Source of the DNA: Ignavibacteriota bacterium
Lineage (GTDB): Bacteria > Bacteroidota > Ignavibacteria > UBA10030 > SZUA-254
Assembly (NCBI GenBank): GCA_016212665.1
Contig: JACREZ010000009.1
Location: forward strand, 1 to 64,000
Reading direction: 5' to 3'
DNA length: 64,000 bases
Part shown: one piece after another, positions 1-64,000 of the stretch
How positions within the stretch are numbered: position 1 is the first letter of the stretch
Layout: each line of letters starts with the position of its first letter
Translations under genes and position numbers: made by a program
Notes under the pieces: generated by a model
Seen by the model: only the letters and a program-made list of their open reading frames with translations
Told to the model about the DNA's origin: nothing
Database searches by the model: none

Positions 1-2118
1 ATGAATTGATTTGCTGTGAATACTGCCTGAATTGGGCAATATTTCAAGGCGGGCAAAGTACACACCGCTTGGATTTTTTCCTGCATTCCATTCGAGCGCA
101 TACTCTCCTGCCTCATATAACTCATTATTCACCAACACGCCTACTTCCTGTCCAAGCAGATTATAAATTTTCAAATTCACCAATGAGGAATGACTTATAA
201 CAAATGACAATGTAGTCGAAGGATTGAACGGGTTCGGATAATTTTGAAAGAGCGTTGTCGCTGTCGGGAGTTCATCTTCCGTTGTAACATCTGTGATAGA
301 TTGTTCTGTTCTATAAAGTCCCCCCTGATATGTCCCTGCAATGAGATTGTCGTTCTCATCAAACGCGAGAGAGAGAATGGTTGTTTGACGCAACCCTGTA
401 TTGCTCATCGCTGCCCATGTCTCACCACCGTTCGATGATGAATACACACCGGAAAATGTGCCTGCATAAAGGTGATTGGTCCCTTTCGGTAGCAGTGCGT
501 TCACATATGTCGAAACAAAAGAAACATACGACCATGTTTCTCCGTTATCGGTCGAACGGTGAACACCGCCGTAACTTCCGGCATAAATATTTCCGGCATC
601 ATTGATTGTCAAACAAGAAATTGTTTGGCCTGAGAAACCAAGATATTGCCAAGACATTCCATTATCTGTTGAACGAAACAATCCATCGCCATCCGTTCCG
701 GCAAACACATCGTTGAACTGATTGACTGCAAGTGTTGTGACAATGGTTGATTCTAAATGTGCTTGCATCCAATCTTCACCTTGATTTGAAGAACGATAAA
801 CTCCCCAGTTCGTTCCGATATACATCATTCCAGATTGAGCAACAGCCACACAATATGCATTTCCTCCGAACGTAGAATCCGTCAGGTTTCTCCAACTTGT
901 TCCATGATTCGAAGTTCGGTACAATCCTCGGTCGGTTGCGGCGTACACAAAACTATCCGCGTTTGCAAAACCATGGATTTCATCACCAATGGTTCCATCA
1001 GGAAGTTGCGTCCAGCCAGTTTCATTATAGTTTGAGGAATAAATTCTGTTCCCCCACGTTCCGAGATAAATTTTGTTTGATTTATCCAAACAAATTTTTG
1101 CAACATTTTCATTTCTGACAGTAATCGTCTTTGACCAAGTCGTACCTGCATTCGTTGTGCGATATAAACCTTCCGCCGCGCCTGAAGTAAGTATAATGTT
1201 TGATTTGGTTACAAGCATGTCATCGAACGATGCAGATTTTGGCCCGATAAAATTCCAAATCGTTCCTGAACCGGAATACTGGTACAAACCCTTGTCTGTT
1301 TGAGCATAGATAGTCCCCAGTGAATCAGAACTAAGAGAAAGAATCGGCTTGATTGTCAACCCTAAGAGTCTCCAAGTTTTCCCTGTATCGGATGAAAAAT
1401 AAACTCCTCCTTTGTTTGTATCCTTTAACGCAGTTCCGGCAAAGACATTGTTGGTTGGCGAGACATAAACAACTGAGACATCTTTGTTCTGTAATACATT
1501 GTTCCAGGTTTTTCCCGTATCGTAAGAGACATACATTCCGTTTCTATTTGTGCCAACAAAAAAATTCAACTTGTTATCCACACGAAGTGCTGTGGGGTCT
1601 TCACCCGTAGATAAAGTCAATGAAGTACCGATTGCTCTCCATCGTCTCAATACCAAATCACACTGTATAACCTGTACCGGATTCCCTAAATCCAAAGCAT
1701 AAATTCCGCCTGAATTTGACAACGCATGAAAATAGGGGAAGAAACCTCTTGTCCCGATTAGTGAACTCCATGTCGAACCGTTATCCGTCGAGTAATTTCT
1801 AACATAGTCAAAGTTGGGACGTCGTGTTGTCAGAAGATATTTACCGTTTGTTTCAAACTCGTCTATTTGACCACTGATGGCTGTCCTGGTCCAAGACATC
1901 CCTTCGTTCGTCGAACGATATAATCCATCTTCCGAACTCGCGAGTGTATTGAAAACACCATACGTCGCGAACAACACACCGTTCGCTCCTTCGTTCAGCA
2001 ATGAAAAATTAGGAGAACCGCTCAAGTCTTTCCAAAAGGGAGTTTGTCCCATCGTCAAACTTACTGCAATCAAATACAACAGTATGAATCTCAATTTTAA
2101 ATTTACTTTCGATGTCAT
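1..2118 (-). CDS. Secreted BNR/sortilin-like repeat protein with T9SS sorting domain (3' end cut by window edge)
   Basis: 706 codons are open from an ATG at 2118 to the left edge with no stop, so a few C-terminal residues are missing. Residues 1 to about 23 form a signal peptide ending before Q-T. The body is a chain of roughly ten beta-propeller-type repeats with the recurring pattern LYRS(T/S)N.G.(S/T)W, as in BNR/glycosyl hydrolase and sortilin-like propellers. From about residue 625 it has the hallmark NYPNPFNPST of a type IX secretion type A sorting domain, followed by LKIYNLLGQEV and GVYFARLE. It is therefore probably exported by T9SS and anchored on or released from the cell surface. 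No sialidase active site can be assigned, so the propeller function is unknown. The next gene (S9 peptidase) lies upstream on the same strand across a heptamer-repeat spacer. Confidence 0.9.
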   Translation of the reverse strand, partial: MTSKVNLKLRFILLYLIAVSLTMGQTPFWKDLSGSPNFSLLNEGANGVLFATYGVFNTLASSEDGLYRSTNEGMSWTRTAISGQIDEFETNGKYLLTTRRPNFDYVRNYSTDNGSTWSSLIGTRGFFPYFHALSNSGGIYALDLGNPVQVIQCDLVLRRWRAIGTSLTLSTGEDPTALRVDNKLNFFVGTNRNGMYVSYDTGKTWNNVLQNKDVSVVYVSPTNNVFAGTALKDTNKGGVYFSSDTGKTWRLLGLTIKPILSLSSDSLGTIYAQTDKGLYQYSGSGTIWNFIGPKSASFDDMLVTKSNIILTSGAAEGLYRTTNAGTTWSKTITVRNENVAKICLDKSNKIYLGTWGNRIYSSNYNETGWTQLPDGTIGDEIHGFANADSFVYAATDRGLYRTSNHGTSWRNLTDSTFGGNAYCVAVAQSGMMYIGTNWGVYRSSNQGEDWMQAHLESTIVTTLAVNQFNDVFAGTDGDGLFRSTDNGMSWQYLGFSGQTISCLTINDAGNIYAGSYGGVHRSTDNGETWSYVSFVSTYVNALLPKGTNHLYAGTFSGVYSSSNGGETWAAMSNTGLRQTTILSLAFDENDNLIAGTYQGGLYRTEQSITDVTTEDELPTATTLFQNYPNPFNPSTTLSFVISHSSLVNLKIYNLLGQEVGVLVNNELYEAGEYALEWNAGKNPSGVYFARLEILPNSGSIHSKSIH

Positions 2119-2195
2119 TAGTCAATAGTCATTTGTCATTTGTAACCCCAAATCCGTAACCTGTAATCCGTAACCGGAAACAGAAAACTGGAAAC
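2119..2195. repeat. Degenerate 7-bp tandem repeat spacer
   Basis: The spacer is almost entirely built of 7-base steps: GTCATTT-like units near 2127-2145, then AATCCGT/AACCTGT and AACCGGA/AACAGAA units to about 2195. It belongs to the same degenerate heptamer theme seen at many other sites in the window. Confidence 0.7.
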
Positions 2196-4451
2196 TCAGA
2201 GTCGTCCCTTCTTACTTTCCTTCTTGAACGCCGCTTCCGGAAATTCTTTCTCAAGCAGATTCTCGTAGTAGAAACGAATGTTTTCCATGCGCGAATGGTC
2301 AGACTTTGGCGGTCCCCAGCCGTGGCGTTCATTCGGATACACCATAAATTCAAAGTGTTTTCCAAGATTTTGGAGCGTATCTACAAGTTGAAGCGAGTTT
2401 TGATAATGAACATTATCGTCTGTCGTTCCATGAACAATTCGCAATACGCCTTTGAGTTTATCCGCATACGTCATCACTGAACCATTCTTATACCCTTCAG
2501 GATTTTCTTCCGGCGTATCCATATACCGTTCGGTATAATGCGTATCGTACAGTTTCCATTCAGTCACAGAAAAGTTTGCAATGCCGTGTGTGAAGTAATC
2601 CGCACCGGCAGTGAGAGCCATTGCCGTTGCATAACCGCCGTAACTTCCGCCGGTAATGCAAATCTTCGTCGCATCAACATACGATTGCGATTGTAACCAT
2701 TTCACTGCTTCGATGTAATCGTTCATTTCCCACTTGCCGAGATTACGATGCATTAACGCGACTCCTTCTTTTCCAAAATGACCCGACGCGCGATGGTCAA
2801 CAGTGAACGTGATTAATCCTTCAGTAGCAAGTGCTTGATTCGTCATCGAAAGTTGCCAGCCATCAGCAACTGAACCAGCGGCTGGTCCGCCATACACACT
2901 TATCAGGACAGGATATTTTTTGTTTGGCTCCATGCGAGTCGGCTTCATGATGATTCCCGGAAGTTTGTAACCGTCAGGAGTTGAAATCTCCACAAACTCT
3001 CGCTTTGCTAATTCATATTCATCCAGATCTTTTTGATATGCATCGCCGAGTTCACGAATAATTTTTCCAGCGTCATTGCACAAAGCCATCTTTGGTGGCG
3101 TTGAAACATTGGAATACGTCGTGATGAAATATTCTCCTTCAGGAGAGATTCGGACAGAATGTGTGAAGTCACCAAACGTCAATCGCTTCAACCCTTTCCC
3201 GTTCAACTTCACAGTGTATAAATCCGTTCTTGTTGATGCTTCTTTTTTTGCTGTGAAATATATCAGACCATCTTCCTCATCAAGAAATTCAAGATTCACG
3301 ACTTGCCACTTTCCTTCCGTGAGTCGGTTCTTTAATTTTCCATCCATCGAATACAAATAGAAATGCGCCCAGCCATCTCGGTCTGATTTGACAATGAAGC
3401 CCTTGTTGTTTTTCAGGAAATGAATTTCGTCATACCAATCAACCCACGTACTTTGTTTCTCATCTAAGATTTCCTTCTTCGCACCGGTTGATGGATCAAC
3501 AGAAATAATTTTTAAATCATCCTGACCGCGATTCATCCATTGTACCCAAAATTCTTTTCCGTCCGGTGTCCAGAACGGTGTTCCGAAATATTGGTCATCT
3601 TTTTCATTGAAATCCGCCCACGTAGTTTTTGCTGTTGCAAGGTCAACAATTCCGACTTGTACTTCCGGATTCGGGTCTCCTGCTTTCGGATACCGTGTTT
3701 TTTCCAATGTTCCATGATGTCCGTCTGAATTGTAAATCGGGAACATCGGCACGTTCGATTCATCGAAACGATAGAATGCCAGATGCTTGCTATCGGTTGA
3801 CCACCAGAATGCACGATAGTTTGTACCACGTCCGAAAATTTCTTCCCAATATACCCACGCCGCATAGCCGCTATAGACAACATCACTCCCGTCGTTCGTG
3901 TACTGAAATTCTTTTGCAGAATTCAAATCAATCGCGAACAGATTGTTATCACGCGTAAATGCAATCCAATTTCCATCCGGCGAGAACGTCGGATTTTTTT
4001 CTTCCGACGAATTGTTCGTCAACCGTTTGAATTCCTTCTTCACAACATCGAGCAAATACAAGTCGTTCTCTTTCGTGTAAATGTGCATCGTCTTTTTCTC
4101 GTTTGAGAGAGTTGGACGCGACACAGTAAACGTAGTATCAACTATCCCCTTGAAATCATCCCAATTCACATCGGGCTTTTTCTCTCCCCTCTCTTTTCCA
4201 CTCTTTGCCTCAATGATGTATGTCTTTGCTTTTTCCTCTCCATCCTTTTTCTTTGATTCGAAATATGTTTTCTCATCCTGCCAACCGGAAATGTTCGGAA
4301 GTTGCTTCGTCAATTGCATCGGAGGGAACTTGAATCCTATTTCGGGAGTGATTCGCTTTTTGTCCTGTGCGTTGAGGGTAACAACGTACAACGTACAGAG
4401 TACAAAGTACAAAGTAATGAATCGTACATAATTCTTGTTGTGTGATTTCAT
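2196..4451 (-). CDS. Secreted S9 family prolyl oligopeptidase / dipeptidyl peptidase IV-like
   Basis: 751 residues. An N-terminal signal peptide (to about residue 29, ending LNAQ) sends it to the periplasm. Residues 80-480 form the DPP-IV N-terminal beta-propeller, with NPTFSPDGNWIAF and related strands. The C-terminal alpha/beta hydrolase carries the catalytic triad: Ser603 in GGSYGGY, the Asp pair 678-679 in GTTDDNVH, and His710 in ERHGWG. The family cleaves dipeptides or short peptides after proline or alanine and serves in peptide scavenging. Length is usual for the family. The signal-peptide codons coincide with a 7-bp tandem repeat (about 4381-4430), an unusual sequence origin for a leader. 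Substrate specificity beyond the family is inference. Confidence 0.95.
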   Translation of the reverse strand: MKSHNKNYVRFITLYFVLCTLYVVTLNAQDKKRITPEIGFKFPPMQLTKQLPNISGWQDEKTYFESKKKDGEEKAKTYIIEAKSGKERGEKKPDVNWDDFKGIVDTTFTVSRPTLSNEKKTMHIYTKENDLYLLDVVKKEFKRLTNNSSEEKNPTFSPDGNWIAFTRDNNLFAIDLNSAKEFQYTNDGSDVVYSGYAAWVYWEEIFGRGTNYRAFWWSTDSKHLAFYRFDESNVPMFPIYNSDGHHGTLEKTRYPKAGDPNPEVQVGIVDLATAKTTWADFNEKDDQYFGTPFWTPDGKEFWVQWMNRGQDDLKIISVDPSTGAKKEILDEKQSTWVDWYDEIHFLKNNKGFIVKSDRDGWAHFYLYSMDGKLKNRLTEGKWQVVNLEFLDEEDGLIYFTAKKEASTRTDLYTVKLNGKGLKRLTFGDFTHSVRISPEGEYFITTYSNVSTPPKMALCNDAGKIIRELGDAYQKDLDEYELAKREFVEISTPDGYKLPGIIMKPTRMEPNKKYPVLISVYGGPAAGSVADGWQLSMTNQALATEGLITFTVDHRASGHFGKEGVALMHRNLGKWEMNDYIEAVKWLQSQSYVDATKICITGGSYGGYATAMALTAGADYFTHGIANFSVTEWKLYDTHYTERYMDTPEENPEGYKNGSVMTYADKLKGVLRIVHGTTDDNVHYQNSLQLVDTLQNLGKHFEFMVYPNERHGWGPPKSDHSRMENIRFYYENLLEKEFPEAAFKKESKKGRL
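4381..4430. repeat. 7-bp tandem repeat inside signal-peptide codons
   Basis: Five nearly exact heptamers (ACAACGT, ACAACGT, ACAGAGT, ACAAAGT, ACAAAGT) run through the leader of the S9 peptidase. On the minus strand they encode hydrophobic residues (TLYF, CTLY, TLYVV). Confidence 0.8.
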
Positions 4452-4481
4452 TGTATAGTTCTTTCAGTTATTAAAATAAAT

Positions 4482-4655
4482 CTATTGTTGGGTTGATTTT
4501 CGTTTTGATTGCTTTAATGTCGGATACGAATATTTCTTTCGATGACCCTTTTTCTGTTGTTCAATATATTCAGAAATCTTTCTTCGTTCCTCCGATGACA
4601 ACTCACGATTCACAACATAAAAATCAACCCCTTTCGGTTCTTTAACTATTCCCAT
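4482..4655 (-). CDS. 57-residue basic protein coupled to a GNAT-like gene
   Basis: The ORF begins MGIVKEPKG, has an acidic-basic helix (SSEERRKISEYIEQQ) and ends in a lysine-rich tail. Its start lies 10 nt inside the end of the upstream GNAT-like gene, so the two are almost certainly translationally coupled. No catalytic motif is visible. The layout (small basic protein overlapping an acetyltransferase-like gene) recalls toxin-antitoxin or enzyme-adaptor pairs, but I do not recognise the family. The coding call rests on the overlap, the clean frame and protein-like composition. Confidence 0.6.
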   Translation of the reverse strand: MGIVKEPKGVDFYVVNRELSSEERRKISEYIEQQKKGHRKKYSYPTLKQSKRKSTQQ

Positions 4656-5272
4656 TTGTATTCCTTAAAATATCGTTGAACAAGTTCTTTAGAAATTTCA
4701 TATTTGAATATCATTACATCACCAAATAATATTTCAGCGTTAAGACTTTGCTGATAATGTTGTTTCAGTTTAGTCTTTGAGATAAATGAAACAAAACCGT
4801 TATAACCTTTCTCAAATGAAACCTTGCATGCATACGCGAAGAGATTTCCCGCAACTCCATCATAGAGTTTTGATTTACCCCGGTTAAATTTAGCGCTTTC
4901 AATCAAGTTAACTAAGATGTGATCCCTCTTATCCTCAATACTTATCATCCCCTGAATGATGTCCGGATTTTTCGTAACGGATAATTTGAAGACTTCTTTC
5001 GATGCGTCTTTCAATTCTTTGTGCCAATCAAATTGCCATTCTTTTTTCTTTATAAATTTACCATCTTTTTCTGTTAACCGAAACATTTCGGTGTCGAACT
5101 TCTCGCCTGTTACTCTATTCTCTATTGACCTTGTGAGTTTATCAATGACAATTCCGATAGGATGCCTTTTTCTTTTATCGTTGCCTGGCAGCCAATCAAT
5201 AATAATATCAATCGGATGAACGGTTTTCCCTTTCATCATTTCAATAGAAATATTTCGAAATGCTTTCTTCAA
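4646..5272 (-). CDS. GNAT-like N-acetyltransferase of unknown substrate
   Basis: 208 residues. The N-terminal half contains a basic WLPGNDKRKRHPIGIVID segment, which I associate with an uncharacterised Bacteroidota family. Residues about 135-190 look like a GNAT fold: KLYDGVAGNLFAYA resembles the acetyl-CoA-binding motif A (Q/RxxGxG/A), followed by a strand-helix FVSFISKTKLKQHYQ. The gene is cytoplasmic with no signal peptide. It overlaps a 57-residue gene downstream. Acetyltransferase activity is inferred from motif shape only, and the substrate (small molecule, protein or tRNA) is unknown. Confidence 0.7.
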   Translation of the reverse strand: MKKAFRNISIEMMKGKTVHPIDIIIDWLPGNDKRKRHPIGIVIDKLTRSIENRVTGEKFDTEMFRLTEKDGKFIKKKEWQFDWHKELKDASKEVFKLSVTKNPDIIQGMISIEDKRDHILVNLIESAKFNRGKSKLYDGVAGNLFAYACKVSFEKGYNGFVSFISKTKLKQHYQQSLNAEILFGDVMIFKYEISKELVQRYFKEYKWE

Positions 5273-5302
5273 CTAACAATATTTTTAAAAATCTCAAGTG
5301 AA

Positions 5303-7081
5303 TCAGTATTGCTCAGTCGGAATCGGAACTTCCCACATCAGCCGAGCAACAGGATAAAGATTGATGTGCTTATCCCAATACGGTGAACGCTGATAAAAGA
5401 AATTCAATCTATCGTACGAAGATTTTGCAAAAGCCGAATCGTTCTGAAGTTTGTAATCAAATTCAGTTTTTAATTTCGGATTTGCTGCTATCATTTCGCG
5501 TGCGACATTTTCCATCACGTAATCTTCAAAATATTCTTTCTGCTCGAAGATTGCATCGAAGAATCCCCACTGCACAAACGCATCTGGCGCTTCCGGTTCA
5601 AGGGCGTGAATCAACACACGTGCAGTCCGTTGGTTCATCCACGCGACAATTGTTCCGGCAGGGAATGTACGCTTTTCTTTGAACTTCTCAACAGAAAATG
5701 TAACCGGATGCCGTCCTTCGTACGGTCGCTCCTGCCACTTCGCATTCGTGAAGCGATACATCTCAACATCCAAATCGAGTGCGGTTGTCATTCGCTCCAA
5801 CTTCACACCATGAATCTTCAGGCGACCAATCACTTCCTGCCATTGCGGCGGAATCAAATATGCTTTTGGCGGCTCGATTGTCTTCGTTACATAAATGCTG
5901 TCGAGCCGCGGTATATCCGCTTCGTACGGCTCGTTCGAGTACTTAATCCAATCGCCGCCGGAGATATCGCTCTTTTCTACTGTATGTTTTAAACCAAGAA
6001 AATGTGTTGACGAGGTTGAACCTTTGCCAACGCCAAACAACAGAGGGTACGGATTTTCAATTGCATTCTTTGTTTGCTCGTCAGCCGCTTTCACTGCTTT
6101 CTTCAGTTCACTGAAATCCTCATTCACTTTTTGAATTGTTGCAACGAGCGTTTTATATGTTCCATCAACTCGTGTCTTGTAATCTTTCAGCATGTGCGTT
6201 TCAATGAGCAAGCCCGGACGATTTTGAATTGCAGAATAAGCAGTAGAGAATCGCGGCGGCGAGGGCCAATCGAGCAAGCCCTTCATCGGTTCTTTGTTAT
6301 CAGCGAAGAAAACATACGGCACAATGTTCACACCATCATTCTTTAGTCGCGATGTAATTGTGGGGATGTATGAATCTTTAATCCACGTTCTGACAGGTTC
6401 GGCTATCATCTCGCGAGTTTCAATTCCATAAGTGACGACATGTTGGAAATCCGCGCCATCGGTTACATGGCAATCAACAAAAAAATCCGGCAACCACGAG
6501 TTGAACAGTTTCAGCCATGCCTGCATTTCGGGCGCGTCTGCTTTCATGTAATCGCGATTGAGATTCAGGTTCTGTGCTGTAACACGCCAACCCATTTCTT
6601 CCGGTCCGTTTTGGTTAATGCGATTGTACTTCCCGAATCGTTCATGTCCATCCACATTGAAAAAAGGAATGATGAGCAAGTTCACATGGTCGAGCAGAGA
6701 TGCTTTTGTTTTCGTTATTGCAATATCACGTAGCAACATCAGACACGCGTCTTTCCCGTCAATCTCCCCCGAGTGAATTCCGTTTTGAATAAGAACCGTC
6801 GCCTTCTTCGATCTTGCCGCTTTCTTTGCATCGAAAGTTTTATCACTTGATGCAATCACAAGCAACATCTCTCTCCCCTGAGGACTCTTGCCGAAGTTCG
6901 TCACCTTAATCCACGGCGATGCCTTCTCAAGCTCTTTGCAAAATTGCAATGTCTCTTCGTAGCGAGGAGTTTTTTTGAAATCGGATTTCTCGTAGTACGT
7001 CAACCATTTTTCGGGAATGGATTGCGCGTAAAGGTTCGAGGACGTTAATAGAAATGTAAGAACGATTAGTATTCTTTTCAT
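5303..7081 (-). CDS. Secreted M14 family zinc carboxypeptidase
   Basis: 592 residues from the ATG at 7081. The frame extends 14 codons further upstream, but starting at 7081 gives a clean signal peptide (MKRILIVLTF...LYAQ). The zinc ligands are His103 and Glu106 in NGIHSGEIDGKD. The fold continues with PFFNVDGHERF and NRDYMKADAPE, the probable third ligand in DCHVTDG, and a late GLLIETHML containing the likely catalytic Glu. These are hallmarks of M14 metallocarboxypeptidases, which remove C-terminal residues from peptides in the periplasm or outside the cell. It follows the GNAT pair on the same strand but appears functionally closer to the S9 and M64 peptidases nearby, suggesting a protein-degrading lifestyle. 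Confidence 0.92.
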   Translation of the reverse strand: MKRILIVLTFLLTSSNLYAQSIPEKWLTYYEKSDFKKTPRYEETLQFCKELEKASPWIKVTNFGKSPQGREMLLVIASSDKTFDAKKAARSKKATVLIQNGIHSGEIDGKDACLMLLRDIAITKTKASLLDHVNLLIIPFFNVDGHERFGKYNRINQNGPEEMGWRVTAQNLNLNRDYMKADAPEMQAWLKLFNSWLPDFFVDCHVTDGADFQHVVTYGIETREMIAEPVRTWIKDSYIPTITSRLKNDGVNIVPYVFFADNKEPMKGLLDWPSPPRFSTAYSAIQNRPGLLIETHMLKDYKTRVDGTYKTLVATIQKVNEDFSELKKAVKAADEQTKNAIENPYPLLFGVGKGSTSSTHFLGLKHTVEKSDISGGDWIKYSNEPYEADIPRLDSIYVTKTIEPPKAYLIPPQWQEVIGRLKIHGVKLERMTTALDLDVEMYRFTNAKWQERPYEGRHPVTFSVEKFKEKRTFPAGTIVAWMNQRTARVLIHALEPEAPDAFVQWGFFDAIFEQKEYFEDYVMENVAREMIAANPKLKTEFDYKLQNDSAFAKSSYDRLNFFYQRSPYWDKHINLYPVARLMWEVPIPTEQY

Positions 7082-7161
7082 AATGATTTCGAATTGTCTA
7101 TGACTCGTAGAGCGGATTGTCAATTTCGGATTTATACTGTTGATGGTTTTTGAATGTTGAT

Positions 7162-7512
7162 TTATCTACGCTTGTTTTCCCATTCATCACACTTTCTGTC
7201 TTCGTCTAATTTTGGTTCGAATGACCAAAGGTATTTATTATCGCTAAACATGTGCGAAGCAATTTTCAAAAAATCTCTGGATTCTCTCTTCGTGAGTAAC
7301 CATTCTGATTCTTTTGCCCTTGGGTTATCTGTTCCAATATTAAATTCATTGAGAACTTGATTCAATGTATTGATGCATGAATACCTTTTCGATTCTTTAT
7401 GAATGGCGGTGATGGAGAAAGAGAATAATTCCTTGTAAGGCTGAGACTCGACTTCAAAAGAATATTTGAAGCCGCTGAAGGTTTTAACATATTTTAATCT
7501 GTAAATTGATAT
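7162..7512 (-). pseudogene. Start-less open frame after the Gp37/Gp68 gene, probable gene remnant
   Basis: About 116 codons are open between an in-frame stop at 7513-7515 and a stop at 7162, but the frame has no ATG or GTG. The only alternative start is a TTG at 7365. The translation looks protein-like (KESEWLLTKRESRDFLKIASHMF, WSFEPKLDEDRK) yet matches no family I know. Its 5' end overlaps the end of the Gp37/Gp68 gene by about 19 nt in another frame. The most likely reading is the 3' part of a decayed gene in the same degenerate island. A short protein from the TTG cannot be excluded. Confidence 0.4.
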
Positions 7513-8213
7513 TCAGGCATCTCGTTATAAAATTTTCCATTGAGTTCTCTGCCATTGGCTTTTTTGTTTCGACCCCCCCACTGTTTGAAGAAGAAAGCAA
7601 CATTTGCCTTCTCGCATTGCTCCTGAATGTCAAGAACCCAATCTGCGTCCATCGGTCTCGGTCTGAAGCCGCTTTCGCCGCCTGCAATCACCCAATCTAT
7701 TTTTCGAAGTTTGAGATTTGGTAACGGACCAAGCAACGGTTCTAAAGATAAAAACTTCACTTTGGCTTTTGTTCTTCTTAACAAGTCAATGCGATAAGTA
7801 TAGTCAACATTTTCGACAGAGACTCCCATCCAAATATTATGTGTCCAGTCAAGTTCTTTGTGAATTTCAAAAAGCCGTTCTGCTCTCTTTGTTAATATTT
7901 GAAAAACATGATTGGGATTATCTTTCATAACATCAAAGACTCTTTGAATAAACTCAAGAGGAATTTTTTCATGGAATAAATCGCTCATCGAATTGACAAA
8001 AACAATCTTCGATGATTTCCAAGTGTAAGGAATTCTCAATGCCTCAGGATGAATCCTTACTTTGAACCCGTCTTTGTATTTTTCAAGTCCCATTGCTTGA
8101 AGTCGTCTTGACATAACTTCAGCATAACAGAACTTACATCCGGGGGAAATCTTGGAACAACCTGTTGTAGGGTTCCAAGTCATTTCTGTCCATTCTATAC
8201 TTGATTCAGCCAT
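7494..8213 (-). CDS. Phage Gp37/Gp68 family (DUF5131) three-Cys-motif protein
   Basis: 239 residues. The start MAESSIEWTEMTWNP is typical of this family, followed by the three-cysteine signature CSKISPGCKFCYA (residues about 19-31), which resembles a radical-SAM iron-sulfur site. Later motifs FVNSMSDLFHE, ILTKRAERL, MGVSVEN, FLSLEPLLG, WVIAGGESG and FFKQWGG complete the family pattern at the usual length. Members usually sit next to tcmP (three-Cys-motif partner), and remains of tcmP lie 1 nt upstream here. The biochemical role is unestablished; the pair occurs in phages and bacterial islands and is often suspected to act in nucleic-acid modification or defence. Confidence 0.9.
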   Translation of the reverse strand: MAESSIEWTEMTWNPTTGCSKISPGCKFCYAEVMSRRLQAMGLEKYKDGFKVRIHPEALRIPYTWKSSKIVFVNSMSDLFHEKIPLEFIQRVFDVMKDNPNHVFQILTKRAERLFEIHKELDWTHNIWMGVSVENVDYTYRIDLLRRTKAKVKFLSLEPLLGPLPNLKLRKIDWVIAGGESGFRPRPMDADWVLDIQEQCEKANVAFFFKQWGGRNKKANGRELNGKFYNEMPEYQFTD

Positions 8214-8214
8214 A

Positions 8215-8410
8215 TTACTTATTATATTTTTTGACTATATCGTTCGCAATGTTTACAGCGGTAGCATTGTTCGAAGCCAAAAACAAATGATACATAAGAA
8301 CATTTCTGTTGTTTCTTAATTCATATGGTTTTTGAATCACGTTCAAACATCTCCTTCATTTCTTCACGATGCGTTTTTGATGAAATCGTATTCGCATTTT
8401 TTTCGTGTCC
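8215..8410 (-). pseudogene. tcmP: tcmP 3' remnant (three-Cys-motif partner), frameshifted
   Basis: Directly upstream of the Gp37/Gp68 gene, the minus strand encodes the typical end of TcmP: VIQKPYELRNNRN, then MYHLFLASNN and IANDIVKKYNK, with the stop 1 nt before the next ATG. Working back, the frame closes near 8358, but a neighbouring frame continues the homology (KTHREEMKEMFERDS, about 8345-8410). So at least one frameshift is present and the N-terminal two hundred or so residues are absent. It is therefore a decayed partner gene, leaving the Gp37/Gp68 protein without its companion. Confidence 0.6.
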
Positions 8411-8448
8411 TTACATAATCCAGATGTAAGCATGGCATGAAAAATATT

Positions 8449-8676
8449 TTATATTCTTCCTGTACCACCACAAGTTGGACAAGGTTTACCTGACGGTCCC
8501 AACATGTAAGATTCCCTAATTAATTCTTTTATAAGTTCTTTGATAATAGCTTCATCTGCTTCTTTATTAAATTGTTCAAAATTCAAACTTGAGGTTTTTT
8601 TCTCGTTTATTTGCCTATAAGAGCGTAACGTTAATGTTGTATCTCGAATTGATTTTTTAACTTCTTCAAAAGTCAT
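8449..8676 (-). CDS. 75-residue protein ending in a single DnaJ-type zinc knuckle
   Basis: The body is a charged helical stretch (FEEVKKSIRD..., AIIKELIKELIRES). The last residues read PCPTCGGTGRI, a CxxCxGxG motif as found in DnaJ zinc-finger repeats. A single CxxC knuckle cannot bind zinc alone, so dimerisation or a partner would be needed if it binds metal. No family is recognised. It lies on the minus strand between the next unknown gene and the tcmP remnant. Confidence 0.6.
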   Translation of the reverse strand: MTFEEVKKSIRDTTLTLRSYRQINEKKTSSLNFEQFNKEADEAIIKELIKELIRESYMLGPSGKPCPTCGGTGRI

Positions 8677-8703
8677 TAGAATTTCCTTTTAATGTTGATG
8701 TTT

Positions 8704-9153
8704 TTAAATAGTTGATTGGGTCACTTTATTAATATCCATATTCTGCATGTCCTGATATGCCCTAATAATTTCTGAGGTTAATAAATCACGACATTTCCTG
8801 TTTATTCCTGGAACTAATTTAGAAGAAGATTGTAATGTATCATAAATATCTTTATAGGGAATCCAGTAAGTTTGATATAAGATTTCCTTTTCTATAATGT
8901 CATGATTCCAAAGCGTCGCAGTTAATGCAAGTGCATTTACAGCTTTCACAACGTCAGGTGTAATAAGATTCGATATTTGAATTTCATTTACTCCACTCCA
9001 AGCCATGAAAAGATCAATCACACCTTGTCTTTTAAACATTTTTTTATTTGTGTTGTAAGATTTTCCAGCCATTATAAGTGCTATTGAGCTAAAAATCAAA
9101 CTAATAATAGCCGCCCCTGCTGAAACAGCTGAAATAAAATCTGCTGTACTCAT
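8704..9153 (-). CDS. Membrane-anchored protein of unknown function
   Basis: 149 residues with an N-terminal hydrophobic segment (about residues 8-29, AGAAIISLIFSSIALIMAG) followed by a polar region KSYNTNKKMFKRQG and an all-helical domain. The arrangement (one N-terminal membrane helix, then a short cytoplasmic helical domain) resembles DUF4760-type proteins of accessory regions, but the match is by general shape only. Together with the 75-residue gene and the Gp37/tcmP remains it forms an AT-rich small-gene island between two peptidase genes. Confidence 0.6.
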   Translation of the reverse strand: MSTADFISAVSAGAAIISLIFSSIALIMAGKSYNTNKKMFKRQGVIDLFMAWSGVNEIQISNLITPDVVKAVNALALTATLWNHDIIEKEILYQTYWIPYKDIYDTLQSSSKLVPGINRKCRDLLTSEIIRAYQDMQNMDINKVTQSTI

Positions 9154-9180
9154 TTTTCTAAAACCTTTAACAAAATTATT

Positions 9181-10617
9181 TTACTTGGAATAAAAATCAA
9201 TCATCCTCTCAATCGCCGCACTGCACACTGGGTCGAAATCAATAAGAGAAAGCGTGAACATGCGGCAATCAATTGCGGGACGATAGAAACCTTCGGAAGC
9301 GTAACCGGCGCCTTGAAACGCTCCGACTTTGCCCACGTACTTTGTCTCTTTAAGAATTTTCATTTCTGCATCGTACAATGGTTTTCGTTTTTCATAATAA
9401 TCAGAGGCAAGGCGATTGAGTTTTCCTCGTTCTCGTCCAAGACTATCGTATTGATGCTTTTCCCATGGAGTAGGAAGTGGTGTTTCGGCTTCCATCATAT
9501 TTTTCCACTTCATTGTTTTCGGATTCAACAACGCAGTGATGTTCGGTTCCCACGGCTCGACTCCTTTTTGATAAAAATCATTGTAGGCAACTTGCGACGA
9601 ATAATATTCATCACCAAGTCCGCCGAATGAATGACCGAACTCATGTACATAGACATAATCCATCTGCCACTCCATGCCTTCCTTGTCGGTTTTGGAAAAG
9701 CATGTTGCATACAAATTATAAATACCGCCGCCGCCGTAACGGTTGTCGTTGACAAGTATGTGAATAAAATCGTACGGTGCGGCGGAAGCAATATCACGAA
9801 GCGCACGATTCTCCATCGTCAGTACGTAGCGAGGCGTTTGGAACACATCGTAACTCGTACCGAGCGGAGTCTTTCTCCACACATTCGAGTCCGGTCGGTC
9901 AATTCCCGATTCTTCCGACTCGACTTCAACAATCCACACATTAAAATTATCTTTCCGTTTGCTGAACGGATACGTAGCAAACAATGCGTCAGTAAAGTGT
10001 TTGCAATCTTTTCTAAATTTTTCCATTTCGGCTTTCGTATAACCATCACCGAGAATAACAATATCCACTTTCTTTTCCGGCGCGCCGTTCTTCAATAACT
10101 GAGTAACTTTGAAATCCGGTGTGTGTTTCTCTTTGCTGATTTCTCTCGAAGTATTCGGGTCAATCGTCGTAGAGAAAATTTCATTAAACAACATCTGCTT
10201 ATTGCGGTGAGAAATCGTTAATTGAATTGCATTCTTTGGGTATGGCAATCGAACCGTCTCATGAAATGTGCGAGTCATCTTATCGGCTTCATCGGTTGTT
10301 TGCCATTCGTTGAAGATAGTCGAGTAGCCGCGTGAATAAATCATCGTCGTTGTAGCGACATCATACACGCGCACCAAAAATTCGCCGTAGTTCATGACAT
10401 CAAGAAGATTGGTTTTGCTTCCGGGCCATGCACCTTCTTCGTACACTTGGTCAAGACTAACACTCTCGGTTGATTTTGTTCCGGAATGAAAATAATCTAC
10501 ACGCAGTGTTTTATCTACAAAGAATTGGTCGAAATCTACTGACTGTGAAAAAGTAGTTGAGTAGATGAGTAGTTGAGATGTTAGTAGTAGAGTGGTGAGT
10601 AGTGAGTAGTTTTTCAT
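9181..10617 (-). CDS. Secreted M64 family (IgA-peptidase-like) zinc metallopeptidase
   Basis: 478 residues from the ATG at 10617; an upstream in-frame extension of 20 codons lacks leader character. The signal peptide ends near YSTTFSQ. Residues about 70-165 form an N-terminal beta domain. The catalytic domain starts at VDIVILGDGYTKAEMEKF and contains YVHEFGHSFGGLGDEYY, the HExGHxxxGLxDE zinc motif of peptidase family M64. The family includes an IgA protease, but most homologues in free-living Bacteroidota are general secreted proteases. The leader codons overlap a degenerate 7-bp repeat (about 10556-10614). Substrate unknown. Confidence 0.93.
   Translation of the reverse strand: MKNYSLLTTLLLTSQLLIYSTTFSQSVDFDQFFVDKTLRVDYFHSGTKSTESVSLDQVYEEGAWPGSKTNLLDVMNYGEFLVRVYDVATTTMIYSRGYSTIFNEWQTTDEADKMTRTFHETVRLPYPKNAIQLTISHRNKQMLFNEIFSTTIDPNTSREISKEKHTPDFKVTQLLKNGAPEKKVDIVILGDGYTKAEMEKFRKDCKHFTDALFATYPFSKRKDNFNVWIVEVESEESGIDRPDSNVWRKTPLGTSYDVFQTPRYVLTMENRALRDIASAAPYDFIHILVNDNRYGGGGIYNLYATCFSKTDKEGMEWQMDYVYVHEFGHSFGGLGDEYYSSQVAYNDFYQKGVEPWEPNITALLNPKTMKWKNMMEAETPLPTPWEKHQYDSLGRERGKLNRLASDYYEKRKPLYDAEMKILKETKYVGKVGAFQGAGYASEGFYRPAIDCRMFTLSLIDFDPVCSAAIERMIDFYSK
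10556..10614. repeat. Degenerate 7-bp repeat in the M64 leader
   Basis: GTAGATG/AGTAGTT/GAGATGT/TAGTAGT/AGAGTGG/TGAGTAG/TGAGTAG steps run through the signal-peptide codons (encoding SLLTTLLL, SQLLIYS on the minus strand). Confidence 0.65.
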
Positions 10618-10633
10618 TTTGAATTTTTCATTT

Positions 10634-10789
10634 TTAATTGAGAATAATTCCTTGTTGCCAGAGAACGAACAATACAATTGCCGTAATCACTGTCAGAAGG
10701 AAAATAAAAGCTAAAATCTTTGAGAGCATCCACAGCGCTTTCAGGGGAATCCATATTGGAGCGGTGAGGATTTTGAATAATGTTTTCAT
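10634..10789 (-). CDS. 51-residue membrane protein coupled to the PspC gene
   Basis: The ORF reads MKTLFKILTAPIWIP..., with one long hydrophobic helix (about residues 21-44, LSKILAFIFLLTVITAIVLFV) and ends GIILN. Its ATG overlaps the stop of the PspC gene as ATGA, a strong sign of translational coupling. It is probably a small inner-membrane partner of the PspC-domain protein. No family is recognised. Confidence 0.65.
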   Translation of the reverse strand: MKTLFKILTAPIWIPLKALWMLSKILAFIFLLTVITAIVLFVLWQQGIILN

Positions 10790-10989
10790 TGAACGTGCAA
10801 TTCAGATTTTTTGGGAATCAACCAGACGGCTAAAAGATAGCCAAGACCGAACGGGAAAAATCCGGTTCCGATAAGTAAGATGATAAAGATAATGCGTACA
10901 ACAACCGGGTCAATGTTGAACACTTCGCCGATGCCGCCACAAACACCGGCAAGTTTTTTATCTGTTTCTGAACGGTAGAGACGTTTCAT
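10786..10989 (-). CDS. PspC domain protein
   Basis: 67 residues consisting of almost nothing but a PspC domain: KRLYRSETDKKLAGVCGGIGEVFNIDP, then a membrane helix IIFIILLIGTGFFPFGLGYLLAVWLIP. PspC domains act in membrane-stress sensing and anchor stress responses to the inner membrane. Stand-alone PspC proteins of this size are common in Bacteroidota. The gene overlaps a 51-residue membrane ORF by 4 nt. Confidence 0.9.
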   Translation of the reverse strand: MKRLYRSETDKKLAGVCGGIGEVFNIDPVVVRIIFIILLIGTGFFPFGLGYLLAVWLIPKKSELHVQ

Positions 10990-11074
10990 AGTTCTTGATG
11001 CTTGATATTTGAAAATAGATTCTGTTACTGCCCTTTGAAAAACTTAGAAAGTCGAAGCACTTCACCAACTTGTG

Positions 11075-11266
11075 TCATGCTGTTTTTCCTGAGTAAAGAA
11101 CTGTATTCGCCTTCCTTGCTTCGTCTACTAACCGCATCATGTTTTGGAGAGCTAATACGCGTTCAGTTGGTGTTTGTTTAAGTATGGATTGATTCAACGT
11201 CAAATCAATCCCATATTCTTTCGCACGTTCGATTGCGGAACCTGATTGTGGTTTTTCTGTTTCCAT
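11075..11266 (-). CDS. Small helical protein, possible orphan toxin-antitoxin component
   Basis: 63 residues from the ATG at 11266 (METEKPQSG). The pattern AIERAKEYGIDLTL...TPTERVLALQNMMRLVDEAR resembles small proteins that usually precede a nucleotidyltransferase-fold gene in two-gene modules. No such gene follows here; only a 17-codon open stretch remains downstream, so the partner may have been lost. The assignment is by pattern and is tentative. Confidence 0.5.
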   Translation of the reverse strand: METEKPQSGSAIERAKEYGIDLTLNQSILKQTPTERVLALQNMMRLVDEARKANTVLYSGKTA

Positions 11267-11404
11267 ATTGCGCAGTAAATATAAAGAGAAAATCAATCTC
11301 AGAGAAACAAAAATTCTCTTTTGCTCACTTTTTCCTTATCTTTCTGCCGCTTGATGAAGATACGGATTGAAGATACAAATTTGATTATGCTTAGAACTAC
11401 TACC

Positions 11405-11458
11405 AACCGTCAACTGACAACTTACGAATCACTACTTACCACTCACAACTCACTAACA
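11405..11458. repeat. Degenerate 7-bp repeat just before ackA
   Basis: Heptamer steps AACTGAC, AACTTAC, GAATCAC, TACTTAC, CACTCAC, AACTCAC lead directly up to the ackA start codon, so the repeat occupies the position of the ribosome binding region. Confidence 0.7.
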
Positions 11459-11462
11459 GAAA

Positions 11463-12710
11463 ATGAATATTCTTGTATTAAACTGCGGCTCATCATCTCT
11501 TAAATTCCAGATTATTGAAACTGACCTTGACCTCATCGAAAAGAATGCTGACAAACGGCTTGCAAGCGGATTGCTTGAACGTGTCGTCGGCAACGCGCTC
11601 ATCACGTTGCAGGTTGAAGGACAACCAAAAGTTCGCGAAACCGCGCCGTTGCGCGACCATCGTTCGGCAATTGATTTTGTGTTGCGATGGATAATTTCTC
11701 CGAACTCAAAAATCAACAACATCAAATCACTCGGAGATATTCACGCTGTCGGACATCGTGTTGTGCATGGCGGCGAGAAGTTTACCAAGTCTGTTTTGAT
11801 TGATGAACAAGTGATTGAACAAATCGAAGACAACATCGAACTCGCTCCTCTTCATAATCCTGCAAACCTGAAAGGAATTTACGGCGCGAGAGAACTTCTT
11901 GGTTCAGGCGTTCCGCAAGTCGCTGTGTTTGATACTGCGTTTCACTCGACCATGCCTGAGACTTCGTACTTGTACGCGATTCCATATCAGATGTATCGTC
12001 GGCATCGTGTACGTCGTTATGGATTTCATGGAACGTCTCACCGATATGTCGCGTATCGGTATCGCCAATTGGTGAATATCGAACGGGAGAATGTGAATAT
12101 CATAACTGTTCATCTTGGCAACGGCTGTTCCGCCTGTGCGATTAAGAACGGCGAGTCGCTCGATACTTCAATGGGGCTCACGCCAATGGAAGGACTTGTT
12201 ATGGGAACCCGTAGCGGTGATGTTGACCCTTCAATTCTCGAATTCATCCATCACAAAGAAGGAATCGGGATGCGTGACATTGACACAATTCTCAACAAAC
12301 AATCGGGCTTGCTCGGCATTTCCGGTTTGACGAACGATATGCGAGAACTTCTCGCTGAAGAACAGGAAAAGAACGACCGCCGCGCACGTCTCGCTATTGA
12401 TATTTTCTGTATGCGTGTGAAGAAATATATCGGCGCGTACCTTGCGGAGATGGGTGGAGCGAATGCCATTGTCTTCACCGGCGGAATCGGAGAAAACAGC
12501 GCCGCTGTGCGTGAACGAATTTGCAACGGCTTAGAATGGATGGGTCTCTCTCTCGATAAAGAACGAAATGGAGAAAAAGTGAACGGACGAGAAGGAGAAA
12601 TATCCACGGAAGATTCACGATTGAAAGCATACGTCATTCCCACGAATGAGGAATTACTGATTGCACGGGATACAGTGAGAACGATAAAGGATGTGCCGAG
12701 AAGATGGTAG
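11463..12710 (+). CDS. ackA: Acetate kinase
   Basis: 415 residues, a little longer than the usual 400. AckA interconverts acetyl phosphate + ADP and acetate + ATP in the cytoplasm, the energy-yielding end of acetate fermentation. Diagnostic motifs are NCGSSSLKFQ at the N-terminus, HRVVHGGEKF, FDTAFHSTMP, YGFHGTSHRY, HLGNGCSACAI, DTSMGLTPMEGL, GTRSGDVDP and FTGGIGENSAAVR. No phosphotransacetylase gene is adjacent. It is transcribed divergently from the small gene at 11075-11266. Confidence 0.97.
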   Translation: MNILVLNCGSSSLKFQIIETDLDLIEKNADKRLASGLLERVVGNALITLQVEGQPKVRETAPLRDHRSAIDFVLRWIISPNSKINNIKSLGDIHAVGHRVVHGGEKFTKSVLIDEQVIEQIEDNIELAPLHNPANLKGIYGARELLGSGVPQVAVFDTAFHSTMPETSYLYAIPYQMYRRHRVRRYGFHGTSHRYVAYRYRQLVNIERENVNIITVHLGNGCSACAIKNGESLDTSMGLTPMEGLVMGTRSGDVDPSILEFIHHKEGIGMRDIDTILNKQSGLLGISGLTNDMRELLAEEQEKNDRRARLAIDIFCMRVKKYIGAYLAEMGGANAIVFTGGIGENSAAVRERICNGLEWMGLSLDKERNGEKVNGREGEISTEDSRLKAYVIPTNEELLIARDTVRTIKDVPRRW

Positions 12711-12809
12711 TTATTTGTTGACAGTTAACAGTTGTCGACACATGGTTAAAGATTTCATTTGCATTCATCCATAAAGAAATGTATTTTTTTGATGTGATAC
12801 GGTACAGAC

Positions 12810-13103
12810 GTGCAATATAATTTCGAATGGGACCCAAAGAAAGCCAAAGAAAATTATCAAAAACACAAAGTTACTTTCGAACGTGCATCTGAAATTTTTC
12901 TTGACCCATTGATGATTTCCATATTTGACGAGGAACATAGTGATATGGAAGACAGATGGATTACTATCGGTAAAGATCGAAACGATGTTAACCTTGTTGT
13001 CATTCATACATTTCGTGAAGGAACTTCACAAACATCAGGGATTCGAATTATCTCGGCACGAAAAGCAACAAAGCAAGAAACGAAACAATACATAAGTAGA
13101 TAA
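12810..13103 (+). CDS. brnT: BrnT family toxin
   Basis: 97 residues. FEWDPKKAKENYQKHKVTFERA, then FLDP, EDRWITIG and RIISARKATKQE form the full BrnT pattern, a RelE-like ribonuclease that arrests growth by cleaving RNA. A BrnA/CopG-like gene follows after 4 nt, the normal toxin-first order. Such operons are usually repressed by the BrnA-BrnT complex; no operator was resolved. Confidence 0.92.
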   Translation: MQYNFEWDPKKAKENYQKHKVTFERASEIFLDPLMISIFDEEHSDMEDRWITIGKDRNDVNLVVIHTFREGTSQTSGIRIISARKATKQETKQYISR

Positions 13104-13107
13104 GTTT

Positions 13108-13311
13108 ATGAAAAAAGAATACGATTTTAGTCAAGGGGTTCGAGGAAAATTTTACAAGGCAAATACTCGCCTCAATTTACCAGTGTATCTTGATGATGAT
13201 GTCCTCAAATTTGTTCGGGAATTTGCTAAACGTAAAAAAGTTGATACACAAACAATAGTCAACACACTTTTACGCAGTAATAAAGACATCGTGCTAACTT
13301 TAAAAGAGTGA
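13108..13311 (+). CDS. BrnA-like antitoxin
   Basis: 67 residues. KKEYDFSQGVRGKF is the typical N-terminus of antitoxins paired with BrnT. LNLPVYLDDDVLKFVREFAKRKKVDTQTIVNTLLR reads as a ribbon-helix-helix dimerisation/DNA-binding unit. It would neutralise BrnT and autoregulate the pair. It ends 4 nt before the exonuclease gene, so that gene may be co-transcribed. Confidence 0.85.
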   Translation: MKKEYDFSQGVRGKFYKANTRLNLPVYLDDDVLKFVREFAKRKKVDTQTIVNTLLRSNKDIVLTLKE

Positions 13312-13315
13312 ATAC

Positions 13316-14026
13316 TTGTTAGAATCCCTCAACATAGAAACCATTCTCTTCTTAGACATCGAAACCGTTCCGCAGTTTCCTGATTACGATTCTGTGCCGG
13401 AACACATCAAACCGTTGTGGAACAAGAAATCTGAATCGTTGATAAAAAATCCTGAAACGGAAACACCGAAAAGTATCTACCCACGAGCGGGAATTTATGC
13501 TGAGTTCGGAAAAGTGATTTGCATTTCGGTCGGGTATATCAATGGAAAAGAGTTTCGTGTGAAATCGTTTGCAAGTCATGATGAAGCGGAACTCCTTTCG
13601 GAATTTATTTCTCTTGTCAACAAACATTTCAACAGGAGCGAGAACCTGCTTTGCGCACACAACGGAAAAGAATTCGACTTCCCCTATCTTGCACGAAGAA
13701 TTCTCATCAACGGATTGAAACTTCCGAGAGCACTCGACACCGCAGGAAAAAAGCCGTGGGAAATTCAACATCTTGACACCATGGAATTGTGGAAATTCGG
13801 TGATTACAAAAATTTCACTTCGCTCAATCTCCTTGCCTCCATCTTCAACATCCCGACTCCGAAAGATGACATTGACGGAAGCAAGGTTTATGAAGTCTAT
13901 TGGCAGGAAAAAAATCTTGAACGCATAGTCACGTATTGCAACAAAGATGTGCTCACCGTTGCTCAGATTTTATTAAGAATGAGAGGCGAACCGTTGATTG
14001 AACCGGATAAGGTGTTTATTGTGTGA
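13316..14026 (+). CDS. Predicted 3'-5' exonuclease, DEDD/PolB-like ribonuclease H fold
   Basis: 236 residues starting at a TTG at 13316; no upstream ATG is available and the first motif lies at residue 14. Exo I motif FLDIETVP contains the DxE pair. Exo II is seen in LCAHNGKEFDFPYLARR, and Exo III near VTYCNKDVLTVAQILL (YxxxD). This matches the family of predicted 3'-5' exonucleases related to the proofreading domain of DNA polymerase B, common in Bacteroidota. It would act on DNA or RNA ends in the cytoplasm. The real start is the least certain element. Confidence 0.85.
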   Translation: MLESLNIETILFLDIETVPQFPDYDSVPEHIKPLWNKKSESLIKNPETETPKSIYPRAGIYAEFGKVICISVGYINGKEFRVKSFASHDEAELLSEFISLVNKHFNRSENLLCAHNGKEFDFPYLARRILINGLKLPRALDTAGKKPWEIQHLDTMELWKFGDYKNFTSLNLLASIFNIPTPKDDIDGSKVYEVYWQEKNLERIVTYCNKDVLTVAQILLRMRGEPLIEPDKVFIV

Positions 14027-14029
14027 TCT

Positions 14030-14712
14030 ATGAAATTAAAACTATTTCCCCTGCTCATTATTATCATCTTTCTCGCTTGCTCTGATGATGATAATCCTAT
14101 CGGTAGTACACAACAATCGCTGAGGCTTTTTGGAAAAGTTGTTGACAGTCTTGGTGTACCAATTGATAGCGTTGGAGTTCATTACTTGTTTGAATATAAA
14201 TCAGGAAAATTTCTTAAATCCCCTTCTTCACCTCCTTCTACACAAATCCGCTATTCCCTACCTCATCGCTCTTATGTAAGAATCGATATCTTTCGTTGGT
14301 TTACGCGCGATTCAATCAGTTCATTTATTAATGATACACTCAATGCCGGGATACATACTTTTACCGTTGACGTTTCAACAATGACCAATGGTTTTTACAT
14401 TTATCGAGTCATAACTAATAATTTGGTTCAGGAAAAATATTTTGCTTTGCTCAATACGAACATTTCTGAAGTGATACAGCTGAACCTTTAGCTGTTACCG
14501 ATACATCGGGAAGTTTTTCACTTCCGTATGCCCTTTTAGGTTTCGGAGTTCCCTTGTTTCGCGCGCTTGATAATCCAACTGTCGTTGATACAATGTATAT
14601 TTCCCGTACCATCGAACTTGTGCTTCATAAAACAGGATACAGTACGAAAGTTCAATCAATAACAATTGACACTTCTACAAATATGTTTCGAACTTTTGTT
14701 CTTGAGCATTAA
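14030..14712 (+). pseudogene. Frameshifted lipoprotein with carboxypeptidase-regulatory-like domain
   Basis: The first frame (14030-14491) encodes a lipoprotein signal peptide (FLACSDDDNP), a beta domain LFGKVVDSLGVPIDSVGV and NGFYIYRVITNN...YFALLNTN. It ends abruptly at 14489. From about 14470 a different frame continues the same kind of protein: SDTAEPLAVTDTSGSFSLPY, then FGVPLF and LVLHKTGYSTKVQSITID, ending at 14712. The second part is a normal carboxypeptidase-regulatory-like strand set. A single frameshift around 14464-14475 explains both halves. Either the gene is broken or the sequence carries an indel error here. Confidence 0.7.
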
Positions 14713-14837
14713 ATTTTTGAAACAAGTACCTTTCCAAAAACGAATCTGACTCACACCACATTTACTATGTAAAGCCTTTTTCTTCAAAGTAGAACTTCTT
14801 ATATTCACCCATCAACTTCGGGGAAGATTGATGCAAT

Positions 14838-15743
14838 GTGCATCAATCAGTAATGTTCAAATTACCGTGCAAGACATTGAAAGAATCTCATTCACTTTTT
14901 TTGATTTTCCTGTTGTTGATTGCCGTGTTGGCTGTTATTTCTCTCAGTCTTCGTGGCTGGGAATATTATTTGACGCCACTTGAAGCGCGTCCGTTTCATT
15001 CCGAGTACTCTACGCTCAAACCTTCCGGTTCGTACAGTCATGGTCTTGGTATCATCGGGACATTGATGGTCATCGTCGGTGTCTCGACCTATTCAACCCG
15101 TAAGCGAATTCGTTCGCTGTGGAATGTAGGCAAGTTAAGCCGGTGGTTGGAATTTCATATTTTCCTCTGTTTACTCGGTCCCATCCTCGTTCTCTATCAT
15201 ACAACATTCAAAGCGGGCGGCATTGCGGCAATCAGTTTGTGGACAATGCTTTCTGTTGCCACAAGCGGAATAATCGGGCGATTTCTTTACACGCTTGTTC
15301 CGAGAAATCTCAATGGCAACGAATTGACGTTGGAAGAAATCAATGCGCAATTAAATGAACTCGGTTCTTCACTTGAATCAAGCACAATCGGGAAACAGAT
15401 TGTTCAGATGATTGACGATGCGTTTGCAAACATCAGCAAACCGAAAAGCTTGGGTGAAACATTTTCCACGTTTATGCACTTGCAAACAATCAAATCGCAT
15501 GTAAAACATAACATTCACAAGTTGATTGTTGAAAGCAACCTTTCACACGACATTGCAAAGCAAATGACTGCATCTTCCAACGCTCGTGCCTCACTCTTTC
15601 AAAAGTCATTGGTGCTTTCACAAGTCGAGCGAATCTTTTTCTATTGGCATGCGATTCATCTTCCGTTCACGATTATTATGTTCATCACGCTTGCCGCGCA
15701 TGTTGTGGTTGTTGTGATGCTTGGCTACAGGTGGATATTGTGA
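14838..15743 (+). CDS. Cytochrome-b-like inner-membrane diheme protein
   Basis: 301 residues from a GTG at 14838 (an ATG at 14853 is the alternative). About four to five membrane helices: residues 20-38, 69-83, 104-124, 130-151 and 270-296. Two helices each hold a histidine pair with 13 residues between them: His107/His121 and His274/His288, the spacing used by the b hemes of cytochrome b/b6. A soluble stretch (155-262) lies between. It is the first gene of the multiheme operon, so the inferred role is to take electrons from quinol and pass them to the periplasmic cytochromes. It lacks overall resemblance to canonical bc1 cytochrome b, so substrate is inference. Confidence 0.75.
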   Translation: MHQSVMFKLPCKTLKESHSLFLIFLLLIAVLAVISLSLRGWEYYLTPLEARPFHSEYSTLKPSGSYSHGLGIIGTLMVIVGVSTYSTRKRIRSLWNVGKLSRWLEFHIFLCLLGPILVLYHTTFKAGGIAAISLWTMLSVATSGIIGRFLYTLVPRNLNGNELTLEEINAQLNELGSSLESSTIGKQIVQMIDDAFANISKPKSLGETFSTFMHLQTIKSHVKHNIHKLIVESNLSHDIAKQMTASSNARASLFQKSLVLSQVERIFFYWHAIHLPFTIIMFITLAAHVVVVVMLGYRWIL

Positions 15744-15767
15744 GATTACAGACAATAAAGAACAGGA

Positions 15768-15864
15768 GTCATTCCGAACGAAGTGAGGAATCTCGTGTCT
15801 CAATTTTACATCAAACCACACGTGAGAGATTCTTCACCCCGCTGAAGCGGGGATTCAGAATGAC
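15768..15864. repeat. Palindromic interspersed repeat, copy 1
   Basis: Starts GTCATTCCGAACG and ends GGATTCAGAATGAC, giving inverted ends GTCATTC/GAATGAC. An internal hairpin CCCCGCTGAAGCGGGG sits near the right end. The terminal ATGAC supplies the ATG used as start codon of the following cytochrome gene. Confidence 0.8.
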
Positions 15865-17485
15865 ACTAAACTATATGTTGTCGTATATCCTCTTTTGTTT
15901 TGCCTTGCCATTACCATCATTCGCTCAATTCTCCCCTGGCGAACTTTCACGAGCTCATCAAAAATTGGAAGGAACAGATAATTGCACGCAGTGTCACGAA
16001 GTCGGACAAACAATTAGCGGTGCGAAGTGTTTGGCGTGTCATACGGAAATTAAAAAACAGTTTGATAACAAACGGGGATTTCATTTTTCAGAATCAGGCA
16101 AGCAATGCGTTGATTGCCATAAAGACCATCTTGGTCGCGATGCAAAGACGATGATGTTTGATGAACAATCATTTGTTCATACAAAAAGTGGATTTGCTTT
16201 GAGTGGAAAACATAGCAACGTCAAATGCGAACAATGCCATGCGACAAAATATATCAAAGATGAAGATGTGAAAAAGAGATTGGCTGAGTTTCCCCACAAA
16301 ACTTTTTTGGGTTTGAATCAGTCATGCAGTTCTTGTCATGAAGATACTCACAAAGGAAGATTCAAGGATGAATGTTCATCCTGTCATACTCCTGCCAGAT
16401 GGAAACCTGCATCAAAGTTTAATCATGCAACTCTTGCGTTCAAGTTGGAAGGCGAACATGCAAAAGTGGAATGTTCGAAATGTCACTCTTCCCTTTCTTC
16501 AAAAAAGAATTTGGTTGATTTCATGACAAAGATTTTTTTTGATTGCACTCCCTGCCATGCAACTCCGCACGGTGAAAAGTTTTCAGGAAAAGAGTGTAAA
16601 TCGTGCCACAGCACGCAGGGCTGGCGAGCGACGATGAAAAAAACTTTTGACCATAAGTTGACAGCGTTTAACCTTGTGGGACTTCATGCAACAGTCAAAT
16701 GCGAGAAGTGTCATCAACCGAACAAAAAGAAAGCAAAGTCGCTCCGGCTTGCGCATGAGCGTTGCACCGATTGTCATTCGGATAAACACAACGGTGAGTT
16801 TCTTGCACGATATAAGAACGACTGCAAAGTCTGTCACGATGAAAACGGATTCAAGCCATCAACGTTCACTTTAGCACAACATAACGAGAGCACGTTCAAA
16901 CTTTCCGGCGCACACACGGCAACTATGTGTTCTTCCTGTCATGTGAAAAAAGAAACAATGCAACTTCGTTTTCATTTTGAAAATCAACGATGCGAATCGT
17001 GCCACAACGACCCGCACAGGGGCGAGTTCAAGAATGTTATGCTTAATGATGGTTGTGCGAAATGTCATTCGACAGAGCAGTGGAAGTCAGTTTCATTTGA
17101 CCACTCAACAACGAAGTTTCGTTTAGAAGGAAAACATGCACGTGTATTATGTTCTGATTGCCACAAACAACTTGGCAAAGAAAATCAAACAAAGGAATTT
17201 GGGAAACTGAAAACAGAATGTGAATCGTGTCATCAAGACATTCATCAAAAACAATTTTTTTCCGGCGAAGGAACGAATTGCGGTTCTTGCCACAAGCCTG
17301 ATAGCTGGAAGATGCGCGTCTTTAACCATGAAACACAAAGTTCATTTTCATTGAAAGGTGCACACATGAAAACTGAGTGTCGTTCATGTCATCGAGTTGA
17401 AGAATCGGGCGGAGTAAAGTTTGTTCGATTTAAACCTTTGGCTTCTCAGTGCGAATCATGTCACCAGAAAAGTAATGAGCGATGA
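15860..17485 (+). CDS. 20-heme c-type cytochrome, periplasmic
   Basis: 541 residues from the ATG at 15860, chosen because a signal peptide (MLSYILFCFALPLPSFAQ) follows at once; the frame is open further upstream only through the repeat and the preceding gene. Twenty CxxCH heme-attachment motifs are spread over the whole chain, first CTQCH, last CESCH. Additional histidines recur in fixed patterns (KFNHAT, LEGEHAK, DIHQ), suggesting bis-histidine ligation as in cytochrome c3/c7-type repeats. It would ferry electrons through the periplasm. It is in an operon with the cytochrome-b-like gene upstream and overlaps the 37-heme gene downstream by 4 nt (ATGA). Confidence 0.93.
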   Translation: MTLNYMLSYILFCFALPLPSFAQFSPGELSRAHQKLEGTDNCTQCHEVGQTISGAKCLACHTEIKKQFDNKRGFHFSESGKQCVDCHKDHLGRDAKTMMFDEQSFVHTKSGFALSGKHSNVKCEQCHATKYIKDEDVKKRLAEFPHKTFLGLNQSCSSCHEDTHKGRFKDECSSCHTPARWKPASKFNHATLAFKLEGEHAKVECSKCHSSLSSKKNLVDFMTKIFFDCTPCHATPHGEKFSGKECKSCHSTQGWRATMKKTFDHKLTAFNLVGLHATVKCEKCHQPNKKKAKSLRLAHERCTDCHSDKHNGEFLARYKNDCKVCHDENGFKPSTFTLAQHNESTFKLSGAHTATMCSSCHVKKETMQLRFHFENQRCESCHNDPHRGEFKNVMLNDGCAKCHSTEQWKSVSFDHSTTKFRLEGKHARVLCSDCHKQLGKENQTKEFGKLKTECESCHQDIHQKQFFSGEGTNCGSCHKPDSWKMRVFNHETQSSFSLKGAHMKTECRSCHRVEESGGVKFVRFKPLASQCESCHQKSNER

Positions 17486-20328
17486 ATCTGAATTCTTACC
17501 TACTCTCCACTATCCGTCATGCTGAATTCATTTCAGCATCTATCAACGCTCGTTTATGGATCCCGAAACAAGTTCGGGATGACATAATACTATTTTTATT
17601 GATATTTTTACCAGCGTCTGCCTCTTCACAACAATCACCACATGGAAAGATTGCATTGAAATGCGAAACGTGTCACTCGACTGAGTCATGGAAGATGCGG
17701 ACAGATGCTTCGTTTAATCACAACTCAACCGGATTTGCACTTGAAGGGAAACACAAATTTACTTCGTGCCAATCGTGTCATCAGAAATTTGAGTTTACCA
17801 AAGTAACAAGCGAATGCGCGTCTTGTCATACAGATGTTCACAAATCGGAATTGGGAACAAATTGTCTTCGTTGCCACTCGAATGATTTGTGGCTTATTCC
17901 CGATATGAAAGAGAAACATCAGCAAACTCGATTTCCGCTTATCGGCAGTCATGCTTTTGTAACGTGCGAAGCGTGTCACGAACGGACTTCTGCAAATCGT
18001 TTTTCCGGCACACCGCTTGAGTGTATTGCGTGCCATCAAAAAGAATATCAGGCAACGACAACTCCAAGTCACGAGCAAGTAAAATTTCCGGTGGATTGCA
18101 ATCGTTGTCATCAGGTAACATCAACATGGTCGAGTGGATTTAACCACAATCGTACAACATTTCCGTTGACGGGCGCACATCAAACAGCAATTTGTTCACA
18201 GTGTCATGTAGATAATAAATTCCTCAACCTCCCTTCTGATTGTTACAGTTGTCATGCTCAACATTTTGCCGATGCACAATCACCGAATCATGTAGCGGCT
18301 GAATTGAATCACGATTGCAAATTGTGTCACACCACAAGCGTTTGGAAACCTTCTACTTTTGAACACAGCGCAACAGCGTTTCCACTTACAGGAAAACATT
18401 TCACCACTGAATGTCAAGAGTGCCACAAGAATGGAGATTACAATCTGACATATTCTAACTGCGTGGAGTGTCATCAAACAGATTTTCAACAGGCTTCAAA
18501 TCCGAATCACCAGGCGAATGGTTTCAATCAGCATTGTCAATCATGTCACACAACAACTAATTGGCAAACAACAACGTTCGACCATACAACAACAACATTT
18601 GCTTTGACTGGCGCACATCAAGTTGTTCTTTGTTCATCGTGCCACACGAACAATAATTTTCAATTGACATATACGAATTGTTATCAATGCCATCAGGCGG
18701 ATTTTCAGCAAGTAACAACGCCAAATCACGTGGCCGGAAATTTTAATCAAACATGTCAGCCATGCCATTCAACCACGGCATGGAAACCGGCAACGTTCAA
18801 TCATGACGGAACAAGTTTTCCGCTGACTGGACGACATGCGTACTCTCAGTGTCAATCATGCCATGAGAATGGGAATTATAATTTGACTTATTCAAATTGC
18901 GTACAGTGTCATCAGACAGATTTTCAGCAGGCGACAAACCCGAATCATCAAACAAGCAGTTTCAATGAGAATTGCGTTTCTTGTCACTCGACGGATGGAT
19001 GGAGTCCGGCTTCGTTTGACCACACTTCAACTGCATTCGCTTTGACAGGAAGCCATGTTTCAACTCTTTGCTCATCATGTCATATAAACAACAATTACCA
19101 ACTGACGTATTCGAACTGTTACCAATGTCATCAGACAGATTATCAACAAGTAACAGAACCGAATCATGTGAATGGAGTTTTTATTTACACATGCGAGCCG
19201 TGTCATTCTACTTCTGTGTGGACTCCTTCGTTGTTTAGTCACAGCAATACAAATTTTGCCCTTTCAGGTCAGCACATTACGACCCTTTGTCAGTCATGTC
19301 ATCAAAGTGGAAATTATAACATCACGTACACGGATTGTTATCAGTGTCATCAAACAGATTATACTCAGGCAACAAATCCTGACCATCAATCAAATAATTT
19401 TAACCATGATTGTACGTCGTGTCATTCTACAGCAGGTTGGTCGCCTGCGTCGTTCGACCATGCTAACACTGATTTCCCGTTGACAGGACAACATATCTCA
19501 ACTGATTGTCAGTCGTGCCACGTGAATGGTAACTACAATCTCACTTACACTGATTGCTACCAATGCCACCAGACAGAGTTTGATGGAACAACGAATCCGA
19601 ATCATGTCGCGGGAAATTATCATCATGATTGTACAGAATGTCATACAACATCAGGTTGGAGTCCCGCTTCGTTTGACCATACACCAACGGCATTTCCTCT
19701 TTCCGGAAGTCATGTTGCAACGCTGTGCGTCTCATGTCATACGAATGACAATTATCAGTTGACGTATTCAAACTGCTACGTTTGCCATCAAACAGATTAT
19801 CAAACACCGACGAATCCGAATCATTCAACAAATGCGTTTGATTATGTATGCCAGCCTTGTCATACAACAACTGCGTGGTCACCATCAGTGTTTAATCATA
19901 GCACAACTGCGTTGCCACTAACAGGGGCGCATACAAGCACAACATGCATCTCGTGTCATACAAATGGAAATTATCAATTGACATACAACGATTGCTATCC
20001 TTGTCATCAAACAGATTATCAGCAACCGACAAATCCGAATCACGTGCAGGCAAACTTTGAACACGATTGTTCGCCCTGTCATACAACCTCAGTGTGGACT
20101 CCCTCGACGCTGAATCATGATACGAGATATTTTAAGATTAAGTCAGGTAAACATCGCGGCAAATGGACGCTATGTACTGAGTGCCATACAACACCGACAA
20201 ACTACGGAACATTCTCCTGCATTGATTGCCACGAACACAATCGAACCGATACCGATAGAGACCATCGTGAAGTTAGTGGTTACTCGTATGTTAGTTCAGA
20301 ATGTTACCGATGCCACAGGAATGATTAA
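17482..20328 (+). CDS. 37-heme c-type cytochrome with repeated three-heme modules
   Basis: 948 residues carrying 37 CxxCH motifs, about one heme per 26 residues. From residue about 200 the chain is made of roughly ten copies of a module of about 70 residues: W.P..F.H, then F.LTG.H, C.SCH, N.NY.LTY..C, Y.CHQTDYQ, TNPNH, C..CH. Each module has three CxxCH motifs and three extra conserved histidines (F-x-H, TG-x-H, NPNH), which suggests one distal His ligand per heme. A 23-residue stretch (12-34) interrupts the leader and is encoded by a mobile palindrome; without it the leader is a normal signal peptide ending PASASSQQ. The protein probably forms a long heme wire in the periplasm or at the cell surface. 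Confidence 0.93.
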   Translation: MNLNSYLLSTIRHAEFISASINARLWIPKQVRDDIILFLLIFLPASASSQQSPHGKIALKCETCHSTESWKMRTDASFNHNSTGFALEGKHKFTSCQSCHQKFEFTKVTSECASCHTDVHKSELGTNCLRCHSNDLWLIPDMKEKHQQTRFPLIGSHAFVTCEACHERTSANRFSGTPLECIACHQKEYQATTTPSHEQVKFPVDCNRCHQVTSTWSSGFNHNRTTFPLTGAHQTAICSQCHVDNKFLNLPSDCYSCHAQHFADAQSPNHVAAELNHDCKLCHTTSVWKPSTFEHSATAFPLTGKHFTTECQECHKNGDYNLTYSNCVECHQTDFQQASNPNHQANGFNQHCQSCHTTTNWQTTTFDHTTTTFALTGAHQVVLCSSCHTNNNFQLTYTNCYQCHQADFQQVTTPNHVAGNFNQTCQPCHSTTAWKPATFNHDGTSFPLTGRHAYSQCQSCHENGNYNLTYSNCVQCHQTDFQQATNPNHQTSSFNENCVSCHSTDGWSPASFDHTSTAFALTGSHVSTLCSSCHINNNYQLTYSNCYQCHQTDYQQVTEPNHVNGVFIYTCEPCHSTSVWTPSLFSHSNTNFALSGQHITTLCQSCHQSGNYNITYTDCYQCHQTDYTQATNPDHQSNNFNHDCTSCHSTAGWSPASFDHANTDFPLTGQHISTDCQSCHVNGNYNLTYTDCYQCHQTEFDGTTNPNHVAGNYHHDCTECHTTSGWSPASFDHTPTAFPLSGSHVATLCVSCHTNDNYQLTYSNCYVCHQTDYQTPTNPNHSTNAFDYVCQPCHTTTAWSPSVFNHSTTALPLTGAHTSTTCISCHTNGNYQLTYNDCYPCHQTDYQQPTNPNHVQANFEHDCSPCHTTSVWTPSTLNHDTRYFKIKSGKHRGKWTLCTECHTTPTNYGTFSCIDCHEHNRTDTDRDHREVSGYSYVSSECYRCHRND
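17515..17584. repeat. Palindromic interspersed repeat, copy 2, inside a signal peptide
   Basis: Begins CGTCATGCTGAATTC and ends TTCGGGATGAC, with internal hairpins GCTGAATTCATTTCAGC and TCCCGAAACAAGTTCGGGA. It adds 23 codons in frame (translation RHAEFISASI...PKQVRDD) to the leader of the 37-heme cytochrome. Confidence 0.85.
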
Positions 20329-20378
20329 GGATTTCGGATTGACGATTTTTTCATTGACGATTGAATCATTGCCCTAAC

Positions 20379-21989
20379 ATGAAATTATTTAGTATTGTAT
20401 TTATTTGCCTGATGCTACTCGCTTCCGTTGGGGTTTCACAAACAACGCAAGTTCGAGGAACGATTACCTACATCGTCAAGGATGCAGTCTATACTTCACT
20501 TGGTCGTAATGCCGGCGTGCAAGATTCAAGTCTTCTGTTTGTGGTATCAAAAAATGATACGGTTGCGACTCTCATGGTTTTTGCCACAAGTTCTAAATCT
20601 TCGGTTTGTAATATTCAATCAACCAAAAGGAAATTGGTTATTGGCGATTCGCTTGTTGCTGATGTTGAACTTCCTAAACAAAAGGAAGAGCAACAACCAC
20701 CAATCTCAAAACGGGAAATTGTTAAACAAGATACTACAGTTGAGATTGCAGAAGTTGAAAAACTAAAACTACCCACATCTCAAAACTCACATCTCATATC
20801 GCTTCAAGGACGCATTTCACTCCAATACTCTTCTTCCGTCCAATCAAATGCGAACCTGATTTTCACTCAACCCGGAATTGTTCTCAATCTTCGAGGCGCG
20901 TTCAATAACTCACCCTTCAAGTTTGATGTGTATGCAAACTTCCGTTCGAGAGTTATGGGAACGCAAAGTCCGTTTTCATCAAACAGCACAAGCCAAACCC
21001 GGCTCTATCGGTTTTCGGTTGATTATGATGATAGTGTTTATCGTTTTTCCGTAGGAAGAATTATTCCACAACACGCGCCCTCGGTTGGATACATTGATGG
21101 CGTTTTGATTTCGAGAAAGTTCAATAATTTTATTGTCGGATTGACAGGTGGATTTGAACCAAGTTATTCTCAACGAGGAATCTCGACTGAATTCAAAAAG
21201 ATTTCTCTGTTCGGAAATTTTCAATCGGATGGTGTGTTGCGTTCCAATATCAATGTTTCTTATGCACGAACGTACTTTCATTCACAACTTGACCGCGAAG
21301 TTGTGAGCGCTATGTTGTTTAGTTCCATCACAAACAACATTTCCCTCACTGCACAATCGGAGATTGACATGAGAACAAAATCAGGAAACAACTTTGAACT
21401 CGCTCCACGTTTGACAAATCTTTTTTCAAACATCAATTATCGTTTCTCTCCCCTCTTCACTTTCGGGCTCGGATATAATTCCTACCGCTCGATGTATTCC
21501 TATTCATCGGTTCAGTTGATTCCTGATTCCATGTTCGATAGAACTTCACGCAACAATCTTAACGTGAATCTTAACTTCTATTTCCCTTCGGGTATTTCTT
21601 TCTACAATACATATTCACCCCGTTCATCAACGGAAGGTTTCGGGAGTGAGTTCTCAAACTCTTCATCACTATCAGTTTCAAATATATTCAATCAGGGAAT
21701 ATCGGCACGAACTTTATTCACTATCAATTCAACTCTTTTAAGCAGAACGCTCGGCATTGGCGGTTCCTTGCAAAAAACATTCAGCAATGTATTTGATGTC
21801 AGCGCACGCGTTCAAACATATTCTCACAACATCAAGCAACTCGATGAAACCCGACGCACACAATCGTTCGGGATTGATTGCATGACGCTCTTTCTTGAAC
21901 GGCTGACTGTTTGGGGAAGCATTGAGTGGCTGAGCGGCTCAAACACGAACGGCTATAATCTTTTTGCCGATGTGAGTTGGAGATTCTGA
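20379..21989 (+). CDS. Outer-membrane beta-barrel protein of the cytochrome operon
   Basis: 536 residues from the ATG at 20379, where the signal peptide (MKLFSIVFICLMLLASVGVSQ) begins. Residues about 22-105 form a small soluble beta domain (VRGTITYIVKDAVYTSLGRNAGV), then a proline/glutamate linker. From residue about 140 there are many amphipathic strands with alternating hydrophobic residues (ISLQGRISLQYSSSV, YRFSVGRIIP, NSYRSMYSYSS), ending WRF, typical of outer-membrane barrels with a C-terminal aromatic. By position it may be the porin that holds or passes the multiheme cytochromes, as in porin-cytochrome conduits. No sequence relation to MtrB is claimed. Its stop overlaps the next start (TGATG). 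Confidence 0.75.
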   Translation: MKLFSIVFICLMLLASVGVSQTTQVRGTITYIVKDAVYTSLGRNAGVQDSSLLFVVSKNDTVATLMVFATSSKSSVCNIQSTKRKLVIGDSLVADVELPKQKEEQQPPISKREIVKQDTTVEIAEVEKLKLPTSQNSHLISLQGRISLQYSSSVQSNANLIFTQPGIVLNLRGAFNNSPFKFDVYANFRSRVMGTQSPFSSNSTSQTRLYRFSVDYDDSVYRFSVGRIIPQHAPSVGYIDGVLISRKFNNFIVGLTGGFEPSYSQRGISTEFKKISLFGNFQSDGVLRSNINVSYARTYFHSQLDREVVSAMLFSSITNNISLTAQSEIDMRTKSGNNFELAPRLTNLFSNINYRFSPLFTFGLGYNSYRSMYSYSSVQLIPDSMFDRTSRNNLNVNLNFYFPSGISFYNTYSPRSSTEGFGSEFSNSSSLSVSNIFNQGISARTLFTINSTLLSRTLGIGGSLQKTFSNVFDVSARVQTYSHNIKQLDETRRTQSFGIDCMTLFLERLTVWGSIEWLSGSNTNGYNLFADVSWRF

Positions 21990-23311
21990 TGGAATCCCTC
22001 ATCACGCTCCTCATCTTCTTAGTTCTCCTTCTACTCGTCGGTGTTCCGTATTGGAGAAGAACGATACTGCATCGTAAGCAGGCAGAAGAGGCACGGGAGA
22101 AAAATGTAAAAGTCGGATTGCACGAACCCGTCACGCTTCATCCACGCATTGATGTCATGACTTGTATTGGTTGCGGAAGTTGCGTCCGTGCTTGTCCCGA
22201 AGATGTGCTTGGAATTGTTGATGGCAGAGCGGCGGTTGTTCACGGAGCGCGTTGTATCGGTCATTCGCTTTGTGCAGATGCTTGTCCCGTGAATGGAATT
22301 ACCATGACGTTCGGTACGCCGAAGCAAGGAATGGAAATACCATTCTACGATGAAAACTTTATGACCAACATTGCAGGCTTATACATCGTCGGCGAACTTG
22401 GAGGCGTAGGGTTAATCCGCAACGCGTTTGAACAAGCCAAAAAAGCAATCGAACATATTGCAACCTCCAACACTCCATCACTCCAAAACTCCAACACAAC
22501 GTTTGATGTTGCAATCATCGGTGCTGGTCCCGCCGGAATCTCTGCCGCTCTTTCCGCAAAAGAAAAAGAACTCACTCACATCGTATTAGAACAAGACGAT
22601 TTCGGCGGCTCCGTCCTTCATTATCCGAGACAGAAACTCGTTCTTACTTCTCCGGTTGAATTACCGCTCTATGGCAAGTTGAAATATTCTGAAATCTCCA
22701 AGGAGGATTTGCTTGTGCTGTTCAATTCTCTTATTAAGAATCATGAGTTGAACATTCAACCAAAACAAAAAGTAGAAGCAATCACAAAAGAAGAAACATT
22801 CTTTACCGTCAGAACATCAACACAAACAATCACTGCAAGAAATGTTGTGCTTGCGCTCGGACGAAGAGGCAGTCCCCGCAAACTTGGTGTGCCGGGAGAA
22901 CAACTTCCGAAAGTCTATTACAAATTGATTGAAGCCGAGTCATACAACAACAAACATTTGTTGGTAGTCGGCGGAGGCGATAGCGCAGTTGAAGCGGCGA
23001 TTGGTTTGGCGCGGCAAAAGGGAAATACCGTTACACTCAGTTACCGGCGAGAATCATTTGTTCGATTGAAAGAAAAGAACGAGCAACGAATTCAGGAGAT
23101 GATTCATGCCGGGAAGATACATGCGCTCTTCAACTCTGAAGTCATGGAGATTACTTCTGAATCAGCAATCATCAAAGAACAAAGCAATCTCATTCATAAC
23201 ATCAAGAACGATGTTGTCTTCATCTTTGCCGGAGGAGAATTGCCCGCCGAGTTCTTAAAAAAGATTGGCGTTCAATTACGAACCAAAGAATCAACTATCC
23301 TCGCGGCGTGA
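21989..23311 (+). CDS. Membrane-anchored 4Fe-4S ferredoxin / FAD-NAD(P) oxidoreductase
   Basis: 440 residues from the ATG at 21989, which overlaps the previous stop (TGATG). Residues 1-22 are a membrane helix. Residues 55-105 form a two-cluster ferredoxin domain: Cys59, 62, 65 and 69 (CIGCGSCVRACP) for one cluster, and Cys89, His92, Cys95 and Cys99 (CIGHSLCADACP) for the second, where the usual second Cys is His. After a linker of octamer-repeat origin (158-171) comes a thioredoxin-reductase-like FAD domain (IIGAGPAGISA, 176-186) and an NAD(P) site (VVGGGDSAVEAA). It likely exchanges electrons between NAD(P)H, FeS and the cytochromes at the inner membrane; direction is unknown. Confidence 0.88.
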   Translation: MESLITLLIFLVLLLLVGVPYWRRTILHRKQAEEAREKNVKVGLHEPVTLHPRIDVMTCIGCGSCVRACPEDVLGIVDGRAAVVHGARCIGHSLCADACPVNGITMTFGTPKQGMEIPFYDENFMTNIAGLYIVGELGGVGLIRNAFEQAKKAIEHIATSNTPSLQNSNTTFDVAIIGAGPAGISAALSAKEKELTHIVLEQDDFGGSVLHYPRQKLVLTSPVELPLYGKLKYSEISKEDLLVLFNSLIKNHELNIQPKQKVEAITKEETFFTVRTSTQTITARNVVLALGRRGSPRKLGVPGEQLPKVYYKLIEAESYNNKHLLVVGGGDSAVEAAIGLARQKGNTVTLSYRRESFVRLKEKNEQRIQEMIHAGKIHALFNSEVMEITSESAIIKEQSNLIHNIKNDVVFIFAGGELPAEFLKKIGVQLRTKESTILAA

Positions 23312-23326
23312 AATCATTTATTGGTG

Positions 23327-23459
23327 AATGTCAATTGTCATTTGTCATTTGTTATTTGTCATTCGTCATTTGCTATGAAGAACTTTAGTGGAATTCAATC
23401 CTAAGAAAATTCACTAATGACTAATGACCAATGACCAATGACAAATGACTATAACAAAC
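23327..23459. repeat. Inverted pair of 7-bp tandem repeats
   Basis: Left arm GTCATTT, GTCATTT, GTTATTT, GTCATTC, GTCATTT; right arm ACTAATG, ACTAATG, ACCAATG, ACCAATG, ACAAATG. The arms are near reverse complements, so the DNA or RNA could fold into a long imperfect hairpin just after the oxidoreductase gene. Confidence 0.8.
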
Positions 23460-23664
23460 GACAATTTACAGCCTCATTTTTTTAAGATTTTTCTTAAATA
23501 TTTCTTGGATTTTTAAAAATCCTTTTGTAAGTTTGCAAAGTCGTTAAGACGAAACGAAGAACGTGAATCGTTCTGAGGATGGGGATAGTCCTAAAGTTCC
23601 ATCGTACTTCCCGCACCAGCCTTCCTTAGAAGTTCCGTGTTGTTTCTGACTGTTGTTATAAGCG
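23460..23664. other. Gene-free stretch after the electron-transfer operon
   Basis: No gene is seen. A perfect 16-bp palindrome (GGATTTTTAAAAATCC, 23507-23522) lies in AT-rich DNA and could serve as a weak transcription end. The remainder (23523-23664) has no structure I can name. Confidence 0.5.
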
Positions 23665-23745
23665 TTCATCATTCGACGTTCTCAATTCGATATTCATTAT
23701 TCAAATGAATGTCGAATAATGAATGTTGAATAATGAACTTTGAAG
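23665..23745. repeat. 7-bp repeat hairpin (ATTCGAT/ATGAATG units)
   Basis: Units CATTCGA, AATTCGA, TATTCAT, TATTCAA face ATGAATG, TCGAATA, ATGAATG, TTGAATA, ATGAACT, giving another inverted pair of heptamer runs. Confidence 0.75.
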
Positions 23746-23936
23746 TTGTCAATCAACTATCGCATTGGCATCTGATTTCAACAGGTAAGTTTGCACAAAG
23801 CAATCATTTGCTTTGTATGTAGATTTTGAAGAAATCGCGGTCTTTTACCCGCTACGATTTCAAGGTTTAGTAATAATATCAATATGTTACTGCTCTTTGA
23901 TAAAGTATATCTGTAAATACTTACACTATTTTCTTG

Positions 23937-24130
23937 TTCGATGCGAACATCCTTGCATTTTCTTTTTGCATCCGGGCATCCGCACGTTGCATACGAGCAT
24001 TTTCCTTGCGCATCCAAGCGACCGCATTGCGCGACCAAGCATCCGCATTGCGCAGGGAAGCCCACGCACGTTGCAACCACGCTCCCGCACTGCGCATCTT
24101 AGCATGTGTGATGGCGCATCTAAGCAAAAG
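23937..24130. repeat. GC-richer 7-bp tandem array (GCATCCG/GCATTGC family)
   Basis: About 25 consecutive 7-base steps, many beginning GC or AGC: GCATCCG, GGCATCC, GCACGTT, GCATACG, AGCATTT, GCATCCA, GCATTGC and so on. Because 21 bp equals 7 codons, all frames give spurious ORFs with a seven-residue period. The array is clearly richer in GC than its surroundings. Confidence 0.75.
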
Positions 24131-24307
24131 GAAACCGCAACCTTGCCTCCGCTACGAGCAGGGAAGCAAATGCAATGAACAAACAGGCATAAGTTTCCCG
24201 CAGGTTTGTGTATGAGGTGTTTGAAAACGGATATACACAAAACAGAATGAGAAAGGAATTATGCTCCGAAGAGTATATACCATCTTGTGACTGTCCGAAA
24301 TGGTCTT

Positions 24308-24390
24308 CATCATTCGATATTCATTATTCGACATTTGATATTTGAGTGAATAACGAATATCAAATGACGAATTCTGAACTCCGAAACTCC
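24308..24390. repeat. Inverted 7-bp repeat pair (ATTCGAT/CGAATAT)
   Basis: ATTCGAT, ATTCATT, ATTCGAC, ATTTGAT, ATTTGAG on one side and CGAATAT, CAAATGA, CGAATTC on the other, again a heptamer hairpin. Confidence 0.7.
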
Positions 24391-24509
24391 TTTTGGACAA
24401 CCACAGTGGCAGAGACGCTCTCTACGAGTCGTTGACCGGCGTCTTTATGGAACATGATTCAAAATAAATTTAATAATATAACGGACGCAAGAGCGTCAAT
24501 AACGAACAT

Positions 24510-24630
24510 GGGGCTGTCTCAAAAGTTAGATTTTATTGTAGGCGCAAACTTCATGGTTGCGTTTCTAAATCAAAAACGCAGACATAAAGTCTGCGGCTAC
24601 ATCATAATCAGACTTATGAGACAGCCCCAC
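24510..24630. mobile_element. MITE-like element, 121 bp, GGGGCTGTCTCA ends
   Basis: Terminal inverted repeats GGGGCTGTCTCAaAAGT and ACTTATGAGACAGCCCC (one mismatch in 17 bp) enclose a non-coding core. The core contains two small hairpins, CGCAAAC...GTTGCG and CGCAGAC-ATAAA-GTCTGCG, bracketed by GTAG/CTAC. Such ends resemble those of IS1182-type elements. There is no transposase inside, and no clear target-site duplication was found. Confidence 0.8.
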
Positions 24631-24663
24631 GAGCTAAAAACATCAAGATATATTAGAAACATT

Positions 24664-25125
24664 ATGAGTCAAATAACAAGTGATAACGGTCCTAAGCAGG
24701 AACGTGAGAAAAAAGAAGTACGGACTTCATTAACCGAACCTTCTTATAAAAAAAACAATCTTTTCTACATTATTTTTGGATTTATTTTAATTCTGGTAAT
24801 CGCTGTCTTAACGTTAATGTATTATACAAATTATACAAAAAGCGAACGAGTACTCTTTTTTGGATTGGTGTTATCGGTTATTATTATGTACTGTTTGAAG
24901 ATCATGCAAGATGCTAAACATACATCATCTAAGGGCAACGATAAACCACAACAAGACTTCGAAAGAACAATTCAAACGATAGAAAGGATTTCAGATGTTA
25001 AGATTAAAGATTTGGTAATAGCACAAATTATCTTGAATGAATCCGGCTTACAACTTACATCCGAATTGTTAAATTCGATTGAAAACAAAGATAAGGACAA
25101 CAAACCTAACGGAGGAAAACCATAA
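24664..25125 (+). CDS. Small two-helix membrane protein, first of an unknown three-gene set
   Basis: 153 residues from the ATG at 24664 (MSQITSDNG); the frame extends upstream only through the MITE. Two membrane helices are visible, residues about 35-57 (FYIIFGFILILVIAVLTL) and 64-82 (VLFFGLVLSVIIMYCLKIM). A charged cytoplasmic tail with a helix FERTIQTIERISDVKIKDLV follows. No family is recognised. Its stop overlaps the next ATG (TAATG), so the two genes are coupled. Confidence 0.75.
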   Translation: MSQITSDNGPKQEREKKEVRTSLTEPSYKKNNLFYIIFGFILILVIAVLTLMYYTNYTKSERVLFFGLVLSVIIMYCLKIMQDAKHTSSKGNDKPQQDFERTIQTIERISDVKIKDLVIAQIILNESGLQLTSELLNSIENKDKDNKPNGGKP

Positions 25126-26447
25126 TGGAGACTATTATCAATTTTACATGGAATTTTTTCATATTTTTATTTTCAGTTCTTCTCTTTAGTTTTCTCGTCA
25201 TTATTCTGTATGCCATACTGTATTTCTTCACGCGAAGATACTCTACCATACATCATCCACATCAGGATATTTTCGGAGTACACGGTTTACCACCGGAAGC
25301 GCAAGAGAACTTAAAAAAAATAGGATTGGATTTCTTCTTTGCAGGTAGATCGGAAGAACGAAAATGGTATTGGAAATTATTTGATGAACCGGATGAGAAT
25401 AATCGAATACGATTTTTAGGACTATTACCTTTCGACCATAAAGTCATTCTCGGAGACCACGAGAAAGTTTCACGATTAGTATTCCGAAGATTACTGCTAC
25501 GGTATAAACAACTCGGCATATTAACCAAATTAACAGAGGAGCAACTCAGTGGAAGGATCGAGAAGAAGAATGAAAATTTGGAAATAACCGAAACAAAGCA
25601 CTTTCGAGATTCTAATAACAGTGATAGATTTGATTATAAGCAATCAGTAGAAAAAAAAATATACGAACCCCCATTTGGAAGTTCGGGACTAATAAGTTAT
25701 AAACACGCTATCACCGATTTATTTGTTGAAAAAGCAATAACATACCTTGAAATTCAAGCGGCGAAATACAAAAAGTGGGGGCATTTTGCTTACACTCTTG
25801 GACTGATAACGATAGTTTTCGCTACCGTTTTTTCCGGTGCGTTGTATTTACACAGATCCCATACTTCATTAAATGATGTTATCGAGCGATTGAATATTTG
25901 GGATGAAAGTAATAGAAAGATTACTGATCAAAGCCAAATTACAATAATCAATAAGAATGGTACGGCTAATCAAGATACAATTCAACAAATTGTTATGAGA
26001 GTTTATGATTCAAAAACCGGTTTGATGTATGCAAAAATTGATTCCTTAGAAAGGAATATCATTCATTATGGCAGCGAAACAGGTGAATGGTATTCTGTTG
26101 CAGAAAAATTTATCCTTGGATTTACGTTCTATGGTTTTTTAGTTCTCGCAGCGGTTGGGCTTTGGAGATTTGGTCGAGCTATGTTAGACCAGGCTGAACG
26201 GCTGTTAGAACGGCGACATGCCTTACGCCAAGGAAGATTATTTGTTCACCTTCATAACGGTGAACTAACAATTGACGATATGGAAAAAGCTTTTAATTGG
26301 AATGTCTCACAACCTAATGCTTTCAGTCATATGTCAACTGATGCAAAAGCACCGTGGGGTGTTGTCCTCAGTGAAGCGATAAAGGCAGGTGCAGAAGTTG
26401 CAAAAACTACTAAGGCTGCAAAAGAAAAAGAATCTAAAAAGGAATAA
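25125..26447 (+). CDS. Membrane protein of unknown function
   Basis: 440 residues. An N-terminal membrane helix (about 8-33), a cytoplasmic domain of about 180 residues (HGLPPEAQENLKKIGLDF, NRIRFLGLLPFDHKV), then a second helix (about 221-243), an extracytoplasmic loop (TSLNDVIERLN...GSETGEWYSVAEK) and a third helix (about 330-350) with a basic flank ERLLERRHALRQGR. The tail is alanine/lysine-rich. The topology resembles a sensor or scaffold, but no motif identifies it. Translation is coupled to the 153-residue membrane protein upstream. Confidence 0.75.
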   Translation: METIINFTWNFFIFLFSVLLFSFLVIILYAILYFFTRRYSTIHHPHQDIFGVHGLPPEAQENLKKIGLDFFFAGRSEERKWYWKLFDEPDENNRIRFLGLLPFDHKVILGDHEKVSRLVFRRLLLRYKQLGILTKLTEEQLSGRIEKKNENLEITETKHFRDSNNSDRFDYKQSVEKKIYEPPFGSSGLISYKHAITDLFVEKAITYLEIQAAKYKKWGHFAYTLGLITIVFATVFSGALYLHRSHTSLNDVIERLNIWDESNRKITDQSQITIINKNGTANQDTIQQIVMRVYDSKTGLMYAKIDSLERNIIHYGSETGEWYSVAEKFILGFTFYGFLVLAAVGLWRFGRAMLDQAERLLERRHALRQGRLFVHLHNGELTIDDMEKAFNWNVSQPNAFSHMSTDAKAPWGVVLSEAIKAGAEVAKTTKAAKEKESKKE

Positions 26448-26463
26448 TTAAAATAATCCAAGG

Positions 26464-26518
26464 GCGTCATGGACCACTCCATGACGCAACATCAGTGTCA
26501 CGGTATGGACCGTGACAC
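26464..26518. repeat. Two perfect 24-nt hairpins in tandem
   Basis: GCGTCATGGA-CCAC-TCCATGACGC (26464-26487) and GTGTCACGGT-ATGG-ACCGTGACAC (26495-26518): each a 10-bp perfect stem with a 4-nt loop. The two have the same architecture but different sequence. They lie between the membrane-protein gene and the helical-protein gene and might terminate or stabilise the transcript, although no U-run follows. Confidence 0.75.
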
Positions 26519-26588
26519 CCCGGAAAAGAAAACAAATTTTTCAAAACTATAATCAACTAACTATTCATAACAATCAAGGATTAAACTT

Positions 26589-27311
26589 ATGGCAGACAAA
26601 AACTTTCCTACAATGTTTCAGACCATCAGGGATTTGCGGGATGCAACGACTTCAATGTCTGGATTTTCACCAAGACAAAATGCAATCAAAGCCGCCAGCT
26701 TAGATGAAAAAATCAACACGCTCCACGGCTATGATACAACCATCAACGAGAAGGAGAATGTCCTCCGGGGATTTCAGACAGAGCGGAACATTCTCGTTGA
26801 CGGAAAGGAGGAAGAGGATGGCAAGGATGGACTCGTCCGGCTCACCCGGCAAATCATCAAATATGTTGATGGCTTGGGAGATGAGTACGATTCCGATGTT
26901 GACACATTGAAAAAAATCCTCGCGAAGATGGCGCCAAGTTCCACCCGTCGCAAACCTGTGGATGACAAAGATAAAACCCGTAGCACCTCCGAGCAGAGTT
27001 TTGAATCAATGGTAAAACATGCGGAGAAAGTCTATGACACAATCAAAACCATCCCCGATTACGCTCCTGCGGATGAAAAAATTACTCTTGCTAAATTCAA
27101 AACCGATGTTGACCGTCTCAGTGAATTGAACTCGCTTATCCACAACATGGAGAACAAAGAATTGAAACCGCTCCGGAAGAAACGCTTAACCGAATACACA
27201 TCCCAAACAAGTGGCGTTGCCAAAATTTTACAGGAGACGAAAAAGTACGTCGCCGGCAATTATGGTCTTCGCTCGGATGAGTATAGTCAGATTAAACATT
27301 TGAAGGCGTGA
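26589..27311 (+). CDS. Helical cytoplasmic protein of unknown function
   Basis: 240 residues, no signal peptide or membrane helix. The chain is almost all charged helix with coiled-coil character (INTLHGYDTTINEKENVLRGF, LVRLTRQIIKYVDGLG, FKTDVDRLSELNSLIHNMEN). A proline/serine/lysine segment in the middle reads MAPSSTRRKPVDDKDK. I believe similar proteins occur in other Bacteroidota but know no function. It follows two coupled membrane-protein genes and could be their soluble partner. Confidence 0.7.
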   Translation: MADKNFPTMFQTIRDLRDATTSMSGFSPRQNAIKAASLDEKINTLHGYDTTINEKENVLRGFQTERNILVDGKEEEDGKDGLVRLTRQIIKYVDGLGDEYDSDVDTLKKILAKMAPSSTRRKPVDDKDKTRSTSEQSFESMVKHAEKVYDTIKTIPDYAPADEKITLAKFKTDVDRLSELNSLIHNMENKELKPLRKKRLTEYTSQTSGVAKILQETKKYVAGNYGLRSDEYSQIKHLKA

Positions 27312-27709
27312 CCATTGGAGTGTTGGAGTGTTGGAGTGATGGAGTGTTGGAGTGATGGAGTGTTGGAGGAATGGAGAAATGGAGTTTTTCAGAATGAATA
27401 TTCCTTACTCCATCAATCCACGACTCCAACGCTCCATCAATGCAATCTTTCAACCAAGTGCATCACGAACTATTCCCTACGGGTCAAAGACCATTACGCA
27501 ACTGTGCCGCTGTGTGAATATTGATACCCAAGACAAAAATATAGAAATAACACAACCACCAAATCAATAACTATTTTGTCCTGAAAGTAGGAATACGGTT
27601 TTTGTTCGATTAACAGATGTATGCGGCAGTTAATATGGGCGTAAAAGATATGTTCCGTGATACGCCGTTTAAAAATTTACCAAGAACATAAGTTTTTTTG
27701 AAGGTCAGT
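27312..27709. repeat. Gene-free spacer with inverted 8-bp repeat arrays
   Basis: 27315-27375 is a run of 8-base steps (GGAGTGTT, GGAGTGAT, GGAGGAAT) and 27405-27455 holds complementary steps (ACTCCATC, ACTCCAAC). They can pair into a long imperfect stem. The remainder to 27709 shows nothing recognisable apart from AT-rich DNA before the next gene. Confidence 0.75.
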
Positions 27710-28495
27710 ATGAAAACCATTGTACCATATCTCACTACAATTGTATTCCTGTTGTTCATCTCATGTTCAGAGGATGAACAACCATCGGGTCCTCCGCCCC
27801 CGCCGCCACCGAAGAAAATTTCGGTACGTGGTTACGGTGCGCTACTTGAAAGTTCGTATTACAAAATATGGTCAGATAGTAGCTGGGAAAAATTCAACCG
27901 GCTGATTACAGTCAACCGTGTTTTATATGCTACAACCATTGACAATCACCAGAACGAATTTTATTACAGCGAGTTTGGTTATGCCGGCGTAAAACCAAAA
28001 GGTCAACCACTCTTACTGTTTGATAGTATTCCTGCGCCATTACCGGAAACACTCATTGCGATGGAAACATATAGGCGTCGTACAACCTATACGTATGGAG
28101 GAAACAACTATACAGTAGTTACAGACCAAATATTACTTGATACTGCAACTGTGACAGTGAGTTTTGGTACTTTTTCTTCGTGCCTTTGGTTTAAAACAAT
28201 AAACAGAGTAGCCGTAAACGGCTATCTACAAGAAACGGATTCAAGGACATGGTTGGCAAAAGGTCCTTCAAGCATTCAGTATGAATCGCATGTAGAAGAG
28301 CGGTTTAAAATGGTAAGAGGAAGAGTTAACGGGCAGGGCTGGGGAATGCCGTATCCAAAATCGCAACCGGATTCTCCGATGCTCAGTCCATCCAATCTCT
28401 CTGCTATTGTTCTGAAACCGTTACTTACGGGAAATGTTTTTGAAAAGAATTTTGTGCGGTTGAGAACATCATTTACTGAGACACCCAAAAAATAA
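27710..28495 (+). CDS. Lipoprotein with poly-proline linker
   Basis: 261 residues from the ATG at 27710 (a TTG 12 nt upstream is the alternative). The signal peptide ends in the lipobox LLFISC, so the mature protein is a membrane-attached lipoprotein. Directly after it comes SEDEQPSGPPPPPPPKK, a rigid linker, then a beta-rich domain of about 210 residues (YYSEFGYAGVKPKG, TTYTYGGNNYTVVTDQ). No known domain is recognised. Confidence 0.8.
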   Translation: MKTIVPYLTTIVFLLFISCSEDEQPSGPPPPPPPKKISVRGYGALLESSYYKIWSDSSWEKFNRLITVNRVLYATTIDNHQNEFYYSEFGYAGVKPKGQPLLLFDSIPAPLPETLIAMETYRRRTTYTYGGNNYTVVTDQILLDTATVTVSFGTFSSCLWFKTINRVAVNGYLQETDSRTWLAKGPSSIQYESHVEERFKMVRGRVNGQGWGMPYPKSQPDSPMLSPSNLSAIVLKPLLTGNVFEKNFVRLRTSFTETPKK

Positions 28496-28612
28496 TAACT
28501 CTCTGAAAGAGGAACTAATGAAAAGTTCAACATTGTTTACAAACACAGTTAGCAAAATAACGCTGATTTCAAATTAACTAAACATCTTCAATCACCATTA
28601 CAGGAGAACGCC

Positions 28613-30100
28613 ATGAGATTCAAATTATGTTGCATCATTATCTTCATCACAATGTTCATCAATGTTCTTTCCGCGCAATATGTCGTTTCGTATCCATATC
28701 TGCTTGAAGAAACTTATTCATCCGAATTTTATATCGGGTCGAGATACTTCACCATTCCTCGTGGAGGAGATTCTTATACATCTATCAGAATAAGAAGTAT
28801 GTCGGATGGCTTTTCAGGATTGATACGAGATTCTTATTCCGATTATTTTCTTAATTCTGCCAATGCACTCTCCGACAAAAAAGAATTGTTCGGAGACCTT
28901 GGTTCAGTATATAGTGGTGGAAAATTTCTCCTGGGCGGGTATTTCCCTACAGATAATTTTTCTGCCAGTGCGTTTGTAGGATTAGATAATTTACGCTCAA
29001 CTACTTCCAATCAATATACATCGTATGGAACAAGCAGTTCATTTTCGACCGAAACTACCAATCAAAAATATTCGCCTCATCAATACAATATTTCTTTTAG
29101 TGTTGCGAAACCGGTCTCGGAGGATAAGCGAATTGGAATCCTCTATCAATACGTGAACATTGATAACATCAGTAGAACCGATAGAATAAGTACCAGCACT
29201 TCCAGTTCTTATCGAAGTAATTCTGCTCGATATTCAGACTATTCTACGAATGGAAATATTCACAAAGTTGAATTCGGATTAACTTCTGCAAGTGAAAACC
29301 ACGAACTTGATGTTCGTTTACGCGGTTTACTCTCTTCATATGATTTAACTAACTCGTATGATAATACAACCTATTCATTTTCCGGTACTTCTTCATCAAA
29401 ATACTTTCAACGCCAGCATATCCCCAGTACTGTTGATGCGGAAGGTGTATTTATTCTTGTTGGATGCGGTAGTAGTTCTTCTGAGAATAATTACACAAAA
29501 TATGTATCTGAAATCGGATACACATCGTATGAGCTTTCAGGGACACGACTTAATTATGATTCGAGTGGTTCACAATCAAAACAAACCGGTGTTCATTCAA
29601 CCAAGGGAAAAATCTGGGATTTGAAATTTGGTGCAGGCTTTGAACATCATCTTTCAGAATGGTTCACACTTTTCTTCGGACCATCAATCGCTTATTTAAG
29701 TAATACTTTTGATAATATTGATTACAGAAAAAGATATTCTAAAAGTGGTTCAACCACTGATTCATCAACCCAATCGCAATCGTCAAATAAAAAATTAGTA
29801 AGTTATGCACTCAGGTTCCCAATTGGAGTTGAATATACATTGAACGAGTACGTATATTTTCGTGGTGGATTAGAACCGATGTACCTGAAGGGAAAACGTT
29901 ACAACAGTTCGTATTCTAATACATCGTATTACTACACGTCGCAACGCAGCGATTACGAAAGAGAAGAGGACGGTCTTTCACTATCAGCAAATTCCGGAGT
30001 GACATTTCAACACCAAGACTACGGCGAACTCAATATCATGTTAGGAAACATACTGACTGATATGAAATACTGGTCGTTCTCTATGAGGTATTGGTTGTAA
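28613..30100 (+). CDS. Probable outer-membrane beta-barrel protein
   Basis: 495 residues with a signal peptide (MRFKLCCIIIFITMFINVLSAQ). The remainder is rich in Ser, Tyr and Thr and shows many alternating amphipathic strands (GKFLLGGYFPTDNFSASAF, HKVEFGLTSASENHELDVRL, YVYFRGGLEPMYLKG), ending in SFSMRYWL, whose aromatic-rich end suits BAM-dependent outer-membrane insertion. No transport or enzyme motif is seen. A strong hairpin terminator follows at 30130. Confidence 0.7.
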   Translation: MRFKLCCIIIFITMFINVLSAQYVVSYPYLLEETYSSEFYIGSRYFTIPRGGDSYTSIRIRSMSDGFSGLIRDSYSDYFLNSANALSDKKELFGDLGSVYSGGKFLLGGYFPTDNFSASAFVGLDNLRSTTSNQYTSYGTSSSFSTETTNQKYSPHQYNISFSVAKPVSEDKRIGILYQYVNIDNISRTDRISTSTSSSYRSNSARYSDYSTNGNIHKVEFGLTSASENHELDVRLRGLLSSYDLTNSYDNTTYSFSGTSSSKYFQRQHIPSTVDAEGVFILVGCGSSSSENNYTKYVSEIGYTSYELSGTRLNYDSSGSQSKQTGVHSTKGKIWDLKFGAGFEHHLSEWFTLFFGPSIAYLSNTFDNIDYRKRYSKSGSTTDSSTQSQSSNKKLVSYALRFPIGVEYTLNEYVYFRGGLEPMYLKGKRYNSSYSNTSYYYTSQRSDYEREEDGLSLSANSGVTFQHQDYGELNIMLGNILTDMKYWSFSMRYWL

Positions 30101-30129
30101 GAAGAGTATCCTCTGAAAGCACAAACAAC

Positions 30130-30155
30130 GGTGTCGGGAGGAAACTTCCGACACC
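30130..30155. terminator. Bidirectional hairpin terminator
   Basis: GGTGTCGG-(10 nt)-CCGACACC followed by TATATTTT on the plus side. It sits between converging genes (outer-membrane protein and SSS symporter) and could end both transcripts. Confidence 0.75.
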
Positions 30156-30162
30156 TATATTT

Positions 30163-31674
30163 TCATTTGGTTCTTTCTAATTTTCCCATCACCCACATCA
30201 ACAATGAGACACTGAGTCCGGGATACATCGGCTCAACTCCGAATGGATAAACACCATCTTTTCCGAGCATCAACCAGCACAGAGAAGTCAGCCACCCGAA
30301 CAACATTGAAAGAAAAGCAAAGCGGGCTGATATTTTCAGTCGCTCAAAATAACCGGACACCAACGGCACAAGCAAACCCGGAATCACCACTGTTCCGAGA
30401 GTGTACCAAATTTTCACTACGCTCGGAACCAGCAATGCAAGAATTACAGAAGCGAGAAATGAAATAATCAAACCAAACCGAATCAGCGTTATCGAAGATG
30501 ATTTCGGATTTCGGATTTCGGATTTCGGATTTTCAGAATTCTCATTTTGCTCGTCACTTGAATCCTGAATGCTGTATCCTGAATCCTGAATCTTAAATCC
30601 CAAAACACGAAACCCAAAACTCAAACCTCTAAACAAAAAACCATTCACTGATAATCCCTCAATTATATCTCTCCCCAACGTCTGCGCCGAAACTAACGCC
30701 AGTGTGTTCAGTGTTGACATGATTGTCGCCAACATTCCGACATAAAATAATCCCTTCGCAATCGGGGGAAGCACCGCTTCGGCAAGCATCGGATACGCTT
30801 TCATCGGTTCTTCAAGATTCGGAAGCGCGGCTCGTGCGTACAATCCTGCAGTTGCTGTGAGAAAATCAAACACAAGCCAAAACAAAATCGAAACAAGAAT
30901 TCCCTTTTGTGCAGTCGCTCCGTCTTTCGCCGCGTAACAACGTTGATGAAACGCAGGGTCAACGAGCGTCCACAACGCGATAAAGAACCAGACAAGAATA
31001 TATTGCCACGAATTTCCCCCATGCATCGTTAAATGCAACGGTGGTAACTTTGATTGAAGAAATTCCAGCCCGCCAAAGGAAGAGACACAAAACGGAATGA
31101 TAATCGCGAAGCCAAGAAACATGAACACAAACTCGACTTTGTCTGTATCCACATCAGAACGAAATCCCCCAAAAAATAAATATGAAACGGAGACAACTGC
31201 CGTAATAAGTACACTGACCAACATACTCCATCCGAAGAGCATTTGGAGAAAAATACTCAGCATCAAAATGTACGGCGCGGGCGTCATCAGAATGAACGTG
31301 AGAACGGAGCCGAGGAGCGCCGTCTTCTTATCATACGATTGCTCCAACTTATCGGGAATGGAAACAAGATTTGTTTCACGGATTTTTTTTGCAAGGACAA
31401 AAGCAAATATCGCCGCAAAAATATAATATGGGACTCCCTGTGTTACCCAGTTTGAAATTCCGTAACGATAAGAAAACTCACCGACGCCAAGTATCCCGCC
31501 GTACCATGTCGAAACGAGCGTCATCACAAAGACCGGAAGCGTAAGCGAACGTCCGGCGAGAAGGAAATCCTCATCACTCGTTTGCTTTTTTCTTGCTGAA
31601 CGAAATCCTACAAAAAGTATGATTCCGAAATACGCAAAGATAATCAGGTAATCAGGAAAACCGAGATGAATCAA
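30163..31674 (-). CDS. Sodium:solute symporter (SSS family), predicted thiamine or precursor transporter
   Basis: 503 residues with about 13 membrane helices, beginning FPDYLIIFAYFGIILFVGF and carrying the SSS signature region VTLVSTWYGGILGVGEFSYRYG. Residues about 342-392, a cytoplasmic loop, are replaced by a polar low-complexity segment (GFKIQDSGYSIQDSSDEQNENS, NPKSEIRNPKSSS) made by 7-bp tandem repeats. It is the third gene after a TPP riboswitch, thiamine receptor and thiamine pyrophosphokinase. SSS members under THI control (ThiV-like) have been proposed to carry thiamine or its precursors; that role is inferred from context here. Confidence 0.85.
   Translation of the reverse strand: MIHLGFPDYLIIFAYFGIILFVGFRSARKKQTSDEDFLLAGRSLTLPVFVMTLVSTWYGGILGVGEFSYRYGISNWVTQGVPYYIFAAIFAFVLAKKIRETNLVSIPDKLEQSYDKKTALLGSVLTFILMTPAPYILMLSIFLQMLFGWSMLVSVLITAVVSVSYLFFGGFRSDVDTDKVEFVFMFLGFAIIIPFCVSSFGGLEFLQSKLPPLHLTMHGGNSWQYILVWFFIALWTLVDPAFHQRCYAAKDGATAQKGILVSILFWLVFDFLTATAGLYARAALPNLEEPMKAYPMLAEAVLPPIAKGLFYVGMLATIMSTLNTLALVSAQTLGRDIIEGLSVNGFLFRGLSFGFRVLGFKIQDSGYSIQDSSDEQNENSENPKSEIRNPKSSSITLIRFGLIISFLASVILALLVPSVVKIWYTLGTVVIPGLLVPLVSGYFERLKISARFAFLSMLFGWLTSLCWLMLGKDGVYPFGVEPMYPGLSVSLLMWVMGKLERTK
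30497..30640. repeat. 7-bp tandem repeats inside the SSS symporter gene
   Basis: GATTTCG repeated four times exactly, then GAATCCT, GAATGCT, GTATCCT, GAATCCT, GAATCTT, AAATCCC and further decayed steps. The frame stays open and the segment falls in a cytoplasmic loop. Confidence 0.85.
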
Positions 31675-31728
31675 TTTCGAAAGTACAATGTAGTTGAGTA
31701 GTTGAGATTATGAGTATCAAGCATCGAA

Positions 31729-32346
31729 TCAATGAAAACGATAAAGCAAGAGAATCCCCTTTTTCACTGAAACTGAAATAGACGACGAAAGCGCCTCGTT
31801 ACTTATTCCCTCCTGCACTCCAATTTCCACGACGGAATTATTCAGTTCATACTTGAGATTATTCGTTGTAACACCGACACATCTTCCGAAAGGAATAAGC
31901 GAAAGTTTCTCCCCCTTTTTTGTTTTGATGGTTTCAGATTTTTTTATTCTTGTGAGAACACCAACCGAATCAACAAATCGTAATCCAATGTTCTTCCCGA
32001 ATTTTTTGAAGCATCCAAGACTCCCCGTCGTATGGTCTAACCTATCTCCGAACGCACCAATAATATCAGCCGAGGTGATTCCTTGCTCAATGCAGTATTG
32101 AATCGCTTTCTCTAAATCCGTGCTGTGTTCATTATTGATATGCAATTGTGGTACATCCTTGAAATACCTCTTCGTCGAAGCAGTCACCGAATCAAAATCA
32201 CCGAGAATAATTGTGGGCTGAATATGTAACGCTCTTGCATGATTCGCTCCTCCATCCGCGCAGATTACAACATCTGCCAATTGTTCTAACGAACGAACAA
32301 TCCGCATCGATGGCAAAGAACCATTTGCTATAATTAATGCTTTCAT
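31729..32346 (-). CDS. thiN: Thiamine pyrophosphokinase
   Basis: 205 residues, usual family length. CADGGANHARAL, PTIILGDFDSVTA and NNEHSTDLEKAIQYC are the conserved TPK motifs, with Asp residues for Mg-ATP binding. IIGAFGDRLDHTTGSL completes the active-site signature. The enzyme converts thiamine + ATP to thiamine pyrophosphate + AMP in the cytoplasm. It is second in the riboswitch-led operon, matching salvage of imported thiamine. Confidence 0.95.
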   Translation of the reverse strand: MKALIIANGSLPSMRIVRSLEQLADVVICADGGANHARALHIQPTIILGDFDSVTASTKRYFKDVPQLHINNEHSTDLEKAIQYCIEQGITSADIIGAFGDRLDHTTGSLGCFKKFGKNIGLRFVDSVGVLTRIKKSETIKTKKGEKLSLIPFGRCVGVTTNNLKYELNNSVVEIGVQEGISNEALSSSISVSVKKGILLLYRFH

Positions 32347-32374
32347 TTTTTGATTTACAAAAATCTAGAACCTC

Positions 32375-32410
32375 AAAACAGGAAACCGGAAACAGAAAAC
32401 AGGAAACTCT
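32375..32410. repeat. Short 7-bp repeat between thiN and receptor gene
   Basis: AAACAGG, AAACCGG, AAACAGA, AAACAGG, AAACTCT steps fill the spacer after the TonB-dependent receptor. Confidence 0.7.
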
Positions 32411-34689
32411 CAGAGATTAACTGTTACTCCAACAAGATAACTTCTCTCCGCCGCCGGGAAAAATTTATCTCCCTCGCCGCTCATCAAATATAATTTGTTC
32501 AGTAAGTTCCGAACTTCACCACGCAAATTGAATTCCATTCCCAATACTTCAGGCATTTGATATAAGAACTCAAAATTGATGACGGTGTACTCATCATTTT
32601 TGTTCATGCCGTTTTCAAAATTATCTGTAAAGAACGAACCGACATATTTTGCAACAAGTGAAGATGTAACTCCTTCATAATTATATGTTGCCCGGAGATT
32701 ACACAACACATCAGGAAATCCGGCAATTGAATTACCATCGAGCGAAAACGGAACTGTCAAATCATTTCCGCTTGCATCTTTGAATGTAGAAAACCGAACG
32801 AGGTTATTCTGTGAAATTGTCAAATTTCCGCTCAACGAAACCTCATCATTCATCTTCGCGACACCGTCAAACTCCAGCCCGATGTGGCGCGTACGTTCTG
32901 CATTCCCTGTTACCGGCTGACCAAACATATCCACCTGACCATTCTTTACTAACTCATCGGTAAATTCCATCCAGAAAAGATTAGCCGTCACCTGCGCATC
33001 TGCTGTTTGATATGCAACTCCCACTTCAACATCGAACAATCGTTCCGGCTTCACGAGCGGTTTATCAAAATTGTATTTCATCGTTCCGCCTGTTGTATCC
33101 GATTCAAACTGCGGTCCCTGCCACGACCACCATTGGTCTTCCGCTGCGTACAAATTTTTCAATCTCGGTTCGCGGGAAGTGTAAGCAAGTGAAATATATC
33201 CGTTCCACTCAGGATGAAAATTATAGTTGATGCCGATTCGTGGATTCACAAAACTATACGGCATACTGAAACTGTTGTTCAGAAATTTTTCATTGGCAAT
33301 CCCATAGCGATTGTAAACAAACTGCAAGTCTCCCATCAATGTTAGATTACTATCGAGGCGATATAATTCGTGTGCATACAACGAAACAATATCTTTCTCT
33401 CCGTTGTACTCATAGAAATGATAATCCGGGTCGTAACCGAAAGGGAGGTTTTCTGCATACTGAACTTTTCCCCAATGCACAGAGCGATGAATACGCAATT
33501 CAGTTCCGAGGGTTAAGGTTCCGTTTTCGTGCTCAATCTCCAAACGCGGCAACCAACCGAATTGTTGATTTTCAACATACGCACGAACAAGTGTGTTTGA
33601 AGGATTCTCCGTTGCCGGTATTCCCCAATCCGAACCGATACGTAACGCCGAAGTATCAGCCCATGATGCATCATAATCAAACGAACCTTCGCCTGTGTAG
33701 AAGAACAAAGTATTGTAAAGAGTGTATGTGGGAGATAATCGCCATTCATTCATCAATTCATAGTGCGGTTGGAAAAAATTCTCCACCTCTTGCGGGCGGC
33801 GGCGAGGTATGGAAGATAAATCTTTTGTTACGGTATCTGCCTTATATAAATCCGACATGAGATTGACACGTCGAAGTTGTAAATCTTCATTCACAAATTT
33901 GGGCAATCCATAATAGGCAAGTCCGTCAGAAAGCGGTCCTCCAAAGAAGTGAAATCGCGTAGTCATATCTTTGTCGAATCGTACAGCGCCGAGAAAGTAC
34001 GAATTCAAATCCACCCACGAGTGTTCGCGGTATCCTTCGCTTCGTATCTTTCCTAACTTTGCAAAGAGTGCATATTGGTTTTCAATCATTCCTGAGTTGA
34101 CCGAGACTTCATATTTTCTTGTATTAAGTTTTGTTTCACTCCCGCCAAACTCCTGAAAGCCGAACAGTGATTCGAGTTTAATTCCCTTCTTCTCATTAAA
34201 CGGAGTCGTTACAAGATTAATCGAACCGCCAATTGCCGGAGGTCCGTAAAATGCGCTTCCCGCGCCACGCTGAATTTGTATATCGCTAGTGCTTGCAAGT
34301 AAATCAGGAAAGTCAATCCAATAGACATTGTGGTCTTCCGGGTCGTTTTGCGGTATGCCATTTATCATCACCGACAAACGTCGCTGGTCGAAACCGCGCA
34401 AGTTAATGTAATTGTAACCAATGCCGCTTCCGTTCTCCGAGTAAAATGTCATCGAAGGCATCTCGGAAAGCAGAACGGGAATATCCTGTACAGTGTATCT
34501 CTCTTTCAATTGTTCCTGCTTCAAGTTGGAAAACGTCACCGGTGTTTCCCGTTCCTTCGCCTGAATCGGGTTCACAATCACGGGAGATAAATAATACATC
34601 GTGTCACGTTCTGCTATTGCCAACTCTTGTCCAACCAGTGATGACAAAACAATCGAACAGTACATCAAACAATACAATATTTTCTTCAT
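32410..34689 (-). CDS. TonB-dependent outer-membrane receptor, predicted thiamine receptor
   Basis: 759 residues from the ATG at 34689; the upstream extension of 8 codons precedes a proper signal peptide (MKKILYCLMYCSIVLSSLVGQ). The plug domain spans about 45-165 (VQDIPVLLSEMPSM, NLRGFDQRRLSVMINGIPQNDPED, IQIQRGAGSAFYGPPAIGG). The barrel follows, ending SYLVGVTVNL. The TonB box is not obvious. A TPP riboswitch and attenuator stand directly upstream, so the ligand is very probably thiamine or a thiamine compound, as for the OMR1 receptors of Bacteroidota. It leads the operon receptor-thiN-symporter. Confidence 0.92.
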   Translation of the reverse strand: MKKILYCLMYCSIVLSSLVGQELAIAERDTMYYLSPVIVNPIQAKERETPVTFSNLKQEQLKERYTVQDIPVLLSEMPSMTFYSENGSGIGYNYINLRGFDQRRLSVMINGIPQNDPEDHNVYWIDFPDLLASTSDIQIQRGAGSAFYGPPAIGGSINLVTTPFNEKKGIKLESLFGFQEFGGSETKLNTRKYEVSVNSGMIENQYALFAKLGKIRSEGYREHSWVDLNSYFLGAVRFDKDMTTRFHFFGGPLSDGLAYYGLPKFVNEDLQLRRVNLMSDLYKADTVTKDLSSIPRRRPQEVENFFQPHYELMNEWRLSPTYTLYNTLFFYTGEGSFDYDASWADTSALRIGSDWGIPATENPSNTLVRAYVENQQFGWLPRLEIEHENGTLTLGTELRIHRSVHWGKVQYAENLPFGYDPDYHFYEYNGEKDIVSLYAHELYRLDSNLTLMGDLQFVYNRYGIANEKFLNNSFSMPYSFVNPRIGINYNFHPEWNGYISLAYTSREPRLKNLYAAEDQWWSWQGPQFESDTTGGTMKYNFDKPLVKPERLFDVEVGVAYQTADAQVTANLFWMEFTDELVKNGQVDMFGQPVTGNAERTRHIGLEFDGVAKMNDEVSLSGNLTISQNNLVRFSTFKDASGNDLTVPFSLDGNSIAGFPDVLCNLRATYNYEGVTSSLVAKYVGSFFTDNFENGMNKNDEYTVINFEFLYQMPEVLGMEFNLRGEVRNLLNKLYLMSGEGDKFFPAAERSYLVGVTVNL

Positions 34690-34710
34690 AAAATTTCTTT
34701 CAATCAAACA

Positions 34711-34762
34711 CAAAATAAAAAGCCGTTATCCTTTTTACCAACGTGGTAAAATGAATGACGGC
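34711..34762 (-). terminator. Attenuator hairpin downstream of the TPP riboswitch
   Basis: On the minus strand GCCGT...ACGGC with an inner TTTACCA-CG-TTGGTAAA stem is followed by TTTTTATTTT. It lies between the riboswitch and the receptor start codon, as expected for transcriptional control by premature termination when TPP is bound. Confidence 0.75.
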
Positions 34763-34779
34763 ATGAAACTCGTGTTCAA

Positions 34780-34866
34780 TTTCCCTACGCTGGCATAATC
34801 CAGATCAGGTGATAAGGGTATAATCTCAGTCCCGTTCGACTCTGTCGAACGGGACACCCCAAAAAT
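34780..34866 (-). promoter_or_regulatory. TPP riboswitch (THI element)
   Basis: Reading the minus strand: GGGGTGTCCCG, a variable hairpin GTTCGACAGAGTCGAAC, then CTGAGAT, ATACCCTTATCACCTGATCT, GGATTATGCCAGCGTAGGGAA. These are the near-invariant blocks of the thiamine pyrophosphate aptamer. It is located upstream of the TonB-dependent receptor gene. Confidence 0.97.
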
Positions 34867-34994
34867 TCAAAGAGCAATTTTTGACTGCGACAATATACGC
34901 GGACGAATCTCGGTTTACAAATTGGTTTTGTAAGTTTCTCGGAAATTCCTATATTTGCAGGCGTTTTTAGAAAAATCAATAGAATAGGAATTTA

Positions 34995-35279
34995 ATGCAA
35001 CGACATAAATCAGCCCAAAAGCAGGCAAGAAAAGCAATTCGGAATCAGGTACGCAACCGCCGTGATAATTCAATAATGAACACCGTGGTAAAACGAGTTA
35101 CTGAAACGAAGGAATTAGACAAAGCAGTAACCGCTCTCAACCGTGCGTACAAAATCTTAGACCAACTTGCGGCAAAGGGTATCATTCACAAAAACAAAGC
35201 GGCTCGACAAAAGTCTCAGTTAAAGAGACTCGTCTCTTCCTTACAACCTGCGGCTGTTGCCGCGACTCCTGCCGCGTAA
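34995..35279 (+). CDS. rpsT: 30S ribosomal protein S20
   Basis: 94 residues, rich in Lys/Arg: HKSAQKQARKAIRNQVRNRRDNS and LDQLAAKGIIHKNKAARQKSQLKRL are the conserved S20 helices that bind 16S rRNA in the small subunit. The alanine-rich tail (AAVAATPAA) is usual. It is monocistronic, divergent from the thiamine operon, with a strong hairpin terminator 36 nt after the stop. Confidence 0.97.
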   Translation: MQRHKSAQKQARKAIRNQVRNRRDNSIMNTVVKRVTETKELDKAVTALNRAYKILDQLAAKGIIHKNKAARQKSQLKRLVSSLQPAAVAATPAA

Positions 35280-35315
35280 TTAAATTTAAATCTTTTCACC
35301 GCTCATGCGGTAAAT

Positions 35316-35344
35316 AAAAAGTCCCGTCGAGTACGGGACTTTTT
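35316..35344 (+). terminator. Rho-independent terminator of rpsT
   Basis: AAAAAGTCCCGT-CGAGT-ACGGGACTTTTT followed by ATTTAG: a 12-bp stem with flanking A and T runs, potentially active in both directions. Confidence 0.9.
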
Positions 35345-35360
35345 ATTTAGACAAGATGTA

Positions 35361-35476
35361 CCGTCCTTCTGAATCCTGCTTCAGAGGGATGAAGAAACCA
35401 GATTTTTTTGAATTTAGCACTTAACCGGTTTTCTGGATTCTTCGTCACCCGCTAAAGCGGGATTCCTCAGAATGAC
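35361..35476. repeat. Palindromic interspersed repeat, copy 3 (degenerate)
   Basis: Left end CCTTCTGAATCCTGCTTCAG, right end CGGGATTCCTCAGAATGAC with an inner hairpin CCCGCTAAAGCGGG. It belongs to the same family as copies 1 and 4 and lies just after the GIY-YIG gene. Confidence 0.7.
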
Positions 35477-35494
35477 AAAGCTTTGCTTGGTTAT

Positions 35495-35785
35495 TTAATC
35501 ATACCACCCTTCACTCAAATCTTTCCACTCGGGATTTATTGATTCAATTAAAGCGAGTTTCTTTTTTCTGACCCATCCTTTAATTTGTTTCTCTCGTGCT
35601 ATTGCCGCGTTCACATCAATAGTATCCTCGAAGTACACTAATTGATGAAGTCCATATTTAGACGTAAATCCTTGAATCAATTTATGTTTGTGTTCATAAA
35701 CTCGACGCTCAAGATTGTTTGTCACGCCCGTGTACAAGGTACCGTTTCTCCTGTTCGTCATTATGTACACATAATAATTCTTCAT
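35495..35785 (-). CDS. GIY-YIG family small endonuclease-like protein
   Basis: 96 residues, single GIY-YIG domain: YYVYIMTNRRNGTLYTGVTNNLERRVYEHK (YVY...YTG with catalytic-type Tyr, Arg), then AIAREKQIKGWVRKKKLALIE. This matches UvrC-N/YhbQ-like stand-alone proteins common in Bacteroidota, whose function is largely unknown although they keep nuclease residues. The gene is bracketed closely on both sides by palindromic repeats of one family (copies 3 and 4). Confidence 0.93.
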   Translation of the reverse strand: MKNYYVYIMTNRRNGTLYTGVTNNLERRVYEHKHKLIQGFTSKYGLHQLVYFEDTIDVNAAIAREKQIKGWVRKKKLALIESINPEWKDLSEGWYD

Positions 35786-35804
35786 CAGTCCATAAAAGAG
35801 AACG

Positions 35805-35895
35805 GTGTCATTCTGAATCCCCCGATTTATCGGGGGTGAAGAATCCAGATAACTCTACAAACGTTTTGGATTCTTCGCTTCGCTCAGAATGACAC
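35805..35895. repeat. Palindromic interspersed repeat, copy 4
   Basis: GTGTCATTCTGAATCC ... CTCAGAATGACAC, 12-bp inverted ends, with inner hairpin CCCCCGATTTATCGGGGG and a second GAAGAATCC/GGATTCTTC stem. It lies upstream of the GIY-YIG gene. Confidence 0.85.
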
Positions 35896-35907
35896 TCGAA
35901 AAGTGTA

Positions 35908-36426
35908 TTACAGTTTCTTCTCCAACTCCCCTATTCGTTTCTCAAACTCGCCGCGATGTTCCGGTTTCATCTCGATGAGTTTTTCGTATGCTTCAATCGC
36001 TTCAACAATCAATCCTTGCTTCACATAAATTTCCGCAAGCGTGGGACTGACAAACTCTCCCTGAAACTCAATCATTTCCTGTGACTGTTTGGGTTGTTCC
36101 TTTGCCGATTGAAGAGGTTGAACCGGTACATTCGTTTTTTTTGTCTCCCATTCATTCTTCAAGATGAAGAGTTGCTCAGAATCCGGGAAGATTGCTCTCG
36201 TCTGTGAAAGCGTTCTCAACGCCTCTTCAAAATCCGATTCAGCGGCAAAACATTTTGCAAGGACAATGTATCCCGATGCGTATTTCGGGTACTGATTGAT
36301 TCCATTTAAACATACATCTTTTGCTTCGTTCACGTCACCATGTTCGAGCAACATGTAGGCAAGTCGTGCAAAGAGAGGAGAATCGGAGCGGCGCATAACA
36401 CGCGCCTGAAGTTCATCAAATTCCAT
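35908..36426 (-). CDS. Tetratricopeptide repeat protein
   Basis: 172 residues. TPR-type helical pairs are visible: FARLAYMLLEHGDVNEAKDVCLNGINQYPKY, ASGYIVLAKCFAAESDFEEALRTLSQTRAIFPDS, and near the C-terminus LAEIYVKQGLIVEAIEAYEKLIEMKP. A polar linker with PVQPLQSAKEQPKQS separates the first pairs from the last. It has no signal peptide. It lies 6 nt after the glycosyltransferase gene and may be its regulatory or scaffolding partner. Confidence 0.85.
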   Translation of the reverse strand: MEFDELQARVMRRSDSPLFARLAYMLLEHGDVNEAKDVCLNGINQYPKYASGYIVLAKCFAAESDFEEALRTLSQTRAIFPDSEQLFILKNEWETKKTNVPVQPLQSAKEQPKQSQEMIEFQGEFVSPTLAEIYVKQGLIVEAIEAYEKLIEMKPEHRGEFEKRIGELEKKL

Positions 36427-36432
36427 AATGTC

Positions 36433-37950
36433 TTATGAGGCTAATACTTCTACCTGATTTGTTTCTAACTTTTGTTTTCGGGCGGCAAGTGCGAGACGGC
36501 GTGCGGTAAATGCCTGACCAATCGAAAGCCAGCCGACAAACCCGAATCCCATTGTGTATAATAATTGAAACGGCACGGCGGCAATTTCTAAATAATAAAT
36601 CGAAGAACCGACGCCGAACAAACAATAAATCGAAAGCAGTGCTTCGATAACAACGGTGAAACTGAGTTTGACAGGCACATAATGTTTTCCATGCCACTTG
36701 TCTTTCTTATCAACGATGCGATACTTCGGGGTGCGCACGAACTCGGATTTCTTTTTGAAAATTCCTTCGATGACTGCCCGTGTATTGTTCACCGCAAAAC
36801 CCATGCTTCCCGCCATGAAGAGAGGAAACAACAACATCCGCCTCTGCCAATCGCGATAGACAGCTTTCTGTGAATACATGTAAAACAAAAATGAACCGAG
36901 AAACGCCAGCACAAACACCGCCATGATTCCGAAATACATTTCGTACCCGCCCTGATGTTTGATGTAAATGAGCGGCACATTTAAAATTCCCGTTAACAAA
37001 ATAAACGGGAAAACAACGTTGCCGGTGAGATGAAGCGTCGAAGCCATCTTTTTGTTGAATGGCAATTTCGATTTCCACACCATCGGTAAAATCTTTCGTG
37101 CAGTTTCCACGGCGCCTTTTGTCCACCGGAACTGTTGCGTTTTCAACGCGTTGATTTCCGAAGGGAGTTCTGCCGGCGATGTAACATCATTGAGGTAACG
37201 GAATTTCCATCCGCGTAACTGAGCGCGGTAACTCAAATCCAAATCCTCTGTAATCGTATCCGCCTGCCAGTTGCCTGCATCTTCGATGCACGATTTTCTC
37301 CAGATTCCTCCTGTTCCATTAAAGTTCAAAAAGAATCCTGCTTTGTTCCTCACATTTTGCTCGATAACAAAATGCGCATCGAGCGACATTGCTTGTGCGC
37401 GTGTCAAAAGCGAATAATCAACATTGATGTGTTCCCACCGCGTCTGCACCATCCCGATTTTTTCATCCATCAAAAAGTAGGGCATCGTTCTCATCAGGAA
37501 ATCAGGATTCGGAACAAAGTCCGCATCGAATACACCAATGAATTCTCCCTTCGCTGTCAGTAAGCCTTCTTTCAGCGCGCCCGCTTTATATCCCGAACGA
37601 TTTGTTCGATGGACAAGCGTTATGTCGTGCCCCATCTGACGATACCGTTCGACTTCTTCCGCGACAAACTCCGTTGTTTCATCCGTCGAGTCATCCAGTA
37701 CCTGAAACTCAAGTTTCTCTTTCGGATATTTCATCTGCACGACCGCTTCAAGTAAACGATGGACAACATACTTTTCGTTGTACATCGGAAGTTGAATGGT
37801 CACCATCGGGAATTGTGTCAGTTCAGGCGGCGTCTCCATTTTCTTGTTCCGATACTTCAAATAATAATAGACCATGATGAAGCCGCTCGAGCCAAACATG
37901 AACAAGAGCGTTAACGAAACGAAATATACACCAATTACTGTATCAGCCAT
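36433..37950 (-). CDS. Membrane family-2 glycosyltransferase (cellulose-synthase-like)
   Basis: 505 residues. An N-terminal membrane helix is followed by the GT-A domain: VTIQLPMYNEKYVV, the first Asp in QVLDDSTDETTE, the DxD motif in GVFDADFVPN, TEDLDLSYRAQLRGW, and the QxxRW motif QQFRWTKGAVE. Further membrane helices (PFILLTGILNVPLIYI, MAVFVLAFLGSFLFYMY, ALLSIYCLFGV) close the protein. This is the processive polysaccharide synthase/glucosyltransferase arrangement; the product (exopolysaccharide or glycolipid) is unknown. No PilZ domain is present. Confidence 0.93.
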   Translation of the reverse strand: MADTVIGVYFVSLTLLFMFGSSGFIMVYYYLKYRNKKMETPPELTQFPMVTIQLPMYNEKYVVHRLLEAVVQMKYPKEKLEFQVLDDSTDETTEFVAEEVERYRQMGHDITLVHRTNRSGYKAGALKEGLLTAKGEFIGVFDADFVPNPDFLMRTMPYFLMDEKIGMVQTRWEHINVDYSLLTRAQAMSLDAHFVIEQNVRNKAGFFLNFNGTGGIWRKSCIEDAGNWQADTITEDLDLSYRAQLRGWKFRYLNDVTSPAELPSEINALKTQQFRWTKGAVETARKILPMVWKSKLPFNKKMASTLHLTGNVVFPFILLTGILNVPLIYIKHQGGYEMYFGIMAVFVLAFLGSFLFYMYSQKAVYRDWQRRMLLFPLFMAGSMGFAVNNTRAVIEGIFKKKSEFVRTPKYRIVDKKDKWHGKHYVPVKLSFTVVIEALLSIYCLFGVGSSIYYLEIAAVPFQLLYTMGFGFVGWLSIGQAFTARRLALAARKQKLETNQVEVLAS

Positions 37951-37974
37951 TTATTTTTTAGAATCAATTTACTC

Positions 37975-38150
37975 AGTGTGTGTTTGAATTTCTAATTTGT
38001 AAATCCGAAATCCTAAACCCCGAAGGGATCCCTTTGGGACAAATTCGAATATCTACTATCGAAAATATTAGACGCGAATGAAATAAGTTTGAGAATTCTC
38101 GTTTAGGATTTGTTTAGGATTTTGAAATTCGATATTAGGATTTATTAGTG
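37975..38150. repeat. AT-rich spacer with degenerate 7-bp steps
   Basis: AAATCCG, AAATCCT, AAACCCC steps and related A/T-rich units (GAATATC, TACTATC) fill the space between the lptE stop and the glycosyltransferase start. No gene is seen. Confidence 0.5.
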
Positions 38151-38654
38151 TTACCACCCCGAAACAGTATCAAGCAAAATATCTTCTGTCAATTGTTCGA
38201 TTGCGGTTGTGATAGCGGCTTGCTTTGCAGATGGACCACCGGAAATATCGTAGTCAGCGTAGCGGGAGAATTGCTTTTCCCAGATTTGCTTCTTCATTTT
38301 TTGGTCACGGTAGAGAACCTTCACGTTCACTGTAACGCGGTTCTTTGTTACCTGCTCGCCTTTTGTTAATACCGCCGGTTCATTCGGCATTGAAGTGATT
38401 GTTCCTTCAAGCAACGCATCTGCAGTTCGCTTATCCGCAAGTTGGAAATTGTTATCGCGTATAAAACTTTCCTGCAACTTGTTCGTCAGTTGTTCCCGCA
38501 GATTCGGTTCTCCCGAACCGCTTTGGTCATCGAACAAAGGAATTGCAATCGTCTTCAAATGCGGCGGAACGCTCGCACCCGTGAACGAATAGCAACCAAC
38601 AACTAAACCAACTAAAACTAACAATAAAAAACTAAAAACTAACTTCGCTACCAT
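38151..38654 (-). CDS. lptE: LPS-assembly lipoprotein LptE
   Basis: 167 residues. The lipoprotein signal ends VGLVVGC (Cys21), followed by the typical YSFTGASVPPHLKTIAIPLFDDQSG of Bacteroidota LptE proteins. LREQLTNKLQESFIRDNNFQLAD and ALLEGTITSM continue the fold. LptE plugs the LptD barrel and helps place lipopolysaccharide in the outer leaflet. Its start overlaps the end of the sigma-54 regulator gene by 7 nt, so both belong to one operon. Confidence 0.88.
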   Translation of the reverse strand: MVAKLVFSFLLLVLVGLVVGCYSFTGASVPPHLKTIAIPLFDDQSGSGEPNLREQLTNKLQESFIRDNNFQLADKRTADALLEGTITSMPNEPAVLTKGEQVTKNRVTVNVKVLYRDQKMKKQIWEKQFSRYADYDISGGPSAKQAAITTAIEQLTEDILLDTVSGW

Positions 38655-39811
38655 AGGTTCTCGATTCCATACTCCTTCGCCCGACGATACAACGTCCGCT
38701 CACTGATGTTCAACGCTTTCGCGACCAACTTTCTGTTCCCATGATATTTTCTCAACGCTTCGATAATCATCCGCTTTTCCATTTCTTTGATTGGAATTAC
38801 CGATTCGTCTAAGTGCGATGAATCTGCAGGTGGCGCATCATGCGAGTTCTCAACATCAAGCAGAGGCATCTTCACTATCATATCCTGATTGACATACACA
38901 GGTTTTTGCAACATCTGTTTGATTTCCATGATGTCGTTCTTCACTTCAAGCAATGCGCGGTAAATTAATTCGCGTTCTGCTTGTTCAGGAGATTTATTTG
39001 TTACAACTGGTAAATTTCGCGTAGGGGGATAATAAAGACGTAAGTACCGCTTCACACCATCAGATTCTATCCGTACTCCGCCACCTAATACAAGCAAACT
39101 TTCAACAACATTTTTTAGTTCTCTTACATTCCCTGGCCATGAATATGCCTCTAGTGTTTCAATCGCCTCCTCTGAAATACCCCCAAACTGATAACCTTTC
39201 TTTTCTGATAATTGCTCTGTAAAATATTCGATCAAAGGTCGAATATCCTCTACACGCTGACGCAGTGCTGGGATATTGATGTTGATTGGGCGTAAGCGAA
39301 AATAAAGGTCTGTACGAAATCTCCCGTGACGTACTTCAAAATTTAGGTCTTTATTCGTTGCGGCAATCACCCGTACATCCACTTTGCGCGGCGTAGCGGA
39401 GCCGACTCGCATGTACTCACCGCTTTCAAGAACGCGGAGAAATTTCACTTGTGTTCCGAGAGGAAGTTCCCCAATCTCATCAAGAAAAACTGTCCCGCCA
39501 TCAGCAAGTTCAAAATATCCCTTCCGTGTTTCTGAAGCGCCGGTGAACGCTCCTTTTTCATGTCCGAATAATTCGCTCTCGATAATTCCTTCGGGAATCG
39601 CTCCGGCGTTCACGGAAATCATCGGCTTGTTTTTTCTTGAACTTGCTTTGTGAATAGCCTTAGCGATGACTTCTTTCCCGACTCCGCTCTCCCCTGTTAT
39701 CAACACAGTAATATCCGTCGGTGCGACTTGTTGAATCACATGGACAATTTCTTTTATCTCCAGCGATTCACCGACAATCCCAAGTTCTTTTTGTTGAGAC
39801 TCGCTGTTCAT
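38648..39811 (-). CDS. Sigma-54-dependent transcriptional activator without receiver domain
   Basis: 387 residues from the ATG at 39811 (a GTG 3 nt upstream is possible). The AAA+ domain starts almost at once: Walker A GESGVGKE near residue 40, GAFTGA near 86 for sigma-54 contact, Walker B GTVFLDEIGE, and PWPGNVRELKN-type motif SWPGNVRELKN. After a linker, the C-terminal Fis-type HTH reads GNRKLVAKALNISERTLYRRAKEYGI. There is no N-terminal receiver or sensor, so activity must be set by level or partners. It overlaps the SPOR gene stop (TGATG) and lptE. Confidence 0.93.
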   Translation of the reverse strand: MNSESQQKELGIVGESLEIKEIVHVIQQVAPTDITVLITGESGVGKEVIAKAIHKASSRKNKPMISVNAGAIPEGIIESELFGHEKGAFTGASETRKGYFELADGGTVFLDEIGELPLGTQVKFLRVLESGEYMRVGSATPRKVDVRVIAATNKDLNFEVRHGRFRTDLYFRLRPININIPALRQRVEDIRPLIEYFTEQLSEKKGYQFGGISEEAIETLEAYSWPGNVRELKNVVESLLVLGGGVRIESDGVKRYLRLYYPPTRNLPVVTNKSPEQAERELIYRALLEVKNDIMEIKQMLQKPVYVNQDMIVKMPLLDVENSHDAPPADSSHLDESVIPIKEMEKRMIIEALRKYHGNRKLVAKALNISERTLYRRAKEYGIENLW

Positions 39812-40647
39812 CACCGTTCAATCACCATTGAACTTAAACCAAATTTTGACTTCACTTCTTTCGATGCTTTCTCTGCATCGTCACGTGTTTTATATCCGCC
39901 AACCCACACTTTGTACAAACTCTTTCCGTTCTGAACTTTGCTTGCGACTTCTACCTTGTACCCTTTTTCTTCAAAACTGCTTTTCACTTTTTCTGCATTC
40001 ACCGATGTAGAAAACGCGCCAACCTGCAACGTAAATCTTTCCTGACTTCCTTGCGGCTTAATTTCCTGTTCGTTCGTTTTTTTCGTCTCTGTTTTGTTTG
40101 ATTGCACTTCGGGTTCCTTCGCAACTGTCACCGGTTTATCAACTTTCGGCAAATCCGATTTCGGAACGCTCTTCACATACGGCGATTCGGGATACTCTTT
40201 TGCAAGTTGTTGAAGTTGAGCGCTTGCAGTTCTGTATAAACCCATCGCATAATTGTATTGATACAACCGGTACAACGCATCATCCGCCCACTCGCTTTTC
40301 GGAAAGTTGCTGAGAATGGTTTGATAAAATTGCTTCGCCTCATTCGCATTCGTCGCCAATCTCCCTTGAAGATACACCACACCCGCATCGTTCTGATATT
40401 TCGTGATCAGTTCAGGCAGAAGAGACTTGACTTCATTCACTTCACCCTTCTCTAAGAGTTGGATTGCCTGAGCCACTTCGTTCTTGTTTTGAGTTTCGGG
40501 TTTTGAGTTTTGTCCATAGAGCGTTGAGCAGTGAGCAGTGAGCAGTGTAAGGTAAATTATTAGGAACAAAGTACAACAACGAACTGCCAACCGACAACCG
40601 TCAACCAAATGATTAATGACCAATGACCAATGACGAATAACGTTCAC
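39811..40647 (-). CDS. SPOR-domain protein with TPR-like repeats
   Basis: 278 residues from a GTG overlapping the miaB stop (GTGA). A hydrophobic leader (CCTLFLIIYLTLLTAHC) is followed by tetratricopeptide-like helices (AIQLLEKGEVNEVKSLLPELITKY, AKQFYQTILSNFPKSEWADDALYRLY), a charged linker rich in Lys/Glu/Pro, and a SPOR domain from about residue 200 (RFTLQVGAFSTSVNAEKVKSSFEEKGYKVEV, YKVWVGGYKTRDDAEKA). SPOR domains bind denuded peptidoglycan at division sites. The leader codons are partly made of heptamer repeats, so the exact start is uncertain. Confidence 0.85.
   Translation of the reverse strand: MNVIRHWSLVINHLVDGCRLAVRCCTLFLIIYLTLLTAHCSTLYGQNSKPETQNKNEVAQAIQLLEKGEVNEVKSLLPELITKYQNDAGVVYLQGRLATNANEAKQFYQTILSNFPKSEWADDALYRLYQYNYAMGLYRTASAQLQQLAKEYPESPYVKSVPKSDLPKVDKPVTVAKEPEVQSNKTETKKTNEQEIKPQGSQERFTLQVGAFSTSVNAEKVKSSFEEKGYKVEVASKVQNGKSLYKVWVGGYKTRDDAEKASKEVKSKFGLSSMVIER
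40492..40636. repeat. 7-bp repeats in the leader region of the SPOR gene
   Basis: TTTTGAG/TTTCGGG steps (40492-40515), GCAGTGA repeated three times (about 40527-40547), and ATTAATG, ACCAATG, ACCAATG, ACGAATA near 40608-40636. Confidence 0.75.
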
Positions 40648-42002
40648 GCGACTGCCACCTCCAATTCCTCAACAACACTCTCAACTTCACCGAATAACGT
40701 CCCCGAATTGGCGCGAACAATTTTCACATTGATATAATCACCAACATTGAAATTACCTTTCGGAAACACCACCATTTTATTTCCGTCCGTTCTTCCCTGC
40801 CAGTCGTCAGATGATTTCTTACTTTCCCCTTCAACCAAAATCTCAAATATCTTGCCGACGAGCGCTTGATTATTTTCAAGCGAAACGCGTTGTTGCAATT
40901 CTACAATCTCATTTATGCGTTTTGTTTTGATTTCTTCACTCACATCATCAATCATGGTGAACGCAGGCGTATGTTCTCGCGGAGAATACTTGAACATGTA
41001 TGCGCCATCGTACCGTACTTCTCTCATCACGTCAAGTGTTTTCTGATGGTCTTCTTCCGTTTCCGTCGGGAATCCAGTGATGATGTCGGTGGAAAGACTT
41101 GCGTCGGGAATTTCTTTTTTGATTTTCTCCAACAAGCGCATGTAATGTGCGCGGTTGTACGTCCGGTTCATCAATTCCAAAATTCTATCCGAGCCGGATT
41201 GAATGGGAAGATGAATAAACTTGCAGATGTTCGGATACGAAGCAATCGTCTTAATCAGTTTGTCCGACATATCCTGAGGATGCGAAGTTGTGAACCGTAC
41301 ACGAATCGAAGAATCAACTTCAGCAACAGCTTTCATCAAATCAGCAAAATCATCATTCCCGTCACGAAACGAGTTCACGTTCTGTCCGAGCAATGTCACC
41401 TCTTTGAAGCCACGCGCGGAAAGTATTTCCACTTCCTTCACAACGCTTTCCACTGTTCGACTTCGCTCGCGCCCACGCGTAAACGGCACAACACAAAACG
41501 TACAGAATTTATCACACCCACGCATTACCGTAATCCATGCGCTGATTCCATCGGTACGTAACGGTGCAAGGTCGTCATACGTTTCCACACGGGAGAGCCG
41601 CACGGCAATTCCCTTCTCGCCATCCCACGCCTTGTTCACAAGTTCCGGAACTTTCCGGTATTCATCCGGACCGACAATCAAATCAACAATCTGTCCGACA
41701 CTCTTTGCTTTTTCTCCCGTCAGTTTATCGCGCAATCGTTCCGCCATGCAACCAAGCACGCCGACCACAACCTCCGGTCTCTCTCTCTTTAATTGCTTGA
41801 ACTTCCCAAGCCGACCATACACACGTTGCTCGGCGTTCTCTCGCACGCTACACGTGTTCACCAAAATGACATCGGCATCGGAAATCGAATTGGTAATGTC
41901 GTAGCCATCCTTATCGAGGAGACCTAACACCAACTCCGAGTCCGCCACGTTCATCTGGCAACCGTATGTTTCAAGATAGACTTGTTTCTTTTGTTCAGGC
42001 AT
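40644..42002 (-). CDS. miaB: tRNA-2-methylthio-N6-dimethylallyladenosine synthase
   Basis: 452 residues, standard length. The N-terminal MTTase domain provides three cysteines for one 4Fe-4S cluster (TYGCQMN, NTCSVREN, LGCMAER). The radical SAM domain has GCDKFCTFCVVPFTRGRERSR. A C-terminal TRAM domain binds RNA (GKIFEILVEGES...). The enzyme adds the methylthio group to i6A37 of tRNAs reading UNN codons. It is the first gene of the run miaB-SPOR-regulator-lptE. Confidence 0.97.
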   Translation of the reverse strand: MPEQKKQVYLETYGCQMNVADSELVLGLLDKDGYDITNSISDADVILVNTCSVRENAEQRVYGRLGKFKQLKRERPEVVVGVLGCMAERLRDKLTGEKAKSVGQIVDLIVGPDEYRKVPELVNKAWDGEKGIAVRLSRVETYDDLAPLRTDGISAWITVMRGCDKFCTFCVVPFTRGRERSRTVESVVKEVEILSARGFKEVTLLGQNVNSFRDGNDDFADLMKAVAEVDSSIRVRFTTSHPQDMSDKLIKTIASYPNICKFIHLPIQSGSDRILELMNRTYNRAHYMRLLEKIKKEIPDASLSTDIITGFPTETEEDHQKTLDVMREVRYDGAYMFKYSPREHTPAFTMIDDVSEEIKTKRINEIVELQQRVSLENNQALVGKIFEILVEGESKKSSDDWQGRTDGNKMVVFPKGNFNVGDYINVKIVRANSGTLFGEVESVVEELEVAVA

Positions 42003-42540
42003 AGAAAAGTTTTCCCGATGAGCAGATGGCTATCGGGAAGTAAAATTGTTTAATTCGTTCGTATTCGTGGTTTGATTTCAAAAGTTCGGTACAAAGATAT
42101 GGAAAATGTGACAGATAGTCAAACGGGTGACGGAATGACATTTGAAAGTTCATAATTATTAAAATCAGCCTGAAAATGCACGATATTACTTTAGGGAAAT
42201 GATTTCCTCCTTCGAGGGAAACTTCCCCTCCTTGAAGGGAAACTTCCCCTCCTTGAAGGGAATCTTCCCCTCCTTGGAGGAAATCTCTCCCTACTTTGAG
42301 GGAAACTTCTCCTCCTTGGAGGAAATCTTCTCCTCCTTGGAGGAAATCTTCCCCTCCTTGGAGGAAATCTTCCCCTCCTTGGAGGAAATCTTCCCCTCCA
42401 ACGAGGGAATCTTTTCCTTCAACGAAGGAATTTTTTTCCTTTACTATAAGTTTATACATCACACTAAATAACGGATTATGCTCTGCTTGCAGGCATAACT
42501 TTTTTTCAAATAATTAAAATAATATAGGAAGCTTAGTTAT
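42003..42540. other. Gene-free region between miaB and the next gene
   Basis: Apart from the 21-bp palindromic array (42195-42430), the stretch holds AT-rich DNA only. The open frames seen on both strands across the array are produced by the repeat itself. Confidence 0.6.
42195..42430. repeat. 21-bp palindromic tandem array (about 11 copies)
   Basis: Unit CTTCCCCTCCTTGGAGGAAAT and variants (CCTTGAAGGGAAA) repeat every 21 bp, equal to three 7-bp steps. Each unit carries a CTCCTTGGAG-type palindrome. There are no unique spacers, so it is not a CRISPR. On the minus strand it encodes GGEDFLQ seven-residue repeats. It lies about 110 bp before the gene at 42541. Confidence 0.85.
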
Positions 42541-43206
42541 ATGTCAATTCCCAAATTTAGAAACATGTCAGACGAACGGTTTAACACAACTGTCACGGAA
42601 ATTAAAAAAGAACTTGTTGATAATTCCGGCGCGTATCAGATTACTGATACTGACAAACAGGCTGTTGATAATGACACCAATACGTGGAGCGGAGATTATG
42701 GAACGCATCTCAGCGCGCAATCGGCGGCGCGGGCGGCAACCGTGAAGAAAGATGATTCACGGGAGAAGCTCACCAAAACCATGTCATCGGTTTTGAAAAA
42801 GGTGAACCAAAACGATGCAATTCCTGCTGACCAGAAAATCAAGGTTGGCATTACTCAATCGGATAGCACGCCGACTGCATCGCCCAAACCTTCCACTCGT
42901 CCGATGTTCCGTATTGACACAAGCACACACCTGCAACATACCATTCACTTTTTTGATGAGACCACTCCCAAGAGCAAGGGAAAACCGAAGGGTGTTCTTG
43001 GCTGTATGATTTATCGGAAGATTGGCGGACCCGCACCGGTGGATGAAACAGAGATGAGCTTTTTAGTCCTTGATACTGCCACGCCGTACGTTGTCACGTT
43101 CAATGCCTCGGATGTCGGCAAGACGGTTTACTATCTCGGTTGGTGGCAAAACACCACCGGACAGCCCGGACCAAAAACCGAAATCGTCAGCGCAGTGATA
43201 GCATAA
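42541..43206 (+). CDS. Two-part protein: helical N-terminus and Ig/fibronectin-like C-terminus
   Basis: 221 residues, no signal peptide. Residues 1-95 are helical and polar (MSDERFNTTVTEIKKELVDNSGA, SAQSAARAATVKKDDSREKL). After a Ser/Pro/Thr linker (SDSTPTASPKPSTRPMF) comes a beta domain: THLQHTIHFFDE, GVLGCMIYRKIGG, ETEMSFLVLDTATPYVVTF, KTVYYLGWWQNTTGQPGPKTEIVSAVIA, like a fibronectin type III fold. I have seen this domain order in other Bacteroidota hypothetical proteins but know no role. A clear hairpin terminator follows, so it is transcribed alone. Confidence 0.8.
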   Translation: MSIPKFRNMSDERFNTTVTEIKKELVDNSGAYQITDTDKQAVDNDTNTWSGDYGTHLSAQSAARAATVKKDDSREKLTKTMSSVLKKVNQNDAIPADQKIKVGITQSDSTPTASPKPSTRPMFRIDTSTHLQHTIHFFDETTPKSKGKPKGVLGCMIYRKIGGPAPVDETEMSFLVLDTATPYVVTFNASDVGKTVYYLGWWQNTTGQPGPKTEIVSAVIA

Positions 43207-43230
43207 GAATAAATTTCTTGTGCGATGAAA

Positions 43231-43264
43231 TGGAGTCCACCTTCCGGTGGGCTCCATTTTTTTT
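43231..43264 (+). terminator. Rho-independent terminator
   Basis: TGGAGTCCACC-TTCC-GGTGGGCTCCA followed by eight T: a strong hairpin after the gene at 42541. Confidence 0.92.
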
Positions 43265-43449
43265 GTTTTTTGTTTGATTGAAAAGAGGAATGGTGTATAT
43301 TTGCTGAAATCAAGTATGCAATTCCAATTCTGTACTTGTCGGACAGAAATAAACTTTGAATTTTATCGTAGTAATAGATTTTAGATATTACCAGAAAATG
43401 CTTTAATGTTCACAATCACATAAACTGACATTGCTAAGAAAAAAAAACA

Positions 43450-45807
43450 ATGATGCAACTTAAAGACCTCTGTTTAGCTTTGGTTCATTGCGAAACCGAA
43501 GATGAAATAATTGAAATTTTGAAACGGGAAAAGTATTGGGACAGACCAGAGAATTGGCAACTGTTCGGTGATGACGAAAACAATTATTCAATCATCGGCA
43601 ATCAGCAGAACAAACCTGAATCAGCAATAGTTGAAAAGATAATAAACTCTGTTGATGCAATGCTCATGGGAGAATGTTTACGCCAAGACATAAACCCCGA
43701 AAGTCAAGATGCACCGCAAAGTATCAAAGATGCTCTTGTAAAGTATTATCAAATCTTTGACGGAAAGTTGACTAACATTTCTCCAAAAGAGAGAAGTAAG
43801 TTAGCGGAGAACATTGGCTTTGTAGCAACAGGACAAAAGACAAACCCTAACTATGCAATTTTTGATAGCGGTGAAGGACAATCTCCTGCACGACTTCATA
43901 GCACAATTTTGTCAATTAGAAAATCAAATAAACTTCGTATTCCTTTTGTACAGGGTAAATTCAACATGGGAGGAACAGGAGTATTTCGTTTTTGTGGAGA
44001 GAGAAACATTCAATTAATAATTTCAAAACGCCATCCAGGAATTGCGGAATACGAAAGCGACCCGATGAAAGATTTTTGGGGTTTCACAATAATCCGTAGA
44101 GACGACCCACAACATGGAGCAAGAAGTTCAAACTACAAATACTTAGCACCAAGTAATCATATTTTGTTTTTCCCAGCTGATGAACTTCTAATCCTTCCAG
44201 GTGATTATCCCGAACCTTACTGCAAACCTATGCAATGGGGAACTTACATCAAGTTGTTTGAATATAAAATTGGACCAGGGCTTAGAACAATTGTCAATTT
44301 TGACCTTTACAATAAACTTTCGGTTTTAATGCCGAGTATTGCTTTACCTGTGAAGCTTTACGAGCGAAGGAAAAATTATTCTGCTCACACTTATGAAACA
44401 ATTCTTTCTGGTTTATCAGTTCGTGTAGATGAAGACCGCTCAGAAAATATTGAAGATAATTTTCCAACTTCAGGTTCAATGACTGTTAGCGGACAGCAAA
44501 TGAAGTATTCAATTTATGTTTTCAAAAAAGGAAAGCACGAGAAGTTCACTAAAGACGAGGGAATTGTGTTTACAATCAATGGTCAAACTCACGGTTACAT
44601 ATCAAAACCGTTCTTCAACAGGAAAGGAGTTGGACTTAGTTACTTAGCAGAATCAATTCTAGTAATTCTTGATTGTTCAGATATTGACGGTAGAGCAAGA
44701 GAAGATTTATTTATGAATAGTCGTGATAGGTTAAGCACGTGCCCACTTAAAACGGAAATTGAAAATGAGTTGGAAGATGTGTTAAAGAAACATCCTGGAT
44801 TAGGAATTTTGAAAGATAAAAGACGCAGAGAAGAAATAGAAACAAAACTTTCAGACCAACAACCCTTAACTGAAGTTTTACAGAATCTTTTAAAAAATTC
44901 ACCAACACTTTCAAAGCTTTTCGTTCAAGGTTTGAAACTTATAAATCCTTTCAACACAAATAATGCAGGTAAATCTGAGGAGTACAATGGCAGAGATTTT
45001 CCGACAATTTTTACTTTGACCAAAAAATTCAATCACGAAAATCCAAAGCAAGCACATCAGAATAGCAAGTTCAGAGTTGAGTTTAATACTGATGTTGCTA
45101 ATGATTACTTTGACAGAAGTAAAGACCCAGGCACTTTCAAACTTTTTGTGAATGGAAAAGAATCTGAAAACAGGGACATCAATCTTTGGAATGGTAACGC
45201 ATACCTAAATGTTTTGCTAGAGAATTCTAAAGTTGGAGACCTTGTTCATTTCAGAAGTGAAGTAAATGATATTAGCCGAGCAGCACCGTTCACGGAAGAA
45301 TTCTATATTAAAGTTATTGAGCCACTGAACAAGCAACAATCAAAAGGAGGAAAAAGAAAGCCACCTGCATCAAATCAACCAGGTGACGAAACAAAAAAAC
45401 CTGACGGTTTTGCTTTACCAAATATCATTGAAGTTCCAAGAGAGAATTGGACTACTCAAGGGTTCAATGAAAACTCAGCGTTAAAAGTTAAGGATAGCGG
45501 TGAATTGGGTTACGACTACTTTGTAAACATTGACAACATTCATTTGCTTTCAGAATTAAAAGCAGCGAAGAACACAGAGATAAGAGCTATTCAAGCCAAG
45601 TATAAATTTGGACTTGTGCTTATCGGACTTGCATTAATTAATGACAATGACAAGGAACAAAAAACAGATGACACGGACGACAGTGAAAACATCTTTACAA
45701 CAATTGAGAAAATTACTAAAGCAATTTCACCTGTAATTATTCCGATGATTGATACATTAGGTGCGTTGGAGATGCAAGACCTTATCGCTTCAATGCCAGA
45801 GGAATAA
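43450..45807 (+). CDS. Large GHKL (HSP90/MutL-like) ATPase, possible defence gene
   Basis: 785 residues, cytoplasmic. The N-terminal domain has the Bergerat-fold motifs: N-box VEKIINSVDAM (Glu62, Asn66, Asp69), the ATP-lid entry YAIFDSGEG (DxGxG, Asp139), and GKFNMGGTG (169-177). A middle beta-helix domain (TINGQTHGYISKPFF, DCSDIDGRAREDLFMNSRDRL) resembles the transducer region of MutL/MORC-type proteins. The C-terminal 300 residues include a Lys/Pro linker (GGKRKPPASNQPGDE) and an unassigned helical end (ISPVIIPMIDTLGAL). It is not a histidine kinase or HSP90. Such single large GHKL ATPases are frequent in accessory and anti-phage islands. AT-rich composition and a decayed neighbour suggest transfer. 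Confidence 0.8.
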   Translation: MMQLKDLCLALVHCETEDEIIEILKREKYWDRPENWQLFGDDENNYSIIGNQQNKPESAIVEKIINSVDAMLMGECLRQDINPESQDAPQSIKDALVKYYQIFDGKLTNISPKERSKLAENIGFVATGQKTNPNYAIFDSGEGQSPARLHSTILSIRKSNKLRIPFVQGKFNMGGTGVFRFCGERNIQLIISKRHPGIAEYESDPMKDFWGFTIIRRDDPQHGARSSNYKYLAPSNHILFFPADELLILPGDYPEPYCKPMQWGTYIKLFEYKIGPGLRTIVNFDLYNKLSVLMPSIALPVKLYERRKNYSAHTYETILSGLSVRVDEDRSENIEDNFPTSGSMTVSGQQMKYSIYVFKKGKHEKFTKDEGIVFTINGQTHGYISKPFFNRKGVGLSYLAESILVILDCSDIDGRAREDLFMNSRDRLSTCPLKTEIENELEDVLKKHPGLGILKDKRRREEIETKLSDQQPLTEVLQNLLKNSPTLSKLFVQGLKLINPFNTNNAGKSEEYNGRDFPTIFTLTKKFNHENPKQAHQNSKFRVEFNTDVANDYFDRSKDPGTFKLFVNGKESENRDINLWNGNAYLNVLLENSKVGDLVHFRSEVNDISRAAPFTEEFYIKVIEPLNKQQSKGGKRKPPASNQPGDETKKPDGFALPNIIEVPRENWTTQGFNENSALKVKDSGELGYDYFVNIDNIHLLSELKAAKNTEIRAIQAKYKFGLVLIGLALINDNDKEQKTDDTDDSENIFTTIEKITKAISPVIIPMIDTLGALEMQDLIASMPEE

Positions 45808-45817
45808 TAAATTGTAA

Positions 45818-45952
45818 TCAGACAGTTTCGAGGACGGAATTTTAAACTTTAAGGAAATAGATGAACAACATTTCATCTTCGTGAACAAAACTTTGATAGC
45901 AAAAGAAGAAAAAGAATTCAGCGACTTTCTCAAGAACGGAAGGCAAAGTTAA
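45818..45952 (+). pseudogene. 3' remnant of a gene after the GHKL ATPase
   Basis: 45 codons open after a stop at 45815, without start codon, read like a true protein C-terminus: FEDGILNFKEIDEQHFIFVNKTL, then AKEEKEFSDFLKN, ending at 45952. The most likely explanation is a deleted or decayed partner gene that once followed the ATPase. No family is recognised. Confidence 0.45.
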
Positions 45953-46054
45953 GTGAGAAATGAACTTTGAGAATAAAAACGCAACATAAAAGATAGCGGC
46001 TTAATGCCCCGCATACATCTTCACCCCCGCCCCATCTTTTCTCGATAACGAGAA

Positions 46055-46216
46055 TTAAACTGTTACTTGCTTGTGTTTGCTCTGAATACGCTTCTTGATT
46101 TCGCGTACCTCATCCTGTATCTTCTTTATTTGTTCTTCTGAGGATAGATGTTTTGTTGTTTCATAATTTTCTTCGCGAATCTTATGAAGGAGGGTCATTA
46201 TTTTAGGGTCATTCAT
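46055..46216 (-). CDS. Small helical protein after the HEPN-MNT pair
   Basis: 53 residues from the ATG at 46216 (MNDPKIMTLLHKIREENYETTKHLSSEEQIKKI). The pattern, a single charged helix with the phrase REENYE.TK.LS.EE, is common among small proteins of Bacteroidota and Chlorobi and often sits next to toxin-antitoxin genes. Its start is 33 nt after the MNT gene. Function unknown. Confidence 0.65.
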   Translation of the reverse strand: MNDPKIMTLLHKIREENYETTKHLSSEEQIKKIQDEVREIKKRIQSKHKQVTV

Positions 46217-46248
46217 ATTCTTGTTCAATAGCGTACAACACAAAAATC

Positions 46249-46557
46249 TTATCTTACAATTGATTTCCCATATTTCAGTATCTCACACGCCAACGGGTTA
46301 GAATAGGTAAAATCCTGTTCCCGGAAAGGATGTGGTTCAATTCTGCTATCAATACTTCTTCGTAATCGCATCAACTCTAAAAATATTTCAAGTGTATTAT
46401 CATACTCTTTGAAGACAACAGCAATATCTATATCACTATCATCATGATAATTGCCTCTGATATAGGAGCCAAATAAATAAACACGGACGCTATCGTATTT
46501 TCTATTAATACTTTCCGCATACCGTTTGGCGATGGTTAAAGCTTCTCTATTATCCAT
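46249..46557 (-). CDS. MNT-domain nucleotidyltransferase (antitoxin-type)
   Basis: 102 residues. VYLFGSYIRGNYHDDSDIDIAVV carries the GSxxRG and DxD motifs of minimal nucleotidyltransferases. In HEPN-MNT modules the MNT protein neutralises the HEPN partner, in characterised cases by adding AMP to it. It overlaps the HEPN gene by 22 nt, showing coupled translation. Confidence 0.92.
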   Translation of the reverse strand: MDNREALTIAKRYAESINRKYDSVRVYLFGSYIRGNYHDDSDIDIAVVFKEYDNTLEIFLELMRLRRSIDSRIEPHPFREQDFTYSNPLACEILKYGKSIVR

Positions 46558-46943
46558 GTTCTAAGTAGGGTTATTTTATCTATCCATTCTTTAGTGAATT
46601 TCGGAGTGCATTGTTTGTAAAATTCGTTTTTGTAATCATCGTATCTTGCCTGAATATTAAACGAGGTAATCGTATCAAGCCAATCTGAATAATCATCGTC
46701 TAATGCAAGATTACACAACTCAGCTAAACGATAAAGATTATGAATGAACGGTGCATGTTGTTGATGAATCTTTACATACCGCGCTTTCAATAACTTTTCT
46801 ATCGAAATATGTCCAAGAAATAAAGCCCAATGGAATGATTGAGATTCAAACAGTCTCATCATTGTTTGGTAATCACCCTCAGAAGTTTCTATCCAATGAT
46901 TATAAACTTTATCAAAGTCAATATTTACAAGTTTGTTTACCAT
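46536..46943 (-). CDS. HEPN-domain protein (toxin-type partner of MNT)
   Basis: 135 residues, helical. SEGDYQTMMRLFESQSFHWALFLGHISIEKLLKARYVKIHQQHAPFIHNLYRLAELC matches the HEPN domain (Pfam HEPN), with Arg and His in the KARYV...FIHNL region. HEPN proteins of such modules are RNases held in check by the MNT protein. The RX4-6H order is not in its classic compact form, so catalysis is uncertain. Confidence 0.88.
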   Translation of the reverse strand: MVNKLVNIDFDKVYNHWIETSEGDYQTMMRLFESQSFHWALFLGHISIEKLLKARYVKIHQQHAPFIHNLYRLAELCNLALDDDYSDWLDTITSFNIQARYDDYKNEFYKQCTPKFTKEWIDKITLLRTWIIEKL

Positions 46944-47117
46944 AGTAAATGTTAGGTCAAATATACCAAGAAAAATGATTTTCTTTATGTAACAAAACTC
47001 TATTATTTTACTCCTACGGAGATTATTTGTGTTTCCCTTTCATTCCTACAATAACATCACCCCGTTGGAGTTGAATAATGCATAACATCAGATAAATCAC
47101 TAACCAGCACTCGCCTA

Positions 47118-48044
47118 TCAGAAGTGCTGTGAGTACATCTTCTCTCCCGCCTCAACCCGCATTGACAAATGATTCTGTCTCGGAGGAATCGGACAGGTAG
47201 CATACGGAGTGAAGACGCAGGGCCAATTGTATGCTTTGTTAAAATCAAGAATTACGTTTCCGTTCGCATCAGGTAAATCGCAATACAGTTGGCGTCCGTT
47301 TCCATACGTTTCTTTTCCGCTTGTTTCATCGGAGAACATGATGAATAATTCCTTCGCACCCGGTTCCTCAATCACTGCATCGAGCCGGTAACTTTGTCCA
47401 TCCAGATCAAACACAATTGCGCCCGGGCAGGAATCATTCACCACCGTTCCGATCTGTGTTGATATTGGAATCAATTTAGCCGGAGTGTACGGCTCAAACT
47501 TCGCTTCGATTCTCCATTTCGGATTGATAGGAAAATATTCCATTCCCTTGAAATTCACACGAGCAGAACTTTCTTTGTCTTTCAACCGAACGCCGAATTG
47601 TTCTCCTCGCTTTATCACATACAAGATTAAAGATTCAAGATTCATGATTGTAGGATTTGTTGTTCCCTCTCCATCCGATTGTATGGTAGAGTTGATAACC
47701 ACCGAATCCTTAATCTTCAATCCTAAATCCTGAATCGTTTCCAACCGGAGATTTCCTTTTTCTAAGTATATCGAACCAGCATACTTCGGTGCTTTTCCTT
47801 CGGGTAAGATAATTGCATTTGCAGAATCGCTTCCAAACTTGTTCTCTCCTTCTTTCAGCCAGAACAAACCAATCAACGTGAGCCAACTATCTTCTCTGCG
47901 GAGTCGTTCATCGCGTTCTTTCTGCCATTGCAGAATTTCTTTTTGATATGCTTCCGGATTGATTTTAGTTTTTTGAGAAGAGCATCCTGCAATCAAAACA
48001 AGAAGAACAAATGTCATTGCCACAAAAAACCACAACGACGTCAT
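47118..48044 (-). CDS. DUF1684 lipoprotein
   Basis: 308 residues from the ATG at 48044, chosen because it begins a lipoprotein signal (MTSLWFFVAMTFVLLVLIAGC); a longer frame upstream is only repeat and read-through. DUF1684 features: KEILQWQKERDERLRREDSWLTLIGLFWLKEG, AIILPEGKAP and the C-terminal GRQLYCDLPDANGNVILDFNKAYNWPCVFTPYATCPIPP. The family is predicted to be a beta-sandwich of unknown function. Two 7-bp repeat runs (about 47631-47660 and 47704-47740) lie within the coding sequence. The start codon ATG is the end of palindromic repeat copy 5. Confidence 0.9.
   Translation of the reverse strand: MTSLWFFVAMTFVLLVLIAGCSSQKTKINPEAYQKEILQWQKERDERLRREDSWLTLIGLFWLKEGENKFGSDSANAIILPEGKAPKYAGSIYLEKGNLRLETIQDLGLKIKDSVVINSTIQSDGEGTTNPTIMNLESLILYVIKRGEQFGVRLKDKESSARVNFKGMEYFPINPKWRIEAKFEPYTPAKLIPISTQIGTVVNDSCPGAIVFDLDGQSYRLDAVIEEPGAKELFIMFSDETSGKETYGNGRQLYCDLPDANGNVILDFNKAYNWPCVFTPYATCPIPPRQNHLSMRVEAGEKMYSQHF
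47631..47740. repeat. Two 7-bp repeat runs inside the DUF1684 gene
   Basis: AAGATTA, AAGATTC, AAGATTC, ATGATTG (47631-47660) and AATCCTT, AATCTTC, AATCCTA, AATCCTG, AATCGTT (about 47704-47740). Both stay in an open reading frame. Confidence 0.8.
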
Positions 48045-48110
48045 GCCGAATTTATTTCGGCATCCATTTTTTTCACAATTGGTTAGATTCCGACATTCGT
48101 CGGAATGACG
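48039..48110. repeat. Palindromic interspersed repeat, copy 5
   Basis: CGTCATGCCGAATTTATTTCGGCAT ... TTCCGACATTCGTCGGAATGACG: inverted ends CGTCAT/ATGACG and two inner hairpins (ATGCCGAA-TTTA-TTCGGCAT and ATTCCGAC..GTCGGAAT). On the minus strand its terminal ATGACG provides the DUF1684 start codon. Confidence 0.82.
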
Positions 48111-48124
48111 ACTTATTATCTTAC

Positions 48125-48526
48125 TCATTGACTTTCCTTCATTTGCTTCCGCATCTCCATCCCCTTCACAATCACATAGGCAAGCAACGCGAAGATGAAA
48201 AACAACAAGAGCATCCACGCGACACTTTGCATTGTGCCGATGATGGTACGATAGAGTTCAAGCACCCAGCGTTCGTTTGTGAGTTCGAGAATGACGCCTT
48301 TTTCGGTTTGCGGCGAAATGTATTTTTCCAAATCCCACACACGGACGCCGCCGGAAATTCCAACGACATAAATCGCAAAGACGATGTACTTACTCCATGC
48401 GATAAATATATCTTCCGCAACAAGGCGTTGCAGAATTTTGTCAACCGGCTTTTTGAAAATGGCGCCGACGATAAAACAGACAACAAAAGAAACAATAAAA
48501 TTGATGATGAGAAGCGTAATAAACAT
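48125..48526 (-). CDS. Small inner-membrane protein
   Basis: 133 residues from the ATG at 48526. Three hydrophobic segments are visible: residues 2-21 (ITLLIINFIVSFVVCFIVG), 42-58 (YIVFAIYVVGISGG) and 104-122 (VAWMLLLFFIFALLAYVIV). A charged middle loop contains VRVWDLEKYISPQTEKG. No family is recognised. It is divergent from the propeller/amidohydrolase gene and precedes the DUF1684 gene on the same strand, separated by repeat copy 5. Confidence 0.75.
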   Translation of the reverse strand: MFITLLIINFIVSFVVCFIVGAIFKKPVDKILQRLVAEDIFIAWSKYIVFAIYVVGISGGVRVWDLEKYISPQTEKGVILELTNERWVLELYRTIIGTMQSVAWMLLLFFIFALLAYVIVKGMEMRKQMKESQ

Positions 48527-48650
48527 GAGCGAATTCCTAATTTGTCGGCACAAGTGTAAGAAATTTTTGTGTGCCTTCCAATGTTGCTTGCATCGTTCAA
48601 TCTCCTTATCTTCATGGGCATTTTTTCAATTATTTATAGAAAGCCAAACT

Positions 48651-51600
48651 ATGATTCGCCGCCTCATTCTCGTTCTTTGGGGGATTTTTACGCTTCTCTC
48701 CTCTCTCGTCAGTCAACCCGCCAAACCTGATTCGTCCAAAAAAGATGAGTCGAAAAAGGAAGAAAAGTGGGACATCGCGACGAAACACGGACCTACGACT
48801 GACATCGAATTCGATACAGACGAAGGAACCTGGATTTCCGTTGATGTTTCTCCAGACGGCAAACAAATCGTATTTGATTTGCTCGGTGATATTTACATCA
48901 TGTCGAGCATCGGAGGAAATGCAACGTTACTCGCTGGCGGTTCAGCGTATGAAGTTCAACCGCGCTTCAGTCCAGACGGGAAAAAGATTTCCTTCACAAG
49001 TGATAGAGACGGCTGTGACAATATTTGGATTATGGACACGGACGGGAAAAATCCGAAACAAATCACAAAGGAAAAAGAACGACAGACAAACAACGCTGTC
49101 TGGTCGCCGGACGGAATGAACATTATCGCACGAAAACATTATCGCAACACTCGCTCGCTCGGCGCAGGGGAAATGTGGATGTATCACATCGGCGGCGGCG
49201 ACGGATTGCAACTAACCAAGCGTCGCAACTGGGAACAAGATGCAGGTGAACCGTGCATTTCTCCCGACGGACGCTATCTCTATTACAGTGAAGATGTGAG
49301 CGGCGGCGGCGGCTTCCAGTACAACAAAGACCCATACGGAGTTATTTATGTTATCCAGCGGCTCGACATGGAAAAAGGTCGAACCGAAACATTTATCTCC
49401 GGCGCAGGTGGTTCATGCAGACCTCAGGTTTCTCCTGACGGAAAAACAATCGCATTCGTGCGTCGCGTTGGGTTGAAGTCTGTGTTGTATTTGTTCGATG
49501 TTGAATCGGGAAAAGAAACTCCCATCTACGATAATCTCAACCGTGACGCACAGGAGACTTGGGCAGTCTTTGGTGTACATCCCGGATTTGCGTGGATGCC
49601 TGACGGAAAAAATATTCTCATCTCCGCGAAGGGACATATATGGAACATCAATATCAAGAACAAAGACGCGACACAAATTCCTTTCAACGTTCATGTGAAG
49701 CAAACAATTACAAACGCTGTCCGATTTCCACAGGAAGTTTCTCCTGAAAAATTTGATGTGAGGATGCTTCGCTTTGCAACAGTTTCGCCTGATAAGAAAT
49801 CTGTTATCTACACCGCGCTCGGGAAATTATGGATACGCCCGTTGCCGGAAGGAACGCCAAAACGCTTGACGAACGATGAAACACGCTTCGAACTCTTCCC
49901 TGCATTTTCTCCCGACGGGAAATGGATTGCTTACACAACTTGGAACGACGAAGAACTTGGCACTGTTTGGAAAATCAAAACAGATGGAAAATCTCCTACT
50001 AAACTTACAACCGAAAAAGGACATTTTGTCGAGCCGTCATTTTCATTCGATGGGAAGAAAATCGTCTTTAGAAAAACCGGCGGTGATAACTTACGCGGCA
50101 GAACATATTCAAAAGAACAGGGAATCTATTGGATGTCCTCAGACGGCGGCAAGGCAACGCTTATTACAGAAGAAGGTTCCACGCCGATGTTCAACAAAAC
50201 CGGTGAGAGAATTTTCCTCAATTCAAATGAAGGAGACAAGAGCGCACTCGTCAGCGTTGGATTAAGTGGCGAACAGAGACGAGTTCATCTCACCTCCGAT
50301 AATGCAGACCAGATTGTTCAATCGCCCGATGAAAAATGGGTTGCGTTTACTGAACGGTTCAACGCATACATCGCCGTCTTTCCAAAAACTGGACAGGCAG
50401 TCAATATCGGTCCGAACACTTCGGATTATCCTGTAAGGAAAATCTCCCGAGATGCGGGAACATATCTGAACTGGTCATCTGACAGCAAAACAATTTATTG
50501 GACGCTCGGTCCCGAACTGTTCAGCAGAGATGTAACCAACACATTCAAGTTTGTAGAAGGAGCGAAAGACAGCGTTCAGGAAAAGCCGGACACTTCCGGC
50601 ATCAACATTAGTTTCTCTGCCCCCACAGATATTCCTTCCGGTTCGATCGCACTGACAGGTGCAACTGTCATCACCGCGAAAGGTGATGAAGTGATCTCGA
50701 ACGCGACAATTCTTGTCGAGCGAAATCGTATCAAAGCGATTGGCACTTCATCAAGTGTCACCATTCCTGCAAATGCAAAGAAGATTGATGTCTCTGGAAA
50801 ATATATCATGCCCGGAATGATAGATGTTCACGCACATATCGGAACGGGAAGCAGTGGTATTACGGCGCAATCACATTGGGCGTACTATACGAATCTCGCT
50901 TTCGGTGTCACAACCACTCATGACCCGTCAAACGGAACAGAGATGGTATTTACGAATTCTGAGTTGCAGAAAGCAGGCGCATTGGTCGGACCGCGTATTT
51001 ATTCCACCGGTTCGATTTTATATGGAGCCGAAGCGCCGTTCAAAGCGATTGTAAATAATCTTGAAGATGCGAAATCGCATTTACGAAGATTAAAAGCAGT
51101 CGGTGCGTTTTCGGTAAAGAGTTACAATCAACCGCGCCGAGATGCGAAACAACAAATCATCGAAGCGGCACGTGAGCTGAAAATGATGGTTGTTCCTGAA
51201 GGCGGCTCGACGTACTTCTGGAATATGAGCATGATTCTCGATGGGCACACCGGCATTGAACACTCGATTCCGGTTTCGCCCTTGTACAAAGATGCGACGA
51301 CTCTCCTTTCAAAAAGTGAAACGTACTATACGCCAACGCTCATTGTCAGTTATGGTGGATTGTGGGGAGAAAATTATTGGTACATGAAAACCAACGTGTG
51401 GGAAAACGAACGATTGCTGAGATTCACTCCGCGAGATGTGATTGAGCCGCGCTCCCGCCGCAGAATGATGGCGGCAGAAGATGATTGGAATTACATCGAG
51501 AATGCAAAAGCCGCAACCGTTGCCGCAAAAGCAGGAGCGAAAGTAACGCTCGGCGCTCATGGACAATTGCAAGGACTCGGCGCTCACTGGGAACTCTGGA

Positions 51601-51869
51601 TGTTCGTGCAAGGTGGAATGACCCCCCTTGAAGCAATACGATGCGCAACGATTAATGGCGCGGCATATCTCGGTCTTGATAACGACATCGGCTCGCTTGA
51701 AACCGGAAAACTTGCCGACCTGATTGTGCTTGATAAAAATCCATTACAGGAAATTCGTAACAGTGAGGCAATTCGGTATGTCATGCTTAACGGAAGATTG
51801 TACGATGGTGTAACGATGGATGAAGTTGGAAATCAATCAAAGAAGCGTGGGAAGTTTTGGTGGGAATAG
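48651..51869 (+). CDS. TolB-type beta-propeller fused to an amidohydrolase
   Basis: 1072 residues from the ATG at 48651, where the signal peptide (MIRRLILVLWGIFTLLSS) begins. Residues about 55-680 are WD40/TolB-like propeller repeats with FSPDGKKISF, VSPDGKQIVF and similar. From about 700 an amidohydrolase domain follows, with MPGMIDVHAHIG (metal-binding HxH), EGGSTYFW and the late GSLETGKLADLIVLDKNP of imidazolonepropionase-like enzymes. Secreted two-domain proteins of this kind are known in Bacteroidota; the hydrolysed substrate is unknown. The amidohydrolase is of full size. Confidence 0.9.
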   Translation: MIRRLILVLWGIFTLLSSLVSQPAKPDSSKKDESKKEEKWDIATKHGPTTDIEFDTDEGTWISVDVSPDGKQIVFDLLGDIYIMSSIGGNATLLAGGSAYEVQPRFSPDGKKISFTSDRDGCDNIWIMDTDGKNPKQITKEKERQTNNAVWSPDGMNIIARKHYRNTRSLGAGEMWMYHIGGGDGLQLTKRRNWEQDAGEPCISPDGRYLYYSEDVSGGGGFQYNKDPYGVIYVIQRLDMEKGRTETFISGAGGSCRPQVSPDGKTIAFVRRVGLKSVLYLFDVESGKETPIYDNLNRDAQETWAVFGVHPGFAWMPDGKNILISAKGHIWNINIKNKDATQIPFNVHVKQTITNAVRFPQEVSPEKFDVRMLRFATVSPDKKSVIYTALGKLWIRPLPEGTPKRLTNDETRFELFPAFSPDGKWIAYTTWNDEELGTVWKIKTDGKSPTKLTTEKGHFVEPSFSFDGKKIVFRKTGGDNLRGRTYSKEQGIYWMSSDGGKATLITEEGSTPMFNKTGERIFLNSNEGDKSALVSVGLSGEQRRVHLTSDNADQIVQSPDEKWVAFTERFNAYIAVFPKTGQAVNIGPNTSDYPVRKISRDAGTYLNWSSDSKTIYWTLGPELFSRDVTNTFKFVEGAKDSVQEKPDTSGINISFSAPTDIPSGSIALTGATVITAKGDEVISNATILVERNRIKAIGTSSSVTIPANAKKIDVSGKYIMPGMIDVHAHIGTGSSGITAQSHWAYYTNLAFGVTTTHDPSNGTEMVFTNSELQKAGALVGPRIYSTGSILYGAEAPFKAIVNNLEDAKSHLRRLKAVGAFSVKSYNQPRRDAKQQIIEAARELKMMVVPEGGSTYFWNMSMILDGHTGIEHSIPVSPLYKDATTLLSKSETYYTPTLIVSYGGLWGENYWYMKTNVWENERLLRFTPRDVIEPRSRRRMMAAEDDWNYIENAKAATVAAKAGAKVTLGAHGQLQGLGAHWELWMFVQGGMTPLEAIRCATINGAAYLGLDNDIGSLETGKLADLIVLDKNPLQEIRNSEAIRYVMLNGRLYDGVTMDEVGNQSKKRGKFWWE

Positions 51870-51924
51870 AAGTTGGTATTTTTGTTATTTAAGGAATTTC
51901 TCTACCTTGAAATGGAATTGACTT

Positions 51925-52164
51925 ATGAATTGGCGAGAACATATACATTCAGATAAATCGGTTTTACTTGGCAAACCAACAATTAAAGGGACACGATTAT
52001 CAGTCGAGTTTCTGCTTCAATTATTTGCGTCCGGTTGGACGGAACAACAAATTTTAGAGAACTATCCTCGACTGACAAAGGAAGATTTGCAAGCGCTTTT
52101 TGCATACTCTTATGAGTGCTTGCAAGATGGCCTAATGGTGGAATCACCGAGAAAAGCAGTATGA
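51925..52164 (+). CDS. DUF433 antitoxin-type protein
   Basis: 79 residues: DKSVLLGKPTIKGTRLSVEFLLQLFASGWTEQQILENYPRLTKEDLQALFAYS, the complete DUF433 winged-helix pattern. DUF433 genes typically precede DUF5615 PIN-like toxins. The stop overlaps the next ATG (ATGA), which fits. Confidence 0.93.
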   Translation: MNWREHIHSDKSVLLGKPTIKGTRLSVEFLLQLFASGWTEQQILENYPRLTKEDLQALFAYSYECLQDGLMVESPRKAV

Positions 52165-52517
52165 TGAAACTCCTTGCCAATGAAAATTTTCCGCTGGCAA
52201 GTGTACACATTCTTGAGCAGGCGGGGTACGACATAAAGTTTATCGGAATCGAATGTCCAAGCGTTACGGATGAAGAAGTATTGCAACTTGCAATTTCTGA
52301 AGAACGACTGGTGATTACATTTGACAGAGATTATGGCGAACTTGTTTTCCGACATGGATTCCGACCTAAAAGCGGCGTGGTGTATTTACGCTTTCAATTT
52401 TTCACACCTGAATTTCCCGGAAATTACCTGTTAGATTTGTTTCAACTGTCAAATTTGAAATTTGAAAACACCTTTACAGTCATTGATAGCAACAGTATTC
52501 GACAGAGAAAGTATTAG
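52161..52517 (+). CDS. DUF5615 PIN-like toxin-type protein
   Basis: 118 residues from the ATG at 52161. MKLLANENFPLASVHILEQAGYDI, then DEEVLQLAISEERLVITFDRDYGELVF and SGVVYLRF give the DUF5615 fold, a PIN-like nuclease family with acidic residues (Glu/Asn at the first strand, Asp in FDRD). With DUF433 it forms a predicted VapBC-like module. Confidence 0.92.
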   Translation: MMKLLANENFPLASVHILEQAGYDIKFIGIECPSVTDEEVLQLAISEERLVITFDRDYGELVFRHGFRPKSGVVYLRFQFFTPEFPGNYLLDLFQLSNLKFENTFTVIDSNSIRQRKY

Positions 52518-52564
52518 TACTCCCCTGTTGCATTTGAACATAAAAATAAATATGTTCTTGCATC

Positions 52565-53344
52565 ATGAATCAGGAAAAAAACTTACCATTAGCCGAATTT
52601 GAACAGTTTCTCGAAATTACCAAGCGTCTCCGGAAAGAATGTCCGTGGGATAAAGAACAGACACATGAATCTATCAAACATTACTTGATTGAGGAAGCGT
52701 ACGAAGTCGTTGAGTCAATTGATAATAAGAATTGGGAAGAACTGAAGAAAGAACTTGGGGATATTTTCCTCCATGTCCTTTTTCATGCAAATATTGCCGA
52801 AGAGAATAGCGAGTTCACTCTGAAAGAACTCATCCAAACCATCAGCGACAAACTTGTACGCAGACATCCGCATATCTATGGCGATGCAAAGGTTGATGGC
52901 GCTGACCATGTCAAACAGAATTGGGAGAAGTTGAAATTGCAAGAAGGACGTGAATCCATAATTGATGGTGTTCCAAAAGCATTGTCAGCGTTACTGCGTG
53001 CGTATCGGATACAAGATAAAGCATCGAAAGTCGGATTCGACTGGAAGAAAGCGGAAGACGCGTGGAAAAAAGTGGACGAGGAGACAGAAGAACTCCATTT
53101 TGCAATCACGGAAAATAATCCGGAAAAAATCGAATCGGAATTTGGAGATTTGCTCTTTGCTTTGGTAAATTACTCCCGCTTCATCGGCGTCAATCCCGAA
53201 AACGCACTCCGCTCAACGATAGAGAAGTTTATAACCCGTTTCCAATACATCGAAAAACGAATGAAAGAAATGAACAAGGACATTCACTCTTCAACACTTG
53301 AAGAGATGGATGCGCTTTGGGATGAAGCGAAAGTTAAAGTTTAA
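52565..53344 (+). CDS. mazG: Nucleoside triphosphate pyrophosphohydrolase MazG
   Basis: 259 residues with two MazG domains. CPWDKEQTHESIKHYLIEEAYEVVESI and ELKKELGDIFLHVLFHA mark the first; TEELHFAITENNPEKIESEFGDLLFALVN the second, both with the EExxE/ExxD metal-binding pattern. The enzyme hydrolyses non-canonical NTPs and in some species lowers (p)ppGpp. Standard length. Confidence 0.96.
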   Translation: MNQEKNLPLAEFEQFLEITKRLRKECPWDKEQTHESIKHYLIEEAYEVVESIDNKNWEELKKELGDIFLHVLFHANIAEENSEFTLKELIQTISDKLVRRHPHIYGDAKVDGADHVKQNWEKLKLQEGRESIIDGVPKALSALLRAYRIQDKASKVGFDWKKAEDAWKKVDEETEELHFAITENNPEKIESEFGDLLFALVNYSRFIGVNPENALRSTIEKFITRFQYIEKRMKEMNKDIHSSTLEEMDALWDEAKVKV

Positions 53345-53412
53345 CACACCCCTTAATCCCCTCTCAAGAGGGGACTTTCATTCCCCTCCTTGGAGGGGCT
53401 ATGGGTGGGTTT
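53345..53412. repeat. Inverted 7-bp repeat spacer (CCCCTCCTTGGAGGGG type)
   Basis: Steps ACACCCC, TTAATCC, CCTCTCA, AGAGGGG, then TTCCCCT, CCTTGGA, GGGGCTA, TGGGTGG. Two facing hairpins (CCCCTCTCAAGAGGGG and CCCCTCCTTGGAGGGG) may stop transcription after mazG. Confidence 0.8.
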
Positions 53413-53455
53413 TCTTTGAATTGTAACAAATGTTTTATCTGTCTAAAGGAAAAGA

Positions 53456-54175
53456 TTGAAAGAAGAATATAAAAAATGGCATACGCAGTGGCTTAGCCGC
53501 GAGTTTGAAATGATGGTGTTCGGTCATGCCGGATACCCTGTCATTTTATTCCCGACATCGAAGGCGCGCTACTACGAGAACAAAGATTTCAAACTGATTG
53601 ACTCTGCCGCGCATCTCATTGAATCTGGCAAGGTGAAAATTTATTGCCCTGACGGAATTGATTCGTTGAGTTGGTACAATTACGCGATTCATCCTGCCGA
53701 CAGAGTGAAAACACACCTCGCCTACGAGAATGTCCTTGTTAACGACATCATACCAATGGCGAAGAATGAAACAGGATGCAACAAAGTTGCAACAGCCGGT
53801 TGCAGTTTCGGCGGATACCATGCGGCAAATCTCGCATTCCGTCATCCTGAACTTGTTGGCTATTTGTTCAGTATGGGTGGCGCGTTCGATATCAAGCAAT
53901 TCATCATGGGATATTACGACGACAATTGTTACTTCAACAATCCGCCCGACTTCCTTCCGGGACTGAACGATGAATGGCAGTTATCTCAGTTACATCAAAT
54001 GGGAATTGTGCTTGGCACCGGAGAGTGGGATATGTGTTTGGACGAAAATCTCCGTCTCTCAAACATTCTCAACCAAAAAGGAATTCAACATTGGCTTGAT
54101 AACCGTTCCGGCACGGGGCACGATTGGCCCTGGTGGCGAGAAATGTTTCCTCAATATTTATCACAAATAAAATAA
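53456..54175 (+). CDS. Esterase-family alpha/beta hydrolase
   Basis: 239 residues, starting at a TTG at 53456 after an AAAGGAAAAGA ribosome-binding region; no closer ATG fits. FGHAGYPVILFPTSKARYYENKDF and the nucleophile elbow AGCSFGGYHAANLAFRHPEL identify a putative-esterase (Pfam Esterase) domain. The closing motif RSGTGHDWPWWREMFP holds the catalytic His. No signal peptide, so cytoplasmic. It opens a cluster with two ATP-grasp-like ligases, a GCS2 enzyme and an M29 peptidase. Confidence 0.9.
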   Translation: MKEEYKKWHTQWLSREFEMMVFGHAGYPVILFPTSKARYYENKDFKLIDSAAHLIESGKVKIYCPDGIDSLSWYNYAIHPADRVKTHLAYENVLVNDIIPMAKNETGCNKVATAGCSFGGYHAANLAFRHPELVGYLFSMGGAFDIKQFIMGYYDDNCYFNNPPDFLPGLNDEWQLSQLHQMGIVLGTGEWDMCLDENLRLSNILNQKGIQHWLDNRSGTGHDWPWWREMFPQYLSQIK

Positions 54176-54179
54176 CATT

Positions 54180-55127
54180 ATGAAAAAGATTGGAATCCTT
54201 CACGGCATGGAAGAAAGTTTTCCTGCCACACTTGTTGAGCGCATCAACTCGAAGAAAGAAAAAGATATTGTTGCTGAAGCAGTTCGAATTGACAAAGTAA
54301 TTCAAAACGTATCGCAGGGTTACGCGGTCATCATTGATAGAATTTCTCAGGACGTTCCCTTCTATCGTGCGATGCTGAAGAACGCGGCTATTACCGGAAC
54401 TGCGGTGATTAATAATCCGTTCTGGTGGACTGCTGACGATAAATTTTTTAACAATGCGCTCGCACTACAAGTCGGTGTCGCGGTTCCCAAAACTGTGATA
54501 CTTCCTTCGAAAAATCATCCGCCGGATACGACAGATAAATCATTTCGCAATCTTGCTTTCCCGCTCGATTGGGAAGGAATTTTCAACTACGTTGGGTTCC
54601 CTGCGTACTTCAAACCGTTTGCAGGTGGCGGTTGGAAACATGTGTACAAGTTGAACAATGCCGAAGAATTTTTCAAAGCATACGACGAAACGGACCAACT
54701 CGTGATGATGCTTCAGGAAGAAATTGTCTTCACTGAATATTTCCGTTGCTACTGCTTAGATAGAAAAGATGTTCACATCATGCAGTACGACCCACGGCAG
54801 CCGCACCATTTGCGTTACGTTCAAAACCCGAAACCCGTCGAAACAAAATTGTTCAAACTTCTTGGAGATTCGGTGCTGAAACTGAACAACGCGCTTGGGT
54901 ACGATTTTAACACGGTCGAACTTGCCGTACGTGATGGCATTCCCTATGCAATTGATTTTTGTAATCCAGCACCAGATGCGGAGTATCATTCCGTTGGCGC
55001 CGAGAACTTTGAGTGGGTTGTCGAACACGCGGCAGAGATGGCAATCAACAGAGCGAAAAAACATAAAGACGGAAAAATGAATCTCACGTGGGGAGATTTT
55101 GTAAAATCCGCGGCTTCAGCAAAATAG
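54180..55127 (+). CDS. ATP-grasp ligase-like protein
   Basis: 315 residues. An N-terminal Rossmann-like part (KKIGILHGMEESFPATL) is followed by an ATP-grasp arrangement: FPAYFKPFAGGGWKHVYKLNN (phosphate-binding loop and Lys), QEEIVFTEYFRCYCLDRKDV, and the metal-binding region NTVELAVRDGIPYAIDFCNPAPDAE. ATP-grasp enzymes join a carboxylate to an amine or thiol through an acyl phosphate. It is 4 nt after the esterase gene and 14 nt before the GCS2-like gene, so all belong to one operon. Confidence 0.85.
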   Translation: MKKIGILHGMEESFPATLVERINSKKEKDIVAEAVRIDKVIQNVSQGYAVIIDRISQDVPFYRAMLKNAAITGTAVINNPFWWTADDKFFNNALALQVGVAVPKTVILPSKNHPPDTTDKSFRNLAFPLDWEGIFNYVGFPAYFKPFAGGGWKHVYKLNNAEEFFKAYDETDQLVMMLQEEIVFTEYFRCYCLDRKDVHIMQYDPRQPHHLRYVQNPKPVETKLFKLLGDSVLKLNNALGYDFNTVELAVRDGIPYAIDFCNPAPDAEYHSVGAENFEWVVEHAAEMAINRAKKHKDGKMNLTWGDFVKSAASAK

Positions 55128-55141
55128 AGGAACAAGGGGTT

Positions 55142-56272
55142 ATGGGAAAGAATCACGTTTTTACCATCGGCATCGAAGAAGAATTTCAAATCGTTGACCC
55201 GAAAACACGGGAACTTCGCTCACACATCAATGAAATTCTCGAAGAAGGAAAAATCATCCTGCAGGAACAGGATATGCAGGACCAGTTAAAACCGGAAATG
55301 CATCAATCCATCATTGAAGTCGGAACAAATATATGTTACGACATCAAAGAAGCGCGGAAAGAAGTCGTTCGGCTTCGGAGTCTTGTTGCACAACTTGCGT
55401 CGAATAAAGGATTGTGTATCGCAGCATCCGGAACTCATCCGTTTTCGCATTGGAAAAATCAGAAAATCACCGAACATCCGCGCTACAAGATGATTCAGGA
55501 TGAGATGCAACAACTTGCATCGGAACTTCTCATCTTCGGTTTACATGTGCATGTCGGAATTCCTGACAAAGAAACCGGAATCCAAATCATGAATGCGGCG
55601 CGATATTTTCTTCCGCACATCTTCGCGCTTTCAACCAATTCTCCGTTCTGGCTCGGACGAAACACCGGATTCAAATCATATCGTATCAAAGTGTTTGAGC
55701 GATTTCCACGCACCGGCTTGCCGGATTATTTTAATAGTTACGGCGAATACGAAAACTACATAAACTTACTTGTCAAAACCGGTTGCATTGATAACCCAAA
55801 GAAAATCTGGTGGGACATTCGCCTCCACCCGGTGTTCAATACGTTGGAGTTCCGCGTCTGTGACTTACCCATGAGAGTAGATGAAACGATTGCTCTGGCG
55901 GCGCTTATTCAGGCAGTCGTTGTGAAGTTACATAAACTGCTCAAACAAAATATGGGCTTTCGACTTTACAGAAGAATTTTGATGAATGAAAACCGGTGGC
56001 GCGCTGCTCGCTATGGCATCAATGGGAAGATGATTGATTTCGGAAAACAGGAAGAAGTCGAAACAAAATCTCTCCTAGAAGAATTACTTATCTTTGTTGA
56101 TGATGTGGTGGACGAACTGAACAGCCGTGAAGAAGTTTCATCCATCAAAACCATTTGTGAGATGGGAACCGGTGCTGACAGACAACTCGATGTCTGGTAT
56201 AAAACAAATGATTTCAATAAAGTCGTTGATTACATTATCAGCGAAACATATCTCGGATTAGAATTGAATTAA
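55142..56272 (+). CDS. Carboxylate-amine ligase / glutamate-cysteine ligase type 2 (YbdK-like)
   Basis: 376 residues from the ATG at 55142. FTIGIEEEFQIVDPKTREL, the GCS2 signature with metal-binding Glu residues, followed by HQSIIEVGTNIC, ASGTHPFSHW, LLIFGLHVHVGIPD and WWDIRLHPVFNTLEFRVCDLPM. The YbdK family has weak gamma-glutamyl-cysteine ligase activity in vitro; true substrates are often other amines. In this operon it is the second predicted amide-forming enzyme. Confidence 0.95.
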   Translation: MGKNHVFTIGIEEEFQIVDPKTRELRSHINEILEEGKIILQEQDMQDQLKPEMHQSIIEVGTNICYDIKEARKEVVRLRSLVAQLASNKGLCIAASGTHPFSHWKNQKITEHPRYKMIQDEMQQLASELLIFGLHVHVGIPDKETGIQIMNAARYFLPHIFALSTNSPFWLGRNTGFKSYRIKVFERFPRTGLPDYFNSYGEYENYINLLVKTGCIDNPKKIWWDIRLHPVFNTLEFRVCDLPMRVDETIALAALIQAVVVKLHKLLKQNMGFRLYRRILMNENRWRAARYGINGKMIDFGKQEEVETKSLLEELLIFVDDVVDELNSREEVSSIKTICEMGTGADRQLDVWYKTNDFNKVVDYIISETYLGLELN

Positions 56273-56283
56273 AAAGGAAATTC

Positions 56284-57303
56284 ATGCATCATCTCCTTCA
56301 GGACATTCCAGTATTAGCTGAACTTTTACAGGGCGCGCAAAATGCCGTCAACGTCTGTTTGCGGATTCAACCGGAAGAACACACCGTTATCATCACAGAC
56401 GAAGAAACAATGGAAATCGCCGCGGCGCTTGCCCACGAAATTCATAGCATTGGTTCATCGCTCGACGTTTATACACTTGAAGATTTTTCAGAGCGACCGT
56501 TGCCCGGCATGCCTCAGCCAATCCTTGAAGATTTGGAACATGCGCAGGTAAGTATCTTCGCGGCACAAGCGCAGCGTGGCGAACTCGGTTCCAGAATTCA
56601 AATGACGGAAGTAATTAACCGAAAGAAAATCCGACACGCTCACATGGTGAACATCAACAAGCAGATCATGACCGAAGGAATGAGAGCCGATTTTCTTGCT
56701 GTGGATGATTTAAGCACACGGGTTGTCAACCGCGCACGGAAGGCAAAACATATTCGTGCAACGTCTCATGCAGGAACAGATATACGGGTAGAACTATCCG
56801 ACCAACTCCGTTGGGTGAAGACAAGCGGAATTATTTCCCGCGATAAATGGGGAAATCTCCCCGGCGGTGAAGTATTTACTGCTCCATATAACATCAACGG
56901 GCATTTCGTTGTTGACGGAGTCGTCGGCGATTATCTTTGCCAGAAGTACGGCGATTTGAAAAACAATCCGCTCAGCATTACCATCACTGATAACCGTATT
57001 AGCAACGTTGAATGTGCAAACGATGAACTACGCGGAGAATTTCTTTCTTACACTTCCACTGATGAGAATTCAAACCGTGCAGGTGAGTTTGCCATCGGAA
57101 CAAACATAGCACTCAAAGGAGTCATCGGGCATATTTTGCAGGATGAAAAACTTCCCGGCATCCACATAGCGTTTGGAAACCCGTACGGAGAACATACAGG
57201 TCAAACATGGAACTCGACTACGCATATTGATTGTGTCGGAAGAGATTTTGATATCTGGATGGATGAGGAGAAGATTATGAATAATGGAAGATTCCTCATC
57301 TGA
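56284..57303 (+). CDS. M29 family aminopeptidase-like protein
   Basis: 339 residues, slightly shorter than classical AmpS/AmpT (about 400). MHHLLQDIPVLAELLQGAQNAVNVCLRIQPEEHTVII is the family N-terminus, and SHAGTDIRVEL, GNLPGGEVFTAPYNINGHFVVDGVVGDY and GEFAIGTNIALKG hold the Glu/His metal ligands. The protein ends near NSTTHIDCVGRDFDIWMDEEKI, as in M29. Cytoplasmic. It probably trims or degrades the product of the adjoining ligases or supplies an amino acid. Confidence 0.9.
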   Translation: MHHLLQDIPVLAELLQGAQNAVNVCLRIQPEEHTVIITDEETMEIAAALAHEIHSIGSSLDVYTLEDFSERPLPGMPQPILEDLEHAQVSIFAAQAQRGELGSRIQMTEVINRKKIRHAHMVNINKQIMTEGMRADFLAVDDLSTRVVNRARKAKHIRATSHAGTDIRVELSDQLRWVKTSGIISRDKWGNLPGGEVFTAPYNINGHFVVDGVVGDYLCQKYGDLKNNPLSITITDNRISNVECANDELRGEFLSYTSTDENSNRAGEFAIGTNIALKGVIGHILQDEKLPGIHIAFGNPYGEHTGQTWNSTTHIDCVGRDFDIWMDEEKIMNNGRFLI

Positions 57304-57334
57304 TTTTGGAATACATGCCCGCCGACGGCGGGTG

Positions 57335-57395
57335 CGATTGGGGATTTCGGATTTATGATTGAAGATTTTTGATTTGAGATATGTGATATGCGTTT
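57335..57395. repeat. 7-bp repeat spacer
   Basis: GGGATTT, CGGATTT, ATGATTG, AAGATTT, TTGATTT, GAGATAT, GTGATAT steps lie before the last gene of the cluster. Confidence 0.75.
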
Positions 57396-57446
57396 TGAAA
57401 TTTCTCCCTTGCTCTCCACTCCCTTCTCCCATGCACAGCAAAAAGT

Positions 57447-58622
57447 ATGATAAAAGAAGTTCGCTCAGAGTACAACAAACAATTCACGCAGGAACGATAT
57501 AATTCGTTTCTTCAGGAAGTGAATAACACTTATCGTTTTCCCGTTGATTTCCGACTTGCGGAAACTCCGATTTTTCTCTCTCAGGAATTTACTACAAAAC
57601 TTTACAACGCATGTGAAGAAATTCTTTCGCAACTTCAATCGGAGAATTTTTCACAACACGCACAAACTGCAATTCCTCCAGGGCTTGAAGTTCCGAACGA
57701 AACGAACCACACGACATTTCTCCAACTCGATTTTGCTCTTGCGCTTGACAATGATGGAACTATGGTTCCACGATTGATTGAGTTACAAGGCTTTCCTTCT
57801 CTCTATTGCTATCAGGTTTTTCAGGACAAGATGTTTCGGAAACATTTTTCCATTCCGGAAAATATGGTGACGTACTTTAGTGGGCTGGATAAAATTTCTT
57901 ACCTGAACATGATGAGAGAAACGATTGTCGGAAATTTAAATCCGGAGAATGTCATTCTGCTTGAAATAGAACCATTCAAACAGAAAACACGTATTGATTT
58001 TGTCTGTACCGAAGCGATGCTCGGTGTACAATCAGTTTGCGTTACTGAAATTGTGAAACGGGGAAGCAAATTATTTTATCAAAACAATGGGAAGGAAATT
58101 CCCATCGAACGAATTTACAACAGGGTAATCTTCGATGAACTGCTTCGGAAGAAGCCGGAGATGAGTTTTTCATTAACCGATGAACTTGATGTTACTTGGG
58201 TTGGACACCCGAACTGGTATTTCAAAATCAGTAAACACACGCTTCCGTTCCTGAAAAGCGAATACGTTCCTCAAACATTCTTCCTCAATGACCTGACTGA
58301 ATATCCGTCTGATTTGAGTAATTTTGTATTGAAGCCGCTCTACTCATTTGCCGGAAGCGGAGTTGAAGTTGATGTCACGAAAGAAATGCTCGGAAACATT
58401 CAACAAAAAGAAAATTATATCCTCCAAAGAAAAATTACATACGCGCCGGCAATTGAAACGCCAGATGGATTTTCAAAAGCGGAAATCAGAATGATGTTTG
58501 TCTGGAACGAAAAGCCAATGCTTGTGAACAACCTCGTTCGGCTAAGCAAGGGAAAGATGATTGGAGTGGATTTTAATAAAGATAAAACGTGGGTGGGGTC
58601 GAGTTTGGCGTATCATTATTAA
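57447..58622 (+). CDS. Second ATP-grasp-like protein of the cluster
   Basis: 391 residues, no signal peptide. The middle part reads VPRLIELQGFPSLYCYQ, and the C-terminal half has SNFVLKPLYSFAGSGVEVDV, a Lys plus glycine-rich loop as in ATP-grasp proteins. NYILQRKITYAPAIETPDG, KAEIRMMFVWN and NNLVRLSKGKMIGVDFNKDKT complete an order resembling the circularly permuted ATP-grasp proteins (glutathionylspermidine-synthase-like). It is separated from the M29 gene by a 143-nt repeat spacer but in the same direction, so co-transcription is likely but unproved. Substrate unknown. Confidence 0.7.
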   Translation: MIKEVRSEYNKQFTQERYNSFLQEVNNTYRFPVDFRLAETPIFLSQEFTTKLYNACEEILSQLQSENFSQHAQTAIPPGLEVPNETNHTTFLQLDFALALDNDGTMVPRLIELQGFPSLYCYQVFQDKMFRKHFSIPENMVTYFSGLDKISYLNMMRETIVGNLNPENVILLEIEPFKQKTRIDFVCTEAMLGVQSVCVTEIVKRGSKLFYQNNGKEIPIERIYNRVIFDELLRKKPEMSFSLTDELDVTWVGHPNWYFKISKHTLPFLKSEYVPQTFFLNDLTEYPSDLSNFVLKPLYSFAGSGVEVDVTKEMLGNIQQKENYILQRKITYAPAIETPDGFSKAEIRMMFVWNEKPMLVNNLVRLSKGKMIGVDFNKDKTWVGSSLAYHY

Positions 58623-58641
58623 GAAATTATTAAACGTGCCT

Positions 58642-59433
58642 TCAGGGTTTAAGCCAATTGCTCTGTGGTTTGACGATAAGTCTTGCATTATTATATGCCA
58701 TCTTTAGGGTTAGACAAGTTCTTGCCGTGTAGGTTCCTTCGTTGAGTTTATGTGCAACTAAGGCTAAATCCGGATTTGGAGAACCAGATGTTAGACATAA
58801 TGGTAATAACAGTTGTGTTTTTCCATCATAATATTGGGGAACAGCTATTTTGTAATTAGTACGAACTCTCTTCTTAACTTCATCTATGGCACCCACTAAT
58901 TGTCTTCTAAGTTCTGCATCATCAGCATTCTGAAGGTGTGTAGGAAATCTTGAAATATTATCTTTAAGGATGTGGTCTATATCGGGAATAAGGTCACATT
59001 TTGGATTAAATATTAGTAAATCAGGTTTATCAAAAAAATTTGCAACATCTGGAAGGTTTGATGAGAATAACCTCAAAATTTGATTATCACTCTTTCTTAA
59101 AAAGGCCTTAAAACAATATGGTGTTGTAAAACCTTGACGAGGGTTTTTATATTTTTCAAAAAAAGCATAAATGTCTTCTAAATTCATTGTCACTAACCCC
59201 GTGTTGAAGCAGGCGTGCACATTATCTTTTGTAAAAACAATTTTCTTTTCTTGTTGAAGTTTGCGGAAAGTAAACTCTAAATAATTTTTTAGAATAGAAT
59301 AATTCTTTGTTGTCGAATCCGAAAAATCCCACTCTTCAGGGTCTGCCAATGTTTCAGCCAAAAACTCGATACTTTTTTCATAGTTAGGTATTACTGCAAA
59401 TTTGAATAGTTCTGAGTTAAATTGTTTTCCCAT
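58642..59433 (-). CDS. DUF3825 domain protein
   Basis: 263 residues. ELFKFAVIPNYEKSIEFLAETLADPEEWDFSD and CFNTGLVTMNLEDIYAFFEKYK, then PALSL-type C-terminal strands (LLPLCLTSGSPNPDLALVAHKLNEGTYTARTCLTLKMAYNNARLI) fit DUF3825. These proteins are found with bacterial conflict and RNA-repair type loci, but no activity is established. AT-rich, convergent with the ligase cluster, possibly acquired. Confidence 0.88.
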   Translation of the reverse strand: MGKQFNSELFKFAVIPNYEKSIEFLAETLADPEEWDFSDSTTKNYSILKNYLEFTFRKLQQEKKIVFTKDNVHACFNTGLVTMNLEDIYAFFEKYKNPRQGFTTPYCFKAFLRKSDNQILRLFSSNLPDVANFFDKPDLLIFNPKCDLIPDIDHILKDNISRFPTHLQNADDAELRRQLVGAIDEVKKRVRTNYKIAVPQYYDGKTQLLLPLCLTSGSPNPDLALVAHKLNEGTYTARTCLTLKMAYNNARLIVKPQSNWLKP

Positions 59434-59466
59434 AGCAAGTTTTTTTTGATATCAAAATAAATAATA

Positions 59467-59496
59467 AGAGCCGTCAACTTTAATCTGGACGGCTCT
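59467..59496 (-). terminator. Hairpin terminator
   Basis: AGAGCCGTC-(12 nt)-GACGGCTCT with T-rich flanks on both strands. It lies after the fibronectin-type lipoprotein gene (minus strand). Confidence 0.75.
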
Positions 59497-59610
59497 TTAT
59501 ATTTTTCCTTTTTTTATGTTTTGTTTTTTGCTTGCAGATAGATTTGCAGCCATCTATATGTTATAATTGTCATAAATTGAATAGTTTTAGTTCCTATTTT
59601 ATTAGAATTA

Positions 59611-61791
59611 TTACTGAACTACTTCCCAATACCAACTTCCAAACGTCCCCATAGCGTACACAATAGCGTTTGTCCCAGTGATTCCCGAACTCAGAGTTGC
59701 CCAGCCAGTACCATCTGTTTTTGCAATGTTGTTGGCGCCTACTCCTCCTGCGCTGACAAACTTCCCGCCGACGTACAATTCATTATTAAACACGTAAAGA
59801 TTTCGTACGACACCATCAATCCCGGAACCGACTGGATGCCATGCAATTCCATCCCACTTGGCAATATTGTTGGCGCTGACTCCTGCTATCGAACTGAATC
59901 TTCCGCCAACGTACAATTCGTTATTGAACACCGTCATTGCATACACACGAATTGAGTCTACGCTCGACATTCCCGGACTTGCAACCGGCAACCATCGTTC
60001 CGCAAGAATATTCCACTTTGTAACATAACTTAAATCTCCGACCGAATCCTGCAACGTGAACGAACCGCCCGCATACAACTCATTATCATACACCGCAAGA
60101 GCGTAGACGGTGCTTGGTAATCCGTTTCCAATCTGGTCCCACCGACTTGTTCTCTTTGCAATGTTGTTCACAGGGCGATTACTTGCTTCACTGAATTTTC
60201 CCGCCGCAATGAAAGTATTGTTAAAGTACGAAGTTGCATAGACCGGTCCGTTCATTCCGGTTCCGAGCGCTTCCCAACTTGAGCCGTTAAACATTCCAAC
60301 TCCATGTTGCGCCGCACCCAACTGCCCGAATGTTCCACCTGCATACAATCGTCCATTTGTATCATGGAATGAATATAGATAGTCATTATCATTTGTCAGC
60401 GCGCCGACAAGTGTTGAATAAGTCTTACTATCCCAAGCCGTGATTGTTTTCTTTCCCCCGATAAAAATCCGTTCATAGAATCGTTTCAATGCAAACACGG
60501 GTTCATCAAGTCCGTTGCCGACTCCCGCCCAATTTGTTCCGTTCCATCGTGCAATGTTTTTCGTGTTTGATGCGCCGGCATAGGTGAAGTTCCCGCCAGT
60601 GTATAACTCATCCTTGAAATAAATTTTCACCGTATTTGAATAGAGTGTAGTATTCAAACTGGTTCTCAGATACATTCTGAAACTATATGTTTTGAATCGT
60701 TGATAGGCGAACGTTAGAGTTGCCGACGTTGATTCTCTCGGAACAGTCTTGGAAAGCAGGAACGGTCCATTATCTATTTGTCGTTCAATTTCGAAGAACG
60801 AACCAAACACAGCGTTATCTTTCCAACGCAATCTGACAACATCATCAGTAATTGATAATACAACTAAGTTATCCGGCGCCGGGAAGTCCAGCGATTTCGA
60901 AATCGTATTTGAATAATCGCTGAGGTTGATATTAGACCTCGCTTTGATTCTGAAAAAATAATTCTTCGTCGTCTGATATAAATTCCACAGCATGATTGAC
61001 CGTGTCCCTCCGGGAACTTGTGCAACACGAACAAAGGGGGATTCATCCGTTCGTGTCCATATCTCATACCGTTGTGCGAAGTTATGCGGGTCATCCCACT
61101 CAAGACGTGCCGAGTCTTCATCCATATAAGAAATTCGGAGATTCACCGGCGGAATAAATTCAACTTTTTCCGAAGCAATATTAGAATACTCGCTTCGTCT
61201 TCCATCAGTCAACGCCCGAACCCGATAATAATAAGAACTATCATTGAAAAATGAGTCAATCAACACTGCGTATGTTGTATCTGTCGGGACAATAGTCCGT
61301 GTGGTAAAATTAATTCCGTCGTTACTCTCTTCCACTTCAAACCCGGATTCGATACTGCTGACATCATTCCATTGAAGAACGGCGGCTGTATCATTTAAAA
61401 AGGAAAGCCGAAGGGTATTCGGTGTAAACCGAAGAACGCGGGCAACAATGACCGAAGATGTAGAAACATTTCCATCGGCATCGTATGCTTTTGCATAGAT
61501 TACATGCAAACTGCTATCGGGCAGGTTTTTTACATTCCAGTGCCATCGAAATGGTGGCTGAATGAATATGCGGGTACTGTTCAGTGTGTTATTAAGATAA
61601 AGTTCTACACGAACGATTCCTTTATCATCAGATGCGCCAACATCTATAACTGTGCTGTCCACAACATTCACGGTCCCCTGCATTCCTATGATGGAAACTA
61701 CGGGAATTGGAGGAACAGGCTCAGGTCCTTCATCCGAACAACCTACCATAAGGAGAAGGAAAATGATTGAAGCAATTAGTATTTTATTCAT
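59611..61791 (-). CDS. Large lipoprotein with Ig/fibronectin type III domains and propeller-like repeats
   Basis: 726 residues from the ATG at 61791. The signal peptide ends in LLLMVGC (lipobox), then DEGPEPVPPIP linker. Residues about 35-115 form an Ig-like domain (DSTVIDVGASDDKGIVRVELYLN). Three fibronectin type III domains follow (LRLSFLNDTAAVLQWND, LRISYMDEDSARLEWDD, LVVLSITDDVVRLRWKD). The C-terminal half carries repeats with the recurring phrases ELYVGGKF, NNIAKWDG and GSGIDGVVR, about seven in all. Surface-exposed adhesive or polysaccharide-binding role is likely; nothing enzymatic is visible. Confidence 0.88.
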   Translation of the reverse strand: MNKILIASIIFLLLMVGCSDEGPEPVPPIPVVSIIGMQGTVNVVDSTVIDVGASDDKGIVRVELYLNNTLNSTRIFIQPPFRWHWNVKNLPDSSLHVIYAKAYDADGNVSTSSVIVARVLRFTPNTLRLSFLNDTAAVLQWNDVSSIESGFEVEESNDGINFTTRTIVPTDTTYAVLIDSFFNDSSYYYRVRALTDGRRSEYSNIASEKVEFIPPVNLRISYMDEDSARLEWDDPHNFAQRYEIWTRTDESPFVRVAQVPGGTRSIMLWNLYQTTKNYFFRIKARSNINLSDYSNTISKSLDFPAPDNLVVLSITDDVVRLRWKDNAVFGSFFEIERQIDNGPFLLSKTVPRESTSATLTFAYQRFKTYSFRMYLRTSLNTTLYSNTVKIYFKDELYTGGNFTYAGASNTKNIARWNGTNWAGVGNGLDEPVFALKRFYERIFIGGKKTITAWDSKTYSTLVGALTNDNDYLYSFHDTNGRLYAGGTFGQLGAAQHGVGMFNGSSWEALGTGMNGPVYATSYFNNTFIAAGKFSEASNRPVNNIAKRTSRWDQIGNGLPSTVYALAVYDNELYAGGSFTLQDSVGDLSYVTKWNILAERWLPVASPGMSSVDSIRVYAMTVFNNELYVGGRFSSIAGVSANNIAKWDGIAWHPVGSGIDGVVRNLYVFNNELYVGGKFVSAGGVGANNIAKTDGTGWATLSSGITGTNAIVYAMGTFGSWYWEVVQ

Positions 61792-62112
61792 AAACGTTTG
61801 CTTTAAGGGATTTGTCAGAATTTCTTTATCCAACCGATACTGACTTCATAGAATTACACGATGAATTTACAAATCTTGGTTGTCAAATACAAGAGGTTTT
61901 GCAAAATAATCTTTCACCTAATTTTCCATGTATAATCTTGTGTTAAAGGCAAAAATGGATGGAAAATGGGTTACAGATTTCCGGTTACGGGTTCCGTCTA
62001 TGGCATCACTTTGAACATGAACCTTGACACAAAATTCTCATAATCACTAATCACCATTCACTAATCACTAATGACAAATGACCATTGACCAATGACTATT
62101 GACAAAGCACCC
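61792..62112. repeat. Gene-free spacer with 7-bp repeats
   Basis: 61970-62000 holds GGTTACA/GATTTCC/GGTTACG/GGTTCCG steps, and 62040-62103 ATCACTA/ATCACCA/TTCACTA, then ATGACAA, ATGACCA, TTGACCA, ATGACTA, TTGACAA. AT-rich DNA fills the remainder. No gene is seen. Confidence 0.75.
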
Positions 62113-63111
62113 TTAATTTCCTTCCGTTCTCGGTTCATTACGTGAGCCGTATTTATCATACGCCTCAATGATATCCTTCACTAATCTATGCCTGACAACA
62201 TCGTGCTTGTCGAAATAGCAGAATGTCACTCCATTGATGCTTTTGAGAACTTCCTGAATCTGAACCAAGCCGGAAACCGTTTTCGATGGTAAGTCTATCT
62301 GTGTAACATCGCCCGTAATGATTGCTTTTGAATTTGTGCCGAGACGAGTGAGGAACATTTTCATTTGCATTCCCGATGCATTTTGCGCTTCATCCAGAAT
62401 AACGAATGCATTGCTGAGCGTTCGGCCGCGCATGTATGCAAGCGGAACTACTTCAATAACCCGACGCTCGACATATGTCTTTAACTTATCAGGAGGAATC
62501 ATATCATCAAGCGCATCGTAGAGGGGACGAAGATACGGGTCAACTTTCTCCTGTAAATCTCCCGGAAGAAATCCCAAACTCTCCCCCGCTTCAACCGCAG
62601 GACGGGCGAGAATAATTCTTGTAATTACTCTATCCTTCAATGCGGCGACAGCCATTGCCACGGCAAGATATGTTTTCCCTGTTCCTGCGGGACCAATGGC
62701 AAAGACAATGTCGTTCATTCTCATTTGCCGGATGTATTCTTTTTGTCCGGGAGTTTTTGCACGGATTATTCCGTTCCGCGTGAACAAGACTGCCGAATCT
62801 CCATCATCGCCGCCGACCTGTTTTGCAACCGATGAAGGAATTGCGCCTTCTCCGTTGATAGCAACCAAATCCATCACGGTATCAACATCGCTCATTGAAA
62901 GCGAACCGTTCTTGGTTAAGATGTAGATGAGTTCTTTGAATATCTTTTCGAGTTGTTCGACTTCTCTCTCTTCTCCCCGAAACGTTAACTGATTGCCTCT
63001 CACAAAAATGCTTGCACTGAATCTATCTTCGACTGCATGCAAATTCGCATCGTTCAATCCTAACAGATGAACCATGTCAATTCCCTCCGCCGTAATTTTT
63101 TTATCTACCAA
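62113..63111 (-). CDS. phoH: PhoH family ATPase
   Basis: 332 residues. The N-terminal beta domain (RFSASIFVRGNQLTFRGEEREVEQLE) is followed by the PhoH ATPase: QKEYIRQMRMNDIVFAIGPAGTGKTYLAVAMAV with Walker A GPAGTGKT, LARPAVEAGESLGFLPGDLQEKVDPYLRPLYDAL, and Walker B VILDEAQNA. Cytoplasmic; thought to act in RNA metabolism together with YbeY, though no ybeY gene is in view. The first in-frame ATG is used; a second Met at residue 13 is the alternative. Confidence 0.95.
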   Translation of the reverse strand: MVDKKITAEGIDMVHLLGLNDANLHAVEDRFSASIFVRGNQLTFRGEEREVEQLEKIFKELIYILTKNGSLSMSDVDTVMDLVAINGEGAIPSSVAKQVGGDDGDSAVLFTRNGIIRAKTPGQKEYIRQMRMNDIVFAIGPAGTGKTYLAVAMAVAALKDRVITRIILARPAVEAGESLGFLPGDLQEKVDPYLRPLYDALDDMIPPDKLKTYVERRVIEVVPLAYMRGRTLSNAFVILDEAQNASGMQMKMFLTRLGTNSKAIITGDVTQIDLPSKTVSGLVQIQEVLKSINGVTFCYFDKHDVVRHRLVKDIIEAYDKYGSRNEPRTEGN

Positions 63112-63135
63112 TGAAGTGATTATCTCCTTAAACGT

Positions 63136-63273
63136 TTAGTGAATTATTCCTGAAATACCTTCTCCACCTCCAAGTTCAAAGGGGCGATTCGTCTCCCCAA
63201 ATGATAAAATATCATTATACGTCAGTTTTACAGATGGTCGTCGGATATCGTGTAATAATTCTGTCGGATTCAT
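63136..63273 (-). CDS. 45-residue ORF upstream of phoH
   Basis: Reads MNPTELLHDIRRPSVKLTYNDILSFG..., then a glycine-rich end ELGGGEGISGIIH. The stop lies 24 nt before the phoH start codon in the same direction. No cysteine, no membrane helix, no known family. Protein-like composition and position support a small gene, but it may be chance. Confidence 0.4.
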   Translation of the reverse strand: MNPTELLHDIRRPSVKLTYNDILSFGETNRPFELGGGEGISGIIH

Positions 63274-63383
63274 GTTGCTTATTTTTTATTGATATGATAA
63301 TACAAATCTCATTTCAAAAAGACAAACACTTCGTAGATTAATGATTCAAGATTCCGGGATGGTTTATAATAAGTGAAAATAAC

Positions 63384-63417
63384 AAAGCCCATCATCCCGA
63401 TGAGGAATGATAGGCTT
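63384..63417 (-). terminator. Hairpin terminator downstream of the OmpA-domain gene
   Basis: On the minus strand AAGCCTATCATTCC...GGGATGATGGGCTT, a 10-12-bp stem, is followed by TGTTATTTT. The position is about 100 nt after the stop of the gene at 63518. Confidence 0.7.
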
Positions 63418-63517
63418 GATGACTGACTACTTTTGAAATTTATTTTGGAAGACGCTGGAGCGTTAGATGATACATTCCTTCTCTTGAAAAATAATAGGGT
63501 CGCAAGAATAAGAAAAA

Positions 63518-64000
63518 CTACTTAGAACCATAAATAACAACTATTACATTTTGATTAATCATTTGTTCGCCAAACTTTCTATATTCCTCATTTAGAGACC
63601 ATCTAGATGCAACTTCTTTATTTATTTTTGGTGGTTCCCAGCCAAACCATGTCATACTAATCCTCTCGCGTGGAATTCCATTAGCAACGAATTTATTAAG
63701 TACACTAGTAGCACGTCTGCCAGATAAATTCCTGTTAAACTGTTTTTCACCAACTCTGCTAGCATTTCCAAATAATGCAATTCTTTTAGTCCTATCGCTT
63801 TTTAAAATATTTGAGTAAGTATCAATAATACTTGAATATTTTGAGGGAACAATATCGCTACCAGTGGGGAAAAAGATAAATTCATGTTTTGTATTTGCGA
63901 CAGCGACAGCATAACATGATGATAGATGCGCAATTAAAGGAGAACAAAATTGATCACATTCAACGATGTCACGTATATATTGGATATTATCAATCAAAGA
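63518..64000 (-). CDS. OmpA C-terminal domain protein (5' end cut by window edge)
   Basis: 161 codons are open to the right edge. The C-terminal OmpA-like peptidoglycan-binding domain is seen in HEFIFFPTGSDIVPSKYSSIIDTY, RIALFGNASRVGEKQFNRNLSGRRATSVLNKFVANGIPRERISMTWFGWEPP, with the Asn-x-x-LSxxRA pattern. It would attach to peptidoglycan in the periplasm. The N-terminal domain, signal peptide and start lie outside the window. The stretch just before the domain (CDQFCSPLIAHLSSCYAVAV) includes several cysteines. Confidence 0.85.
   Translation of the reverse strand, partial: SLIDNIQYIRDIVECDQFCSPLIAHLSSCYAVAVANTKHEFIFFPTGSDIVPSKYSSIIDTYSNILKSDRTKRIALFGNASRVGEKQFNRNLSGRRATSVLNKFVANGIPRERISMTWFGWEPPKINKEVASRWSLNEEYRKFGEQMINQNVIVVIYGSK

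Follow-up and report, generated by a model that had tools for sequence, protein, structure and literature searches.

The closest described counterpart of the locus reported here is PCC3, a proposed porin-cytochrome complex that consists of a porin, two very large multiheme cytochromes (MHCs) and an inner-membrane protein (IMP) of ~300 aa (He et al. 2017, PMC5566968). It is known from Alpha-, Beta- and Gammaproteobacteria, including Fe(II) oxidisers, with published heme medians of 34 and 21 and a porin of up to 42 transmembrane strands; its IMP was likened to quinone-active cytochrome b, with quinone as the proposed partner, and NADPH oxidase and ferric reductase transmembrane proteins were named by the same authors (PMC5566968). 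The extracellular location of the larger MHC and the electron transfer itself are proposals (PMC12442390). Accounts of the four-gene proteobacterial clusters name no counterpart of the fifth gene described below.

In the window, the whole stretch of 64,000 nt of Ignavibacteriota DNA that was analysed, positions 14838-23311 hold five ORFs, all on the forward strand (Table 1). Judged by gene content, gene order, heme numbers and IMP motifs, compared with the published description, genes 1-4 match the PCC3 set: a predicted porin gene, two large MHC genes and an IMP gene are adjacent and follow the order of Slit_1446-1449 in S. lithotrophicus ES-1, the heme numbers of 37 and 20 stand against the PCC3 medians of 34 and 21, and gene 1 has the WX3HX13H/SGXXG/WX3HX13H motifs, the five (predicted) TM helices and the length of a PCC3 IMP. 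The first-pass annotation could name no described system of just this composition; this no longer holds for genes 1-4, which are the published set in identical order. What is already known is the four genes of PCC3, and what is new is gene 5 together with the occurrence in another phylum, Bacteroidota instead of Proteobacteria.

Table 1 Features of the five-gene locus (coordinates in the window)
Feature	Position	Strand	Size or basis
Gene 1, PCC3-type IMP, putative two-heme cytochrome b	14838..15743	+	301 aa, start uncertain
WX3HX13H, TM3 of gene 1, aa 103-121	15144..15200	+	motif reading
SGXXG, TM4 of gene 1, aa 143-147	15264..15278	+	motif reading
WX3HX13H, TM5 of gene 1, aa 270-288	15645..15701	+	motif reading
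Gene 2, 20-heme c-type cytochrome, putative periplasmic MHC	15860..17485	+	541 aa from ATG 15860
Gene 3, 37-heme c-type cytochrome, putative extracellular MHC	17482..20328	+	948 aa
Nine consecutive 73-aa triheme units in gene 3, CXXCH spacing 32/16/25	18193..20163	+	protein repeat
Gene 4, putative outer-membrane beta-barrel, C-terminal F	20379..21989	+	536 aa
Gene 5, membrane-anchored ferredoxin + FAD/NAD(P) oxidoreductase	21989..23311	+	440 aa
Hydrophobic N-terminal anchor of gene 5, aa 1-19	21989..22045	+	hydropathy
Ferredoxin domain of gene 5, ~aa 55-112	22151..22324	+	domain match, motifs I + II
Gene 5 segment aa 113-165, like C-terminal FAD part of disulfide oxidoreductases	22325..22483	+	weak
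YpdA/thioredoxin-reductase-like FAD/NAD(P) domain of gene 5, aa 172-436	22502..23296	+	cysteine-free

Overlap between the consecutive genes, at first claimed for the whole run, holds at two of the four junctions (ATGA at 17482-17485 and TGATG at 21987-21991), whereas genes 1 and 2 are separated by 116 nt and genes 3 and 4 by 50 nt. The listed start of the gene 2 ORF (15644) is a mechanical call; ATG 15860 is the more probable start, because the part from the end of gene 1 to 15931 fails to align with the close relative L031. Gene 1 may start at GTG 14838, ATG 14853 or TTG 14877. Cytochrome c assembly genes are present in the same genome, which also encodes nitrate reductase, NrfHA-like and haem-copper oxidase genes.

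Gene 1 has five hydrophobic segments (hydropathy threshold 1.5). Both HX13H pairs are present in 74 of 76 homologues and SGXXG in all 76. Matches to Pfam and NCBIfam were insignificant (E 0.07), with none to the ferric reductase transmembrane domain PF01794 in Pfam at E 0.1, and a profile of the IMP against solved structures gave just four matches to unrelated helical chains, all of them weak (E 0.22-0.53). The AlphaFold model (4 sequences, pLDDT 58.5) was too poor for judging heme b sites. The earlier description as cytochrome-b-like rests on the two b-heme-like motifs in a membrane protein; the product is a putative two-heme cytochrome b.

An exact CXXCH scan bore out the heme counts first given for genes 2 and 3, 57 motifs together, and a search of both for CX3CH and CX4CH found none. 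With signal lengths assumed, this amounts to 26.0 (gene 2) and 24.3 (gene 3) aa per heme, few residues per heme, as in PCC3. The number of 20 hemes recurs in the gene 2 counterpart of 50 of 57 complete clusters. The triheme units of gene 3 share a mean between-unit identity of 53%, and Pfam Cytochrome_C7 matches this protein in 11 stretches; as Tandem Repeats Finder detected no array in the cytochrome genes, the repeat is visible in protein only. A search of solved structures returned no match for gene 3 at 1e-10 or for gene 2 at 1e-6. The gene 3 product is putatively extracellular and that of gene 2 periplasmic.

That gene 4 encodes a beta-barrel with an aromatic C-terminus, as originally proposed, is favoured by its signal peptide, by F as its last residue and by a family of 60 ORFs from the loci examined, most of which end alike; no known family could be assigned, however (no Pfam match at E 0.01, no NCBIfam match at E 0.1). 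An AlphaFold model from 2 sequences (pLDDT 27.6) was too poor for estimating barrel size. The protein is a putative porin of the conduit.

The ferredoxin domain of the gene 5 protein combines motif I (C-x2-C-x2-C-x3-CP) with an unusual motif II (C-x2-H-x2-C-x3-CP), in which His replaces Cys in all 65 gene 5 proteins. The second residue of motif I is Ser, Thr, Val or unread in 27 of the 65, so that one cluster may be changed or lost there. The FAD/NAD(P) domain is held in common with YpdA/Bdr and thioredoxin reductases (PDB 7a7b, 7a76, 3ab1), from which gene 5 differs by the additional anchor and ferredoxin and by the lack of cysteine in that domain; membership of the YpdA family was rejected (183.3 bits against an NCBIfam cut-off of 339.9). 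A single-sequence search with aa 113-165 gave chance-level matches only. With a profile of 18 such segments, glutathione reductase (E 0.006) and, more weakly, a soluble transhydrogenase (E 0.08) were matched where a permuted FAD part would be expected to align. When the segment is placed behind the core, the end of the Pyr_redox_2 match moves from 252 to 290 of 291 profile positions, with 101.2 bits for the rearranged protein against 100.9 in native order and 97.4 with a shuffled tail; other profiles gain little or lose score. The FAD domain is possibly circularly permuted, which we offer as a suggestion only. The protein appears to lie on the cytoplasmic side of the membrane. A Pseudoalteromonas plasmid protein resembles gene 5 and has no cytochrome beside it.

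Gene 1 found a match in 78 of 294 genomes of the window's own class. In this sample gene 5 occurs in all 70 genomes with a strong IMP, in 3 without one, and 221 have neither; among genomes of other classes with a strong IMP it was found in 8 of 8 (raw genome counts, uncorrected for shared ancestry). The complete five-gene set is present in 59 of 60 loci that are not cut by a contig end, so the synteny that had been suggested as a check in Ignavibacteria and Bacteroidota is found and restriction to one genome is excluded. This recurrence rejects a chance origin of the set, and the agreement of the 59 loci rejects an assembly artefact. Composition-shuffled copies of the two cytochromes reached at most 3 CXXCH for gene 2 and 4 for gene 3 (1000 shuffles each). 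Two apparent exceptions, L131 and L073, are complete on longer stretches, the IMP of L073 lying ~15 kb away from the other genes; L146 is degenerate, with a truncated IMP and a barrel fragment. Three gene orders occur, and in two of them gene 5 adjoins the IMP. Across 27 loci, genes 1, 2, 4 and 5 have correlated pairwise distances (r 0.83-0.93), with r 0.93 for barrel and IMP. The set is frequent in Ignavibacteria and occurs also in other Bacteroidota, in one case on plasmid pEMTOL02 of the cultivated Emticicia oligotrophica DSM 17448. Remote IMP-like genes lie beside an FNR-type 2Fe-2S protein on an Alteromonas macleodii plasmid (L095) and beside Fer4 and Pyr_redox/2Fe-2S proteins in L088.

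The reading we favour, at a probability of about one half, is a PCC3-type trans-envelope conduit to which gene 5 adds an input module on the cytoplasmic side. Electrons from NAD(P)H or reduced ferredoxin would enter at the membrane-anchored gene 5 protein, pass its FAD and FeS clusters and reach two b hemes that the HX13H pairs in TM3 and TM5 of gene 1 would ligate. The 20-heme cytochrome would carry them across the periplasm and pass them, through or at the gene 4 barrel, to the 37-heme cytochrome and an extracellular acceptor, e.g., Fe(III), humics, an electrode or another cell, perhaps without quinone. Gene content, CXXCH counts, IMP motifs, synteny and co-occurrence are direct observations; heme b ligation, step order, outward direction, localisation, substrate, barrel fit and quinone independence are what we infer here. 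The porin-cytochrome kind of conduit proposed at the outset, with an inner-membrane protein carrying two b-heme-like motifs, gains support from the IMP motifs and the conserved gene set. The correlated distances of genes 1, 2, 4 and 5 and the cytochrome c assembly genes of this genome also speak for the favoured reading. NAD(P)H, then named as an alternative to quinol, is strengthened as electron source, since a flavin/FeS protein is so tightly linked to the IMP; the remote IMP-like genes beside flavin/FeS proteins count for the same path.

Quinone as IMP partner, as proposed by He et al. (PMC5566968), counts against that path. If the IMP exchanged electrons with the quinone pool, gene 5 would be an accessory, such as a redox partner for some other reaction or a factor in maturation or repair. 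The likeness of the IMP motifs to quinone-active cytochrome b fits this, as do the four-gene clusters known without gene 5, which suggest that the conduit may work without it; yet gene 5 accompanied every strong IMP, within and outside the class, and adjoins it in two of three gene orders, and we find the quinone-linked explanation rather doubtful. Alternatively, the chain may work as an inward route: Fe(II), minerals, an electrode or a partner cell would supply electrons, and the quinone pool or gene 5 would receive them. On general bioenergetic grounds we prefer outward flow: on leaving NAD(P)H, electrons would run down the redox scale and move in the direction favoured by the membrane potential, whereas moving them from Fe(II) to NAD(P) or ferredoxin against that potential is steeply uphill. 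The IMP of PCC3 copy 2 of Sideroxydans CL21 is significantly up in iron-oxidising cells, which fits inward flow and counts against the outward model, but both PCC3 clusters of ES-1 are down on Fe(II). The occurrence of PCC3 in Fe(II) oxidisers (PMC5566968) also speaks for uptake, and the nitrate reductase, NrfHA-like and haem-copper oxidase genes could consume the electrons. The literature treats Ignavibacteria mainly as iron reducers and anode dwellers, which counts against uptake. On the whole we consider uptake unlikely.

Finally, the cytochromes could be periplasmic electron stores or carriers, without an outer-membrane conduit and with another role for the barrel. A lipobox is absent from 126 of 130 large multiheme ORFs scanned, and the barrel has neither a known family nor a usable AlphaFold model. 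Its gene nevertheless accompanies the cytochromes in nearly all uncut loci, and its distances track those of the IMP, which leaves this explanation highly improbable.

Returning to the outward conduit with gene 5 as input, we tentatively extend it, below even odds, to a quinone-independent EET branch across Bacteroidota, in which gene 5, with its invariant motif II and perhaps a circularly permuted FAD domain, would directly link cytoplasmic NAD(P)H or ferredoxin with the two-heme b protein and with a surface cytochrome wire that lengthens by whole triheme units, like an NADPH oxidase with its acceptor outside the cell. Given the unusual cluster ligands, electron bifurcation at the gene 5 flavin is a speculation. 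PCC3 being itself a proposed conduit, gene 5 offers a testable candidate for the electron source at the inner membrane, and its linkage in another phylum suggests that quinone could be bypassed when electrons from NAD(P)H or ferredoxin leave the cell. The five genes are also a marker set for the conduit in sediment, groundwater and bioreactor bacteria.

Among other known systems, PCC4 and further IMP-linked clusters share the IMP motifs, some of them with Fe-S or other redox genes; unlike the set in the window, PCC4 combines its porin with three periplasmic MHCs and lacks an extracellular one (PMC5566968). Cbc-type complexes join a membrane cytochrome b subunit of the Cbc families to multiheme c cytochromes. 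OmbB-OmaB-OmcB and MtrCAB share the principle of a barrel with multiheme cytochromes, but carry 8 + 12 and 10 + 10 hemes, respectively, as compared with 20 + 37 here, and these numbers set the locus apart from OmbB-OmaB-OmcB. MtrAB/MtoAB membership was rejected as well: against TIGR03508 (DmsE/MtrA-type, cut-off 192.2 bits) gene 2 reached 45.5 bits and gene 3 33.7 bits, and gene 4 gave no match to an MtrB/PioB-family porin (Pfam E 0.01, NCBIfam E 0.1). In NADPH oxidases and ferric reductases, cytoplasmic NAD(P)H reduces an acceptor outside through flavin and two b hemes on two HX13H pairs. The set in the window differs from both in that its flavin module is of another fold family and encoded by a separate gene, and in the predicted onward transfer to c hemes.

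The cluster of the window encodes a putative two-heme cytochrome b (IMP, gene 1), two multiheme cytochromes (MHC, genes 2 and 3), a putative outer-membrane β-barrel (gene 4) and a membrane-anchored ferredoxin plus FAD/NAD(P) protein (gene 5). The genome measures 3.91 Mb in 45 contigs (completeness rated 99.65%), with the cluster on contig 9, and belongs to the class that we take to be Ignavibacteria, in the phylum Bacteroidota by GTDB placement. The 20-heme and 37-heme cytochromes of the first-pass annotation were recovered exactly by CXXCH counts of 20 (gene 2) and 37 (gene 3), against maxima of 3 and 4, respectively, in 1000 shuffled copies of each. Its description of the genes as overlapping holds for two junctions (ATGA and TGATG), but not for the other two.

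Coordinates of the features discussed (window positions unless a locus is named)
Feature	Position	Strand	Basis
Five-gene cluster	14838-23311	+	ORF calls
Palindrome-rich element, gene 1/2 junction	15770-15862		
Palindrome-rich element, 5' part of gene 3	17514-17586		
BrnT-family toxin gene together with the short ORF after it	12810-13280		
Short ORF after the toxin gene, by position probably an antitoxin	from ~13109		
TPR protein after IMP, locus L042	10453-11073		

A close relative, locus L031 (gene 1 identity 93%), does not align with the window between gene 1 and mature gene 2, and around the gene 3 start the window is 78 nt longer. Both palindrome-rich elements resemble dispersed repeats, each with one more partial match within the window (29-31 nt, 86-87%); the one in gene 3 extends the signal-peptide region, making it ~26 codons longer than in L031.

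The proposed search for conserved synteny in Ignavibacteria and Bacteroidota bore the five-gene arrangement out. Among 76 neighbourhoods with strong gene 1 (L032, which coincides with L037, was left out; seven of the 70 class genomes concerned, G022, G078, G120, G124, G251, G266 and G280, lie outside this sample), 57 carried all five genes, 16 were cut by a contig end and three were at first incomplete. Since two of these exceptions (L131 and L073) are complete on longer stretches and only L146 is degenerate, the set is present in 59 of the 60 loci not cut by a contig end. Genes 1, 2, 4 and 5 were all recovered in 27 loci, across which their pairwise distances correlate (r 0.83-0.93). In Emticicia oligotrophica DSM 17448 the set resides on plasmid pEMTOL02, where an adjoining gene codes for CcsA and ResB domains. 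A TPR protein of ~200 aa follows the IMP in 19 loci, with a sub-threshold match to the CcmH/CycH TPR family (28.2 vs 42 bits), and is absent from the window cluster.

Gene 1 was matched in 78 of 294 class genomes, which we sorted into 70 strong, three partial and five weak matches; the class name is taken from its three named relatives in the contig search, which are Ignavibacteriae, Ignavibacteriales and Chlorobi records. The gene 5 profile, with few candidates scored per genome, was present in all 70 genomes with strong gene 1, nearly full-length except in G231 and G281 (matched as far as 393 and 406 of the 440 positions) and G267 (two pieces on two contigs). It occurred without strong gene 1 in three genomes, G105 (gene 1 cut), G234 (410 contigs) and G144 (71% complete), and 221 had neither (Fisher p 1e-64, shared ancestry ignored). 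At the threshold used, gene 5 was not found in G125 and G053, two of the three genomes with partial gene 1; their loci (L146 and L147) are broken cluster remnants with a truncated or stop-interrupted IMP. The phylum search matched gene 1 in 44 of 395 genomes, 12 of them outside the class: gene 5 accompanied all eight strong matches there (that of G580 covering positions 2-265 only) and was not found with the four weak ones.

Five hydropathy segments were found in the IMP, whose motifs WLEFHIFLCLLGPILVLYH, SGIIG and WHAIHLPFTIIMFITLAAH make up the signature WX3HX13H / SGXXG / WX3HX13H; searches of Pfam and NCBIfam gave insignificant matches only. Among 76 homologues above 200 bits, SGXXG is universal and both HX13H are kept in 74, the other two being one truncated and one interrupted gene; the signature Trp is retained in 55 (TM3) and 74 (TM5).

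Gene 2 is the stable cytochrome of the cluster and gene 3 the variable one. Of the 57 complete clusters, 50 carry a 20-heme first MHC, five a 23-heme one and one a 19-heme one; in the remaining cluster it is split (5 + 15 hemes). The largest further MHC ranges from 10 to 66 hemes (median 31), and in ten clusters three or more MHC ORFs precede the barrel. The heme number of this further MHC equals 1 modulo 3 in 45 of the 57 (19 expected), related clusters not being independent. In gene 3, the spacing triplet 32/16/25 recurs nine times in succession as 73-aa units (mean identity 53%), and Pfam Cytochrome_C7 matches 11 stretches. From the modulo 3 excess, the repeated units and the Cytochrome_C7 stretches, the wire seems to lengthen in whole triheme units. 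Gene 4, from a family of 60 ORFs among the loci examined, has no match in Pfam or NCBIfam.

Gene 5 begins with a hydrophobic segment, followed by a ferredoxin domain and then by a FAD/NAD(P) domain like those of YpdA and thioredoxin reductases; its best PDB relative is the YpdA-family reductase 7a7b. In the window protein the FAD/NAD(P) domain is free of cysteine and thus lacks the redox CXXC. Ahead of the FAD core lies a segment similar to the C-terminal FAD part of glutathione reductase; this hints at circular permutation of the domain, for which a rearrangement control gives weak support. All 65 gene 5 proteins have His as the second residue of ferredoxin motif II, whereas the second residue of motif I varies (36 Cys, 23 Ser, three Thr, one Val, two not read). 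It is Cys in 31/32 proteins encoded after the barrel and 5/5 encoded divergently, and Ser, Thr or Val in 26/26 encoded after the IMP; these sub-types of residue and gene order probably track clades.

He et al. (2017) connect the IMP to quinone (PMC5566968). We lean towards a cytoplasmic port for NAD(P)H or ferredoxin, at which electrons would reach the IMP, because genes 1 and 5 are tightly linked and more remote IMP-like genes have other flavin/FeS proteins as neighbours. On an Alteromonas macleodii plasmid (L095) the neighbour is an FNR-type 2Fe-2S protein, with 7-heme cytochrome and NiFe hydrogenase genes nearby; in L088 there are Fer4 and Pyr_redox/2Fe-2S proteins. Plasmids of Alteromonas, Methylophaga, Glaciecola and Salinimonas (L095-L098) share a row of IMP-like gene, 7-heme cytochrome and 2Fe-2S flavoprotein, from which the barrel family is absent; NiFe hydrogenase genes come next in Alteromonas and Glaciecola. 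In L088, from a class genome, the IMP-like gene and a 10-heme cytochrome have a cNMP-binding/4Fe-4S protein on one side and FHA-domain proteins on the other, one of the latter with Pyr_redox and 2Fe-2S domains; the locus may be a relative of the system that is linked to signalling.

Energetics suggest outward electron flow. The genome's nitrate reductase subunits, NrfHA-like genes, haem-copper oxidase and cytochrome c assembly genes do not settle the direction. The nitrate reductase subunits and NrfHA-like pair are found on contigs C41 and C34 (L167, L168), the oxidase on C45. A second cytochrome-rich cluster (C19; L165, L166) has ORFs with 13, 19, 6, 11, 8, 4, 10 and 9 CXXCH. Rieske and cytochrome b proteins are encoded there as well, as is one protein resembling acyl-CoA dehydrogenases, and a gene for cytochrome c assembly is present.

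Evidence on direction is mixed for PCC3, the porin-cytochrome complex type of He et al.: both clusters of Sideroxydans lithotrophicus ES-1 are reported down on Fe(II) (PMC12016527, PMC8788666), and the IMP of one copy up in iron-oxidising cells of Sideroxydans CL21 (PMC12442390). Known Ignavibacteria complexes are described as OmbB-like, plus one MtrB-like (PMC7399161), and a lake study mentions novel ones in Bacteroidetes without names (PMC6344600). In the literature covered, which for He et al. means text passages, we found no description of a PCC3 flavin/FeS subunit. The gene 1 signature is that reported for PCC3 and PCC4 inner-membrane proteins and compared there with the domains of ferric reductases and with cytochrome b (PMC5566968). 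The second ES-1 cluster comprises an IMP (Slit_1446), cytochromes with 24 and 28 hemes (1447/1448) and a porin (1449) (PMC12016527, PMC8788666), the same order as window genes 1-4; PCC3 of Gallionellaceae and CL21 is likewise listed with four components (PMC10734462, PMC12442390). By gene content, order and motifs, with proteobacterial PCC3 compared by description, we assign the window cluster to the PCC3 type.
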